Shown here: positions 1 to 58,038 of the stretch, in pieces
How the letters are laid out: every line of letters begins with the position of its first letter
Numbering within the stretch: the stretch's first letter is position 1
Source of the DNA: an uncultured Lachnospiraceae bacterium
Lineage (GTDB): Bacteria; Bacillota; Clostridia; Lachnospirales; Lachnospiraceae
Length of the DNA stretch: 58,038 nt
Assembly: GCA_902781895.1 (NCBI GenBank)
Contig: CACZLA010000009.1
Span: forward strand, 1 to 58,038
Direction: 5' to 3'
Translations under genes and position numbers: made by a program
Notes under the pieces: model-generated
What the model was told of the DNA's origin: nothing
The model's database searches: none
Seen by the model: the letters and a program-made list of their open reading frames with translations, nothing else

Positions 1-89
1 GGAAAGTATGCTCTGAAACACCGGAAAGGTGGCTCTGGAAATCCGGAACAGTGGCTCTCAAAATCCGGACAGGTGGCTCAAAGGTAGCC
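1..89. repeat. Left-end repeat array of the IS21 element, four units of about 22 bp
   Basis: Four consecutive imperfect units start at 1, 23, 45 and 67. Their lengths are 22, 22, 22 and 23 bases. Each begins GGA, carries a GCTC core (GTGGCTC in units 2-4) and ends CC. They sit just outside the transposase gene and are best read as terminal transposase-binding repeats. The array may continue to the left of the window. Confidence 0.75.
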
Positions 90-147
90 GGAATATTCAT
101 TTGTAGTGGTAGCCTAGCTACACACTATAAAAGGAGGTTGTAACGAA

Positions 148-1701
148 ATGCAAAGTTACACAACAATCATTGGTGTTCTTGATATGAGAGACAAAGGCTT
201 TTCATATCGCGACATCCGTGCCCGTTTTGGTATGGGACAGGGCACTGTAAAACTTATCCTCGATAGATTCGAGGAATTAGCACTTCCAATTGCTGATATC
301 AAGCAAATGGAGCCAGACAAGGTTGAAGAGGCTTTTTATCCTCCGGATAACTTACGACGAAAGGATATCCCTCTCCCTGACTATCAACTGATATATGATA
401 GACTTACTGCAAAAGGCAGCAAAGCCAATCTTTTCTATCAGTGGGTAGATTATAAAAAAGATAATCCTAATGGTTATCAATACACTCAGTTTGTACACCA
501 TTTCCATGAGTTTGTAGAACGAAACTATGGAAGTGAAAAAGTTTCTATGGCAGTGGAACGCATTCCTGGTGAACGTATATACATTGATTGGGTAGGTGAT
601 AAACCTGAACTTGTTATTGATCAGGAAACCGGCGAAATAATCAAAGTTCATGTTTTCGTAACTACAGTTGGTGTAAGTAACTGCATATATGCGGAAGTTT
701 TTCCAGATGAACGCATGTCAAACTTTATCGCCGGTACAGTGCATAGTATCGATTACTATAAGGCTGTTCCCAAGTACCTTGTACCAGATAACTGTAAAAC
801 TGCTGTAACCAAACATACTAAGGATGAAATTGTTATCAATGCATCATATCAGGATCTTGAAAGCTTCTATGGCGTTGTAGTATTACCGCCACCTGCGAGA
901 AAGCCCAAAGGAAAGCCTACTGTTGAGAAATACGTTCAGTATCTCGAAACATGGCTGTTAGAGGAACTTAAGAAAAAGACCTATCCAAACTTTGAAGCTG
1001 TAAATCGTTCCTGTAGAGAAATAATAGAAGCCATCAACAGAGAAGTCCCAAAAGGTTGGAAGTATTCTCGTATGGATACATTTCTCAGGTACGATAAACC
1101 GCAGATGAAGACTCTTTCCGACGGCTCCTTCATGTTATGCGATTACAAGCCTTATGCACACATACCGAATAATTATCATCTTCTCTATGATGGCCACTAT
1201 TATTCAGTATTGTACACTTATTATAATCAACCTGCAATTCTCAAGGCTACGCCAACTGAGATAAAGATATGTGATAAGAACAACCGTCTTATCTGCACAC
1301 ATAAGCGTAGCTATAATGAGTATCCTAAATACATAACCGATGATTCACACATGCCACCAGGACATCTTTACTATAAAGAAATAAATAGTAAAGACGGTGA
1401 TTATTATAGAAACCGTGCTAAATCATTTGGTCCATATATGTTAAAACTTATAGATGTTGTATTACATTCCGCTGCACACGAGGAACAAACCTACAACAGT
1501 TGTAACGGGATAATCCATAGCTGTGATGGTGTACCACGTATTGTGGCTGAAGAAGCAGCCAAAACATGTGTAATAAGTAATACATGCAGATATTCATACT
1601 TTAAAAGAGTCCTAAAAGATATGCTTGCCAAGAACTCTCATACATGCAATGAAAAGTTGCCGGAGCATTCAAATATCAGAGGAAAGGACTTTTATAAATG
1701 A
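148..1701 (+). CDS. istA: IS21 family transposase (IstA-like)
   Basis: Catalyses cut-and-paste or copy transposition of the element together with IstB. The 517-residue product has an N-terminal helix-turn-helix around residues 18-42 (SYRDIRARFGMGQGTVK). An RNase H-like integrase core follows, with the probable DDE triad D147 (IYIDW), D214 (VPDN) and E260 (KPTVE). Length fits full-size IstA proteins. The start is supported by a strong AAAGGAGG SD sequence ending about 12 bases before the ATG. The stop overlaps the istB start (ATGA), implying translational coupling. No frameshift or truncation is seen. IS21 membership is secure; the exact subgroup was not determined. Confidence 0.93.
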   Translation: MQSYTTIIGVLDMRDKGFSYRDIRARFGMGQGTVKLILDRFEELALPIADIKQMEPDKVEEAFYPPDNLRRKDIPLPDYQLIYDRLTAKGSKANLFYQWVDYKKDNPNGYQYTQFVHHFHEFVERNYGSEKVSMAVERIPGERIYIDWVGDKPELVIDQETGEIIKVHVFVTTVGVSNCIYAEVFPDERMSNFIAGTVHSIDYYKAVPKYLVPDNCKTAVTKHTKDEIVINASYQDLESFYGVVVLPPPARKPKGKPTVEKYVQYLETWLLEELKKKTYPNFEAVNRSCREIIEAINREVPKGWKYSRMDTFLRYDKPQMKTLSDGSFMLCDYKPYAHIPNNYHLLYDGHYYSVLYTYYNQPAILKATPTEIKICDKNNRLICTHKRSYNEYPKYITDDSHMPPGHLYYKEINSKDGDYYRNRAKSFGPYMLKLIDVVLHSAAHEEQTYNSCNGIIHSCDGVPRIVAEEAAKTCVISNTCRYSYFKRVLKDMLAKNSHTCNEKLPEHSNIRGKDFYK

Positions 1702-2444
1702 TGAATAATACAAATATTAATTACAACGAATTATGTACAAAGCTTCGTTCAATGAAGATGTCAGGAATGGCGGAAGCTTTTGAAAAACAACTGGCAAATC
1801 CTAATAGTAGTCTTAGATCCTTTGACGAAAGGATATCTGAAATAATAACTGCAGAATGGGATATGCGGTATAGCAAAAAGTTTAATCGTTATCTGAAAAA
1901 GGCAACCTTGAAGTATCCTGCTGCTGATATAGATGAATCAATATATGATGCAGATAGACTTCTTGATACCGGAACGATTGAACGACTATCTGAATGCGAT
2001 TGGATTGATGAAGGGAGAAACCTTCTCATAACAGGGTGTACCGGTTCTGGAAAAACATATATATCTAATGCATTATGTATTAGTGCACTGCGACAGTTCT
2101 ATACGGTGAAGTATACAAAAGCCAGTACGCTGATCTATGAACTTGAACAGGCTCAATACAACGGAGACTATCTGAATTATACTCAAAAGATATCTGCCTT
2201 TGATCTATTGGTAATAGATGACTTTGGGCTTATGGAATTAGACATTGATAAATGTCGTAATCTATTTGAAGTAATCGATAGCAGAGATTGTCGTCATTCA
2301 ACCATGGTAATCTCTCAGATGCCTGTTAGCAGCTGGTATGAAATGTTTAAGGATAATACATATGCAGACGCCTGCATGGATCGTATCATTCACAAAGCAT
2401 ACCGCCTGGAATTTAACGGAAGGAATATGAGAAATCCTTCATAG
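1698..2444 (+). CDS. istB: IS21 helper ATPase (IstB-like)
   Basis: AAA+ ATPase of the DnaC/IstB type that assists the IstA transposase in target capture. The 248-residue product shows a Walker A motif at residues 113-120 (GCTGSGKT) and a Walker B motif LLVIDDFGLM around 170-179. The N-terminal helical region (LCTKLRSMKMSGMAEAFEKQ) is typical of IstB. It overlaps the transposase gene by four bases, and the pair forms one transcription unit. After the stop there is no other gene before the right-end repeats. The gene is intact. Confidence 0.93.
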   Translation: MMNNTNINYNELCTKLRSMKMSGMAEAFEKQLANPNSSLRSFDERISEIITAEWDMRYSKKFNRYLKKATLKYPAADIDESIYDADRLLDTGTIERLSECDWIDEGRNLLITGCTGSGKTYISNALCISALRQFYTVKYTKASTLIYELEQAQYNGDYLNYTQKISAFDLLVIDDFGLMELDIDKCRNLFEVIDSRDCRHSTMVISQMPVSSWYEMFKDNTYADACMDRIIHKAYRLEFNGRNMRNPS

Positions 2445-2467
2445 TAACCGATTAATCAGACCCTAGT

Positions 2468-2533
2468 GGTCAGTTGAAAGCGAACAAGCGGTCAGCTCTT
2501 CCGAGCTGGCCGGTCAGTTCGACCGAATTTAGC
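2468..2533. repeat. Right-end repeat array of the IS21 element, three 22-bp units
   Basis: Three adjacent units of exactly 22 bases start at 2468, 2490 and 2512. Each begins GGTCAG and ends GC or CC. The middle unit contains an inverted repeat (CGGTCAGCTC against GAGCTGGCCG) that can fold into a hairpin. The period equals that of the left-end array, although the unit sequence differs. Probable IstA-binding sites. Confidence 0.7.
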
Positions 2534-2566
2534 ATTAAGGTGCGACAGAGCCTTTATACACGTTTA

Positions 2567-5500
2567 TTAATTTGTAAGTTTATGTTTTTGTTTATGGTTT
2601 ATTATGGAATATAAAACTATAAGGAGTAGAGTTATTACAGAAATAAATATTCCTGTTATTGCGCCAGAAGGATGATAACGCATTTGAATATTATGGTCAC
2701 CTTCAGTAACAGCAACACCTATTCCTCCCAAAAATCGTTCTTTTTCTACTGGTTTATTGTCTATATATATATCCCATGATTCAGAATATGGAAGTGATAT
2801 ATATAACATACCATTCTTTTTTGAATTTAGTTTTGCATAGATGGTTTTTCCATCTTCATATAGATCAGTTAGTATATTTTCTGATAAATGATCATGTAAT
2901 TGTCTTAAGTTGTCCTCATTTAGTATGGCTATTATTGGTGTAAAATCGTCATTTTCTGTAACGCTTTCCAAAGGGTAATCAATCATTAATTCATGATTTG
3001 ATTCGTTTACATCACCAATAAAGTATACATTTTCGCCTACACTCGCATATATGCTTCCGGTTATTTCATCATTTAGTTTTATATAGACAGGAACATATTT
3101 TTGTTCTTTAGTATTTTCTTTTTTTAAGCTATATATTTCTCCGAAATAGTAGTAGTTTTTGGTATTATCAAATTCTGTTCCATTAATATAATGTTCGCAT
3201 GGGATTTTATTATATATAGGAGATGCCCCTATTGAATTAATAAAATCATTTTGATAATCTATGGAGTCTTTAGTGTCATCATCATTATAGTCTTTTATAT
3301 TAATCTCTTTTAGTTTGTTATTGTCTATTACCATTCCCATGGATACATAGTATGGATTCTCATAAACATTATAATTATTATAAGTAAATATTTTGTTATA
3401 TGTTGAATATGCAGAGTCATCATTTATATCTTCAATATGATACTTTATATTTAGCATTATATCTGCGAGTGGATTACCACCATGATAGTCCATGGAATTC
3501 AATCCCACTGGAAGATTATATGTATTTATTCGATCTATCATATCTGTGGTGTAACCTGAAGAGAAATATGAAAGAGTATGTATATCAGTTACATCGCCTA
3601 AAGTATAATAGAGAGGATGATAACCTAAATACTCTGTTAAGTGGCTAAAATTTTTCATGTCAGGGATATTTTGTGCTATTTTATTTATCTTTTCTGCTTC
3701 AGTTAACAAGTCTGAATTGCTACTTATTTGATTTGGGAAAAGAATAATAAAGTTTATAATTATATCAACTATAGTTATATATAGCATACGTTTAAGTATG
3801 GTAGAGCAATTAGTTTTCTTAACGGATGAATAGAGTATTAATACAATAAAGCTTGATAGTAGTGTTATTGATACTATAAGTGAGAATTTAGATATATCCT
3901 TATTAATAATATACAGGAAGATAAATATTATAGATGCAATAATTATTGTTCCTTGTAATGAGGATATACTATAATCTTTTATGTAATATAGTATAGATGC
4001 TAACATCGAAATAATTATAAAAACGAAAAATATAGCATGCCTGTTTGGACAAAGTGACTGAAAATGGAAACCATGAAATACATAGTTTAATAATTCATTA
4101 TTAAATGATATATAAAGTATTATAGATAATAATATTATCTTTATTCTACTATTTACTGATATTTTTTTGCATAACGCATATAAAGGTATAATAAATATAA
4201 GAATCATACCTATATAAATAGCTGAATTACTATTATCTTGGCTTACGGCTCCGAAAACGTTGCTGTTTCTATAATTTGAAAAAGCAGTGAAATAGTTTGT
4301 ATAACTCTTAAATAGAGAAGCACTTGCTGTATCTGTCTCTACATAAGCTGAGTTAATAGTAATTGATAAGAATGAAATCAGTGAAAATGCAGAAAGACCA
4401 GCAGCGGCTACAGAACAAATTCCAAATCTTATGGACTTTTTCATAAAATCTTTAAAGCCGGAAAATGTCATAGTAAAATAGAAAAGAAATATGAATTCAC
4501 ACAATAAAAATGCATGATATGGATCATAAAGCATCATTAATGTAAGGAAACATATATATAAAGCTTTTTTATTGTGATATATCATTTTTTCCAATCCCAA
4601 AATAATAAGTGGAAGATAACATGTATACTTGAAAGCCTCATAAGAAAAGAAAATTGATAAATAAGAGCTAAGTATATACATGAGACCTAAAGTGATAAGT
4701 CTGGAATCAGATTTATGAAATCTATGATATTCTCTGTGTGTTAAGTAAAATATTATTGAAAAACCTGATAGTATAAATGTCAAAAAGAATCTTATAGTAA
4801 AGCTTAATAAGTATAGCGATTTAGGTAAAATATAGTAATAAATAAATACCCAAGGAGTGGTGAGATCATTCATTACAGTTCTGTATAGGTCTTTGAATCC
4901 AGCTATATTGAAGTTGAAAAGCGAGAAAAAGTGTCCGCTTTTAATATCATTTATGTGACCTACCATTGGTGAGTATAACTCAGTTAAACCATCTCCGGTT
5001 ATTATTGGGCGGGTACCAAAAGGATAGCCTGATACTATCATCTGACTTATAATAAAGAGAACAGTAACTACTAAAAAACATGAGTAGTAAACATAGTTAT
5101 CACGTATGTGATAAGAGATGGATTGTAGATATTTATTCTCGTTATAATCTTTTTTCAATCGTTTAAGTAAAACAGTAGTTATTATTCCTAAAATGGAAAT
5201 GAGTATTCCAACAATAATAAATATAGGATTGAATCTTATTTCTATCGTATTCTCACCTTCATTTATTGGAATAAGTGAGTTGTCATCAATAAAACCTGTT
5301 TGTGTTGTTTTTTTACCATTAACATATACATCAACTGAAGAAATACATGGTATTCCCAGGGATAAATATCCTTTATGAGAACTGTTAATAGTTAATGGTT
5401 TTTCAAAATGATTATGAATATTAACTAATTCAGAAGTATTATAAATATTATCCAATATTTGGTTATTGTAAGAAGCAATCTGATAGGTGTTATTATCACT

Positions 5501-7543
5501 TAAGAATGTAATGTTAGGGTTTGCTTGGGTCGCTTGATGCTCTTCATTGTTTGATATTTCGCCTAAATGGTTTACTGTATTAGCTTTAAAATATAAATCA
5601 CCAGTTATATTTGTATTTATTATAAAAGATAATGTACTTCCATCATATGATTCCTGATATCTTGCATCACATTCACCTATGTTGAAAATCTTTTCTTTCT
5701 TCATATAGGTGTTTGTTAAAATATTAGCGGTTTCATAAGGTTTGTTTTTATCATATATATAATTTTTAATTGAATCATCATAAATGGCATATGGCATACA
5801 GTATTTATTTTGGTATATATTAATACCATTTGGATCTTCATTTGTAGTATATTGATCAACAAACTGAAGATTAGAATCGCTGAGTACATCTGTAGTTAAT
5901 ATAAAATCATAGCCATTAAAACTCTCAGAAAAAGGAGTTGAGATTGTATTAAAGGTGGATTTTATATATATTTTGGCATCAGGGTATTCTTGGTGAATAA
6001 GCTTTGTTGCCTCATATTCTTCAAGTTCTTTAATACGACTTATTCGTTGTGAAACATAATATGTGCCGATAGTTTTTGTATTAATATAATAATTTGGTAT
6101 TATTTCGACTAATAGAAGTGCAAAAAATACAATTTTAAAAATCGATTGAGTCATGTTTTTGCCTGTGTATAGCAAGGTTAATATAAAATAACCAAATATA
6201 AATTCAAGAGCTATAATAAAAGATGAGTTGTTGTCATAGTTTGATGAAAAAATCATAGTACATACTATGATTAAACAACTAATAATACCAGATAGAATAA
6301 CTGATTTATGATTTACCATCTTAAGATTATGTATTACGTCATAAGATATATAAAGCATGAAAAAAACTATGAGATAACCATAATGAATCTCACCTGATGC
6401 TGATTTCGAAAGACCGTTAAATAGATGTCTGAATGTAGTAGTTGCAGTTCCTAATAACAAAAATAATAGAAGAAGACTGTTTTTTAGTTTTGTGGCTATA
6501 TTTCTATGATTTGAAATAATAAATAGAATAATAAAGAATAGAAAACCTATACCAAAAGCTATATCAAAATAGTTATTATACAATGAATACATTGAAAGTG
6601 AGTTTTTGGGCATCATTCGTTTTATTAGATCTATGGGGTTATCAATCTGAAAAAAAGGAAACTCTGTTGATACATCATTTTTAAAAATGTTACTATTAAA
6701 CGAATTGATTATTATAATACCAGCTGAGGCAGCAGAAAGTAATAAGCCTATTAAAAATGTTCTTAGCTTTATAGAAAAATCGTTTATGGAACTAAAGCTT
6801 CTCGTTACGAAGAAAAGTATTATAAATATACCAGAGATTATAGATATATGTAGATTACAATAAATAGATATGGAGAAAAATAGAATAAAGAAGTATGGTT
6901 TGTTTTCAACAATTATTCTTTCTATTCCATAGATAACCAATGGAAAAATAGCTATAGCTGTTGTAAAAGCTATATTCATACCTATTGTTATCATAGTAGT
7001 TGATAAAGCATAAGCTATTGAGACTCCAATGATTGGCCAATTTGTATATGAAAAAAACTTACCAATCATAGACTTCGGAGGAGTATTTGATCCGATAAGG
7101 AAGCTTCCTTTTGCTTTAGAATCTATTTCATCAGGCTGAATAATTGTGTTTTTTGTTTTATAGCATAATAGAATGCTCATAGAAAGTCCGGCGAGAGATA
7201 GTTTCAATGCATAAAGAATATTTAATACTGCCGGAATAGACGAACGATTAAATAATAAAATAATAAAGTTGGTAGGATCTGATATTTTATATGTTATGAT
7301 TGTTGAAAAATCATAAAATGACCCCAACATACTACTAAGTATGGGGAGGTTTCCACTTTTTATGTGATCATACAATTCATAATAATAGGGAAGATAGTTA
7401 CTGTTGTTACTCGCAGAAAGAATAGATTTACCGCCAAATGGAGAAAAATGTCCAGAAATCAATCCTATTGTAACGATTATTAGCGTAATAGAAAATGTAA
7501 ATAAATATATTGTTAGATTTCTTTTGTTTATTGACTGCTTCAT
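2567..7543 (-). CDS. Tandem-fused double YfhO-type membrane protein (putative GT-C glycosyltransferase)
   Basis: YfhO proteins (PF09586-like) are polytopic membrane proteins implicated in sugar transfer from polyprenyl phosphate to surface polymers. This 1658-residue product contains two successive YfhO-like units, about 1-800 and 805-1658. Each has an N-terminal helix, an extracytoplasmic loop, many helices, a soluble beta-rich part and a final helix after a G-x-NxIxIRF or HNIQMRYHPSG motif. Normal family length is near 850, so this is a head-to-tail fusion. The loop acid is present in unit 2 (GDG, D851) but in unit 1 the corresponding site reads ASNN (residues 44-47). Unit 1 may therefore be non-catalytic. 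The gene is strikingly AT-rich compared with the other YfhO genes here. It is transcribed divergently from the GT2 gene, and its stop lies about 20 bases from the IS21 right end. SD GGAGGAG precedes the ATG. Confidence 0.8.
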   Translation of the reverse strand: MKQSINKRNLTIYLFTFSITLIIVTIGLISGHFSPFGGKSILSASNNSNYLPYYYELYDHIKSGNLPILSSMLGSFYDFSTIITYKISDPTNFIILLFNRSSIPAVLNILYALKLSLAGLSMSILLCYKTKNTIIQPDEIDSKAKGSFLIGSNTPPKSMIGKFFSYTNWPIIGVSIAYALSTTMITIGMNIAFTTAIAIFPLVIYGIERIIVENKPYFFILFFSISIYCNLHISIISGIFIILFFVTRSFSSINDFSIKLRTFLIGLLLSAASAGIIIINSFNSNIFKNDVSTEFPFFQIDNPIDLIKRMMPKNSLSMYSLYNNYFDIAFGIGFLFFIILFIISNHRNIATKLKNSLLLLFLLLGTATTTFRHLFNGLSKSASGEIHYGYLIVFFMLYISYDVIHNLKMVNHKSVILSGIISCLIIVCTMIFSSNYDNNSSFIIALEFIFGYFILTLLYTGKNMTQSIFKIVFFALLLVEIIPNYYINTKTIGTYYVSQRISRIKELEEYEATKLIHQEYPDAKIYIKSTFNTISTPFSESFNGYDFILTTDVLSDSNLQFVDQYTTNEDPNGINIYQNKYCMPYAIYDDSIKNYIYDKNKPYETANILTNTYMKKEKIFNIGECDARYQESYDGSTLSFIINTNITGDLYFKANTVNHLGEISNNEEHQATQANPNITFLSDNNTYQIASYNNQILDNIYNTSELVNIHNHFEKPLTINSSHKGYLSLGIPCISSVDVYVNGKKTTQTGFIDDNSLIPINEGENTIEIRFNPIFIIVGILISILGIITTVLLKRLKKDYNENKYLQSISYHIRDNYVYYSCFLVVTVLFIISQMIVSGYPFGTRPIITGDGLTELYSPMVGHINDIKSGHFFSLFNFNIAGFKDLYRTVMNDLTTPWVFIYYYILPKSLYLLSFTIRFFLTFILSGFSIIFYLTHREYHRFHKSDSRLITLGLMYILSSYLSIFFSYEAFKYTCYLPLIILGLEKMIYHNKKALYICFLTLMMLYDPYHAFLLCEFIFLFYFTMTFSGFKDFMKKSIRFGICSVAAAGLSAFSLISFLSITINSAYVETDTASASLFKSYTNYFTAFSNYRNSNVFGAVSQDNSNSAIYIGMILIFIIPLYALCKKISVNSRIKIILLSIILYISFNNELLNYVFHGFHFQSLCPNRHAIFFVFIIISMLASILYYIKDYSISSLQGTIIIASIIFIFLYIINKDISKFSLIVSITLLSSFIVLILYSSVKKTNCSTILKRMLYITIVDIIINFIILFPNQISSNSDLLTEAEKINKIAQNIPDMKNFSHLTEYLGYHPLYYTLGDVTDIHTLSYFSSGYTTDMIDRINTYNLPVGLNSMDYHGGNPLADIMLNIKYHIEDINDDSAYSTYNKIFTYNNYNVYENPYYVSMGMVIDNNKLKEINIKDYNDDDTKDSIDYQNDFINSIGASPIYNKIPCEHYINGTEFDNTKNYYYFGEIYSLKKENTKEQKYVPVYIKLNDEITGSIYASVGENVYFIGDVNESNHELMIDYPLESVTENDDFTPIIAILNEDNLRQLHDHLSENILTDLYEDGKTIYAKLNSKKNGMLYISLPYSESWDIYIDNKPVEKERFLGGIGVAVTEGDHNIQMRYHPSGAITGIFISVITLLLIVLYSIINHKQKHKLTN

Positions 7544-7649
7544 TTTTCCAGTTTACTCCTCCGAATTATAAAAACATGTTTTTATTATAACAAATATTTG
7601 ATATAATATAAAATATTTTTACATATTAGAACTAAGGATGTTTTGCTGT
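7544..7649. promoter_or_regulatory. Divergent promoter region with an 18-bp perfect palindrome
   Basis: This very AT-rich spacer separates the leftward double-YfhO gene from the rightward GT2 gene. A perfect 18-bp palindrome, ATAAAAACATGTTTTTAT, lies at 7568-7585. A TATAAT hexamer at 7602-7607 could be the -10 box of the rightward promoter, and the reverse strand has a TATAAT within TTGTTATAAT for the leftward one. No convincing -35 boxes were found. The palindrome could be an operator acting on both promoters; this is inference. Confidence 0.45.
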
Positions 7650-8591
7650 ATGAAACACAAATTAAGTATAATATCTTCGTGTTATAATGAAGAGGGAAAT
7701 ATCGAGGAACTTGTCGATAGAATCAAAAAAGTAATGGAAACTGAAAAAGAATACGACTATGAATTGATTATTTCAGATAATGATTCAAAAGACAGGACAC
7801 AAGAAATAATAAGAAAAATAGCCAGTTCTGATAAACGTATCAAAGCAGTTTTCAATAATAGAAATTATGGTCCTAGACTATCTCCTAGAAATGCAGCAAA
7901 ACATGCAACTGGAGATGTTGTTCTTTTTATTCCTTCAGACTTACAGGACCCACCTGAGATGATTCCTAGTTTTTTAAGAGAATGGGAAAATGGATATAAG
8001 CTTGTTTATGGTCAAAAAACTGCAAGTGATGAGGGGGTTATTACTTATGGACTGCGAAATATATTTTATGGACTGATTAATATCTTATCCAGTACAAAGC
8101 AATATAAGCATGTGTCTGGAATATGCTTAAATGATGGAGAAGTATTGAAGGAGATGCTGGCTGCTGATGAAGATATAGAATTCCGTTTTTTGCTTTCTGA
8201 GCTTGGTTATGAAGTAAAGTTGATAGAATACCGTCAAAATAAGAGGAAGAATGGTAAATCCAGTTATAATATAAAAAAATACTTTTCTTTTGCTATGGAA
8301 TCTATGATATCCACTACAACTGCTCCGCTGAGAGCTGCAACTGTATTTGGTATGATAGTAGCTTTTATTTGCTTTGTGATAGCAATGGGATACTTAGGAT
8401 ATAAGCTTGTCTATTGGGATGAGTTTTCGGTAGGAACGGCTCCTCTTGTTATAGGTATATTTTTTTTAGGAGCGGTACAACTTGTCTTTATAGGTATTGT
8501 GGGAGAATATGTCGGAACAATATTGAAGAAGGTAACTAAGAAGATGCCATTAATTGAAAAAGAATTAATTAACTTTGATGAGGATGCATAG
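7650..8591 (+). CDS. GT2 polyprenyl-phosphate glycosyltransferase (GtrB/CsbB/ArnC-like)
   Basis: Predicted to transfer a sugar from a nucleotide donor to undecaprenyl phosphate on the cytoplasmic side. The GT-A fold begins LSIISSCYNEEGNIEEL, with the nucleotide loop VDRIKK...DNDSKDRT and the SDLQDPPEM motif, the counterpart of DADLQDPP in GtrB-type enzymes. Two C-terminal transmembrane helices (about residues 225-250 and 260-285) match the family. The start at 7650 is preferred because the AAGGA at 7634-7638 then lies 11 bases upstream; the earlier in-frame ATG at 7638 overlaps that SD. It heads the rightward operon. Adjacency to YfhO genes recalls the CsbB/GtcA/YfhO three-component systems, though no GtcA-like flippase is seen here. 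Confidence 0.85.
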   Translation: MKHKLSIISSCYNEEGNIEELVDRIKKVMETEKEYDYELIISDNDSKDRTQEIIRKIASSDKRIKAVFNNRNYGPRLSPRNAAKHATGDVVLFIPSDLQDPPEMIPSFLREWENGYKLVYGQKTASDEGVITYGLRNIFYGLINILSSTKQYKHVSGICLNDGEVLKEMLAADEDIEFRFLLSELGYEVKLIEYRQNKRKNGKSSYNIKKYFSFAMESMISTTTAPLRAATVFGMIVAFICFVIAMGYLGYKLVYWDEFSVGTAPLVIGIFFLGAVQLVFIGIVGEYVGTILKKVTKKMPLIEKELINFDEDA

Positions 8592-8608
8592 ATTGATTGG
8601 AGAAGTTT

Positions 8609-10405
8609 ATGAGGAAAAGGGTAGCAGATGTAATAGTTGAAACTATTGTTAAGCATGGGATTACTGATTGTTTTTCGGTTGTGGGTGGCGGAGCCATGCA
8701 TCTAAATAATGCATTTGAAATATCAAATGATATAAATGTTTTCTATTGTCATCATGAGCAGGCCTGTACATTTGCTGCAGAAGGCTATGCAAAGTATAAT
8801 AACAAAATGGCAGCTGTATGTGTAACCAGTGGTCCCGGTGGAGTAAATGCACTGAATGGAGTATATGGTGCGTATGTAGATAGTATACCGATGATCGTTA
8901 TCTCAGGTCATCCTCGTTATGATACAACAGTTGATGCCTGTGGTCTGAATCTCAGATGCAGAGGGATTCAGGAGTATGATATTATTTCATCTGTTAAGCC
9001 AATGACAAAATATGCCTGCATGGTCACAAATCCGCTTACAGTAAAAAGTGAGATAGAGAAGGCGATAAATATAGCAAATTCCGGAAGGAAAGGTCCTGTA
9101 TGGATCAGTGTTCCGTTGAATATACAGTCTGCTATGGTAGAGGATGATGATCTGTACTATTTCAAACCAAATGAGATAGTTAAGATGAATTTTGATTATA
9201 CAAATCTCTATGATATTTTAAAGAATTCAAAGCGTCCTTGTATACTTGCAGGACATGGGATAAGAGAGGCCGGAGCTATTTCCGAATTCTATAAGCTTAT
9301 TGAAAAGCTTGATATTCCTGTTGTAGGAGGAGCCATCACAGTGGATCTTCTTCCTGAAGGTTATAAGAACTATTATGGAATGTCTGGGAATATAGGACCT
9401 AGAACAGGTAACTATATACTTCAGAGATCAGATACCATACTGATTCTGGGAGACAGTCTTGCCACAAGGCAGACCGGATTCAACCTTGAGGGATTTGCAC
9501 CGGATTCGACTAAGATCATGATTGATATTGATAAGGATGAGATGATAAAGCCGGATCTTCATATAGATTATAAGATAAATATGGATCTGATAGATTTCAT
9601 GAATGGTTTTATTTCTTATATAGATAAACCAATTCATGCTTCAAATGAATGGATCAGTTACTGTGACGGAATATATAAATTCTTTGAGGATTTTGATACA
9701 CCTGAAATCCCAAAGAACAAAACTATTCCAGCAAAGCTTTTCTGGAAAATACTCAGGGAAAAAACGGGCGATGAGACAGTGCTGGCTCTTGGAAACAGCA
9801 GTTGCTGTATAGGTATCTATCAGTATGGTATTAAGAAAATGGGACAGAGAGCCATGACCAACATCAATGCCGGATCCATGGGAGATGATCTTCCTGAGGC
9901 TGTTGGTGCAGCTGTGGCATCAGGAAAAGATACAGTCTGTGTAACAGGTGACGGTTCTGTCATGATGAATCTTCAGGAGCTACAGACAATAAAGTTTAAT
10001 GATCTTCCTATTAAGGTTGTTATATTCTCAAATAAGGGCTACGGTGCCATCAGACAGACATGTTCTAATTACTTTGATGGTACATATACAGGATGTGATC
10101 CTGACAGCGGTATTAGTTTTCCGTCTTTTAAAAAGGTGGCTGAAGCATTTGAGTTTAAATACATTTATTGTGATAATGTTGATGAGCTGGAGTCATCCAT
10201 TGACCGGTTTATGAGTGAAAGCGGACAGGTAATCTTTGAGATAGAACAGGATTTTAATGATACTGTTATACCAAAGATCGTATCCAGACTCAGACCAGAT
10301 GGGACTTTTGAAAAACCTGACTATACTCAATTATCACCATTCCTTTCTGATCAGCAACAGGAGGAAATTGATGAGATAGAAAAGATAATAAAAGGAGACA
10401 ACTAA
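8609..10405 (+). CDS. Thiamine-diphosphate-dependent enzyme, acetolactate synthase-like
   Basis: Three-domain ThDP enzyme of the acetohydroxyacid synthase/benzoylformate decarboxylase fold, 598 residues. The catalytic Glu is E50 (CHHEQACTFAAEGYAK). The ThDP/Mg motif starts at GDG (447-449) and runs through NLQELQTIKFNDLP to SNKGYGAIRQ. The start at 8609 follows GGAG with six bases; an in-frame TTG at 8597 would overlap that SD. No ilvN, ilvC or ilvD neighbours exist, so branched-chain amino acid synthesis is unlikely. In sugar clusters, relatives such as YerE add two-carbon units from pyruvate to keto-sugars, so a role in making a branched sugar is plausible but unproven. It is separated from pseB by three bases. 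Confidence 0.8.
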   Translation: MRKRVADVIVETIVKHGITDCFSVVGGGAMHLNNAFEISNDINVFYCHHEQACTFAAEGYAKYNNKMAAVCVTSGPGGVNALNGVYGAYVDSIPMIVISGHPRYDTTVDACGLNLRCRGIQEYDIISSVKPMTKYACMVTNPLTVKSEIEKAINIANSGRKGPVWISVPLNIQSAMVEDDDLYYFKPNEIVKMNFDYTNLYDILKNSKRPCILAGHGIREAGAISEFYKLIEKLDIPVVGGAITVDLLPEGYKNYYGMSGNIGPRTGNYILQRSDTILILGDSLATRQTGFNLEGFAPDSTKIMIDIDKDEMIKPDLHIDYKINMDLIDFMNGFISYIDKPIHASNEWISYCDGIYKFFEDFDTPEIPKNKTIPAKLFWKILREKTGDETVLALGNSSCCIGIYQYGIKKMGQRAMTNINAGSMGDDLPEAVGAAVASGKDTVCVTGDGSVMMNLQELQTIKFNDLPIKVVIFSNKGYGAIRQTCSNYFDGTYTGCDPDSGISFPSFKKVAEAFEFKYIYCDNVDELESSIDRFMSESGQVIFEIEQDFNDTVIPKIVSRLRPDGTFEKPDYTQLSPFLSDQQQEEIDEIEKIIKGDN

Positions 10406-10408
10406 GAA

Positions 10409-11404
10409 ATGTTAAACAATAGTACTATACTCATAACAGGAGGAACAGGATCATTTGGACATCATTTTGTCGACTATGTTCTTGAACATTATACCCCCCA
10501 AAAGATAATTATTTATTCAAGGGATGAGTATAAGCAGTTTATTATGGGTAATGAGTATAAAGAATATGCGGATATTCTTAGATTTTTTATTGGTGATGTG
10601 CGTGATGAGGAACGACTGCATAGAGCGATGAAGGGAGTAGACTATGTTATTCACGCAGCTGCATTAAAACAGGTCCCTGCTTGTGAATACAATCCAAATG
10701 AGGCAATAAAGACAAATGTTAACGGAGCAATGAACGTAATAAATGCCGCTCTGGATGAAGGTATTAAGAAGGTAGTTGCATTGTCGACAGATAAGGCTGT
10801 AAATCCCATAAATTTGTATGGTGGAACCAAGCTGGTTTCGGACAAGCTTTTCTGTGCTGCTAATGCATATTCTGGAAAAGATGGTACTATTTTCTCTGTT
10901 GTCAGATATGGAAATGTTGCAGGAAGTAGAGGCTCTGTAATACCTTTTTTTCAGGGGCTTATAGACAGGGGCGAAAACGAGCTTCCTATAACGGATGTGA
11001 ATATGACAAGGTTTTGGATTAGTTTGGAGGAAGGTGTAAAACTTGTTATAAAGGCGCTTAATGATTCAAAAGGCGGAGAAACATTTATCTCAAAAATTCC
11101 TTCATTTAGGATAACTGATCTGGCAAAAGCAATGAAAGATGATTGTAATATAAAAGAAGTTGGAATCCGAGAGGGAGAAAAGCTTCATGAGATAATGGTT
11201 ACCAGAGAAGATTCGATGCATACATATGAGTATGAGAAGAATTATATTATTTATCCTCATTATAATTGGTGGTCAGAGAGAGATATACTTCCTGGAGGAA
11301 AGAAAGTGGAATTTGGGTTTGAGTACAGTTCCGGAACAAATGATGTATTTCTTTCTGTAGAAGAAATCAAAGAGAAGTTGAAGACTGATCTATATAAGCA
11401 CTGA
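10409..11404 (+). CDS. pseB: UDP-GlcNAc 4,6-dehydratase (inverting), pseudaminic acid pathway
   Basis: Catalyses the first step of CMP-pseudaminic acid synthesis, dehydration and C5 inversion of UDP-GlcNAc. The 331-residue short-chain dehydrogenase has a nucleotide-binding motif at residues 11-17 (GGTGSFG). Catalytic residues line up with Helicobacter FlaA1 as T127, D128, K129, Y137 and K141 in the STDKAVNPINLYGGTK segment. HAAALKQVPACEYNP is also family-typical, as is the C-terminal FLSVEEIKEKL. The short length, without membrane domains, fits PseB rather than CapD/FlaA1-type membrane dehydratases. The pathway genes that follow (pseC, F, I, H, G) make the assignment firm. Confidence 0.92.
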   Translation: MLNNSTILITGGTGSFGHHFVDYVLEHYTPQKIIIYSRDEYKQFIMGNEYKEYADILRFFIGDVRDEERLHRAMKGVDYVIHAAALKQVPACEYNPNEAIKTNVNGAMNVINAALDEGIKKVVALSTDKAVNPINLYGGTKLVSDKLFCAANAYSGKDGTIFSVVRYGNVAGSRGSVIPFFQGLIDRGENELPITDVNMTRFWISLEEGVKLVIKALNDSKGGETFISKIPSFRITDLAKAMKDDCNIKEVGIREGEKLHEIMVTREDSMHTYEYEKNYIIYPHYNWWSERDILPGGKKVEFGFEYSSGTNDVFLSVEEIKEKLKTDLYKH

Positions 11405-11422
11405 TATATAGGAATAGGTTTA

Positions 11423-12628
11423 ATGAGTATTATGGAAAAGCTTGCTTTAGCCGGGGGAAACCCAGTTCGTGAAAAAAAGATATATTATGGTAGACAGTAT
11501 ATAGATCAGGATGATATAAATGCAGTCACCGAAACACTGCAGAGTAACTATATAACCTGTGGTCCGAGAGTGAAAAAACTGGAAGAATCTCTTGCGGAAT
11601 ACACAGGTGCAAAGTATGCAGTGGGCGTGAGCAATGGAACTGCAGCACTTCACATAGCATGTATAGCAGCCGGGATAGGCCCCGGTGATGAGGTTATAAC
11701 AACTCCCCTTACATTTGCCGCAAGTGCCAACTGTGCTTTCTATTGTGGAGCGAAGCCGGTGTTTGCCGACATAGAGGAAGATACATATAATATCTCTCCT
11801 GAGAGTATAGAAAATTGTATAACTCCTGCAACTAAAGCAGTTGTTGCTGTGGACTATACTGGACAGTCCGTAAAGATTGATGAGATAAGAGATATATGTG
11901 ACAGGCATGGGTTGATCTTTATTGAGGATGCGGCTCATTCTATAGGAACTGCTTACAAGGGTAAAAAGATAGGATCCCTTGCTGATATGACCACATTTAG
12001 TTTTCATCCGGTAAAAAGTATAACTGCCGGTGAGGGCGGGGCGGTCATGACAAATGATAAGGACTTATATGATAAGCTGATGCTTGCCCGTACTCACGGA
12101 ATCACTCATGACAGTGATTTTATGCGTGAGAAAGAGCCGGAGGGGGCCTGGTATTATGAGCAGGTTTCTCTGGGATATAATTACAGAATAACCGATTTTC
12201 AGGCCGCATTGCTTACAAGTCAGTTAAGTAAGCTGGACAGTTTTAAGGCCAGAAGACAGGAGATAGTTTCCGGATATAACGAGGCATTTGCCGATGTACC
12301 TGAAATAATAATCCAAAGAGAGATACCTGAGTCGGATTCATGCAGACATCTCTATGTCATAAGACTGGATCCGGATAAACTCACATGTAGCAGAAGAGAA
12401 TTCTTTGATGCCATGAGTGCAGAGAATGTGCAGTGTCAGGTTCATTACATACCTGTTTACTGGTTTCCTTATTATCAGGACTTAGGATATGAGAAAGGAC
12501 TTTGTCCGATCGCAGAGAAAGTATACAGTGGTATAATGAGTATTCCATTATATCCCGGTATGGTTGATAAGGATGTTGATGATGTCATACATGCCGTTAA
12601 AAAGGTTGTAGAGAATTACAAGAGGTAA
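11423..12628 (+). CDS. pseC: UDP-4-amino-4,6-dideoxy-L-AltNAc transaminase
   Basis: PLP-dependent DegT/DnrJ/EryC1 aminotransferase that aminates the PseB product at C4. The 401-residue protein opens with GGNPVREKKIYYGRQYI, has SNGTAALHIA for phosphate binding, EDAAHSIG around the PLP-contacting Asp, and the Schiff-base lysine K198 in SFHPVKSITAGEGG. The C-terminal YNYRITDFQAALLTSQL block is characteristic. The start is an ATG after an AGGAATAGG SD, with another in-frame ATG nine bases later. Its stop is two bases before pseF, indicating tight coupling. Confidence 0.92.
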   Translation: MSIMEKLALAGGNPVREKKIYYGRQYIDQDDINAVTETLQSNYITCGPRVKKLEESLAEYTGAKYAVGVSNGTAALHIACIAAGIGPGDEVITTPLTFAASANCAFYCGAKPVFADIEEDTYNISPESIENCITPATKAVVAVDYTGQSVKIDEIRDICDRHGLIFIEDAAHSIGTAYKGKKIGSLADMTTFSFHPVKSITAGEGGAVMTNDKDLYDKLMLARTHGITHDSDFMREKEPEGAWYYEQVSLGYNYRITDFQAALLTSQLSKLDSFKARRQEIVSGYNEAFADVPEIIIQREIPESDSCRHLYVIRLDPDKLTCSRREFFDAMSAENVQCQVHYIPVYWFPYYQDLGYEKGLCPIAEKVYSGIMSIPLYPGMVDKDVDDVIHAVKKVVENYKR

Positions 12629-12630
12629 AT

Positions 12631-13320
12631 ATGTCATCTGTGGCAATTATTACAGCAAGAGGTGGAAGCAAAAGAATCCCCAAAAAGAACATAAAGGATT
12701 TCTGCGGTAAACCTATCATAGCATACAGTATCGAGGCAGCACTGGAAAGTGGTGCCTTTGATAGTGTTATGGTTTCTACTGATGACGAGGAGATAGTAGA
12801 GGTTGCAAGAAGCTTTGGTGCTGATGTACCTTTTTTAAGATCTAAGGAAGCAAGCGATGATCATGCCACCTCAGCCGATGCCATAGCAGATGTATTAAAG
12901 GCATACGGCGAAAAGGGGATAACATATGATGTATTCTGTTGTCTATATCCCACAGCACCTTTTGTGACTGCAGAGAGACTGAGAGATGCGAATACTATTT
13001 TTACTGCTTCGGATGCTACGGGGCTGGTATCGATAGTAAAGTATGATTTCCCACCCCAGAGAAGTTTCGTTATAAGGGATGGGCTGGTAAAATACCAATA
13101 CCCTGAGTTCAGAGATTCAAGAAGTCAGGATCTGGAAACCATATATCATGACTGCGGACAGTTTTATTTTTGCAGAACAAAAAGCTTTCTGAATGAAAAG
13201 ACGCTGGTAACCTCGAAGGCTTTGCCTTATGAAATACCGGAAGAAGAGGTTCAGGATATAGATACACTTTCGGATTGGAAGATAGCTGAGATAAAGTATC
13301 AGAGAATGATATCTGAATAA
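12631..13320 (+). CDS. pseF: Pseudaminic acid cytidylyltransferase
   Basis: Activates pseudaminic acid with CTP to CMP-Pse, the last pathway step. The 229-residue product has the CMP-sialate synthetase signature IITARGGSKRIPKKNIKDFCGKP at residues 5-27, and YPTAPFVTAERL downstream. The region VQDIDTLSDWKIAEIKY near the C-terminus is typical. It could formally act on another nonulosonate, but neighbouring pseB, C, H, G and I favour Pse. It lies two bases behind pseC. Confidence 0.9.
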   Translation: MSSVAIITARGGSKRIPKKNIKDFCGKPIIAYSIEAALESGAFDSVMVSTDDEEIVEVARSFGADVPFLRSKEASDDHATSADAIADVLKAYGEKGITYDVFCCLYPTAPFVTAERLRDANTIFTASDATGLVSIVKYDFPPQRSFVIRDGLVKYQYPEFRDSRSQDLETIYHDCGQFYFCRTKSFLNEKTLVTSKALPYEIPEEEVQDIDTLSDWKIAEIKYQRMISE

Positions 13321-13341
13321 AAAGTATAGAAGGAATAAAAA

Positions 13342-14376
13342 TTGAGCAGATTATTTGAAAAGATTGAAAACGGGAAAGTTTATATAATCGCAGAAATGAG
13401 TGCCAACCACGGAGGAAGTCTGGAGGGCGCGCTGGAGATAGTTCGACAAGTTGCGAAGACCGGAGTGGACTGTCTGAAAATCCAGACTTATACTGCAGAC
13501 AGTATAACCATCGATTCGGATAAGTCTGATTTTATAATAAACGGTGGCTTATGGGATGGTTATAAGCTTTATGATCTGTATACAGAAGCTTCGACTCCGT
13601 ATGAATGGCAGGCTGAGATAAAAGCTGCGTGTGAAAGAGAGGGACTGGATTTTCTTTCCACACCTTTTGATCCTTCAGCAGTGGATTTTTTGGAATCCAT
13701 AGGCTGTGATGCCTATAAGATAGCCAGCTTCGAACTTACTGACGTTCCATTGATTGAGTATGCGGCGTCAAAAAATAAGCCAATGATCATATCCTGTGGA
13801 ATGGGTTCTCCGGAAGAGATTCAGGATGCACTTGATGCCTGCAAGAGGGCGGGAAATAAAAATGTTGTGCTGTTGAAGTGTTGTAGTGAATATCCTGCAA
13901 ATTGGAAGGATATGCATCTCGCTAACATTCCGGATATGAAGGAACGTTTTAATGTCCCTATTGGATTATCAGATCACAGCGCAGGAAGTCTGGGAGCTGT
14001 TGTAGGTGTTTCACTGGGAGCGTTGGTCATAGAGAAGCACGTCAAACTGGAAGGTATAGAAAGTGCTGACAGTGAATTCAGCATGTGCATGGATGATTTT
14101 TCCAAGATGGTTAAGGATGTAAGAAATGCAACTATCATCAAGGGAGAAACATTTTACGGTCCTAATCCGGGGGAGACAGAGAATTATAAGTTAAGAAGAA
14201 GTCTCTACGTGGTAATGGATGTAAAGACCGGAGAGACATTCACGACAGATAATGTAAGAAGTATCAGACCGGGGGCAGGACTTGCACCGAAGCATTTATC
14301 GGATATCATTGGAAAAAAAGCTGCTTTCGATATAGAAAAAGGTACTGCATTTACTGAGGAAATGATATATAGATGA
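13342..14376 (+). CDS. pseI: Pseudaminic acid synthase
   Basis: NeuB-family enzyme condensing 6-deoxy-AltdiNAc with phosphoenolpyruvate. The 344-residue product has the TIM-barrel motifs IIAEMSANHGGSLEGALE, KIQTYTADSIT, LSTPFDPSAVDFLE, KIASFELTD and GLSDHSAG. A C-terminal SAF/antifreeze-like domain follows (about 285-344, RSLYVVMDVKTGE to the end). The MSANHGG variant and KIQTYTADS are PseI-like. Translation starts at TTG 13342 behind AGAAGGA. The stop overlaps the next gene by ATGA. Confidence 0.92.
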   Translation: MSRLFEKIENGKVYIIAEMSANHGGSLEGALEIVRQVAKTGVDCLKIQTYTADSITIDSDKSDFIINGGLWDGYKLYDLYTEASTPYEWQAEIKAACEREGLDFLSTPFDPSAVDFLESIGCDAYKIASFELTDVPLIEYAASKNKPMIISCGMGSPEEIQDALDACKRAGNKNVVLLKCCSEYPANWKDMHLANIPDMKERFNVPIGLSDHSAGSLGAVVGVSLGALVIEKHVKLEGIESADSEFSMCMDDFSKMVKDVRNATIIKGETFYGPNPGETENYKLRRSLYVVMDVKTGETFTTDNVRSIRPGAGLAPKHLSDIIGKKAAFDIEKGTAFTEEMIYR

Positions 14377-14861
14377 AAAAGGAACAAATAAAAACAGACA
14401 GACTGATATTAAGAGATATACAGCCGGAGGATGCCTTATTTATAGTAAAGCTAAGGAGTGATCCTGAAATCTATAAGTATTTTAAGAATCCTGTAAAGAT
14501 TGACATAGAGAGTCATAATCGCTGGTATAGAGAGAACTATATATATGATGATGACAGAGTAGATATGCTGGCCAGGGAAGTTACAACAGGTGAAAGAACC
14601 GGGGTATTTGGGATAAGAAGGCTTGGTAGTGGTGCAGCGGAACTAAGCTATATTCTTTTACCTGATATGATGGGAAAAGGATATGCGACAGAGGCAATAA
14701 ATGCTATGATGGACTATTTTTCAGAAAAATGGGATATAAATTGTTTTATCGCTGAAATACATAAGGATAATCAGTCATCTATTCATTTTGTTGAAAAATT
14801 AGGTTTTAAAATGGCTTCGTCGAAAGGCGTATTTAATAACTATGATTTATATAAGAATTGA
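14373..14861 (+). CDS. pseH: GNAT acetyltransferase, UDP-4-amino-4,6-dideoxy-AltNAc N-acetyltransferase
   Basis: Acetyl-CoA-dependent N-acetyltransferase for the PseC product, assigned mainly from context. The 162-residue GNAT fold starts KTDRLILRDIQPEDALFIVKLRSDPEI. It has the acetyl-CoA loop PDMMGKGYAT, followed by EIHKDNQSSIHFVEKLGFK. The ATGA overlap with pseI shows coupling. RimJ-like GNATs look alike, so sequence alone would leave the substrate open; the otherwise complete Pse pathway makes PseH the best choice. No gene lies in the 74 AT-rich bases after it. Confidence 0.82.
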   Translation: MKKEQIKTDRLILRDIQPEDALFIVKLRSDPEIYKYFKNPVKIDIESHNRWYRENYIYDDDRVDMLAREVTTGERTGVFGIRRLGSGAAELSYILLPDMMGKGYATEAINAMMDYFSEKWDINCFIAEIHKDNQSSIHFVEKLGFKMASSKGVFNNYDLYKN

Positions 14862-14935
14862 TTCGTATATATATTTTTAGCTACATTCTATTTGTTTATT
14901 GTTTACTTTAAAAAAGAAAAAGGAGTCAAAATTAC

Positions 14936-17542
14936 ATGTCCATTTCAGAAGTTTTGTACTTTATTATTATTAAACCAATAGAGATAATATTTGAAATAAT
15001 ATTTTATATATCTAATAGTATTATAAATAATCCCGGGGGATCTATTATAATACTAAGCATTGTAGTTAATCTTTTAGTTTTACCTCTGTATAACAGAAGT
15101 GAAGAAATGCAAAAAACAATTAATAATAAACGATTAAGTTTTGAAAAATGGGAAAAGCATATCAAAAAAAGCTTTCGTGGAGATGAAAGGTTTTTTATGT
15201 TGCAAACTTTATACAAACAGAATGATTATAAACCATATAGTAGTATTTTTACAGCATTTCCACTTTTACTACAGATTCCCTTTTTTATAGCGGCTTATCA
15301 TTTTCTGACTTCAATAAATCTTTTAGATGGAGTTTCTTTTTGTGGGTTGAAGGATTTAGGGGAAGCTGATGGCCTTTTAACTATAGGAAAGATAAGTATA
15401 AATGTTTTACCATTTATTATGACAGGTATCAATATAGTTTCAAGCTATATATATACAAGAAAAATGTTTTGCAAAGAAAGCTTGAAGCTTTATCTTATGT
15501 CATTAGTTTTCTTAGTATTGCTTTATTCTTCTCCAGCAGGATTGGTTTTTTATTGGACGCTAAATAATTTATTCTCTCTAATTAAAAATATAACAAATAG
15601 AGTTTTAGAGAAACATAAAAAGGAAAAAGAAATAGCTAAAGAAATAATAATGGATAATAAAAATACATATGTGTATTTGTTGTCTGGAGTGTCGTTGTCG
15701 TTGCTTGTAGGTATGTATATCCCATCTTTTGTAATAAAAGGGGCGGCACTTGAATTTATAAGCATAAGTATACTTCGAAATCCAGTAGTTTATGTTATAA
15801 GTAGTTTCTGTATTGCATTTGGCTTCTTTGTTATATGGAGTGGTATTATATATATTATCAATAATAACAAGGTGAAAAGAATAGTTTCAGAAGTGTTATT
15901 TATTCTGGCGGTAGTATTTGCGTTAAACTTTATAACAATTGATTATAATCTAAAAGTATCCAAGTTATTAACATTATCGGAAGAAACAGATATTGTTTAT
16001 GGGAAATTTCAGATTATTAGAAATATTATTATAGTGTTAGCTGCTGTGGTTTTATGTCATTTTGTTTATCGTAAGAATAAAACTATTATTTGTTGTATTT
16101 TAATAGTTGCAATCATGGCGTTAGGGGTGCTGAGTTTTAATAATATAAGGAATATTAATGTACAGTTTCATGATTGTAAGAGTTATTTAGAAAAGTATGA
16201 TGAAGGAATTCCTGAAATTCATTTAAGTAAAAATGGTTATAATGTTGTTGTTATTATGATGGATAAAATGGATAGCTATTTTATTCCTGGTATAATAACA
16301 GAAAATCCTGAGTTGTTAGAAAAATTTAGTGGATTTACTTATTATCCTAATTGTGTAAGTTATGGTGAATGTACAAATGTTGGTGCACCAGCATTATATG
16401 GCGGATATGAATATTCACCTGAAGAAATGAATAAAAGAGATACAGAATTATTGGTGGATAAACAAAACGAAGCGTTAAAAGTTATGCCGGTTTTGTTTGA
16501 TCAAAATGATTATGAAGTTACTGTATGTGATCCAACATTGGCGGGGTATAGATGGATACCAGATCTTAGTATTTATAGTGATTATCCAGAAATAAAAACA
16601 TATATTTCAAAAGGTAAATTAAATTCTGCTATATTAGACGAAAGTATGGAAGAGATAAAGAAAAGAAATCTATTTTTTTACTCATTATGTCGTGTGACCC
16701 CGGCAATCGGACAGAGAATCATTTACCATGGTGGAGATTACTATTCACTGTCATGTGAAGAATGTGTTCAAAAAGCTGATGGAGCATCGAAGTGTAAGGG
16801 TCAATATGGACCTTTCTTAGAAACTTATAATGTTTTGGATAGCATGAGTGAAATAACAAAAATAGATGATTCTGATAAAAATACATTTATGATGATGAGC
16901 AATGATTCTACACATGAACCATGCGTACTTAGTGAACCAGATTATCTACCATCAAAAATAGTTGATAATAGTGAATTTGATAATAATAATCAAACTAGAA
17001 TAGATATATTTGGTAATGAAATAGAGATTAATGATACAAAAAAATTGACACATTACCAGGTGAATATGTCATCTATGAATGTTATTGGTAAATGGTTGGA
17101 TTATCTGAAGGAAAATGGGGTATATGATAATACAAAAATAATAATAGTATCTGATCATTCAGCCGTAATGGGATGGTATGAAGATTTTGTTTGTAGAGTA
17201 AAGTTTGTGAACGATACTTTAGGAGCGGACTTATTACAGTTTCAAAGTACTCTTCTTGTAAAAGATTTTAATGCTGATGTTTTTACTGTTGACAGACAGT
17301 TTATGTCAAATGCAGATGTTCCTATCATAGCTACGGATGGATTGATCGACAATGCAAAGAATCCATTTACTGGTAATGTACTAAGTGAAATGAATAAAAA
17401 AGATGAACCATTAAACCTTATTTTTGCTTTGAATTATAATACAGAAACTAATAATGGATATAGATATTTACCTGAATTATGGTTTTCTGTACATGATGAT
17501 ATATTTGTGCCTGAAAATTGGAGTTCGTTAGGTTATCACTAA
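14936..17542 (+). CDS. YidC/Oxa1-like domain fused to LtaS-like sulfatase/phosphotransferase
   Basis: An 868-residue product with an unusual architecture. Residues 1-235 look like YidC/Oxa1: VVNLLVLPLYNRSEEMQK, a helical hairpin, IFTAFPLLLQIPFFIAAY, and the signature SSPAGLVFYWTLNNLFSLI. The groove arginine of the VRLxxxPL motif reads N45. Residues 245-405 add about five membrane helices starting GMYIPSFVIKGAALEF. Residues 430-868 resemble the alkaline-phosphatase/LtaS superfamily: VVIMMDKMDSY (D443 as metal ligand), SYGECTNVGAPALYGG (T480 a candidate nucleophile), SNDSTHEP and VSDHS (D740-H741). It probably transfers a phospho-head group or acts on a surface polymer; the substrate is unknown. 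It is AT-rich relative to the pse genes and splits pseH from pseG. SD is AAAAGGAG. Confidence 0.8.
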   Translation: MSISEVLYFIIIKPIEIIFEIIFYISNSIINNPGGSIIILSIVVNLLVLPLYNRSEEMQKTINNKRLSFEKWEKHIKKSFRGDERFFMLQTLYKQNDYKPYSSIFTAFPLLLQIPFFIAAYHFLTSINLLDGVSFCGLKDLGEADGLLTIGKISINVLPFIMTGINIVSSYIYTRKMFCKESLKLYLMSLVFLVLLYSSPAGLVFYWTLNNLFSLIKNITNRVLEKHKKEKEIAKEIIMDNKNTYVYLLSGVSLSLLVGMYIPSFVIKGAALEFISISILRNPVVYVISSFCIAFGFFVIWSGIIYIINNNKVKRIVSEVLFILAVVFALNFITIDYNLKVSKLLTLSEETDIVYGKFQIIRNIIIVLAAVVLCHFVYRKNKTIICCILIVAIMALGVLSFNNIRNINVQFHDCKSYLEKYDEGIPEIHLSKNGYNVVVIMMDKMDSYFIPGIITENPELLEKFSGFTYYPNCVSYGECTNVGAPALYGGYEYSPEEMNKRDTELLVDKQNEALKVMPVLFDQNDYEVTVCDPTLAGYRWIPDLSIYSDYPEIKTYISKGKLNSAILDESMEEIKKRNLFFYSLCRVTPAIGQRIIYHGGDYYSLSCEECVQKADGASKCKGQYGPFLETYNVLDSMSEITKIDDSDKNTFMMMSNDSTHEPCVLSEPDYLPSKIVDNSEFDNNNQTRIDIFGNEIEINDTKKLTHYQVNMSSMNVIGKWLDYLKENGVYDNTKIIIVSDHSAVMGWYEDFVCRVKFVNDTLGADLLQFQSTLLVKDFNADVFTVDRQFMSNADVPIIATDGLIDNAKNPFTGNVLSEMNKKDEPLNLIFALNYNTETNNGYRYLPELWFSVHDDIFVPENWSSLGYH

Positions 17543-17600
17543 GTTAATATGGTAATTCTTGTCCGTATATGAGAGATTATAAGAAAAAGGTTAATAATAT

Positions 17601-18620
17601 ATGTTATTTATAAGAGTTGATGCTAACAAACATATAGCGACTGGGCATATGATGAGATGTATGGCTATTGCATCGCAGGCTTGTAAGTCAGGTATTAAAA
17701 CCATTTTTATAACAGCGGATGGGTCTGGAGATGATCTATTGGATAAAGCTGGGTATGAACATATTACACTTAACTCCGCATGGAATGATATGGAGAGTGA
17801 AACGGAAAAGCTACTGGCATTGATAAAAGAAAAGGATATAAAAAAGCTGATCATTGATTCATATCAAGTGACTGAGATATATCTAAAAAGAATAAAAGAT
17901 TATACAGAAGTTATATATATAGATGATTTAAATATGTTCAGATATCCTGTTAATTGTCTTATCTGCTATGCTCCGTATTACAATAAGTTTGGATATAAAG
18001 ATGTATATAAAGATAGCGGGACAAGGCTTCTTCTTGGTACAAAGTATTTGCCTCTTAGGGAAAATTTTCTTATGCTACCAACAAAAAAGATAAAGGAAAA
18101 ACCGGAAGAACTTCTTATTCTTTCAGGTGGAGGAGATCAAAGTGAATTAATTATAAAGATAATAAGAAATGTAGATTTTTCGTATTTCAGTGTGGTAAAT
18201 ATAATTTGTGGTAATTATTGTACAAATATAGATAAGATTAGTACAGAAGTTTGTAATGTCCTTAAGCGAGTAAAAGGGTGTGAGATAAATATTCTTTCAA
18301 ATGTTAGAAATATTGAAAAATATATGATGAGTGCTGACATAGCAATTTCTGCAGGTGGTACAACCCTTTATGAATTATCAGCTTGCGGAACTCCAACTAT
18401 TTCTTATATAGCAGCTGAGAATCAAAGAGATAATGTTTCTTACTTTGATAAAGAATCTGTTATTAAATCAGCTGGAGCTATAAATGATAAAGAGTTTATA
18501 AATAATCTTAATAGTTTATTAGAACAGATTAAAGATTATAACATTAGAGCGTTACAATCATCAGCAATGAAAAAACTGGTTGATGGAAAGGGCTGTCAGA
18601 GAATAATAGAGGAGATATGA
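17601..18620 (+). CDS. pseG: UDP-2,4-diacetamido-2,4,6-trideoxy-L-altropyranose hydrolase
   Basis: Removes UDP from the diacetylated intermediate, giving the substrate of PseI. The 339-residue GT-B-like protein starts FIRVDANKHIATGHMMRC, where H16 corresponds to the catalytic His of PseG. The C-terminal half holds LSGGGDQSE and SAGGTTLYELSACGTPTI, the UDP-binding region. It completes the six-gene pathway, although it is separated from pseBCFIH by the YidC-sulfatase gene. Its stop overlaps the next start by ATGA. Confidence 0.9.
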   Translation: MLFIRVDANKHIATGHMMRCMAIASQACKSGIKTIFITADGSGDDLLDKAGYEHITLNSAWNDMESETEKLLALIKEKDIKKLIIDSYQVTEIYLKRIKDYTEVIYIDDLNMFRYPVNCLICYAPYYNKFGYKDVYKDSGTRLLLGTKYLPLRENFLMLPTKKIKEKPEELLILSGGGDQSELIIKIIRNVDFSYFSVVNIICGNYCTNIDKISTEVCNVLKRVKGCEINILSNVRNIEKYMMSADIAISAGGTTLYELSACGTPTISYIAAENQRDNVSYFDKESVIKSAGAINDKEFINNLNSLLEQIKDYNIRALQSSAMKKLVDGKGCQRIIEEI

Positions 18621-19510
18621 AAGTATTAATTATTGGAAAAAATGGTTTTATTGGACGAAATTTGTATGAATATTATTCTATGTCAGGTAGTGATGTCACT
18701 GCCTTAGCAAGTGCTGAGCTAAATCTGTTGCATGAGGCTGAGGTTAGAAGTTATTTGAAGAAAACGTACTTTGATGTTGTGATAGATGCTGCGATATATA
18801 ATCCGAGAGTTGGTTTAAACAAGGATTCTTCAAAAGAGTTTGAGTACGATGTCAGGATGTTCCATAATCTGGCTAAGTACAACAAATACTATGGAAAACT
18901 CATTTATTTTGGCTCGGGCGCAGAGTACAATAAGTTATATCCGATATGTTCTGTTAAAGAAGCTGATCTGAAGAATGATATTCCTGATAATGCTTATGGA
19001 ATGGCTAAGTATATCATTGGACAGGAGATAGAAGCTGGAATTTATGACTCTGATAATATATACAATCTTAGAGTATTTGGTCTTTACGGTAAATATGAAA
19101 ACTGGAAGTCTACTTTTATCTCTGGAGCCTGTTGTAAAGTTATAAAGGATATGCCTATTACAATTAGAAGAAATGTTATCTTTGATTATTTATACATCGA
19201 TGATTTTTGTAGGATGATTGATAGATTTATTTGTATGGATAAGCATGGTTTTCACACATATAATATTACCTCGGGTAAAAGAATATCAATTCTTCAGATA
19301 GCTGAATCTGTAATGAGAATAAGTGGTAAAAACACAGGAATAATAGTTAAGAATAGCGGATACGCAAATGAGTATACTGCAAACAGTGACAGACTTTTTA
19401 AAGAAATTGGATGGAATGAAACTGAGCCAATGGAGCTTTCAGTAAAGAAACTCTATGATTATTATGTTCAAAACAAGGATATGATAGATAAGGAATTATT
19501 GGATGAATAG
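18617..19510 (+). CDS. NAD(P)-dependent sugar epimerase/reductase
   Basis: Short-chain dehydrogenase of the extended NAD-dependent epimerase/dehydratase family, 297 residues. The nucleotide motif GKNGFIGRN lies at residues 8-16 and the active-site YGMAKY follows an FGSGAEYN segment. The body resembles RmlD/GDP-fucose synthase-like proteins, but the substrate cannot be named. It overlaps pseG by four bases and the next gene by eight bases, so all three are co-translated. It may supply or modify a sugar for the surface glycan. Confidence 0.75.
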   Translation: MKVLIIGKNGFIGRNLYEYYSMSGSDVTALASAELNLLHEAEVRSYLKKTYFDVVIDAAIYNPRVGLNKDSSKEFEYDVRMFHNLAKYNKYYGKLIYFGSGAEYNKLYPICSVKEADLKNDIPDNAYGMAKYIIGQEIEAGIYDSDNIYNLRVFGLYGKYENWKSTFISGACCKVIKDMPITIRRNVIFDYLYIDDFCRMIDRFICMDKHGFHTYNITSGKRISILQIAESVMRISGKNTGIIVKNSGYANEYTANSDRLFKEIGWNETEPMELSVKKLYDYYVQNKDMIDKELLDE

Positions 19511-22500
19511 CATTAGGGATAAGTCTACCAACTTTATAAAGAATAATTACACTTATCTCGTCGTAATACTTGTTATGACGATAATAATGATTATTGTCAT
19601 GTTCATCGACAGAGTTCAGCCTTTTGGTGACAACTTTCCGTTACTCGGAAACGGTTTTATTCAGGATTATACCCAGTTCGTTAATGCTGCAAACCGTGTG
19701 AAGAGCGGGGGATTTTTTGAGTTTCTGGAGTACGGTGTCGGAATGACATTTGATAACTATGGAATGAAGACATATTCTATGACATTCCTGCTTCTGAGAC
19801 CATGGCTTTATATCATCTATTTCTTTGTTCCGGAGTCACTGTTTCTGCCGGTGTTCTTTATGTACTATTACCTGAATTATTTGCTGGCAGGACCTATATT
19901 TATCTATTATCTGACTCACAGAAGAAATGCAAAAGTAATGGACAGGAAGGATCCGAGACTTATAGCCTTCGGTCTTTGTTACGGTCTTTCTGCGTTTACC
20001 ATCAGCTTCTTCATTTATTACTTCAGATACATGATCTACATGCCCATCATTTTCCTGGGAATTGAGAAGCTTGTCTATGATAAAAAATCAAAGCTTTACA
20101 TATTCACACTTGCTTACTTTATGGCGACGGAGGCGTACTATGCCTTTATCCTGTGTATATTTGCGGCAATGTATTTCCTGATCCAGGAGCATAAGGATAT
20201 AAAGACATTTTTTATGAACGGCGTCAGGTTTGCCGTGTCATCTATGTGTGCGGCAGGTCTTTCCGCTGCATTTCTGATACCTTACTTTATCAGAACCAGA
20301 TACTCGCCATATGGTGAATTCGACGGTGAGGCTCCAAGCCTTATGAAATGGTTCGGTTCCATACTGAGCCCCCTCTCTGAATACAGAGTGGCAAAGGACG
20401 GAATGACAACCTCAAGTATAGAATACAGGTCGAACATTTACTGCGGCCTTCTTATACTGCTTCTTGTTCCCGTATTTATGAGACTGAAGGATATCAAGCT
20501 CAGCCGCAGGATCAAGACCCTTATTTTCCTTGCAGTCATATATATAGGCTTTGATAATCAGCTGTTTAATTATATATTCCATGGCTTCCATTATCAGTGG
20601 CAGGTTCCTAACCGTTTTTCGTCCTTCTTCATTTTTATCATCCTTATAATGGCATATGATGTTGTGCTCAGGTTTGAAGAAGTGGGAAAGAAGAGCATGC
20701 TGGTGGGTGTACTGGTTTCGGCAGCTGTGCTGCTTACTTCGTATGTTTTGGGAATAGACAATCCCGAGCTTTCCGACAGTGCAGTGAAATACTATATCTG
20801 CAGCTTTATCTTCCTTGGAATATATCTCATCATCTTTGCAGGCCTTTACCTGAAGATAGATAAAAAGAAATGTATAAGTATACTTATGACCGTTGTAAGT
20901 ATCGAGGTGGTTTTCAGCTCGGTCTTTACTCTGAAATCATCCATGTCCTTCGACGGCAGTAAGGATGAATTTGCTTATATAGATAATATGAAGCTTCTGG
21001 CTGAAAGAAATCCGGACATGCTGATTCCTTACTGCATTACCGAACGTCCGGGGGAAACCTTTGACCAGAATATTTCCTATACAACGGGAACACATTCCTT
21101 GTCATTCTATACCTCCAGCAGCTTCAGTCAGCATTTTGATCTTTATTACAGATGGGGTGTACTTTTCTCGAAGAATATCACCTATTACACTACCGGTTCG
21201 CCCCTGGCGGATATGATGCTTCACGTGAGGTATCACACCATAAACAATGAAAAATATGAGACTGTGTCACCATATGTCCCAATAGATATGGAGGGAAATG
21301 TAATCTTATATCAGAATCCATATTACCTTCCTCTGGGAATAGTTATAGACAGTCATGTGCTGGATGAATGGAACAAAAAGTCGGAGTCTTATTCCAATTA
21401 TTCATCTGTTTTTGAACTTGATAATGAATTTGCTCATGCCTTTGGAGTAGATGACATTTATGCCGAACTTACTGCAGAAAGGATCAACTCCGAAGAAGAA
21501 CTTCAGGCAGGTACCGGTAACAGCCTCTACTATATGGTGGAAGAGGATGCAGAGGGAAATGCACTCTATACCTTCTATGTTGATACTGATATATCGGGAG
21601 CACTCTATATGCAGATAGCTCAGGCATCTGAATATATAGGTACTGCAGTAGAAGGAGAAACCGGTGTATTCTACTTCTATGTTCCGAGAACTATCAATAT
21701 TGAGTCTCAGGATGATATAAAGCTTGCGGTCTTCAGAGAGGACAGCTTTGGACAGCTTTACAATATTCTGGCATCAAATACGGCTTATAATCAGTCCTTT
21801 GATTCGGATAGTATCAGCATGGACGTTCAGATGCCGGATAACAGCATGCTTTATCTTGCCATGCCTTATCTGCCCGGATTTACGGCATATGTGGATGGAC
21901 AGGAAGCGAAGATAACAAGCTATATGGATGGTGCCGCATTATATCTTAATGCAGGAGCTCATCATATAGAATTAAAATATACTCCCGAAGGTGTAGTGAC
22001 GGGCTGGCAGATAAGTATCATAACTGCGATGCTTATGCTGGTAGCTTATATGCTTATGATTAAAAAGGGAGTTGTTCAGATAGAGAAAAAGCCGGATGTA
22101 AAGAATGTTCTCATATTTACCGTTCTTACCCTGGCGCTTCTTCCTATGCCTATAGTATTTGACGGATCAGGGAACTATGCATTTGGTAATGGCTGGCTGC
22201 TGATCCTTATAGCCCTTATTATGGGAATAAGAAGGAGAAGGGAGATATTTGGCAGAATTCAGAAGGGCAGAGTGCAGGTGGCTGCAGTACTGCTGACGGT
22301 ACTGTTCCTTATCATGCTTCCGTTTACGGATCTGATCAGAGGAACGGCTCTTATGACTGACAGTCTGCTTTCTTCAGTATGGAAGTGGGTGCTCTTTGTT
22401 CCTTCTCTTATCTTCAGTGTATGGTATATAATAAATGCCGTTCTTTCCTGCAGATTTGATAAGGTGAAGGAGTATAGTCCGAAGCTGCTGAAGAACAGAA

Positions 22501-23957
22501 AAGTATGTCTTATAATAATTGCCGTTTTATCATGCATTTTCCTGTTTGCCGCAATGCCGGGTATCTGGATTCAGGATGATGTGGCGAGAGTCATGCTTCA
22601 GGTCAGATCAAATGCACCAAGCAACTGGGATACATTTGGTTATTACTTATATGTATATATCACTACTATAGGAGGACGGTTCCAGTTTGGAGCAAATATA
22701 GTCCAGACTATAATATTTATTCTGATAAACAGCTATGTGCTGAGGGCTTTGGAAAAGCATTCGGTAAAAGCCATGTCGGTATATACCATTCTCATGTCTG
22801 TTGCGGTAACGCCGATGCTTTATCTCAGTGTTATGTACAAGGATACTGTATTTGCCATGGGAGTTCTTGCGCTGACAGCAGGAGTCTTCAGTGTGATCAG
22901 AACAGGTAAGGTAGGTAAAGGGGATATTGCAGTCCTCGGTTTTGCTTCTCTGTTTGTTACAGTTTGCAGACATGGTGGTTATATTGCATCCATATCAGGA
23001 CTCGTAATTCTCGGAATATATCTGCTTAAGAAGAATAAAGCTGAGATAAAGAGATTTATCATAGCTCCATTAATGCATATCATGAGCTATGTATTGGTTT
23101 ACATAATTCTATTCAATGCCATGGATGTGGAACCAGTTCCTGCATATGTTAAGTATGGAACACCGCTTTCCATCATCAGCAGTGCTGCTTACGAAGGAGT
23201 GGAGTTTGATCCTAAGGACGAGGCAAGACTTGAAGAGGTAATGCCGGTCAGTGACTGGGGACTCTGCTACGATAAGTACTGGGCAGATGGAATCTCAAGA
23301 CCATGGGGTTTCCTTGGTTCTGATAATCTGTTCAAGATGAATGATCTGATGGAAGAGGATGGATACGGATCATTTATTATCAAACTGAATGCTAAACTTG
23401 TCTTTAAGCATCCTGTCATATTCTTCAGGGCATTCCTTGGCATGGCAAATGATATCTGGGAGGTTTCAAGACCTGCGGATATGGTTGAGTATTATATGCC
23501 GGTTTCAGAGCTGGCAGGTCTACCTGAAGACAGTGAGATAGATTACAGTGGTCTGTATAACGTAACAAAGCCCGTTACGGAGTTTTATAATGATAATACT
23601 TGGCTGCATACGGCTTTCCTTAGAGGCGGTCTCAGTCTTTTCGTATGTATACTACTTATGACAGCACTGTTTATTAATAAGAAAAAGAAGTATATCCTTC
23701 CGATGATACCGGTGCTTCTTTATTCGGCAACACTTATGCTGGCCATACCTGCTCCGGATGCCAGATATATACTTCCTATTATGGAAGCAGTTATATTTAT
23801 GGTGGCATATTTTACAGGTTTTAAATATAGGACGGTAGAGGAGAGTATGAGTGAGAAAGACAGCGTGGAAGCAGATGTTGAGAAAGACGGTGTGGAAGCA
23901 AAAGAAGAGACAGATAGTCAGGATATGACTGATGGAGAAATGAACATTCAGGAGTAA
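19503..23957 (+). CDS. YfhO-type unit fused to a second polytopic domain (DUF6020-like)
   Basis: A 1484-residue membrane protein. Residues 1-850 form a YfhO-like unit: PFGDNFPLLGNGFIQDY loop, YHWQVPNRF-like HGFHYQWQVPNRFS, a soluble part and closing motif AHHIELKYTPEGVVTG. The loop acid position that reads GD in other copies is GN here (N50). Residues 880-1440 form another multi-helix region: PGIWIQDDVARVMLQ, YKDTVFAMGVL and PDARYILPIMEA, resembling DUF6020-type putative GT-C proteins. The tail after 1445 is acidic and probably cytoplasmic. The start overlaps the epimerase gene. GC is clearly higher than in the double-YfhO gene. Role inferred: extracytoplasmic glycan assembly. Confidence 0.72.
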   Translation: MNSIRDKSTNFIKNNYTYLVVILVMTIIMIIVMFIDRVQPFGDNFPLLGNGFIQDYTQFVNAANRVKSGGFFEFLEYGVGMTFDNYGMKTYSMTFLLLRPWLYIIYFFVPESLFLPVFFMYYYLNYLLAGPIFIYYLTHRRNAKVMDRKDPRLIAFGLCYGLSAFTISFFIYYFRYMIYMPIIFLGIEKLVYDKKSKLYIFTLAYFMATEAYYAFILCIFAAMYFLIQEHKDIKTFFMNGVRFAVSSMCAAGLSAAFLIPYFIRTRYSPYGEFDGEAPSLMKWFGSILSPLSEYRVAKDGMTTSSIEYRSNIYCGLLILLLVPVFMRLKDIKLSRRIKTLIFLAVIYIGFDNQLFNYIFHGFHYQWQVPNRFSSFFIFIILIMAYDVVLRFEEVGKKSMLVGVLVSAAVLLTSYVLGIDNPELSDSAVKYYICSFIFLGIYLIIFAGLYLKIDKKKCISILMTVVSIEVVFSSVFTLKSSMSFDGSKDEFAYIDNMKLLAERNPDMLIPYCITERPGETFDQNISYTTGTHSLSFYTSSSFSQHFDLYYRWGVLFSKNITYYTTGSPLADMMLHVRYHTINNEKYETVSPYVPIDMEGNVILYQNPYYLPLGIVIDSHVLDEWNKKSESYSNYSSVFELDNEFAHAFGVDDIYAELTAERINSEEELQAGTGNSLYYMVEEDAEGNALYTFYVDTDISGALYMQIAQASEYIGTAVEGETGVFYFYVPRTINIESQDDIKLAVFREDSFGQLYNILASNTAYNQSFDSDSISMDVQMPDNSMLYLAMPYLPGFTAYVDGQEAKITSYMDGAALYLNAGAHHIELKYTPEGVVTGWQISIITAMLMLVAYMLMIKKGVVQIEKKPDVKNVLIFTVLTLALLPMPIVFDGSGNYAFGNGWLLILIALIMGIRRRREIFGRIQKGRVQVAAVLLTVLFLIMLPFTDLIRGTALMTDSLLSSVWKWVLFVPSLIFSVWYIINAVLSCRFDKVKEYSPKLLKNRKVCLIIIAVLSCIFLFAAMPGIWIQDDVARVMLQVRSNAPSNWDTFGYYLYVYITTIGGRFQFGANIVQTIIFILINSYVLRALEKHSVKAMSVYTILMSVAVTPMLYLSVMYKDTVFAMGVLALTAGVFSVIRTGKVGKGDIAVLGFASLFVTVCRHGGYIASISGLVILGIYLLKKNKAEIKRFIIAPLMHIMSYVLVYIILFNAMDVEPVPAYVKYGTPLSIISSAAYEGVEFDPKDEARLEEVMPVSDWGLCYDKYWADGISRPWGFLGSDNLFKMNDLMEEDGYGSFIIKLNAKLVFKHPVIFFRAFLGMANDIWEVSRPADMVEYYMPVSELAGLPEDSEIDYSGLYNVTKPVTEFYNDNTWLHTAFLRGGLSLFVCILLMTALFINKKKKYILPMIPVLLYSATLMLAIPAPDARYILPIMEAVIFMVAYFTGFKYRTVEESMSEKDSVEADVEKDGVEAKEETDSQDMTDGEMNIQE

Positions 23958-23961
23958 AGCA

Positions 23962-26538
23962 TTGAATCTAGCAAAAAAGCATTTAAGTATAGTTACATTT
24001 TTGATAATTACATTATTTCTGCTTATTACATTTATCATCTTAGGAATAAAACCATTTGGTGATAAATATATCCTTTTAGGTGACAGCTATGACCAGTATA
24101 TACCGATTTTAGGTCTTTTCAAAGACAAGACAGCAGGGATAGGAAGTATGAGCTCTGTCCATGATCTTTTTTACACATGGAAGATAGGACTGGGGGCAAA
24201 TTATCTCCTTCTGTTTTTCTATTATCTGGCCAGTCCATTTAATATTCTGCTTTTATTTGTTTCAAAGAGCGGACTTATCAGTGCATTTACATTTATTGTT
24301 ATTCTCAAGGTTGCACTGGCCGGGGCATCCTTTTCATATTATCTGAGAAAGAAGATGGCTACCGATATCAGATATCTGCTGATAACAGCCATTTCAGTCT
24401 GCTATGCTCTCAGTGGATTTATCTGCGGATACTTCTGGAATATCATGTGGCTTGATTCCCTCATCATGTTCCCTATCGTAATGCTGGGGATGGACAGACT
24501 TCTCGAAGGAAAGAACCCGGTTCTTTATATTATTTCTTTATGTATAACCATATATCTGAATTTCTATATGGCATTCATGATATGTATATTCCTGGGAATC
24601 TATTTCCTGTTTTGGAAATATGATTCAGTTAGATCATTTCTTAAAACAGGTGTCAGATTTGCTCTGGCCTCACTTCTTGCGGCGGGTATGACAGCAGTTT
24701 CTTTATGCGTGATCTATTTCGGAATAGGAGAGACATCCGGAGCTTCTTATGAGACCCCGGGATTCGGTTTTTTCGGAAATATACTGCATATTTTTAAGCG
24801 TGCATTCTTTCTCTCGAAGCCTGTGGTTACCGAGAGATATAACGGTGTGGCAAATATCTACTGCGGATGTGCGTTTGTACTTCTTGTACCGGTGTATTTC
24901 TTATTCAGCAAAAAAGATTTAAATGAAAAGCTGAGGAAGGCAGGAATGTTTCTTATCCTGGTGATAAGCATGAACGAGAGTGTTCTTAATTATATATGGC
25001 ACGGCTTCCATGAGCAGTTTCTTATTCCCAACAGATTCTCATTTATTTATATTTTCCTGATACTCTGCATAGGATATGAGGCATTGTCGGGAGTTGAACA
25101 GTTGTCTGCTGAACAACAAAAAAAGAGAATGTGTCTGATAGCTGCTGCTTTTATAGCAGTTATATCCCCTGTAGTGTGCTATGCATTTGTCGAGTTTGAC
25201 TGTATAGCGGGAGTGGAAATCGTTATTGTTACAAATATGCTGCTGATCATGATTTATGCAGTACTGCTGGGACTTGCTTACTTCGGTTCGGTAAAGAAAA
25301 CGAAAGTTATAGCGGCATTTTCCGTATTGATGCTTCTGGAACTTTTTACTAATGCTTTTCTTTCATTTGAATCTCAGAACTTAAAAAGAGATGAGCGTGC
25401 AATGGAAGCTATGATTGATTATTATGAGAATTCAGATAGTGAAGAGGACCTGCCATTTTACAGGGAAGATGTTTTAGATCCTGAAATTACTAATGAGAAT
25501 ACTCTGATTGGGATGAACGGAGCCAGTACATTTTGTTCGACAATTAGTGGAAACAGTCTTTATACTATGATTGATTTGGGATATAAGTATATGAGTAACC
25601 AATATATTTTCAAGGGCTTTATTCCACTGACAAATGCTCTTATTTCCCTAAAGAATTATTACTATTTTGATGGAGAGAACGTTAGTAAGATTGAGAATGA
25701 AGCCTTTCTTCCTCTGGGATATGTTGCAGATAAAAGGCTGCTGGATTATTCATACAGTGAAGAGATAAATCCACTTTATACATTGAACAGTATACTAAAG
25801 CTTTCCACTGATACCGAAGAGGATGTAATAACCGATATCAATGATGAGGTTGGCTGCTTCTTTGACGGATGTACCATAAAAAAAGATGCGGAGGGAAATA
25901 ATTCGATCTTTATCGAAGAGGTTACACAGGAGATGGCTGTGGTAGATCTTTGTTTCTCTGCAACACAGGAGGGCGTATATTACATCTATATAGCCGCAAC
26001 AGGTGGAAACGGAGTCCGGGTTTCCATAGATGGTGAAGAATATGCATATGGCGATATAATAAACGGATGGCTTGAACTACCGAGATTAGAATCGGGAGAA
26101 AATGTAGAAGCAATATTCTTTACGGAAGAGCCTGAAGTATCACTGTTATGGTATTTTGGAAGATATAATGATGAGGTTGCAGAAAATGCCCTGAACGTTT
26201 TATCAGAAGAACATCTTGAGATTTCTTCATTTTCCGAAGGAGAGATAAAAGGAACTCTGGATATGAGGGATGAGGGTGTGATGGTGCTGTCTATACCATT
26301 TGATGATGGCTGGTCAGTGTATGATGGTGATAAGAAGGTTTCTGCCGTTAAGGTTATGCGAGGCTTTACGGGAGTACCTCTCGGGGCTGGGCACCACGAT
26401 ATACGGATAGTTTATACTCCGAAAGGAATTATCATCGGTGGATTAGTAATGATACTCTCCTGGATAATATTCATAGTATATCTAGTTATCCGTCGTAGAT
26501 TTAAAGAGAAGAATCGGAGAATAAAAGAATTATCATGA
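23962..26538 (+). CDS. YfhO family membrane protein
   Basis: A single-unit YfhO protein of 858 residues, the usual family length. The first extracytoplasmic loop has the GDSYDQYIP motif with D41, the proposed catalytic acid of GT-C enzymes. The central HGFHEQFLIPNRFSF block and the C-terminal MVLSIPFDDGWSVYDGDKKV and HHDIRIVYTPKG match the other copies. About 12-14 helices are seen, then a basic tail. Translation starts at TTG 23962 after GGAG with eight bases; four bases separate it from the previous stop. Likely role is sugar transfer from a lipid carrier to a surface polymer, as for Bacillus and Listeria YfhO. Confidence 0.85.
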   Translation: MNLAKKHLSIVTFLIITLFLLITFIILGIKPFGDKYILLGDSYDQYIPILGLFKDKTAGIGSMSSVHDLFYTWKIGLGANYLLLFFYYLASPFNILLLFVSKSGLISAFTFIVILKVALAGASFSYYLRKKMATDIRYLLITAISVCYALSGFICGYFWNIMWLDSLIMFPIVMLGMDRLLEGKNPVLYIISLCITIYLNFYMAFMICIFLGIYFLFWKYDSVRSFLKTGVRFALASLLAAGMTAVSLCVIYFGIGETSGASYETPGFGFFGNILHIFKRAFFLSKPVVTERYNGVANIYCGCAFVLLVPVYFLFSKKDLNEKLRKAGMFLILVISMNESVLNYIWHGFHEQFLIPNRFSFIYIFLILCIGYEALSGVEQLSAEQQKKRMCLIAAAFIAVISPVVCYAFVEFDCIAGVEIVIVTNMLLIMIYAVLLGLAYFGSVKKTKVIAAFSVLMLLELFTNAFLSFESQNLKRDERAMEAMIDYYENSDSEEDLPFYREDVLDPEITNENTLIGMNGASTFCSTISGNSLYTMIDLGYKYMSNQYIFKGFIPLTNALISLKNYYYFDGENVSKIENEAFLPLGYVADKRLLDYSYSEEINPLYTLNSILKLSTDTEEDVITDINDEVGCFFDGCTIKKDAEGNNSIFIEEVTQEMAVVDLCFSATQEGVYYIYIAATGGNGVRVSIDGEEYAYGDIINGWLELPRLESGENVEAIFFTEEPEVSLLWYFGRYNDEVAENALNVLSEEHLEISSFSEGEIKGTLDMRDEGVMVLSIPFDDGWSVYDGDKKVSAVKVMRGFTGVPLGAGHHDIRIVYTPKGIIIGGLVMILSWIIFIVYLVIRRRFKEKNRRIKELS

Positions 26539-27113
26539 ATGAGAATGATTACTATACATCCCTGGATGACAATGATAGTCTGAAAAGACCATATGGACAG
26601 TCGGCGGGGGCATATCCTGACAATACATATTCCGGCGATATTTTTTCCGGTGATACGTATTTCAGTGATGCAGATTCAAAAAAGTATTACGAGGTGCAGA
26701 AAATACCGGTAAGATCAGAGGTTCTGAGGCGACCTGAACTGAGGGACGTGAGGCGGCTTATCAGAGTCTTTGGTGTTTTGGTATTTGGTATGAGTATTTT
26801 TGATTATTACCTTATTTCCAAGGCGAAGGATATAGTATATGAATATCCGGAGTTTGTACCGAAGTACAATCTGATGCTGTGCCTGCTTATTTCGGTTGTT
26901 ATTCTTGAGGTACTGTTTCAGATATGGGCGCATGAGCTTATTGCAATATGCGGAGTAGTAGCTGCAGGAGTTATGATGTATGTCAGTCTGAGGTATTTTG
27001 TAAACGTTATAGGAAGTGTCGGAATAGTATCCATGGTAACCATGGCACTGCACTATAATAATGCACTGGAAGTGACCAGGAAGTATAAAAAGATTGTTGC
27101 ACAGCTATCATAG
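26535..27113 (+). CDS. Small membrane protein of unknown function
   Basis: A 192-residue protein not recognised. Residues 1-75 are hydrophilic, rich in Asp, Ser and Tyr, with a short internal repeat (YSGDIFSGDTYFSD). Residues 78-180 contain about four hydrophobic helices. The gene overlaps the YfhO gene by ATGA, so it is translated as part of the same unit. It may be an accessory subunit of the glycosylation machinery; that is only context. A promoter candidate for the next operon overlaps its 3' end. Confidence 0.6.
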   Translation: MNENDYYTSLDDNDSLKRPYGQSAGAYPDNTYSGDIFSGDTYFSDADSKKYYEVQKIPVRSEVLRRPELRDVRRLIRVFGVLVFGMSIFDYYLISKAKDIVYEYPEFVPKYNLMLCLLISVVILEVLFQIWAHELIAICGVVAAGVMMYVSLRYFVNVIGSVGIVSMVTMALHYNNALEVTRKYKKIVAQLS

Positions 27114-27126
27114 AATTTGGTACAAT
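27097..27126 (+). promoter_or_regulatory. Sigma-A-type promoter candidate for the housekeeping operon
   Basis: TTGCAC at 27097-27102 and TACAAT at 27121-27126 are separated by 18 bases. A TGG directly before the -10 makes an extended -10 element. The -35 box lies inside the end of the preceding gene. It would drive the TM2-asp23-nusB operon. Confidence 0.45.
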
Positions 27127-27200
27127 AAAGAGTGGTGTATGTCGGGTATTCTGATAGATATCTGATATAAGAATAAAGTACATCAGAGAGTGAATTGATC

Positions 27201-27512
27201 ATGAAAAAGAACAGAACACTGGCAGGAATACTTGCCATCTTTTTGGGGACAATAGGTATACATCATTTCTATATGGGAAATGTAAAAAAAGGCCTTGTTT
27301 ATCTGGTGCTTTTCTGGACCGGAATTCCTACGATACTTGGCTTTTTAGACGGAGCTGCATATCTGGTTGAGGAGGGCGAAGAGCCGGACAGAAAGCCTGC
27401 GAAGAAGTCCCCTGTAAAATCGGAGAAAAAGCCTGCCGCTAAGTCTGCAAAAAATATGAAAGACAGAATAAAAGCAAAAGCTGAGGAAGATAAAAACGAA
27501 GAGAAAAAATAA
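27201..27512 (+). CDS. TM2 domain protein with Lys/Ala-rich tail
   Basis: Small membrane protein of 103 residues. Residues 4-58 match the TM2 domain: LAGILAIFLGTIGIHHFYMG, then KKGLVYLVLFWTGIPTILGFLDGAAYL, which form two helices with a short turn. Residues 60-103 are a charged Lys/Glu/Ala tail (KKSPVKSEKKPAAK). The ATG at 27201 is preferred over the in-frame TTG at 27195. Function of bacterial TM2 proteins is not known. It is followed by asp23 after 20 bases. Confidence 0.75.
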   Translation: MKKNRTLAGILAIFLGTIGIHHFYMGNVKKGLVYLVLFWTGIPTILGFLDGAAYLVEEGEEPDRKPAKKSPVKSEKKPAAKSAKNMKDRIKAKAEEDKNEEKK

Positions 27513-27532
27513 GAAAGTCGAGGAATGATTAA

Positions 27533-27910
27533 TTGGCTGAGAAAGAAAAAGATCCAAAGATAGTAGTTGAAGAGGACGGCATCGGAGTTATCCAGATAGC
27601 TGATGATGTTATCGCCAGTATAGTAGGTCTTGCAGTAACCGAGGTTGATGGTGTTTCAAGACTTACAGGCGGAATAACAAGAGATATAATAGCAAAGCTT
27701 GGAAAAAATACACTTTCAAAAGGTGTAAGTGTTGTTATCGAGGGCAAAGAGGTAAAGGTTGACCTTTCCATAGAGGTTAAGTTTGGATATAACATCCTTG
27801 ATGTATCTCATAACATTCAGGAAAGAGTAAAGAGCGCACTCCTTACCATGACAGGCCTGAAGTGCAGACTGGTAAATGTTAAGGTATCAAGTGTTGATTT
27901 TGGTGAATAA
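27533..27910 (+). CDS. Asp23/Gls24 family envelope stress response protein
   Basis: Homologue of YqhY/Asp23 (DUF322), 125 residues. Features are IQIADDVIASIVGLAVTEVDGVSRL near the N-terminus and VDLSIEVKFGYNILDVSHNIQERVKSAL in the second half. Family members associate with the membrane and, in Bacillus, YqhY is linked to fatty-acid synthesis control. The start is TTG 27533 behind GAGGA with eight bases; no usable ATG exists near it. It sits directly upstream of nusB, the usual Firmicute order. Confidence 0.9.
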   Translation: MAEKEKDPKIVVEEDGIGVIQIADDVIASIVGLAVTEVDGVSRLTGGITRDIIAKLGKNTLSKGVSVVIEGKEVKVDLSIEVKFGYNILDVSHNIQERVKSALLTMTGLKCRLVNVKVSSVDFGE

Positions 27911-27912
27911 TT

Positions 27913-28296
27913 ATGACGAGACATGAGCTGAGAGAACAGGTATTTAAAGGTGTATTCCAGATTCCATTTTACGAAGATGATATCCCCGAACTGGAAGTGG
28001 AAAATGATATCAGCTGCAGTGAAGAGGAACTTGAATACATAAACAGCAGGATTACCGCCATTAAAGAGAATATAAAGACCATAGATGAGAAGATAGAAAA
28101 ATGTAGCAAGGGCTGGAAGACCAAAAGGATTGGGAAGGCAGAGCTTGCTATTCTTCGCGTTGCGGTATATGAAATATTGTTCGATGATGATATACCTGAC
28201 AAGGTGGCTGTTAATGAGGCTATAGAGCTTTCAAAGGTATATTGCGATGAGAAAGCATCTTCATTTATTAATGGAGTATTATCAGGATTATTATGA
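27913..28296 (+). CDS. nusB: Transcription antitermination factor NusB
   Basis: NusB binds boxA with NusE (S10) to promote rRNA antitermination. The 127-residue protein has the N-terminal RHELREQVFKGVFQ and the diagnostic C-terminal block KAELAILRVAVYEILFDDDIPDKVAVNEAIELSKVYCDEKASSFINGVL. Length is close to the family norm. It begins two bases after asp23 and overlaps xseA by ATGA. Confidence 0.95.
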   Translation: MTRHELREQVFKGVFQIPFYEDDIPELEVENDISCSEEELEYINSRITAIKENIKTIDEKIEKCSKGWKTKRIGKAELAILRVAVYEILFDDDIPDKVAVNEAIELSKVYCDEKASSFINGVLSGLL

Positions 28297-29480
28297 AATA
28301 CTACACAGTAGGGCAGATCAATACCTATATAAAGAATTTGGTGTCAAACGATTATCTGCTGAAGAACCTTGTGATAAAAGGAGAGATATCAAATTGTAAA
28401 TATCACAGCATGGGGCATATTTATTTTTCCTTGAAAGACGAAACCGGCTCCATGCCTTGTGTTATGTTTAAAGGTAACGTTTCATCGGGACTTAAGTTCA
28501 GACTTGAGGATGGTATGTCCGTATATATACAGGGGGCAGTAAATGTATATGAACGGGATGGACGCTACCAATTATATGCAAGAAAAATAGTTCAGGATGA
28601 GAATACAAAGGGAAAACTATTCGCAGAGTATGAAAAGCTGAAAGAAAAGCTCAGCGAAGAAGGACTGTTTGATTTCGATGTAAAAAAGCCCATACCGGCC
28701 TATCCTGAAAAGGTTGGTATAGTAACGGCAAGTACCGGAGCGGCGGTGCAGGATATAATGAATATTGCGAGAAGAAGAAATCCGTATGTTCAGCTTATAC
28801 TTTATCCTGCAAAGGTTCAGGGAGAAGGTGCTGCCGAAACCATCGTTAAAGGTATAGAGAAGCTGGATTCTATGGGAGTGGATACCATTATCATAGGACG
28901 AGGCGGAGGCTCCATAGAAGATCTCTGGGCATTTAACGAAGAGATAGTTGCAAGAGCCATCTATGCAGCAAAGACTCCCATAATATCAGGTACAGGTCAT
29001 GAGACAGATAATACCATAGCAGACTATGTTGCAGATCTCAGAGCACCTACACCTTCAGCTGCCGCTGAACAGGCTATACCCGATATTATGTCAACCATCA
29101 ACAGATTCAGAAGTTTAAAGACGGAGATGAACAGACATATAGCTGCAAGAGTAAGTGAGGCTGGTCTCAGACTTCAGGGACTGAAAAACAAGCTTGAAGC
29201 TAACAGTCCTCAGAAGAAGCTTAACGACAGCCAGCAGTATCTTGCAAGTCTCACCGATCGTCTTGGATACCTGATGGATAACAAATTCAGTTCATACAAG
29301 AACCGCCTTGGTGTAGCAATTGCCAGACTGGATGGTTTATCACCTACGGCAAAGCTGAAGAACGGATTCGGATATCTTGAGTCGCAGGGAAACCCCGTTG
29401 GCTCAGTGCAGGATGTCAAAACTGGCGATACTATATCCATCACATTACATGACGGAGATATTGAAACGATAGTAAAGTAG
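28293..29480 (+). CDS. xseA: Exodeoxyribonuclease VII large subunit
   Basis: Catalytic subunit of the single-strand-specific exonuclease VII, acting with XseB. The 395-residue protein has an N-terminal OB-fold (IKGEISNCKYHSMGHIYFSLKDE). The catalytic domain contains GAAVQDIMNIARRRNP, GRGGGSIEDLWAFNEE and GHETDNTIADYVADLRAPTPSAAAE. A helical region and a short C-terminal segment follow. It overlaps nusB. A structured spacer separates it from xseB. Confidence 0.95.
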   Translation: MKYYTVGQINTYIKNLVSNDYLLKNLVIKGEISNCKYHSMGHIYFSLKDETGSMPCVMFKGNVSSGLKFRLEDGMSVYIQGAVNVYERDGRYQLYARKIVQDENTKGKLFAEYEKLKEKLSEEGLFDFDVKKPIPAYPEKVGIVTASTGAAVQDIMNIARRRNPYVQLILYPAKVQGEGAAETIVKGIEKLDSMGVDTIIIGRGGGSIEDLWAFNEEIVARAIYAAKTPIISGTGHETDNTIADYVADLRAPTPSAAAEQAIPDIMSTINRFRSLKTEMNRHIAARVSEAGLRLQGLKNKLEANSPQKKLNDSQQYLASLTDRLGYLMDNKFSSYKNRLGVAIARLDGLSPTAKLKNGFGYLESQGNPVGSVQDVKTGDTISITLHDGDIETIVK

Positions 29481-29508
29481 AACGCTGAGTAGCTTGTAAA
29501 ACGCAAAT

Positions 29509-29549
29509 CGAGACCATTGCGGGTCTCGGCGCTTAGCGATTCGCGAGCG
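29509..29549 (+). other. Two adjacent GC-rich hairpins between xseA and xseB
   Basis: In the 107-base gap, a perfect 7-bp stem CGAGACC/GGTCTCG (29509-29515 with 29522-29528, six-base loop) is followed by a second imperfect stem at about 29530-29549 (CGCT/AGCG around GCG-ATT-CGC). No T-run follows, so a simple terminator is unlikely. It may modulate mRNA stability or be a dispersed repeat. Confidence 0.5.
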
Positions 29550-29587
29550 TAAATAAAAACATTAATCAATAAGATGGAGACCTATAT

Positions 29588-29794
29588 ATGGCAGAGAACA
29601 AAAAGGAAGAATTTGACATAGAGAAAGCCCTTCAGCGTCTCGAGGAGATAAACACAGAGCTTGGCAAATCAGGAACCTCTCTTAAGGCTTCCCTCGAACT
29701 CTATAAGGAAGGTGTAACCCTGGCAGAAGAGTGCAAGAAGCATCTTGAGGGCGTAGAGAAAGAAATACAGATACTATCTACGGAGGACGAATAA
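29588..29794 (+). CDS. xseB: Exodeoxyribonuclease VII small subunit
   Basis: Regulatory subunit of exonuclease VII, 68 residues. FDIEKALQRLEEINTELGKSGTSLKASLELYKEGVTLAEECKKHL is the standard helical XseB core. SD GGAG lies nine bases before the ATG. The stop overlaps the ispA start (TAATG). Confidence 0.94.
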   Translation: MAENKKEEFDIEKALQRLEEINTELGKSGTSLKASLELYKEGVTLAEECKKHLEGVEKEIQILSTEDE

Positions 29795-30744
29795 TGGCAG
29801 ATATCAAAATAGATGATATAACAAAAACAGTCGAGGATATGATAGCTTCACTTCTCCCGGACGAGTCCCGTTGTCCGTCAGATATAGCAGGAGCCATGAA
29901 CTATTCCATGACTGCAGGAGGAAAGAGAATAAGACCTGTTCTTATGTATCTTACCTATATGGCTATGGCATCCGAAGAAGAGGCGTTAGAAGATTCAAAA
30001 ACCTGTAATGTTCTGAAATCATTTGTGGCTGCCATAGAGATGATACATACACATTCACTTATACATGACGATCTTCCCGCACTTGATAATGATACCCTCA
30101 GAAGAGGAAAACCGACGGTTCATGTGCAGTATAATGAAAGTACGGCAATCCTTGCAGGGGACGCACTCCTTAACTTTGCTTATGAAACTGTTTCTAAAAG
30201 CATAGCTGAGGTCGCAGATGAAAACGGTGACGCCGAGGCTGCAAAGGTTCTTATAAAGGGCTGCAAAGCACTTAAGGTACTGCTGAGTAAGACCGGTGTG
30301 GATGGAATGCTGGGTGGACAGGGACTTGATGTACAGCTGTCCGGCAGCAGGATAACAGATGAACAGAGGGATTATATTTACAAGAATAAAACCTGTGCAC
30401 TGATAGAAGCACCTCTGATGATAGGAGCCATCCTTTCCGGAGCTGAAGACGGTATTATCAGTAAAATGGAAGAAACAGGAGAGGCTGTGGGAATGGCCTT
30501 CCAGGTACAGGATGACATACTTGATACCATTGGAGACAGCGAGAAGCTGGGCAAAGAGGTTCATCAGGACGAAAGAAATCTGAAGAATACATTTGTCACT
30601 CAGTATGGTATAGAAAAATCAAAGGAATATGTAAAGGCTCAGAGCAAAAAGGCAGTTGAGATTATAGAAAATACTGTTCCGGATAATAAATATAGGAGAG
30701 CACTGGTTGAGCTTGTCATCATGCTTACAGACCGTGAGTATTAG
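29794..30744 (+). CDS. ispA: Polyprenyl synthetase, farnesyl diphosphate synthase type
   Basis: Condenses IPP and DMAPP into geranyl/farnesyl diphosphate. The 316-residue protein carries both aspartate-rich motifs: HDDLPALDND (D92-D98) and QDDILD (D240-D244). KRIRPVL near residue 44 binds diphosphate. It lies between xseB and dxs, the standard Firmicute order, and is two bases from dxs. Confidence 0.93.
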   Translation: MADIKIDDITKTVEDMIASLLPDESRCPSDIAGAMNYSMTAGGKRIRPVLMYLTYMAMASEEEALEDSKTCNVLKSFVAAIEMIHTHSLIHDDLPALDNDTLRRGKPTVHVQYNESTAILAGDALLNFAYETVSKSIAEVADENGDAEAAKVLIKGCKALKVLLSKTGVDGMLGGQGLDVQLSGSRITDEQRDYIYKNKTCALIEAPLMIGAILSGAEDGIISKMEETGEAVGMAFQVQDDILDTIGDSEKLGKEVHQDERNLKNTFVTQYGIEKSKEYVKAQSKKAVEIIENTVPDNKYRRALVELVIMLTDREY

Positions 30745-30746
30745 TT

Positions 30747-32639
30747 ATGAGTTTACTTGATCATATCAAAAAAGAAAATGATATAAAAAAAATGAATATG
30801 GAAGACATGCCTGAGCTGGCACATGAGATAAGAGAATTTCTTATCGAAAACATAAGCAAGACAGGTGGTCATCTGGCTTCCAATCTCGGCGCTGTAGAGC
30901 TTACCATAGCCCTGCACAGATGTCTGGACTTACCGAAGGATAAGATAATATTTGATGTGGGACATCAGTCCTATACACATAAAATACTTACCGGCCGTAA
31001 GGATGAATTCTATAAGCTGAGACAGTTCGGAGGTATGAGCGGTTTCCCTAAGACAAGTGAATCCGAGGCGGATGCATTTAATACAGGTCACAGCTCTACA
31101 TCCATTTCCGCTGCCATCGGTATGGTAGAAGCAAGAGAGCTTCGCGGTACAGATGAAAAGATATGTGCAGTTATAGGTGATGGTTCACTGACAGGTGGTA
31201 TGGCTTTTGAGGCGCTGGATCAGATATCACAGCTTGATTCATCATGCCTTGTTGTATTAAATGATAACGAGATGTCCATTTCACAGAATGTGGGCGGACT
31301 TTCAAGTGCCCTTAGTAAGATCCGTATCGGTAAAGCGTACAATGAACTGAAATCCGGAGTTGAGAACATGCTCCTTGAGATTCCTTCTGTAGGTTACAAG
31401 GTTGCAAAGGGAATCAAGAAATCAAAGGACTCCATCAAAAATCTCTTCGTTCCCGGAACTATTTTCGGTGATATGGGAATAACATATATCGGTCCTATAG
31501 ACGGACATGACACAGAGAAAATGGTTGAGATTTTCTCAAGTGCATTAAAGCTGGACAGACCGGTTATAGTTCATATAAAGACAAAGAAGGGTAAGGGATA
31601 TAAGTATGCAGAAAGATATCCCGAGCATTTCCATGGAGTTGGTCCTTTCAATCCCGAAACAGGAAAGTCTGTGGGAACAAAGAAGGCCCCTTCATATACA
31701 GAGGTATTTTCCGATAAACTCGTTGATATGGGTAAGAAAAGTGATAAGGTTGTGGCAATCACTGCGGCCATGTCCAAGGGTACGGGAGTTAAGGCTTTCC
31801 AGAAGGAATTCCCGGACAGGACATTTGATGTGGGAATAGCCGAGCAGCATGCACTCACGTTTGCGGCAGGTCTGGCGGCAGGCGGGTATGTGCCATTTGT
31901 TGCAATTTACAGCTCCTTCCTGCAGAGAGGATATGACCAGCTGCTCCACGATATATGTTTGCAGAAGCTCCATGTTGTTATCATGATCGACCGTTCCGGA
32001 ATAGTGGGAGAAGATGGTGAGACCCACATGGGTATATATGATACCTCATTCCTCAGGTCGGTTCCGAATCTTACGGTTATAGCTCCAAGAGGTGCAAAGG
32101 ATCTGGAGGACGCTATGGATTATGCCCTGGAATGCGATGGCCCGGTAGCTATCAAGTATCCTAAGGGTGTTGCATACACGGAAATGGATGACAGAAACTT
32201 CAAATACATTATGGGCAAGGCAGAGGTGATCAATTTCAGTTCCCAGATTGGAGAACAGAAGTGCAAGACTGTAGCGCTCCTGGCTGTAGGAAATATGGTT
32301 TCAACCGCAAAGGAAGTTAGAGATAAGATAAAAGATGAAACCAGCTACGAGCCCGAACTTGTAAGTGTCAGATTTATCAATCCCATAGATACCGACAGAG
32401 TCAAGGATACCATAAAGAAATTTGATTATGTTGCAGTTATAGAAGAGACCATCAAGAGAGGAAGCTTCGGAGAGGCGGTTGCTTATGAGATAGCTGAGTC
32501 CGATTCAAGATGTAAGCTCCTTCATTATTGTATAAAGTCTGAAACAGTTCAGCATGGAAGTGTAAGAAAGCTTAAAGAGCTGTGCGGACTTGATGCCGAT
32601 AGTATTTATAAGGATATAATGAAGCATCTGAAGAAGTGA
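30747..32639 (+). CDS. dxs: 1-deoxy-D-xylulose-5-phosphate synthase
   Basis: ThDP-dependent first enzyme of the MEP pathway, 630 residues. Key segments are GHLASNLGAVELT, DVGHQSYTHKILTGR, the ThDP motif GDGSLTGGMAFEALDQ, LNDNEMSISQNVGG, and transketolase-domain blocks VGIAEQHALTFAAGLA and DRSGIVGEDGETHMG. Full length and intact. It supplies precursors to the neighbouring ispA pathway. Its stop codon lies inside a hairpin. Confidence 0.95.
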   Translation: MSLLDHIKKENDIKKMNMEDMPELAHEIREFLIENISKTGGHLASNLGAVELTIALHRCLDLPKDKIIFDVGHQSYTHKILTGRKDEFYKLRQFGGMSGFPKTSESEADAFNTGHSSTSISAAIGMVEARELRGTDEKICAVIGDGSLTGGMAFEALDQISQLDSSCLVVLNDNEMSISQNVGGLSSALSKIRIGKAYNELKSGVENMLLEIPSVGYKVAKGIKKSKDSIKNLFVPGTIFGDMGITYIGPIDGHDTEKMVEIFSSALKLDRPVIVHIKTKKGKGYKYAERYPEHFHGVGPFNPETGKSVGTKKAPSYTEVFSDKLVDMGKKSDKVVAITAAMSKGTGVKAFQKEFPDRTFDVGIAEQHALTFAAGLAAGGYVPFVAIYSSFLQRGYDQLLHDICLQKLHVVIMIDRSGIVGEDGETHMGIYDTSFLRSVPNLTVIAPRGAKDLEDAMDYALECDGPVAIKYPKGVAYTEMDDRNFKYIMGKAEVINFSSQIGEQKCKTVALLAVGNMVSTAKEVRDKIKDETSYEPELVSVRFINPIDTDRVKDTIKKFDYVAVIEETIKRGSFGEAVAYEIAESDSRCKLLHYCIKSETVQHGSVRKLKELCGLDADSIYKDIMKHLKK

Positions 32640-32675
32640 TATACGCTTCGATGAAAACGAAGCCGTCTGTATATC
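32638..32675 (+). other. Compound hairpin covering the dxs stop
   Basis: The outer arms GATATAC (32638-32644) and GTATATC (32669-32675) pair perfectly. Inside, GCTTCG (32645-32650) pairs with CGAAGC (32658-32663), leaving a five-base bulge on the 3' side. No long T-run follows directly, so it may be an RNA processing or stability element rather than a terminator. Confidence 0.45.
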
Positions 32676-32710
32676 ATTGATATCAAAAAAACAATGTAGA
32701 AAGATTCAGG

Positions 32711-33559
32711 ATGGAAAAGAAAAGACTTGATGTACTGCTTGTGGAAAATGGACTTGCCGAGTCAAGGGAAAAAGCCAAAGCAGTGATAATGGCAGGAATT
32801 GTATATGTGGATGGAGAAAAGGAAGATAAGGCCGGAAGCAGCTTTCCTGTAAATGCAAAGATAGAAGTCCGGGGAAAAACACTTAAGTATGTGAGCCGCG
32901 GCGGTCTGAAGCTTGAAAAGGCCATGCAGGTATTTCCGGTGGATCCCAAAGGGAAGGTCTGCATGGATGTGGGAGCTTCCACAGGAGGCTTTACCGACTG
33001 CATGCTTCAGTGCGGAGCCGTTAAGGTATACAGCGTTGATGTGGGATATGGTCAGCTGGCATGGAAACTGAGACAGGACAGCCGCGTTATATGCATGGAA
33101 AAAACAAATATCAGATATGTTACACCTGAAGATATAGATGATCCCATAGAATTTGCATCTGTGGATGTATCATTTATCTCTCTTTCAAAGGTTCTGCCAC
33201 CCCTTAGAGAGTTAATGACTGATGATGGTGAAGTAGTGTGCCTTATCAAGCCTCAGTTTGAAGCAGGTCGCGAGAAGGTCGGAAAGAAAGGTGTTGTCAG
33301 GGACAGAAAGGTTCATGAGGAAGTTATAGAGAATGTGACCGGGTTTACGGTTCAGGCAGGCTTTGAGGTTCTGGGACTGGACTTTTCGCCTGTAAAGGGT
33401 CCCGAGGGAAATATAGAGTATCTGATGCATATCAGGAAATGTGATATTCCGGTAACTGACGAGACAGAAAACACAGTGTCCTGCGATAATGATGATATAA
33501 AAAAACGTATAAAAGAGCTTGTGGAAATGAGCCATGAGACTCTTGATAAAAAGGAATGA
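32711..33559 (+). CDS. TlyA family 2'-O-methyltransferase
   Basis: S4-domain RNA methyltransferase homologous to mycobacterial TlyA and Bacillus YqxC, 282 residues. The S4 domain is residues 1-62 (RLDVLLVENGLAESREKAKAVIMAG). The SAM-binding FtsJ-like domain has VCMDVGASTGGFTDCML and DVGYGQLAWKLRQD, followed by VSFISLSKVLP and LIKPQFEAGR. TlyA methylates 16S and 23S rRNA in mycobacteria; the target here is inferred. It is followed by nadK three bases after its stop. Confidence 0.92.
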   Translation: MEKKRLDVLLVENGLAESREKAKAVIMAGIVYVDGEKEDKAGSSFPVNAKIEVRGKTLKYVSRGGLKLEKAMQVFPVDPKGKVCMDVGASTGGFTDCMLQCGAVKVYSVDVGYGQLAWKLRQDSRVICMEKTNIRYVTPEDIDDPIEFASVDVSFISLSKVLPPLRELMTDDGEVVCLIKPQFEAGREKVGKKGVVRDRKVHEEVIENVTGFTVQAGFEVLGLDFSPVKGPEGNIEYLMHIRKCDIPVTDETENTVSCDNDDIKKRIKELVEMSHETLDKKE

Positions 33560-33562
33560 TTC

Positions 33563-34405
33563 ATGATTAAGTGTAAAAAGTTTCTTGTGTTTGCAAATGA
33601 AGTAAAGGATAAAGAACTCAGATGGTCCAAATCTGTTGTTGAGTACATACAGATAAGAGGCGCTGAGGCAGTTCTTTATGTCAGCGGACAGGAGGATGAA
33701 AGAGATACACTTGATACTGATGCCGATGTGATCATTTCCATGGGTGGGGACGGTACCATGCTTAGGGTTTCACATGTTCTCAGCAACAGGAATATTCCGG
33801 TAATAGGAGTAAACCTGGGTACAGTCGGATTCCTTACCGAAGTGGTGGTCACTGAGATAAAGGGAATGATCGACAGACTTTTGATAGGAGATTATTCCAT
33901 AGAAGAAAGAATGATGCTCTCAGGTACCGTTTATACTTCTGACGGAGTGAAGGTTCATGACGCACTGAATGATATCGTTTTCGGTCGTGATAGCGCACTC
34001 AGACTTATTTCCGTTGAGCTGAAGGTAAATGGAAGACATTTCGATACGATAGATGCAGACGGTGTTATTATTTCCACACCTACTGGTTCTACGGGATACA
34101 ATCTTTCTGCAGGCGGTCCCATAGTTCAGCCTGATGCAAAGATGATAGTCATGACACCCATTTCTCCGTATTCTCTTTCCAGGCGAAGCGTTGTATTTGG
34201 TGTGGATGACAAGATAGAACTGGTGCTTCTTGAGAAGAGAATGGATAAGGACAGTAATGGTCTGGTTGCATTTGACGGAGCTGAGAACTATCATATGAAG
34301 GTCGGAGACAGAGTTGAAATATGCACCTCCGACAGCACACTTAAGCTTATAAAGCTTGACGATTCAAATGTATATGAAATACTGAGAAAAAAACTTGGTG
34401 GTTGA
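33563..34405 (+). CDS. nadK: NAD kinase
   Basis: ATP-dependent NAD phosphorylation to NADP. The 280-residue protein has the GGDG motif at residues 61-64 (SMGGDGTMLR), NLGTVGFLTEV, and ADGVIISTPTGSTGYNLSAGGPI. The order tlyA-nadK is conserved in Firmicutes. In many relatives argR follows, but here only a 53-base spacer with a GGGATA/TATCCC hairpin (34429-34446) leads to recN. Confidence 0.95.
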   Translation: MIKCKKFLVFANEVKDKELRWSKSVVEYIQIRGAEAVLYVSGQEDERDTLDTDADVIISMGGDGTMLRVSHVLSNRNIPVIGVNLGTVGFLTEVVVTEIKGMIDRLLIGDYSIEERMMLSGTVYTSDGVKVHDALNDIVFGRDSALRLISVELKVNGRHFDTIDADGVIISTPTGSTGYNLSAGGPIVQPDAKMIVMTPISPYSLSRRSVVFGVDDKIELVLLEKRMDKDSNGLVAFDGAENYHMKVGDRVEICTSDSTLKLIKLDDSNVYEILRKKLGG

Positions 34406-34458
34406 AAAAGAGTTCGTAAATAAACGTCGGGATATAGGGGTATCCCACGGAGGATAAA

Positions 34459-36114
34459 ATGTTAGTAAATTTACACATAGTCAATATAGCCTTAATAGAC
34501 GAACTGGATATAGATTTTACTGAAGGACTGAATGTTCTTACAGGAGAAACAGGAGCCGGAAAATCAATAATCATCGGCTCTATAGGAATAGGTCTCGGAG
34601 GAAGATTTGATGCGGGACTTTTAAGAGACAGTGAAAAGGACGGGCTGGTGGAACTTCTGTTTTTCGTAGAAGACGGACTTGCAGCAGAGCTTGAAGCTGA
34701 AGATATAGAGGTTCATGATGGCGAGGTCCTTATATCAAGGAGACTGTCCGGGGGACGGTCCGTAAACCGTATAAATGACAGAACCGTAACTGTTGCAAAG
34801 CTGAAGGACGTTGCCCAGAAACTGATAAGTCTTCATGCACAGCATGAACAGAGGACACTTCTTAAGGCTGCGTCTCATCTTGAGATTGTTGACAGCTATG
34901 ACAATTCCATAATAGCTGCCAAGAAGGAAGTAGCAGACCTGTACAGGGATTATAAAAAGGTAAGTGATAAGCTGGAAAGCCTTATTTCGGATGATACGGA
35001 CAGAGCAAAGAAGCTGGACTATATCAGATATGAGATAAACTCCATAGAATCTGCCAGGCTGAAGCCGGGGGAGGACATGCTGCTGGAGGAGCTTTTCAAA
35101 AAAGCAAGTAACTCACAGCAGATAGCCGAGATCACATCAGAGGTTATGAGGCTTACGGGATATGACTCACCCATGTCATCCGGAAATCAGATATCCGAGG
35201 CGCTTCAGGTTCTGACCAGGCTTAAGAAATATGATGATTTTTCAGATGAGCTTATAGGTCTTCTTTCCGATATAGAGGCGCTTATGAGTGATTTCTCCAG
35301 AGAGCTTGCAGAGTATGCGTCCGAGATGGAATATGATGAGGAAACTCTGAAGCAGACTTCAGACAGGCTGGACCTTATCAATACTCTTAAATCCAGATAT
35401 GGTTCAACCATAGAGGAGGTACTTGGACAGCTGGCATCTTTGAAAGATCAGGAGGAAGAGCTTGCTTCTTACGATGAGACCATAGCAAAGCTGAGTGACG
35501 AAAAAGCAGCCCTGGAGTCTGAGCTTGAGAAGGCCACGGGAAAGCTGACTAAAGCAAGAAAGAAAACAGCCGATGCTCTCTGCGAAACCATAGCTGATGC
35601 CATGCGTGAGCTGAACTTTAATGATGTCCGGTTTACCATGCATTTTGATGAGGCAAAGGATTATTCGGCAAATGGAAAGGATATAGCGGAGTTTTACATT
35701 TCCACTAATATCGGAGAGGATATACGTCCGCTGACTCAGGTTGCGTCAGGTGGAGAGCTGTCCAGAGTTATGCTGGCCATCAAATCTGTTATCTCTGAAA
35801 CGGCTGATACGCCGACTCTGATATTTGATGAGATAGATGTGGGAATCAGCGGTATTACAGCTGAGAAGGTTGGAAATGTAATGCACAGGCTTGGCGAAAC
35901 AAGACAGATAATCACCATTACTCATCTGCCTCAGATAGCAGCCTGCGCGGATAGTTCGTACGTTATTGAAAAAGAGGTTGTGGGTGATAAGACGATCACC
36001 GGAATCAGCAGACTCAGCGATGAGGGCAGAGTGATGGAGCTTGCGAGACTTCTTGGTGGAGCGAGTGTAACTGACAGCGTGATCGCTACAGCCCGTGAAA
36101 TGCTGGAAAGATAA
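34459..36114 (+). CDS. recN: DNA repair protein RecN
   Basis: SMC-like ATPase in double-strand break repair, 551 residues. The Walker A motif GETGAGKS is at residues 29-36. The centre is coiled-coil with many Glu/Lys/Leu heptads. The C-terminal part has TQVASGGELSRVMLAIKS (signature) and TLIFDEIDVGISG (Walker B). SD GGAGG precedes the ATG. In spore-formers recN is followed by spoIVB and spo0A; here it is followed by M14-like genes. Confidence 0.95.
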   Translation: MLVNLHIVNIALIDELDIDFTEGLNVLTGETGAGKSIIIGSIGIGLGGRFDAGLLRDSEKDGLVELLFFVEDGLAAELEAEDIEVHDGEVLISRRLSGGRSVNRINDRTVTVAKLKDVAQKLISLHAQHEQRTLLKAASHLEIVDSYDNSIIAAKKEVADLYRDYKKVSDKLESLISDDTDRAKKLDYIRYEINSIESARLKPGEDMLLEELFKKASNSQQIAEITSEVMRLTGYDSPMSSGNQISEALQVLTRLKKYDDFSDELIGLLSDIEALMSDFSRELAEYASEMEYDEETLKQTSDRLDLINTLKSRYGSTIEEVLGQLASLKDQEEELASYDETIAKLSDEKAALESELEKATGKLTKARKKTADALCETIADAMRELNFNDVRFTMHFDEAKDYSANGKDIAEFYISTNIGEDIRPLTQVASGGELSRVMLAIKSVISETADTPTLIFDEIDVGISGITAEKVGNVMHRLGETRQIITITHLPQIAACADSSYVIEKEVVGDKTITGISRLSDEGRVMELARLLGGASVTDSVIATAREMLER

Positions 36115-36135
36115 TACACAGACTGAGGGACTCAA

Positions 36136-37083
36136 ATGATAGAGACAGTTGCAAGAGTAAACCTCATGGTAAATGAGGTTCTGAAGATAAAAAAGAACAG
36201 ACTGACTCCTGATAATATAACAGGAAATGAAAGAAGAATAGCGCTTGTTTCCGGAGTATACGGAGATGAGCTGCAGGGGCAGTATATCTGCTATGAAGTG
36301 ATAAGAAGGATAAAAGAAGACTATGCCAGTCTGACGGGAATAGTTGATATTTATCCTTCCATAAATCCTATAGCCCTTGAGGCAAAGACCAGAGAGATAC
36401 CCGGTGCCGAGCTTGATATGAATGAGCTTTTTCCCGGGGCAAAAAGCGGTGCTATGGGAGAGTATGCTGCAAGCTGTATTATAGATGATATAGTCAGCAG
36501 TAATGATGGTCCGAAGACAGAATTCTGTCTTGATATACATGGCAGTAACCTTTATCTGAAGGAGATACCGCAGATAAGACTGAATGATGATGTTGTGGAT
36601 GAGATAATGCCATATGCTACGAAACTGAATACGGATATGATATGGATACATCCCTCCAGTCAGGTAAGAGCAGGAAGTCTTGTATACGAGCTCAATCAGA
36701 GAGGGGTTATTTCCTGTGTGACCGAATCATTTTCGGCATACAGAATAAACCAGAAGTTGGGAAATCAGCTGGTTGACGGTATATTTGCCATGATGAAGGA
36801 TATGGGTATGTGGCAGGGCGAGATAAATGATATTAAAAAACCTACTGTCACACATGATCATCAGATAGCATATCTGAATTCGGAGAGTAGTGGTATTTTT
36901 ATTCCGAATGTAGATGTACACGACAGGGTTGATGCCGGTATGCTTATCGGTTCAGTCGTTAATGTACTTACAGGAACAGTTGAAGAGAGAATAATAGCAC
37001 CGAAGAGTGGTAAGATCAGTGCTATTCGCGAGTATCCGGCGATAGAAATGGGGTCGCTGCTCGCAAGAATAGTTGATATGTGA
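36136..37083 (+). CDS. M14-like succinylglutamate desuccinylase/aspartoacylase family protein, altered zinc site
   Basis: A 315-residue protein with the AstE/AspA fold. The motif that normally reads GxHGxE is SGVYGDE, so the first zinc ligand His is replaced by Y42 while E45 remains. The third ligand seems kept as H135 (CLDIHGSN). The C-terminal part (about 240-315, HDRVDAGMLIGSV) resembles the beta-barrel end of the family. The start follows GAGGGA. It overlaps or abuts the next paralogue, suggesting a heteromeric pair. Catalysis is uncertain because of the missing His. Confidence 0.75.
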   Translation: MIETVARVNLMVNEVLKIKKNRLTPDNITGNERRIALVSGVYGDELQGQYICYEVIRRIKEDYASLTGIVDIYPSINPIALEAKTREIPGAELDMNELFPGAKSGAMGEYAASCIIDDIVSSNDGPKTEFCLDIHGSNLYLKEIPQIRLNDDVVDEIMPYATKLNTDMIWIHPSSQVRAGSLVYELNQRGVISCVTESFSAYRINQKLGNQLVDGIFAMMKDMGMWQGEINDIKKPTVTHDHQIAYLNSESSGIFIPNVDVHDRVDAGMLIGSVVNVLTGTVEERIIAPKSGKISAIREYPAIEMGSLLARIVDM

Positions 37084-37121
37084 TCCGGGGGATACATTTC
37101 ATAAACAAGAGAAGGTATGAG

Positions 37122-38081
37122 ATGAGACAAAAAACATTATTTTCGTATGAAACTCCGTTCAGCGGAGAGCATAACATATATGGATATGTATTCGGAGCAG
37201 GTACATATTCAGAGCCATTAAAGGCTGAACACAGCGCTGCCATAGTCGGAGCCATGAGAGGAAACGAACATCAGCAGCTGTATATCTGCTCAAAGCTTTC
37301 GGCCAGACTTGCAGAGATTGAGGAACATGGTGATATAGTTCACGGTAAATCCATCCTGCTTGTTCCGTCCGTTAACTACAGTGCAATGAATGCCGATCAT
37401 AAATACTGGCTTTCGGATGATTCCGATATCAACAGGCAGTTTCCCGGAAATCCGGAGGGGACTGCAACCAGCAGACTGGCATATTCGCTTCTGGAGGAGC
37501 TGAAGACATATTCCTATGGGATACAATTTCCTTCGTATTATATGAGGGGAAGATTTATTCCACATATAAGAGTGATGAAGACCGGATATGAAAGCACGAA
37601 TCTGGCGAATCTTTTCGGGCTTCCCTTTGTAATGCTTGTGGAAACGAGAGCATTTGACGAGAGAACTCTGAATTATAATCTTCAGGTATCCGGTACGGAA
37701 GCATTTTCCCTTTATTCAGGCGGTACATCAAGAATAAATGAAGAATATGCCGAGGTTGCCGTAAGCGCAGTGCTGAGATTCCTTTCACGTATGGGAATCA
37801 TAAGATATAACAGTATGGGCGGAAACATATCCACCATGATGGAAGAGGATGAGATGACAAGCATCAAATCCGAAGCTGCCGGATTCTTCAAACGTATGAA
37901 AAACGTTAACGATGAAGTAAGGCGTGGTGACCTTCTTGCAGAGATCATCGATCCTATGGATGGACATGTTCTCAGTGAGGTCCGTTCACCTGTAAACGGA
38001 ATCATATTCTATCAGCAGGATGCCCCACTGATATACCAGAATGTGGTAATATTCCGCATTATCAAGAAGATACATAAATAA
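37122..38081 (+). CDS. Second M14-like AstE/AspA family protein, degenerate zinc site
   Basis: A 319-residue paralogue of the preceding gene. The first zinc motif reads GAMRGNE, with R46 in place of His and E49 kept. The position of the third ligand (DIH in the partner) reads GIQFPSYY, so that His is lost too. NRQFPGNPEGTATSRLAY is typical of the family. The C-terminal domain has DEVRRGDLLAEIIDPMDG. The ATG at 37122 is preferred because AGAAGG precedes it by seven bases; a GTG at 37080 would overlap the upstream gene with a poor SD. Possibly a non-catalytic partner. Confidence 0.72.
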   Translation: MRQKTLFSYETPFSGEHNIYGYVFGAGTYSEPLKAEHSAAIVGAMRGNEHQQLYICSKLSARLAEIEEHGDIVHGKSILLVPSVNYSAMNADHKYWLSDDSDINRQFPGNPEGTATSRLAYSLLEELKTYSYGIQFPSYYMRGRFIPHIRVMKTGYESTNLANLFGLPFVMLVETRAFDERTLNYNLQVSGTEAFSLYSGGTSRINEEYAEVAVSAVLRFLSRMGIIRYNSMGGNISTMMEEDEMTSIKSEAAGFFKRMKNVNDEVRRGDLLAEIIDPMDGHVLSEVRSPVNGIIFYQQDAPLIYQNVVIFRIIKKIHK

Positions 38082-38210
38082 GTGCACGATTGCGAAGCAA
38101 TCGTGTGGAGCGAAGCGACCAGCAAGCTGCGGGTTCTGCTTGCTGGGAAGCAAGTAGAAGCAGGCAGCGTTAAGTTAGAAACACAGTGCACGATTGCGAA
38201 GCAATCGTGT
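38082..38210. repeat. Structured intergenic repeat with three hairpins upstream of purL
   Basis: An identical 25-base sequence occurs at 38082-38106 and 38186-38210. Each copy contains a perfect stem CACGATTGC/GCAATCGTG around GAA. Between them lies another perfect 9-bp stem CCAGCAAGC/GCTTGCTGG with a 10-base loop (about 38119-38146). No open reading frame or T-run is seen. The layout resembles a REP/BIME-type dispersed element. Confidence 0.65.
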
Positions 38211-38234
38211 AACATATAAAAAGAGGAGAAAAAC

Positions 38235-41200
38235 ATGAGTGTAAAAAGAATCTACGTTGAAAAAAGACCGGACTATGCGGTAAGAGCTGATGAGCTGACA
38301 AATGAGTTCAGAGCTTATCTGGGACTGAAGAGCGTAACTGTAAGAGAGCTTGTCAGATATGATGTTGAGAATCTATCTGATGAGGTTTTCGAAGAGGCGA
38401 TAGTTACTGTGTTCTCAGAGCCTCCGGTTGATATAGTTTATAAAGAGGAGTTTCCATATGATGAGGGAGACTTTGTATTCTCCATGGAATACCTTCCGGG
38501 ACAGTTCGATCAGAGAGCTGACTCGGCAGAGCAGTGCGTAAAGCTTCTTGACGACAGCAGTGAGCCTATTATCAGATCCGGTATCACATATGTTGTAAAG
38601 GTGGCAGACGGAAACCTCAGCGAAGAGGATAAGAAGACTATTGAAGCATATGTTATAAACCCGGTTGAGGCACGTATAGATAATGCATCCAAGCCGGATA
38701 CACTCATTATGAATTATGATGAGCCTGCAGATGTAAAGATAATGGATGGCTTCTGCACTATGTCAGAGGATGACTTCAAGGCACTTTATGATTCAATGGG
38801 ACTTGCCATGACATATAAGGATTTCTGGCATATTCGTAATTATTTTACAGATGAGGAGAAGCGTGATCCAAGCTTTACTGAGATAAAGGTTCTTGATACA
38901 TACTGGTCAGATCACTGCCGTCATACTACATTTGCCACAGAGCTTACAGATATCAAGTTTGATGAAGGTAAATACAAAGCTGCCATCGAGGGTACATTTA
39001 AGAAGTATCTCGAGGATGCGGCTGAGATAAATGCAGGACGTGACGATAAGTTTACATGTCTCATGGATATCGCCCTTATGGGTATGAAGAAGCTCAGAAA
39101 GGACGGAAAGCTTGAAGACCTGGATGTTTCTGACGAGATAAATGCATGTACCATCGTTGCACCTCTTCAGATAAGAAATGAGGACGGCGAGATAGTAACA
39201 GAGGACTGGCTGATTTCCTTCAAGAATGAGACTCATAACCATCCTACAGAGATAGAGCCATTCGGTGGCGCTGCTACATGTCTTGGTGGAGCTATTCGTG
39301 ATCCGCTTTCAGGACGTACCTATGTATACCAGGCAATGCGTGTTACAGGTGCTGCGGATCCTACAAAGCCACTTTCAGAGACCCTTGCAAACAAGCTTCC
39401 TCAGAGAAAGATAGTTACTACAGCAGCAAAGGGTTATTCTTCCTATGGTAACCAGATCGGTCTTGCAACAGGTCTTGTTCAGGAGGTATATCATCCTAAC
39501 TATGTTGCAAAGAGAATGGAAATTGGAGCAGTTATCGGTGCAGCACCAAAGGATAATGTTAAGCGTCTTACATCCGATCCGGGCGATGTTATCATCCTTC
39601 TGGGTGGACGTACAGGACGTGACGGCTGTGGTGGAGCTACAGGTTCTTCAAAGGCTCATACATCTGAGTCCCTTGAAAGCTGCGGTGCAGAGGTTCAGAA
39701 GGGTAATCCGCCTACAGAGAGAAAGCTTCAGAGACTTTTCAGACGTCCTGAGGTTACAAAGCTTATAAAGAAATGTAATGACTTCGGAGCAGGTGGTGTA
39801 TCAGTTGCCATCGGCGAGCTTGCTGATGGTCTTGATATCAACCTTGATCTTGTTCCAAAGAAATATGCCGGCCTTGACGGAACAGAGCTGGCAATATCAG
39901 AGTCACAGGAGAGAATGGCGCTTGTTGTTGATGCAGCAGATGCAGATAAGCTCCTGGACTATGCAAGAGAAGAAAACCTTGAAGCAGTCAAGGTTGCTAC
40001 AGTAACTGAGAGTCCTCGCCTCGTACTTAAGTGGAGAGGTAAAGAGATAGTAAATATCAGTCGTGCATTCCTGAACACAAACGGTGCTCATCAGGAAACA
40101 CAGGCTGAGGTTGAGATGCCTTGCGAGAAGGCAAAACCTTTTGCAGGAATAGATGCAGAGGGCAGTACAGAAAAGTACAGCAATCCAAATGCTGATGTAA
40201 AGACTAAGTGGCTTGATATACTTTCAGATCTGAATGTTGCTTCAGAACGTGGTCTTGTTGAGATGTTCGACTCAACTATCGGTGCTAATACAGTAACTAT
40301 GCCATATGGTGGTAAGTATCAGCTGTCACCTATGCAGACCATGGTTGCTACAGTTCCGATGCTTGGTACCAGAAGAACAGACGCAGTCAGCATGATGAGC
40401 TACGGACTTGATCCATATCTTCTCAGCTGGAGCCCATATCACGGAGCTATCTATGCAGTAATTGATTCAGTTGCAAAGATAGCAGCAGCAGGTGGTGATG
40501 TATCAAAAATACGTCTTACATTCCAGGAATATTTTGAGAGAATGACAGAGGATAAGACTCGCTGGGGTAAGCCTCTGGCAGCACTTCTCGGTGCCTACAG
40601 TGCACAGATAGGTCTCGGACTTCCATCAATTGGTGGAAAGGACAGTATGTCCGGATCCTTCAATGAGATAGACGTTCCACCTACACTTTGTTCATTTGCT
40701 GTAGTTATGAACACAGTTGAAAATGTTGTTTCTTCTGAATTCAAGTCAGCAGGAAACCTTATCCTGAAGCTTGATATCAAGAAGGATGAATATGATGTTC
40801 CCGATTACGCGGATGTTCTCGAAAAGTACGGTCTTGTAAGAAAGGCTGTAGAGGCGGGCTTCATTCAGTCAGCATTTGCAGTAGGCTTCGGAGGTGTGAT
40901 CGAAGCAGTCAGCAAGATGGGCTTTGGTAACAAGCTGGGTGCTGATCTGGATAAAAATGTGATCGACGAAGCTGAGCTTGGCCGTAAGGATTATGGCTCG
41001 ATCATCATGGAGGTTAAGGCATCTGATGTTAAGTCGCTTGGACTTCCTGCAAGAGTTATCGGTACAGTAAATGAGAGCGGAGTATTTACATATGGTTCAA
41101 CAAAGGTAACCATGGACGAGGCTCTTAAGGCATGGACAACTCCACTTAAGAAGGTATTCAGTACTGACAGCGGAGTTGAGGCACGTTTTGAAGGCCATGC

Positions 41201-42134
41201 TAAGGATTACACAGCTGCAAAGAAGGCAGGAAAAGCAGAGTCAGAGTTCAAGTACAGATATAATCCTGAACTTACCGGATACGAGGGAGGAGTATATCAG
41301 GCTAAGAATATAATCGTTGCAAAGAATAAGGTTGCTAAGCCAAAGGTATTTATCCCTGTATTCCCTGGAACAAACTGTGAATACGACAGTGCAAGAGCAT
41401 TTGAAAGAGCCGGTGCTGAGGTTGAGGTTATTGTCCTTAACAATATGGATGCACAGGGTATCAGAGATTCAGTAGATGCATTTGCAAAGTCTATCAGCCA
41501 GTCACAGATAGTAATGTTCCCCGGTGGATTTTCCGGTGGTGATGAACCGGATGGTTCAGGTAAATTCATTGCAACTACATTTAGAAATGAAAAGATAAAG
41601 GATGAGATAATGAAGCTCCTTAATGAGCGTGATGGTCTTGCACTGGGTATCTGTAACGGATTCCAGGCTCTCATCAAGCTGGGACTTGTTCCTACAGGTG
41701 AGATAGTTGAGCAGACAGAACTCAGTCCTACACTTGCACGTAACTCTATCGGACGTCATCAGTCACGTATAGCATATACAAAGGTGGTTTCAAACAAGAG
41801 CCCATGGCTCAGAAAGGCAACTCTCGGTGGAGTTTATTCAATCCCTATCTCACATGGTGAGGGACGTTTTGTTGCAAAAGAAGAGTGGCTGAGAAAGCTT
41901 TTCGCAAACGGACAGGTTGCAACCCAGTATGTTGATCCGGAAGGTAATCCTACTATGGACGAGGATTACAACATCAATGGTTCATATATGGCTATCGAAG
42001 GAATAACAAGTCCGGATGGTCGTGTGCTTGGTAAGATGGGTCACTCAGAGCGTCGTGACAAGAATACATACCTTAATATCTACGGAGATAAGGACCAGAA
42101 GCTGTTCGAGGCTGGAGTGGAGTATTTTAAATAA
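38235..42134 (+). CDS. purL: Phosphoribosylformylglycinamidine synthase, single-chain
   Basis: Fourth step of purine synthesis, converting FGAR to FGAM with glutamine. The 1299-residue protein is the large single-chain form with fused glutaminase. Segments include DTYWSDHCRHTTFATEL, KNETHNHPTEIEPFGGAATCLGGAIRDPLSGR and the second synthetase half with PSIGGKDSMSG. The C-terminal GATase domain has FPGGFSGGDEPDGSGK, the nucleophile C1140 (LGICNGFQ), and ISHGEGRFVA. SD GAGGAG precedes the ATG. No PurR box or purine riboswitch was recognised upstream. The stop overlaps the next start (TAATG). Confidence 0.95.
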   Translation: MSVKRIYVEKRPDYAVRADELTNEFRAYLGLKSVTVRELVRYDVENLSDEVFEEAIVTVFSEPPVDIVYKEEFPYDEGDFVFSMEYLPGQFDQRADSAEQCVKLLDDSSEPIIRSGITYVVKVADGNLSEEDKKTIEAYVINPVEARIDNASKPDTLIMNYDEPADVKIMDGFCTMSEDDFKALYDSMGLAMTYKDFWHIRNYFTDEEKRDPSFTEIKVLDTYWSDHCRHTTFATELTDIKFDEGKYKAAIEGTFKKYLEDAAEINAGRDDKFTCLMDIALMGMKKLRKDGKLEDLDVSDEINACTIVAPLQIRNEDGEIVTEDWLISFKNETHNHPTEIEPFGGAATCLGGAIRDPLSGRTYVYQAMRVTGAADPTKPLSETLANKLPQRKIVTTAAKGYSSYGNQIGLATGLVQEVYHPNYVAKRMEIGAVIGAAPKDNVKRLTSDPGDVIILLGGRTGRDGCGGATGSSKAHTSESLESCGAEVQKGNPPTERKLQRLFRRPEVTKLIKKCNDFGAGGVSVAIGELADGLDINLDLVPKKYAGLDGTELAISESQERMALVVDAADADKLLDYAREENLEAVKVATVTESPRLVLKWRGKEIVNISRAFLNTNGAHQETQAEVEMPCEKAKPFAGIDAEGSTEKYSNPNADVKTKWLDILSDLNVASERGLVEMFDSTIGANTVTMPYGGKYQLSPMQTMVATVPMLGTRRTDAVSMMSYGLDPYLLSWSPYHGAIYAVIDSVAKIAAAGGDVSKIRLTFQEYFERMTEDKTRWGKPLAALLGAYSAQIGLGLPSIGGKDSMSGSFNEIDVPPTLCSFAVVMNTVENVVSSEFKSAGNLILKLDIKKDEYDVPDYADVLEKYGLVRKAVEAGFIQSAFAVGFGGVIEAVSKMGFGNKLGADLDKNVIDEAELGRKDYGSIIMEVKASDVKSLGLPARVIGTVNESGVFTYGSTKVTMDEALKAWTTPLKKVFSTDSGVEARFEGHAKDYTAAKKAGKAESEFKYRYNPELTGYEGGVYQAKNIIVAKNKVAKPKVFIPVFPGTNCEYDSARAFERAGAEVEVIVLNNMDAQGIRDSVDAFAKSISQSQIVMFPGGFSGGDEPDGSGKFIATTFRNEKIKDEIMKLLNERDGLALGICNGFQALIKLGLVPTGEIVEQTELSPTLARNSIGRHQSRIAYTKVVSNKSPWLRKATLGGVYSIPISHGEGRFVAKEEWLRKLFANGQVATQYVDPEGNPTMDEDYNINGSYMAIEGITSPDGRVLGKMGHSERRDKNTYLNIYGDKDQKLFEAGVEYFK

Positions 42135-43081
42135 TGGAAGTAAAAGAAATAAGAGAATTATATAGCAGGGTGCTTGCCAACATCCGTACTGTCATGATCG
42201 GAAGTGAGGAGGTTTTCTCTCTGGTTTTTTCGGCCATGCTTTCCGGCGGTCATGTGCTGCTTGAGGATATGCCGGGAACGGGAAAAACCACCATGGCAAA
42301 ATGTATCGCCGACAGTATAGATGCGGTATTCAGACGTGTTCAGTTTACTCCGGATCTTATGCCACAGGATATAACAGGTCTCAATATCTACAGTCAGAAG
42401 ACTGAAGAATTTGAGTTTATTGCGGGACCTGTATTTACAAATATTCTTCTTGCAGATGAGATAAACAGGGCAACTCCCAGAACCCAGAGTGCCCTTCTCG
42501 AAGCCATGGAGGAAAATGCAGTTACAGTGGATGGTGTGAGCAGAGGACTGAATCTGCCTTTCATTGTTATTGCCACGGAGAACCCTATAGAGACAACCGG
42601 TACATTTCCTCTTCCTGAGGCTCAGCTTGACCGTTTCATGGTAAAGCTGACTATGGGTGATCTGAAACGGGAGGATGAACTTTCCATACTGGAGCGTTTT
42701 ATAACGGACAATCCTCAGGAAGATGTAAAGCCTGTATGTACAGGTGAAGATATAGTAAAAGCTGCTGAGACTGTAAAGACAGTCATAGTGAATAAAGCGG
42801 TAATGGGATACATAGTTGATATATCCGTTGCCACAAGAAACAGCTCGAAGCTTTTTTCGGGTGTCAGTCCCAGAGCTTCTCTGAATCTTATGAGAGTATC
42901 ACAGGCATTTGCAGCAATATCCGGACGTGAATATGTTACTCCTGATGATGTGCGTTTTCTGGCACCATATGTTTTTGCACACAGGGTCATCGCCGGTTCG
43001 GGTGTCAGCGGTCTGAAGGATGTTCGTGATATAATAAAAGAAATAGTATCAAATGTTGCGGTGCCGGTTGAAAACTGGTAG
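42134..43081 (+). CDS. MoxR family AAA+ ATPase
   Basis: Chaperone-like ATPase, 315 residues. Walker A is PGTGKTT at 47-53, Walker B is LLADEINRATPRTQSALLEAMEE, and sensor 1 is VIATENPIETTGTFPLPEAQLDRFM. MoxR genes are usually next to DUF58 genes, as here. The start overlaps the purL stop, so translation is coupled to a purine gene, which is an unusual partner. Substrate unknown. Confidence 0.92.
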   Translation: MEVKEIRELYSRVLANIRTVMIGSEEVFSLVFSAMLSGGHVLLEDMPGTGKTTMAKCIADSIDAVFRRVQFTPDLMPQDITGLNIYSQKTEEFEFIAGPVFTNILLADEINRATPRTQSALLEAMEENAVTVDGVSRGLNLPFIVIATENPIETTGTFPLPEAQLDRFMVKLTMGDLKREDELSILERFITDNPQEDVKPVCTGEDIVKAAETVKTVIVNKAVMGYIVDISVATRNSSKLFSGVSPRASLNLMRVSQAFAAISGREYVTPDDVRFLAPYVFAHRVIAGSGVSGLKDVRDIIKEIVSNVAVPVENW

Positions 43082-43100
43082 ATCAGCTGAGGTAGTCCAT

Positions 43101-44219
43101 ATGAAACTGATAATGGCAGTCCTTTTGCTTGCGGGCGTATATTTCATACAGAAGTACCTTTACAGAAAGTATTGGGACAGGGGTCTCGAAACTGAAGTCA
43201 GATTCAGCCGGGACTATATAGAATGCGGGGAGAAAGCGGAACTTATAGAGATAGTATCTAATGATAAGTTCCTGCCTCTTCCTGTTTTTCATTTGAAGTT
43301 TTCAGTGGATAAGAGTCTCAGATTTATTGATAAGTCAAATTCCAAAGTAACGGATCTGTATCATAAGAATGAGCTGTTCTCTATCCTTGGTCATCAGAAA
43401 ATAACAAGACGTCTTGAGTTTAAAGGTACAGCCAGAGGAGTGGTGGGAGTAAATAATGCCAGCATCCTGGTAAGAGATTTCTTCATGACGGACACCTATG
43501 CAAGTAAAATGTTTCATTCGGATGTCATTTATGTGTTCCCTCAGAAGCTGAGGACAGATCAGTTTAAGAATTTCTTCAAAGGAATCCTCGGTGAGATAGA
43601 AGTAAGAAAAAGTCTGGTTGAGGACAGCATGTCATTTCGCGGTATCAGACCATATCAATCCTTCGATCCCTACAGAAGCATTAACTGGAAGCAGAGTGCA
43701 AAGGCACGTGAGCTGATGGTAAATATGTATGGATATACTTCAGACAGCCGCGTGAAAATACTCCTGAATCTGGATAATGATTATATGATAGAAAAAAACA
43801 AGCTGCTTGAAGAAGCTATCTCCCTTGTCAGTACTATTTCCGGGCAGCTTCTTGAAAGAGGTATTATTGTATCCGTAGTAACAAATGGAACTAATATAAA
43901 CGGGAATCTGCTTCCTGAAGTTGACGAAGGTGCCGAAAGAAAGCATGCAGTTACCATTGACAGGATGCTGACTGAAATAACCGGCTCCGAGGGGAAGGAT
44001 ATATTTCTGGAGATGGTCAGGACAGAACTTGAAAATGTAAGGCTCGATACAATGTATCTGGTCATAAGTCCTTATGCCAAGTCTGATCTGACAGAGCTGC
44101 TGGACAAGCTTGTTGCTAAGAATGCTTCGGTTTCCATGATCGTTCCATGCTATGACGAGTATCCTTATATATCGGATCGTGATTACTCTACAGGATGGGA
44201 GGTGGCGTTAAATGTCTAA
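43101..44219 (+). CDS. DUF58 domain protein
   Basis: A 372-residue protein with an N-terminal hydrophobic segment (LIMAVLLLAGVYFI) and the DUF58 signature FRGIRPYQSFDPYRSINWKQSAKARELMV around residues 175-210. A VWA-like part follows (VKILLNLDND). It is the usual MoxR partner. The ATG at 43101 follows GAGG; an upstream in-frame ATG at 43053 would overlap moxR. It overlaps the next gene by eight bases. Confidence 0.85.
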   Translation: MKLIMAVLLLAGVYFIQKYLYRKYWDRGLETEVRFSRDYIECGEKAELIEIVSNDKFLPLPVFHLKFSVDKSLRFIDKSNSKVTDLYHKNELFSILGHQKITRRLEFKGTARGVVGVNNASILVRDFFMTDTYASKMFHSDVIYVFPQKLRTDQFKNFFKGILGEIEVRKSLVEDSMSFRGIRPYQSFDPYRSINWKQSAKARELMVNMYGYTSDSRVKILLNLDNDYMIEKNKLLEEAISLVSTISGQLLERGIIVSVVTNGTNINGNLLPEVDEGAERKHAVTIDRMLTEITGSEGKDIFLEMVRTELENVRLDTMYLVISPYAKSDLTELLDKLVAKNASVSMIVPCYDEYPYISDRDYSTGWEVALNV

Positions 44220-45450
44220 AAAGCTGCCATTTCTCAGAAGAGTATTCAGGCTTATATATCAGTATCTGTATCTGATACTTATACTTAATCTGGCACTGGG
44301 ACTTTTCAGAAGACCGATAGTAGAAGTAAAATGGTGTGCATTATTTTTCATGATACTTGTTTTATCATATGTATTCCGGGAAATATGCAGCAGAGGATTT
44401 TATCTGCTTCTGGTCCATATAGTTTTTGGGGCAGTGGCTTTTCTGGTCATCTCGGATCCTTATCTGAAGTGGGTATCCCTGGCGGTGGTTCTGGAGTTCT
44501 ATATAGATGGGCTTTATTATATCCACAGCGGTTTTACCTTAAAGAGATTTTTCGAGGCTCCCTGGCCATCGGTTCTTATCGGAGTAGCAACTCTGGCTCT
44601 TGGATATCATTTTAATAATGACGGACTGGTTATGCTGGGATACATGGTACCGCTTGCTATAACAATAGTTTTCCTTATAGCTCTTTATCTGGAGGGACTG
44701 GAGGAGTATCTCACCAGAACAAAACACGTTTCAGGGGCACCGTTTAAACAGATTATTTCTGTAAACAGTCTGATCATATGTGCCATATTCTGTGTTGTAT
44801 TTGCGGTGATTGCCATAGGTGATCTGCTTAGCTTTGATGTTGCTCTGGCAAATTTCGGAAAGTCGATATATAAGCTGTTAAAACTGATCGTTATGATAAT
44901 CCTGTTTCTGTTCAAGCTGCTCTACAGCCTTTTTTTCGGAGGAATGCCGAAGCTCAAGAAAGGAGGCAGGAAGATTGAACAGCTTGTGGACGAGCCCGGT
45001 CTGCTGGCAAATATTATTGAATTTATATTTATAAGTGCATTTATCGTATTTGTCGCATATGTGATCATCAGATTCTTCAGATGGATCATAAGGCTCATCA
45101 TATCAAAACAGGACAGAAAAAATGATCTGGTTGAAAATCTGTCTGCTAAAAAGCCGAATACGGTGGAGAAGGAGAGATATGTCGGTATAAACGATCTGGA
45201 AGGTGGCAGTCCTGTCATAAAAGCCAGAAAGATATATAAGAAGAAGGTAACAAGCTTCAAGGATAAGTTTACAGCTGATAAAAAGCATACCACTAAAGAT
45301 ATTGAAGATATGATGAACAGTGCGGCAGCTGATATGAGTGGCGATTCAAACTACTCAGAACTTACTGATATGTATAACCAGGTAAGATACGGAAATGTGA
45401 TTCCGGACAGAAAATTCCTGAAAGACATGAAATCATTAAGTAAAGAGTAG
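44212..45450 (+). CDS. Polytopic membrane protein with DUF4129-like tail, MoxR-DUF58 operon
   Basis: A 412-residue protein. The first 290 residues hold about nine hydrophobic helices. The hydrophilic C-terminal part (300-412) ends YSELTDMYNQVRYGNVIPDRKFLKDM, resembling the short DUF4129 motif found in the last genes of MoxR operons. No transglutaminase domain is present, although such operons often carry one. Role unknown. Confidence 0.65.
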   Translation: MSKKLPFLRRVFRLIYQYLYLILILNLALGLFRRPIVEVKWCALFFMILVLSYVFREICSRGFYLLLVHIVFGAVAFLVISDPYLKWVSLAVVLEFYIDGLYYIHSGFTLKRFFEAPWPSVLIGVATLALGYHFNNDGLVMLGYMVPLAITIVFLIALYLEGLEEYLTRTKHVSGAPFKQIISVNSLIICAIFCVVFAVIAIGDLLSFDVALANFGKSIYKLLKLIVMIILFLFKLLYSLFFGGMPKLKKGGRKIEQLVDEPGLLANIIEFIFISAFIVFVAYVIIRFFRWIIRLIISKQDRKNDLVENLSAKKPNTVEKERYVGINDLEGGSPVIKARKIYKKKVTSFKDKFTADKKHTTKDIEDMMNSAAADMSGDSNYSELTDMYNQVRYGNVIPDRKFLKDMKSLSKE

Positions 45451-45482
45451 AAACTACCTAATTTTCTAAAGTGCTCAAGGGG

Positions 45483-45557
45483 TTGAATGAGTTCGGTGAC
45501 GGTGTTATACTTTACTTTGTTTTTTAAAAAAGGGTAGTTTACGGATGTCTCCGTAAA
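45483..45557 (+). promoter_or_regulatory. Promoter and leader hairpin of the glutamine synthetase gene
   Basis: TTGAAT (45483-45488) and TATACT (45506-45511) are spaced by 17 bases, a good sigma-A promoter. In the leader, TTTACGGA (45538-45545) pairs perfectly with TCCGTAAA (45550-45557) around a TGTC tetraloop. AAACTACC at 45451-45458 and GGTAGTTT at 45533-45540 are inverted copies flanking the promoter. A role in nitrogen control is inferred from position only. Confidence 0.55.
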
Positions 45558-45583
45558 TGACAGTATTTATAAGGAGAATTTTT

Positions 45584-47683
45584 ATGGATAAGATCAACGT
45601 ACCTGAGCTTTTCGGATCACTGGTATTTGATGACAGAGTGATGAAGGCAAGACTTTCGGATGAGGTTTATGCTTCACTCAAGAAGACCATTGATGAAAAT
45701 GTAAAGCTGGACGAGACACAGGCGGATGCAGTAGCAGAGGAGATGAAGAACTGGGCTATAGAAAACGGAGCAACACATTTCACCCACTGGTTCCAGCCTC
45801 TTACAGGTGTGACAGCGGAGAAACATGACAGCTTTATAACACCTTCGGATGACGGCGGAGTGATCATGGAGTTTTCAGGTAAAGAGCTTATAAAGGGTGA
45901 GCCTGATGCATCATCATTTCCATCGGGAGGCCTGAGAGCTACATTTGAAGCACGTGGATATACCGCGTGGGATCCCACATCCTATGCATTTATAAAAGAT
46001 CATACACTTTGTATTCCGACAGCATTCTGCTCATTCTCGGGAGAGGCACTGGACAAGAAGACCCCGCTTCTCAGATCTATGCAGGCCATCAACAGACAGG
46101 CTAAAAGAATCCTGAAGATATTCGGAACAGATGCCAAGTATGTTAAAACAAGTGTCGGAGCAGAGCAGGAATATTTCCTTATAGATCAGGAACTCTGGAA
46201 GCAGAGACCTGACCTTAAGTATACAGGAAGAACTCTTTTCGGAGCTATGCCACCGAAGGGACAGGAAATGGATGACCACTATTTCGGTGTTATCAAGCCA
46301 AGAGTTTCCGAGTTCATGGAGGATCTTAATCAGGAACTCTGGAAGCTGGGTATACTTGCTAAGACAGAGCATAATGAGGTTGCCCCTGCACAGCATGAGC
46401 TGGCACCTATCTATGCAACCACAAATATAGCAACGGACGGAAACCAGCTGACCATGGAGATTATGAAGAAGGTTGCCAATAAACACGGACTTGTATGCCT
46501 TCTGCATGAGAAACCATTTGCCGGAGTAAACGGTTCGGGAAAGCATAATAACTGGTCTGTTTCAACAGATACAGGTGTGAACCTTCTTTCACCTGGAAAG
46601 ACACCTTATGAAAATGCTCAGTTCCTGCTTTTCCTCTGTGCGGTTATCCAGGCAGTGGATGATTATCAGGATCTGCTGAGACTTTCGGTTGCAACAGCCG
46701 GAAATGACCACAGACTTGGTGCGAATGAAGCACCTCCTGCAATCATTTCGGTATTTCTCGGAGAAGAGCTGACAGCCATACTTGATGCCATCAAGGAAGA
46801 CAGACCTTATCAGGGAACTGAAGAGGTTAAAATGAGACTGGGGGTACATTCACTTCCGAGATTCTCAAGAGATACAACAGACAGAAACAGAACATCACCA
46901 TTTGCATTTACCGGAAATAAATTTGAGTTCAGATCACTGGGCTCTTCAAATAGTATCGCATGCAGTAATATCATGCTGAATGCCGCAGTTGCAGAGAGTC
47001 TGCGTCAGTATGCCGATGAGCTTGAGAATTCAAAGGACTTTGAGACAGACCTTCATGAACTTATAAAGCGGGTTATCACAGAGCATCAGAGAATACTGTT
47101 TGACGGTAACGGTTACGGAGAAGAGTGGCTGAAGGAGGCTACAGAGGTAAGAGGTCTCAGCAATCTCAGGACAACTGCTGATGCCATGCCGAAGCTTCTT
47201 GATAAGAAGAATATGGATATGCTCATAAGCCATAAGATATTTACCGAGGCTGAGATTCATTCCCGTTGTGAGATAATGCTGGAGAACTATGTTAAGACCG
47301 TAAATATCGAAGGACTTACCATGGTTGATATGGTGCGTAAGAACTATCTTCCTGCTATTGAAAGATATCTTTACAGACTGTCCCAGACAACAGTACTTAT
47401 GAGACAGGTCAGTCCGAATGTAAAATGTAAATACGAAGTATCTACTATGGAAAGACTTTCGGAGCTTACCGACTTTATCATGGATTCAGTGATAGATCTT
47501 GAAGATGCACTGGCTACATTCAAGACGCTGGATAATGTATTTAAGTCCTCTGAATTTGTAAGAGATGTAATGCTCCCGAGAATGGATACTCTCAGAAAGT
47601 ATGTTGATGAGGCAGAAATGCTGACATCACAGAGAGACTGGCCATTCCCAAGCTATGGACAGCTGCTGTTCAGTGTGAACTAG
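45584..47683 (+). CDS. glnN: Glutamine synthetase type III
   Basis: ATP-dependent ligation of ammonium to glutamate. The 699-residue length and motifs mark the type III (GlnN) class: [51 protein letters not shown] and [14 protein letters not shown]. The start at 45584 is chosen because AAGGAG lies seven bases upstream; an in-frame ATG at 45557 has no SD. It has its own promoter. An ACT-domain gene follows after 11 bases. Confidence 0.95.
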
Positions 47684-47694
47684 GAGTAAAAGGC

Positions 47695-48069
47695 ATGGAT
47701 ATAGTGCTTAGAACAATAAAGCAGGAACTGTCGGTCTGTAAGATAGACAGTCTTTCGGATATGGTTTTTTCGAACAATTTTTTCTTTCTATGCAAAACTG
47801 AGGACGAGCTGTCTTTGGTCTGTATGACTGAGGATGCTCCTGCAAATCCAGTTAAGAGAGAGGATGGCTGGTGTGCATTTTTCATAGAGGGTCAGCTGGA
47901 CTTTTCATTGTTAGGAATACTTGCCAATATTTCAAAAATACTTGCGGAAAATAAAATCAGTATTTTTGTAACATCTACTTACAATACAGATTATGTTCTT
48001 GTAAAAAAAGAAAACTTTGACAGGGCACTGGCTGCTCTGAAAGATGCAGGTTACAACATCCGGAATTAA
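47695..48069 (+). CDS. ACT domain-containing protein
   Basis: A 124-residue protein with a C-terminal ACT/CASTOR-like domain: DGWCAFFIEGQLDFSLLGILANISKILAENKISIFVTSTYNTDYVLVKKENFDRALAAL. Such small proteins bind amino acids. SD GGAG supports the ATG. Co-transcription with glnN suggests it could sense glutamine or another amino acid, but no ligand can be deduced from sequence. Confidence 0.8.
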   Translation: MDIVLRTIKQELSVCKIDSLSDMVFSNNFFFLCKTEDELSLVCMTEDAPANPVKREDGWCAFFIEGQLDFSLLGILANISKILAENKISIFVTSTYNTDYVLVKKENFDRALAALKDAGYNIRN

Positions 48070-48115
48070 GTAAGATTTTAGTAGTATCGATTTAGAGGGT
48101 TTTTGGTATTATTAA

Positions 48116-48181
48116 TTGTCTCCCCAGTATCATTATGTTATACTTATCTATGTATGACTTTATGCTATTGGGGAGTTTTTA
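48116..48181 (+). promoter_or_regulatory. Promoter nested in a stem-loop that covers the SD of the HD-GYP gene
   Basis: TTGTCT (48116-48121) and TATACT (48139-48144) with a 17-base spacer form a sigma-A promoter. CTCCCCAGTA (48120-48129) pairs with TATTGGGGAG (48166-48175), with one G-U. The 3' arm contains the GGGGAG SD of the next gene and is followed by five T. Transcripts reading in from upstream can thus form a terminator-like, SD-hiding stem, whereas transcripts starting at this promoter (about 48151) lack the 5' arm. Confidence 0.6.
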
Positions 48182-51100
48182 TTGGAATCAAGAAAGAATT
48201 ATAAAATCGTTCTATTTGTTATCATCATGATAATGATCAATTATTATGGTAAGGTCTTTGCGTACCGTTTTTCTCTGCCGGTCTGGTTTGATTCTCTAGG
48301 CACTGTTCTTACTGCGTACATTTGTGACCCTTTCTGCGGGGCAGTAGTGGGTATGGCAGGAAACATCATGTATGGTATTCAGGATCCCCTTTCTTATCTT
48401 TATGCTCTGACTAGTGTATCGATTGGCGTTATAGTTGGTATTTGTGCCAGAAAAAAAATGTTCGATACGGTTTTCGGAACCCTGAGTGTCAGTGTTATCG
48501 TAACACTCTTTTCAGTTATTATCTCAACTCCTATAAATATTATAATAAATGATGGAATGATCGGAAATATGTGGGGTGACGGAGTCATCTCTTATCTGCG
48601 TGAAAGAGATCTGGACATCATTCTTTCAAGTGCGATAGGAGAGTTCTATGTTGATTTTCTTGACAAGGTAATCACATTGATGATTCTGTATTTCATGATC
48701 CGTCTGGCTAAAGTCCGTAGAAAGGGCTTTGTTGCAGTATCTATTATTCCATTTTTGTTAGTCTCAAACTGTTTCATGATGGGTTCAACCCGTGTGGAAG
48801 CCAAGAAGGCTGATTCTGACCTCAATGATAATAATATTCAGGTTATTTACAATTCAGATAATGGACTTCCCTGTGGTGAGGCAAATGATGTGATCCAGAG
48901 TAATGATGGTGTCCTCTGGGTTGGTACTTATGCTGGTCTCTACCGTTATAGTGGCGGTGAGTTTAAATGGATGAATGAATATGACAGCGTCAGGAATGTC
49001 AACTGTCTGTATCTGGATGAGGAAGGGCGTCTCTGGATCGGAACAAATGATAATGGCTTTTCTATTTCCATCGATGATACTGTTACAAATGTTATAGATG
49101 AATCTAGAGGACTTCCTTCTAATTCTGTAAGATGTATAACTCAGTCCTCAAATGACCAGTATTATATAGGAACATCCTCAAGTCTCCAGATCATGACTCT
49201 TAATGGTGGACTCGATTTTGTTAAGACACTTCCGGAGATAGTATATGCCCACAGTATAGATTCTGATGATAAGGGAAATGTAGCCACTGTTACAAATGAT
49301 GGTAATTTTTTCCTTATTAATGATGAAACGATAGTAAAAACAATGACATCCGATGTGGATCAGGAGCTTTTTACAAGTGTTGTATTTGGCGAAGATGGAA
49401 CCCTTTACGTTGGAACCTCTTCAAATGCTATTTATTGTTATAGTGTTTCCGAAAATGGTCTTAAGAAAACCAAAAAGATATCCTGTGGACAGTTAAATAA
49501 TATCAACAGAATGTATTTTGTTGATGAGATCATGTATATCTGTTCGGATAACGGAATCGGATATCTGGATAGTTCAAAGCAGTATCATTTTATAAATACA
49601 GGAAGCTTTAACAATTCAATTGATAATATGACAGTTGACTACCAGGGCAATATGTGGTTTTCATCTTCAAGACTTGGACTGTTAAAAATGTCTCCTTCAG
49701 GGTTTACTGATATATATCGTTCTGCAGGAATGACAGGAAGCGTATCAAATTCTGTAGTTAAGTGGAAAGACAGACTATATGTGGGTACGGATATAGGTCT
49801 GGATATTATTGATGTTCAGAAGAACAGACAGATAAAGGATGATCTTACTGACATGCTGACGGAAGTCCGTATAAGATGTCTGACAGTAGATTCCAAAAAT
49901 AACCTATGGATAAGTACATATGGTAAGGGGCTTCTTTGTGTATCAGAAAACGGAGATGTAAATACATATGACAGTACCGATAATACCTTTGGTGACTGGG
50001 CAAGAGTTGCCATAGAGCTTTCTGATGGTCAGATTGCCGCTGCCTGTGATACAGGACTTGGATTTTTCCGTGACGGAAAGCTGGTGAAGATTCTTCCATA
50101 TGAAGAAGGACTGAGCAAGTCAATGATACTCTGTCTTGTTGAGCTATCTGATGGCAGACTGCTCTGTGGAACGGACGGAGATGGAATAGCAGTAATTGAA
50201 GATGGTGAGTTAACTGAACGTTTTTCAACGGATAGAGGACTTAGCTCAAACGTTGTCCTTCGAATAGTTGAAGATCCCATAGGTGATGGTTCATACATAG
50301 TGACAAGTAATGGTCTGTGCTATATGGATGGTGAAGATAAGATAAGATTTCTTCACAGATTTCCATATTATAATAATTATGATGTATGGCCAACCGAGAA
50401 GGGTGAGCTGTATGTGCTGGGAAGCTCCGGTATATATGTGACTAACAGGGATGATGTTCTTGATGGTGAAGGGGAAGTGGACTATGAACTGCTTGACTCC
50501 AAGAAAGGTCTGAAGGCAGCCCTCACTGCTAACTCCTGGGATTATATGGATGACGATGGGAATCTGTATCTTTCCAGTGACAATGGAGTATTCCGTATGA
50601 ATGTCAACAGTTATATGGAATCCAGACGTTCTTACCGTATGATGATAACATCGATAAATCTTGATAATGAATCTTATGAGATAGAGAAGGGTGAAACCTT
50701 TGATATAGGCAGAAATGTATCTAAGATAGAGATAGTTCCGGAGGTCATCAACTATACATCTGATGATCCTATGGTACAGTATTATCTGGAAGGCTTTGAT
50801 GAAGCTCCAACCAGAGTTCCCCAGAGTGAACTATCTTCAGTGGTATATACAAATCTTCCTTCTGGAAAGTACAGATTCCATCTCTCAGTACTTGACAGTA
50901 AGAATGAGAAGATCATCGAAGAGAGTATCTTTGATTTAAAAAAGCAAAATGAACTGCATGATACAAGATGGTTCAGACTGTATATGATCTTTGTAGGTAT
51001 GCTTGCGGTTGCATGGTTCACATGGTTTATCGTTCGAACTCAGATACAGCGTACTCTTAACTACCAGAAGAGAGAACTTGAGTTTGTACGAAATCAGGTA

Positions 51101-51784
51101 AAAATGGGAAATGAGACCATTCTTGCCATTGCTAAAACCGTGGATGCAAAGGATGAGAATACAAGTCAGCATTCACAGAGAGTTTCTGAATACAGTGTGC
51201 TTATCGCAAGAGAACTTGGCTTTTCAGAAAAAGAGTGTGAAAATATAAAGCAGGTGGCACTTCTCCATGATATCGGAAAAATCGGTATACCTGACAGAGT
51301 GCTGAACAAACCTGCAAAACTGACTGATGAAGAATATGCTCTGATGAAGTCTCATGTTACAAGAGGTGCAGAGATACTTAAGGACTTTACACTTATCGAT
51401 CACGTTATCGAAGGAGCACTGTATCATCATGAAAAATATGATGGAACAGGTTATCCTCAGGGACTGTCTGGAGAGGATATACCTCTTTACGGAAGGATAA
51501 TCGGAGTAGCTGATGCATTTGATGCAATGACTGCAAATCGTGTTTATCGTAAAAAACTCAGCTTTGATTATGTAGTAAATGAGTTAAAAAGATGCAGCGG
51601 TACACAGTTTGATCCAGAGATTGTGGAGATTATGCTTAAGCTTATCAATGAAAATAAAATAGATGTTTCATCACTATATAAAGAAGTGGGACAGGAGGAT
51701 GGTTCTGCTGACCCGGAAAAGGAAGCTAAGGAAGTAAAAGAAGAAAAGGAAGAAGATAAAAAAGAGGGGGAGAGTGATAAGTAA
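48182..51784 (+). CDS. Membrane HD-GYP phosphodiesterase with ECF-S-like domain and beta-propeller
   Basis: Predicted c-di-GMP phosphodiesterase, 1200 residues. Residues 1-180 form about six helices resembling an ECF transporter S-component (WFDSLGTVLTAYICDPFCGAVVGMAGNIMYG). Residues 220-780 hold two-component-regulator propeller repeats (NGLPCGEANDVIQSNDGVLWVGT and others). A Y_Y_Y-like domain spans about 855-925 (VQYYLEGFDEAPTRVP), then a helix at 935-957. The HD-GYP domain spans 975-1170 with LLHDIGKIG (H1029, D1030) and HHEKYDGTGYP (1082-1092), so catalytic residues are intact. The tail is Glu/Lys-rich. The start is TTG 48182 behind GGGGAG at six bases. The stop overlaps the next start (TAATG). 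Confidence 0.85.
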   Translation: MESRKNYKIVLFVIIMIMINYYGKVFAYRFSLPVWFDSLGTVLTAYICDPFCGAVVGMAGNIMYGIQDPLSYLYALTSVSIGVIVGICARKKMFDTVFGTLSVSVIVTLFSVIISTPINIIINDGMIGNMWGDGVISYLRERDLDIILSSAIGEFYVDFLDKVITLMILYFMIRLAKVRRKGFVAVSIIPFLLVSNCFMMGSTRVEAKKADSDLNDNNIQVIYNSDNGLPCGEANDVIQSNDGVLWVGTYAGLYRYSGGEFKWMNEYDSVRNVNCLYLDEEGRLWIGTNDNGFSISIDDTVTNVIDESRGLPSNSVRCITQSSNDQYYIGTSSSLQIMTLNGGLDFVKTLPEIVYAHSIDSDDKGNVATVTNDGNFFLINDETIVKTMTSDVDQELFTSVVFGEDGTLYVGTSSNAIYCYSVSENGLKKTKKISCGQLNNINRMYFVDEIMYICSDNGIGYLDSSKQYHFINTGSFNNSIDNMTVDYQGNMWFSSSRLGLLKMSPSGFTDIYRSAGMTGSVSNSVVKWKDRLYVGTDIGLDIIDVQKNRQIKDDLTDMLTEVRIRCLTVDSKNNLWISTYGKGLLCVSENGDVNTYDSTDNTFGDWARVAIELSDGQIAAACDTGLGFFRDGKLVKILPYEEGLSKSMILCLVELSDGRLLCGTDGDGIAVIEDGELTERFSTDRGLSSNVVLRIVEDPIGDGSYIVTSNGLCYMDGEDKIRFLHRFPYYNNYDVWPTEKGELYVLGSSGIYVTNRDDVLDGEGEVDYELLDSKKGLKAALTANSWDYMDDDGNLYLSSDNGVFRMNVNSYMESRRSYRMMITSINLDNESYEIEKGETFDIGRNVSKIEIVPEVINYTSDDPMVQYYLEGFDEAPTRVPQSELSSVVYTNLPSGKYRFHLSVLDSKNEKIIEESIFDLKKQNELHDTRWFRLYMIFVGMLAVAWFTWFIVRTQIQRTLNYQKRELEFVRNQVKMGNETILAIAKTVDAKDENTSQHSQRVSEYSVLIARELGFSEKECENIKQVALLHDIGKIGIPDRVLNKPAKLTDEEYALMKSHVTRGAEILKDFTLIDHVIEGALYHHEKYDGTGYPQGLSGEDIPLYGRIIGVADAFDAMTANRVYRKKLSFDYVVNELKRCSGTQFDPEIVEIMLKLINENKIDVSSLYKEVGQEDGSADPEKEAKEVKEEKEEDKKEGESDK

Positions 51785-52992
51785 TGAAAAGAATGAGATT
51801 GATCACTGTCCTCACAGCAACCCTTGTTGTAGGCTTTTATGCACTTATAAATTTTCTTGAGGTGCGAGGAGTAGAAAAGGACAAACATTTAAAAGTCGGA
51901 TTTGTTTATGACGGTGATGAAAGTGCTCCATATACAAATAACTTTATAAAAGTACAAAAGAAGGTTGAGACCTACGAGTTTGATGGTACTGTGGAGGTGG
52001 TTGCCAAGTCCAACATCCCCGAAGAAAAAGGGGAAAAAGCGATGCAGGAACTGATTGATGAAGGATGTGGTATGATCATCACAACCAGCTATGGATATCA
52101 GTTTGCGGCAAAGGAGCTTGCAAAAGAACATCCAGAAGTACAGTTCTGTGAGGCAACGGGTGATAATGCGAATGATGAAAAGCTTCATAATTATCATACA
52201 TTTATGGGAAGAATATATGAAGGTCGATATATCACAGGAATTGTTGCTGGAATGAAGCTGAAGGAGCTTATAGATAAGAAGATAATAACTCCTGAGCAGG
52301 CAAAGGTTGGTTATGTGGGCGCATTTCCTTACCCGGAAGTAATATCCGGTTATACTGCATTTATCCTTGGAGTAAGAAGTATTGTTCCGAATGCAACAAT
52401 GGATGTCCGTTATACAAATACTTGGACAGGCTACTCTGTAGAGCTTAAATGTGCCAAACAGCTGATAGATGATGACTGCGTTATCATAGCACAGCATTCC
52501 GATACCATAGGGCCGGCAGTTGCATGTGAGGATGCAGCAGAGGCAGGCAGAGTGGTTTACTGCGTCGGATATAATCAGAGCATGAGTGATATAGCTCCCA
52601 CAACTACACTTGTAAGTTCACGTATTGACTGGTCAGAGTATATTATTTCCGCAATAGAAGCTGTTCTCGATGGCGATGCAATTGAGGATCGTGTGAAGGG
52701 GGAAGTTAATGGAAATGATATAGGAGGCGGATTCGATTATGGCTGGGTTCAGATAGTCGATATCAATACTCTTGTAGTTGCTGATGGAACAGAAAAGGTG
52801 GTAAAAGAAAAGATAGAGGAATTTAAAAAGAATAATATAGTGGTGTTCAGGGGGGATTATTTAGGAGTTGATCCGAATGATCCCAGTGATACCTACGATC
52901 TAAATAAAATATATAATGAGAATAAGAACGCTTCAGCACCATCATTTCATTATATACTGAAGGATGTTGTATTCATCAAGGAAGATGAGTGA
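51784..52992 (+). CDS. BMP/PnrA-type ligand-binding protein, membrane-anchored
   Basis: A 402-residue protein of the basic membrane protein family (nucleoside-type periplasmic binding). A hydrophobic segment at residues 6-24 lacks a lipobox cysteine, so it is probably a signal anchor. The body has LKVGFVYDGD, GMIITTSYGYQFAAKELAKEHPEVQF, GRIYEGRYITGIVAGM, KVGYVGAFPYPEVISGYTAFILGVRS and QHSDTIGPAVACEDA. No permease or ATPase gene is nearby. Translational coupling to the HD-GYP gene suggests a sensory rather than transport role. The ligand is unknown. Confidence 0.85.
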   Translation: MKRMRLITVLTATLVVGFYALINFLEVRGVEKDKHLKVGFVYDGDESAPYTNNFIKVQKKVETYEFDGTVEVVAKSNIPEEKGEKAMQELIDEGCGMIITTSYGYQFAAKELAKEHPEVQFCEATGDNANDEKLHNYHTFMGRIYEGRYITGIVAGMKLKELIDKKIITPEQAKVGYVGAFPYPEVISGYTAFILGVRSIVPNATMDVRYTNTWTGYSVELKCAKQLIDDDCVIIAQHSDTIGPAVACEDAAEAGRVVYCVGYNQSMSDIAPTTTLVSSRIDWSEYIISAIEAVLDGDAIEDRVKGEVNGNDIGGGFDYGWVQIVDINTLVVADGTEKVVKEKIEEFKKNNIVVFRGDYLGVDPNDPSDTYDLNKIYNENKNASAPSFHYILKDVVFIKEDE

Positions 52993-53025
52993 AAAAAATC
53001 AAATTAGATGAGTGATAAAAAAATC

Positions 53026-53053
53026 TTGACATTATAAAATAAAGTTATATACT
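53026..53053 (+). promoter_or_regulatory. pyrG promoter
   Basis: A consensus TTGACA (53026-53031) and TATACT (53048-53053) spaced by 16 bases. The start point is expected near 53060, giving a leader of about 97 bases before pyrG that contains the terminator hairpin. Confidence 0.65.
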
Positions 53054-53084
53054 GTATTTATTAAATAAAATAAAGTGTATTTGA

Positions 53085-54752
<1,668 letters not shown>

Positions 54753-54857
54753 CTGATTGCCTAAACATTCAGGTCGTGATAGAATATTTGGAGTTTATTG
54801 TGGTAATATTCTGCAGTAGCAGATAACAGTCAAATAATAATAAAATAAGGAAGCATA

Positions 54858-55940
54858 ATGAAAAACTATACCAGAAAACTTATATTTGAAGATGGAAGCC
54901 AGTATCATGGTTATGGCTTCGGTTCAGAGCGGGACGCTGTATGCGAGATAGTATTTAATACTTCTATGGCAGGATATCAGGAAATCATTTCTGATCCATC
55001 TTACACTGATCAGGCTATTGTCATGTCATACCCGCTGATCGGAAATTACGGAATAACCGATGAGGATTTTGAAAGCAAAATGCTCACGTTGGGAGGACTT
55101 ATTGTTAGGGAGGTGAACGATTCACCTTCCAATTTCAGATTTACAAGAACGCTTTCAGAGCTTCTGGAGGATAATGATATTCCCGGAGTATATGGAGTGG
55201 ATACAAGAAAGCTTGTCAGAAGCATTAGAGACCACGGTTCGAGAAAGGTGCTGATAACCAATGAGGATACACCTTTAGAAGAAGGACTTAAGAAGCTTAG
55301 CGAGACTGAGCTCAGGACCGATCAGGTGGAGAGAGTCAGCAGCAAAAAGAGATGGTATGCCAGAACATCAAATCCGAAGTTCAATGTAGTAGCCATCGAT
55401 TGCGGCATGAAGATGAATATAGTAAGAGAGCTAAACAGACATGGCTGTAACGTGACTGTTGTTCCATATAATACTTCTGCGGATGAAATCATTTCCATGA
55501 ATCCTGATGGTGTATTTATATCAAACGGTCCGGGTAATCCTGAGGATGTCAGTGAGGTTATAGAGACCCTGAAAAAACTCAGAGGTCAGAAGCCGCTTTT
55601 CGGTATATGCCTTGGACATCAGCTGATAGCACTTTCTTATGGTGCGAAGACATATAAGCTGAAGTTCGGACATAGAGGTGGAAATCATCCTGTTAAAGAC
55701 CTGAAGACAGGAAAGATAGAGATAACAAGTCAGAATCACAGCTATGCTGTAGATGATAAATCGGTTGAAGGAACAGGACTCAGTGTTTCACATATCAATC
55801 TTCTGGATAATACTGTGGAAGGACTCTGCTCTGAGGAGGATAAGGTATTCTCAGTACAGTATCATCCCGAAAGTGCACCGGGACCTCAGGACAGCACATA
55901 TCTGTTTGACAGATTTGTGGAGTTTATGACTAACGACTAA
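54858..55940 (+). CDS. carA: Carbamoyl-phosphate synthase small subunit
   Basis: Glutaminase subunit supplying ammonia to CarB. The 360-residue protein has GYGFGSERDAVCEIVFNTSMAGYQEIISDPSY, SNGPGNPEDV, the nucleophile C251 in FGICLGHQ, and the C-terminal SVQYHPESAPGPQDS. SD AAGGAAG. The 105-base gap upstream shows an AGAATATT/AATATTCT inverted repeat but no PyrR-type site that I can recognise. Confidence 0.95.
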   Translation: MKNYTRKLIFEDGSQYHGYGFGSERDAVCEIVFNTSMAGYQEIISDPSYTDQAIVMSYPLIGNYGITDEDFESKMLTLGGLIVREVNDSPSNFRFTRTLSELLEDNDIPGVYGVDTRKLVRSIRDHGSRKVLITNEDTPLEEGLKKLSETELRTDQVERVSSKKRWYARTSNPKFNVVAIDCGMKMNIVRELNRHGCNVTVVPYNTSADEIISMNPDGVFISNGPGNPEDVSEVIETLKKLRGQKPLFGICLGHQLIALSYGAKTYKLKFGHRGGNHPVKDLKTGKIEITSQNHSYAVDDKSVEGTGLSVSHINLLDNTVEGLCSEEDKVFSVQYHPESAPGPQDSTYLFDRFVEFMTND

Positions 55941-55978
55941 ATCGCTGACGATTATATATAGAATCTGGAGATAATAAA

Positions 55979-58038
55979 ATGCCTAAAAGAAAAGATCTGA
56001 AAAAAATACTTGTGATCGGGTCCGGACCTATCGTTATCGGTCAGGCTGCCGAGTTTGACTACGCAGGAACTCAGGCCTGCCTCGCACTTAAGGAGGAGGG
56101 CTACGAGGTTATTCTTGCCAACTCAAACCCTGCCACAATAATGACAGATACCATGGTAGCTGATAAGGTTTATATGGAGCCCCTGACACTTGAATATGTG
56201 GCAAGGATCTGCCGCTATGAAAGACCGGATGCCATAGTGCCCGGTATAGGCGGACAGACCGGACTGAATCTTGCAATGCAGCTTTATGACAAGGGAGTTC
56301 TTGAGGAATGCGAGATAGAGCTTCTCGGTACGGATGCGGCAAGTATCAGATGCGCAGAGGATAGAGAAGAGTTTAAAGAGCTTTGTGAAAAACTGGGTGA
56401 GCCTGTTGTTCCCTCAGTTATCACATACAGCGTTGAAGAAGGACTGAAGGCTGCAGAGGATATAGGTTATCCTGTTATTCTGAGACCTGCATTCACCCTT
56501 GGCGGAACAGGTGGTGGTTTCGCAGATAATCCGGAAGAGATGCAGGATATGATGAAAAATGCACTGGCACTTTCTCCGGTTCATCAGGTACTTGTAGAGA
56601 AGAGTATCAAGGGTTATAAGGAAATAGAATACGAAGTAATGCGTGACGCAAATGATACAGCACTTGTAGTCTGTAACATGGAGAACCTGGATCCCGTGGG
56701 AATACATACAGGTGATTCCATAGTAGTTGCTCCGAGTCAGACTCTCACAAACAAGGAATATCATATGCTCCGTGACAGTGCCCTCAGAATCATCAGAGCG
56801 CTTGGAGTGAAGGGTGGATGTAACTGTCAGTTTGCACTTGATCCGCAGTCCTTCAATTATTACGTTATTGAAGTAAATCCGAGAGTATCCAGATCTTCGG
56901 CACTTGCTTCAAAGGCAAGCGGTTATCCGATAGCCCGTGTGTCGGCAAAGATAGCAGTGGGAATGAATCTTGACGAGATTAAGCTTGCGAATACACCTGC
57001 ATGCTTCGAACCATCTCTGGATTATGTGGTTACAAAAATGCCGAGATTTCCATTTGACAAGTTTGATCTTGCCTCAAATGTACTCTCCACACAGATGAAA
57101 GCAACAGGAGAGACCATGAGTGTGGGCAGGACCATGGAGGAGAGTCTTCTCAAGGCCATAAGATCCCTTGAGGACGGAAAGAACCATATACATCTGGAAA
57201 AGTTCGATGTTAAAAATCTTTCCGATAAACCTGAACCTGAAAATAAGAAGGAGGCCATCGACAAGCTTCTTAAATATATTGAGGACGGAACAGATGATCG
57301 TATCTACGCACTTTCTCAGCTTATCTGGCTGGGGGTGGATCTCCAGGTTATCTATAACAGAACCGGAATAGACATGTTCTTCCTTGATAAGATAAAGAAT
57401 ATAGTTTCCTTTGAAGAGAAGATCGAAAATATGGCAAAGCAGACTGAGGGCGGCGACTTTGAAATATATAAGGAGACTCTTTACAAGGCGAAGAAAATGG
57501 GATTCTCCGATTCATATATCGCAGAGCTCACAGGCAAGACAGAGACAGAGGTATGGCAGCTCAGAAAGCAGTATGAAATAAAGCCTGTCTATAAGATGAT
57601 AGATACCTGTGCCAGCGAGTTTGAAAGCTATGTACCTTATTTCTATTCAACCTATGAGGACGAAAATGAGTCTGTGGTTTCGGATAAGAAGAAGATCATA
57701 GTTCTCGGTTCCGGTCCTATCAGGATAGGTCAGGGTGTTGAGTTCGACTATTCCACAGTTCATGCGGTACGTACTATACATGAGATGGGATATGAGGCTA
57801 TCGTTATCAACAACAATCCCGAGACTGTTTCAACGGATTATACAACAGCAGATAAGCTGTATTTCGAACCTCTTACTGTAGAGGATATAATGAATATCAT
57901 CGATCTGGAAAAGCCGGAGGGAGTTATAACATCCCTGGGTGGACAGACTGCCGTAAATCTTGCGGAACCTCTGGAGAAACGCGGGGTTAAGATCATAGGA
58001 ACCGACTGCGATGCCATTTTCAGAGCCGAGGACAGAGA
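55979..58038 (+). CDS. carB: Carbamoyl-phosphate synthase large subunit, partial (3' end outside window)
   Basis: The reading frame starts at ATG 55979 (MPKRKDLKK) with SD CTGGAG and stays open to the window end, giving about 686 of an expected 1070 residues. The first carboxyphosphate domain has [42 protein letters not shown] and [22 protein letters not shown]. The oligomerisation domain and the start of the second half ([18 protein letters not shown]) are visible. It lies 38 bases after carA. Confidence 0.95.

Follow-up and report, generated by a model that had tools for sequence, protein, structure and literature searches.

Related systems

The enzymes closest to the outer part of the protein described here are those of the LtaS/LtaP, EptA/MCR and PbgA group (PF00884), which have five membrane helices and an outer domain of the alkaline-phosphatase fold carrying a threonine and a D/DH motif. 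Our protein shares this anatomy, and differs in that a complete YidC stands in front of it and that a TagF-like partner usually accompanies it. With the YidC/Oxa1/Alb3 insertases (PF02096) it shares the fold and the core motifs, whereas its YidC is joined to an enzyme and shows other residues at several columns.

At the level of pathways, the three-component transmembrane glycosylation of the CsbB/GtcA/YfhO type, as outlined in PMC8035078, follows a scheme of loading inside, flipping and transfer outside. A similar scheme would apply here, but with phospho-headgroup chemistry and with YidC in the place of the flippase. The LicD/PptA phosphocholine pathway (sections of PMC10434233) and the CMP-phosphonate pathways (sections of PMC6697681) have choline kinase, NTP transferase and PEP mutase in common with our loci; in contrast to the former, TagF and the LtaS-like enzyme would replace LicD. 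Lastly, in the case of the C. difficile type A flagellin glycan, the proposed role of the TagF-like CD0244 is the transfer of phosphothreonine, a headgroup that is not a polyol, from a CDP donor (PMC10714395). This enzyme differs in that its proposed target is flagellin GlcNAc, and the sections of PMC10714395 dealing with it mention neither a YidC nor an LtaS-like partner.

The window, i.e. the whole stretch of 58,038 nucleotides that was analysed, encodes a fusion of YidC, a five-helix membrane domain and an LtaS-like enzyme. To our knowledge, little is known of how polymers on the surface of gut Clostridia acquire zwitterionic headgroups. Together with TagF, its usual partner on the cytosolic side, the fusion probably carries phosphocholine-like groups across the membrane of many gut and rumen bacteria and attaches them to the cell surface. 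If the YidC domain acts as a translocase for lipid headgroups, the membrane-crossing system would be a new one, with phosphocholine, aminoethylphosphonate and related groups loaded on a lipid inside and attached outside, and the lipid scrambling reported for insertases in vitro would gain a dedicated biological use.

Locus and domain architecture

The features of the window were the following (coordinates, strand, description and basis):

10409-11404, +, pseB (TIGR03589 above cut-off)
11423-12628, +, pseC (TIGR03588 above cut-off)
12631-13320, +, pseF (TIGR03584 above cut-off)
13342-14376, +, pseI (TIGR03586 above cut-off)
14373..14861, +, GNAT acetyltransferase, PseH-like by position (TIGR03585 far below cut-off)
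14936..17542, +, fusion of YidC, five-helix domain and LtaS-like (alkaline-phosphatase-superfamily) domain, 868 aa (ORF, Pfam, AlphaFold2)
14936..15640, +, YidC/Oxa1 domain, residues 1-235 (PF02096; Foldseek to 3wo6)
15068..15070, +, N45 codon, position of the YidC groove arginine (PDB alignment)
15656..16198, +, five-helix membrane domain, residues 241-421 (model helices; loop charges)
16217..17539, +, LtaS-like phosphotransferase domain, residues 428-868, predicted outside the membrane (PF00884; Foldseek)
16373..16375, +, T480, predicted nucleophile (T in 110/110 fusions)
17153..17158, +, D740-H741, predicted metal ligands with D443; H660 also invariant (110/110)
17601..18620, +, pseG (TIGR03590, 166.9 bits, cut-off 153.55)

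The fusion ORF contains no internal stops and lies inside a pseudaminic-acid operon with the order pseB, pseC, pseF, pseI, GNAT gene, fusion and pseG; an adjoining TagF gene is absent. With pse genes around the fusion and YfhO genes on both sides, the Pse and YfhO setting described in the first-pass annotation is confirmed. Three YfhO genes were seen in the window (2567-7543 on the minus strand, 19503-23957 and 23962-26538), and in one of them, of 1658 residues, the best match does not begin until residue 823, while one matches DUF6020 as well. The window starts with transposase and helper genes of the IS21 type (148-2444).

That annotation had also proposed a YidC signature in the N-terminal part and a sulfatase-type C-terminal part, and Pfam bears out both. 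PF02096 matches residues 36-219 (E 2.3e-23; 83.4 bits, cut-off 35), the SSPAGLVFYWTLNNLF motif is present in the translation, and the narrower YidC model TIGR03592 scores 82.4 bits, just under its cut-off of 84.3. PF00884 matches residues 436-744 (E 3.1e-9; 37 bits, cut-off 25). The five-helix membrane domain between the two parts was absent from the earlier description.

The AlphaFold2 model of the fusion (79 sequences) reached a mean pLDDT of 89.6 and a pTM of 0.87. In the model, the YidC helices are followed by five further long helices (about 241-421) and by the outer domain from about residue 428. Foldseek matched the N-terminal part to B. halodurans and E. coli YidC (3wo6 of B. halodurans with a TM-score by target length of 0.73 and an rmsd of 3.6), and the predicted fold of five helices and a cytosolic hairpin is that of YidC. 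The C-terminal part matched the group of 3lxq, YejM/PbgA, MCR-1, LtaP and LtaS, as well as sulfatases and phosphonate hydrolases. The LtaS-type traits are found together, namely the PF00884 match, a threonine at the nucleophile position, the D and DH metal sites and, as predicted by AlphaFold2, five membrane helices ahead of the outer domain. As modelled, the protein is a YidC plus an LtaS-like enzyme. LtaS has a threonine as nucleophile, and true sulfatases have a cysteine or serine for formylglycine; with T480 at this place in 110/110 fusions, a true sulfatase is unlikely.

The N-terminus of YidC lies outside the membrane. Counting the model helices from there, the C-terminal domain would be located outside the cell, as in LtaS. 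The loops expected to be cytosolic carry 11 Lys/Arg (59-101) and 7 Lys/Arg (222-242), which is consistent with this orientation.

Conserved residues and comparison with housekeeping YidC

Out of 120 homologue hits, 110 distinct full-length fusions were kept to describe conservation and partial genes were dropped. These 110 copies rule out an assembly error or a chance joining, and isolates are among the fusion records, e.g. Schwartzia succinivorans DSM 10502 and Butyrivibrio sp. MB2005. In the enzyme part, the metal motifs named in the first-pass annotation (D443, T480, D740 and H741) are present in the window fusion and invariant in 110/110 fusions, as is H660. In the YidC part, S41, P50, P115, D145, M162, N166, Y197, P200, Y206, W207, N210 and N211 are all invariant (110/110), and N45 and K217 are each kept in 109/110.

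For comparison, housekeeping YidCs of same-family genomes were collected (L145-L174, L001, L036 and L031), giving 33 rows or 32 distinct proteins, as L036 and L159 are one gene. An rnpA-like ORF lies beside 32/33 of these rows and a jag-like one beside 33/33. Column 166 is N in the fusions and Q in 32/32 housekeeping YidCs, and column 217 is K in the fusions and Q in 26/32. By these residue patterns, the fused YidC domain is a distinct and constrained form.

PDB alignment to E. coli YidC confirms that N45 occupies the column of the groove arginine, numbered R366 in PMC8920935, and thus the basic groove residue is absent from the window fusion. This had been taken as a mark of lost insertase activity, a reading that does not stand. 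PMC8920935, in its account of the groove, describes the basic residue as strictly conserved, and also the E. coli arginine as dispensable, depending on a neighbouring residue. Among the 32 housekeeping YidCs of the same family, column 45 is Y in 12, K in 10, N in 5 and R in 5, so that Y or N occupies the groove position in 17/32 and a basic residue is not family-defining in these bacteria. What stands of the earlier proposal is that the YidC domain has been re-used in an envelope pathway, for which a lipid-linked substrate fits best; the N45 argument falls away.

A YidC tree was calculated from 28 of the 110 fusions (type A), 19 proteins in which YidC is joined to TagF instead (type B, described below) and the 33 housekeeping rows. 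The 28 type-A rows form one clade apart from the 33 housekeeping rows, from which they differ at several columns. The type A and the type B domains each form one side of a branch (100/100), the two not grouping together. A single clade of both types was disfavoured by the AU test (p 0.026), which is a weak test here because long branches are involved.

Distribution of the fusion

A search of 150 family genomes with P0001 (E <= 1e-5) matched 11, of which seven (G000, G004, G022, G036, G049, G052 and G109) carry fusions, the one in G052 being divergent. The other four matches were YidC without enzyme (G025, G097), a fragment (G081) and enzyme without YidC (G135). More widely, 9/392 genomes of an order draw (E <= 1e-25) and 3/398 of a phylum draw (E <= 1e-20) matched, own genome included in both cases. 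A scan of named genomes gave at least 592 candidate stretches, and tblastn (E <= 1e-3) placed a relative in at least 536 of them. From these, the 80 best were read, corresponding to 78 loci, and the NCBI labels of these 78 best loci were Clostridia (73), Negativicutes, Erysipelotrichia and Actinomycetes (one each) and unplaced (two). No match to the fusion was found in the plasmid collection, and no description of it among the open-licence PMC papers listed.

Altogether 85 fusion loci were counted, leaving out L083 (same contig as L027), L095 and L030; the latter two fail the HMM rule for fusions, although the alignment shows L030 to be a divergent one. There is some dependence among the 85 loci, since L098 and L099 overlap on one contig and L064 and L070 come from one genome. 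A NeuB/PseI-like gene occurs within the stretch examined in 2/85 loci. A Pse locus is therefore not the typical home of the fusion, and a Pse-specific function was rejected as its general role.

A TagF-like companion

The TagF-like gene is the usual companion of the fusion. Within seven genes of the fusion, the largest neighbour cluster was present in 67/87 loci and the next largest in 29/87, and thus the TagF cluster is the only one found in over half. PF04464 matched 58/58 scanned of its 71 members. By a separate rule, a TagF-like gene was detected in 65/85 fusion loci, and 66/69 TagF-like genes were immediate neighbours of the fusion. A model of the partner from L063 (pLDDT 88.7) had TagF 3l7k as its best Foldseek match among solved structures. 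In the remaining 20/85 type-A loci TagF was not found, many of these stretches being short and the TagF of L023 having been missed by the gene caller.

The association also holds across genomes. The TagF subfamily (E <= 1e-60) was found in 7/150 family genomes, the same seven as the fusion (Fisher p 3.4e-12, with relatedness of the genomes disregarded and a TagF profile built from neighbours of fusions). In G004, both TagF loci (L185, L186) are without a fusion in the stretch, its fusions lying on other contigs. In genomes newly met via the TagF gene, the fusion was present in 6/6 new loci and choline-type genes in 4/6. A seventh locus, L247, is L068 again, with fusion and choline-type genes present, and was left out of the six; the TagF gene of L246 was missed by the gene caller and counted from the YidC-TagF query search.

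Reciprocal fusions of YidC and TagF

In G022, a protein of 634 aa (L034:6791-8695) joins a YidC domain (E 8e-31) to a TagF domain (E 3e-11), and a separate LtaS-like gene directly precedes it. Searching with this type of protein, 37/397 family genomes matched, some of them merely through a TagF or a YidC by itself. Twenty-one type-B stretches were examined and 20 counted, from 18 genomes; L235 was dropped, as its YidC-TagF gene was not called. A separate LtaS-like gene was present in 11/20 type-B loci, the seed locus L034 included, and in none of the other nine; 13 such enzymes were aligned and keep the D, T, H and DH residues. Headgroup-type genes occur in 14/20 loci (PEP mutase in seven, choline kinase in four). 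Column 45 is K in 19/19 YidC-TagF proteins.

In what looks like one pathway, YidC is thus attached to the inner enzyme in some cases and to the outer one in others. An element that transports a substrate between TagF and the LtaS-like enzyme, or hands it over, would be expected to show this pattern. With YidC on either enzyme, lipid movement by Oxa1-family grooves in living cells becomes testable, as does the question of which enzymes put phosphocholine and phosphonates on the surface of these bacteria. In the family of the window, the YidC-TagF proteins comprise L034:6791-8695, L220-L234, L236-L238 and L183. In some of them, the YidC part contains an extra stretch of about 70 residues.

Headgroup-type genes and the own genome

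Headgroup-type genes were identified in 29/85 type-A loci, or 22/85 if NTP transferases alone are excluded; NTP transferases near fusions may have other roles. The neighbour representatives included choline kinase, NTP transferase, EamA, a TPP enzyme and a PEP mutase joined to a cytidylyltransferase-like domain. Relatives of these genes lead to CDP-choline (passages of PMC10434233) and to CMP-aminoethylphosphonate (passages of PMC6697681). Among 87 further flanking proteins scanned (225 candidates), LicD was found in two and class-V aminotransferase in six. Near the fusions, L027:6269-8071 and L084:6907-8736 (by Pfam) and L220:5214-7076 (by seed search) each combine an NTP transferase with a class I/II aminotransferase.

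The genome of the window contains three PF02096 genes. Besides the window fusion, there is a housekeeping yidC on contig C2, whose neighbouring ORFs were taken to be rnpA and jag, and another fusion on C70. The latter is about 49% identical, its 3' end runs off the contig, and it adjoins a TagF gene and a protein matching PF01943 weakly, below cut-off. On C36, LicD, a BCCT transporter, an NTP transferase and an NTP-transferase/choline-kinase gene lie together. At least 110 choline-binding-repeat matches (150/231 candidates scored) are spread over many contigs, and none were found in 14 control genomes. Given these repeats and the choline-type genes, a phosphocholine or choline-like ligand on the surface of this bacterium is plausible. 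As LicD lies with choline-type genes on C36, it may place phosphocholine independently of the fusion. For PEP mutase, the genome gave a borderline match only (31.4 bits).

Proposed mechanism and alternative explanations

On the observed domain anatomy, conservation, partner linkage and reciprocal fusion, we give about even chances to a system that transfers phospho- or phosphono-headgroups across the membrane and has the fusion as its outer half. In a first step, the membrane-anchored TagF-like enzyme would load a headgroup (phosphocholine, aminoethylphosphonate or similar, from a CDP/CMP-activated form) onto a membrane lipid on the cytosolic side. Secondly, the polar groove of YidC would let the lipid headgroup cross to the outer leaflet, or would hand it over; inner enzyme, outer enzyme and YidC are linked in two architectures. 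E. coli YidC scrambles lipids in liposomes, according to the preprint PMC10491306. Thirdly, the outer LtaS-like domain, whose anatomy is observed, would accept the group on T480, at a metal site formed by D443, D740 and H741, and would finally pass it on to a glycan or protein of the cell surface. As for the window copy, it may act on a glycan that contains pseudaminic acid, using a donor made elsewhere. More tentatively, and at somewhat less than even chances, an Oxa1-superfamily protein could have been recruited, probably twice (with the LtaS-like enzyme and with TagF), as a lipid-headgroup translocase and not as an insertase.

Three other explanations were weighed. The best of them, which we nevertheless regard as unlikely, is an LtaS-type glycerol-phosphate transferase or polymerase with phosphatidylglycerol as donor, where YidC equilibrates the phospholipid and TagF makes a separate wall polymer. 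LtaS and LtaP are among the closest solved folds, the five-helix and D/T/DH anatomy is LtaS-like, LtaS uses phosphatidylglycerol (as given in PMC8035078), and in 56/85 type-A loci a headgroup-type gene was not found. However, this would leave unexplained both the YidC-TagF fusion of the second family and the choline and phosphonate genes beside part of both families. Rather improbable is that the YidC domain is still a protein insertase, inserting a client for the outer domain or helping the large enzyme to assemble. Against the kept fold and cytosolic hairpin, and a loss of the groove arginine that is compatible with insertase activity, stand the fact that no conserved client gene stood out among the 87 loci, where only the TagF cluster exceeds half, the swap to TagF, which better fits a small-molecule path, and the fusion-specific N166 and K217, which suggest a changed domain. 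Slightly less probable again is a mere scaffold bringing TagF and the LtaS-like enzyme to one membrane spot, which would show fusion to either partner, but none of the twelve YidC positions named above varies among the 110 proteins and several are polar residues of model helices, which seems more than a scaffold needs.

The copy number of the fusion varies between the loci. Two or more fusion genes are found in 22/85 type-A loci, and L085, L104, L138 and L090 show arrays of three or more per stretch. Perhaps such arrays serve several acceptors or headgroups. Additionally, an 88-aa ORF carrying the start of the fused YidC domain (L035:7447-7713) is probably a decayed gene.
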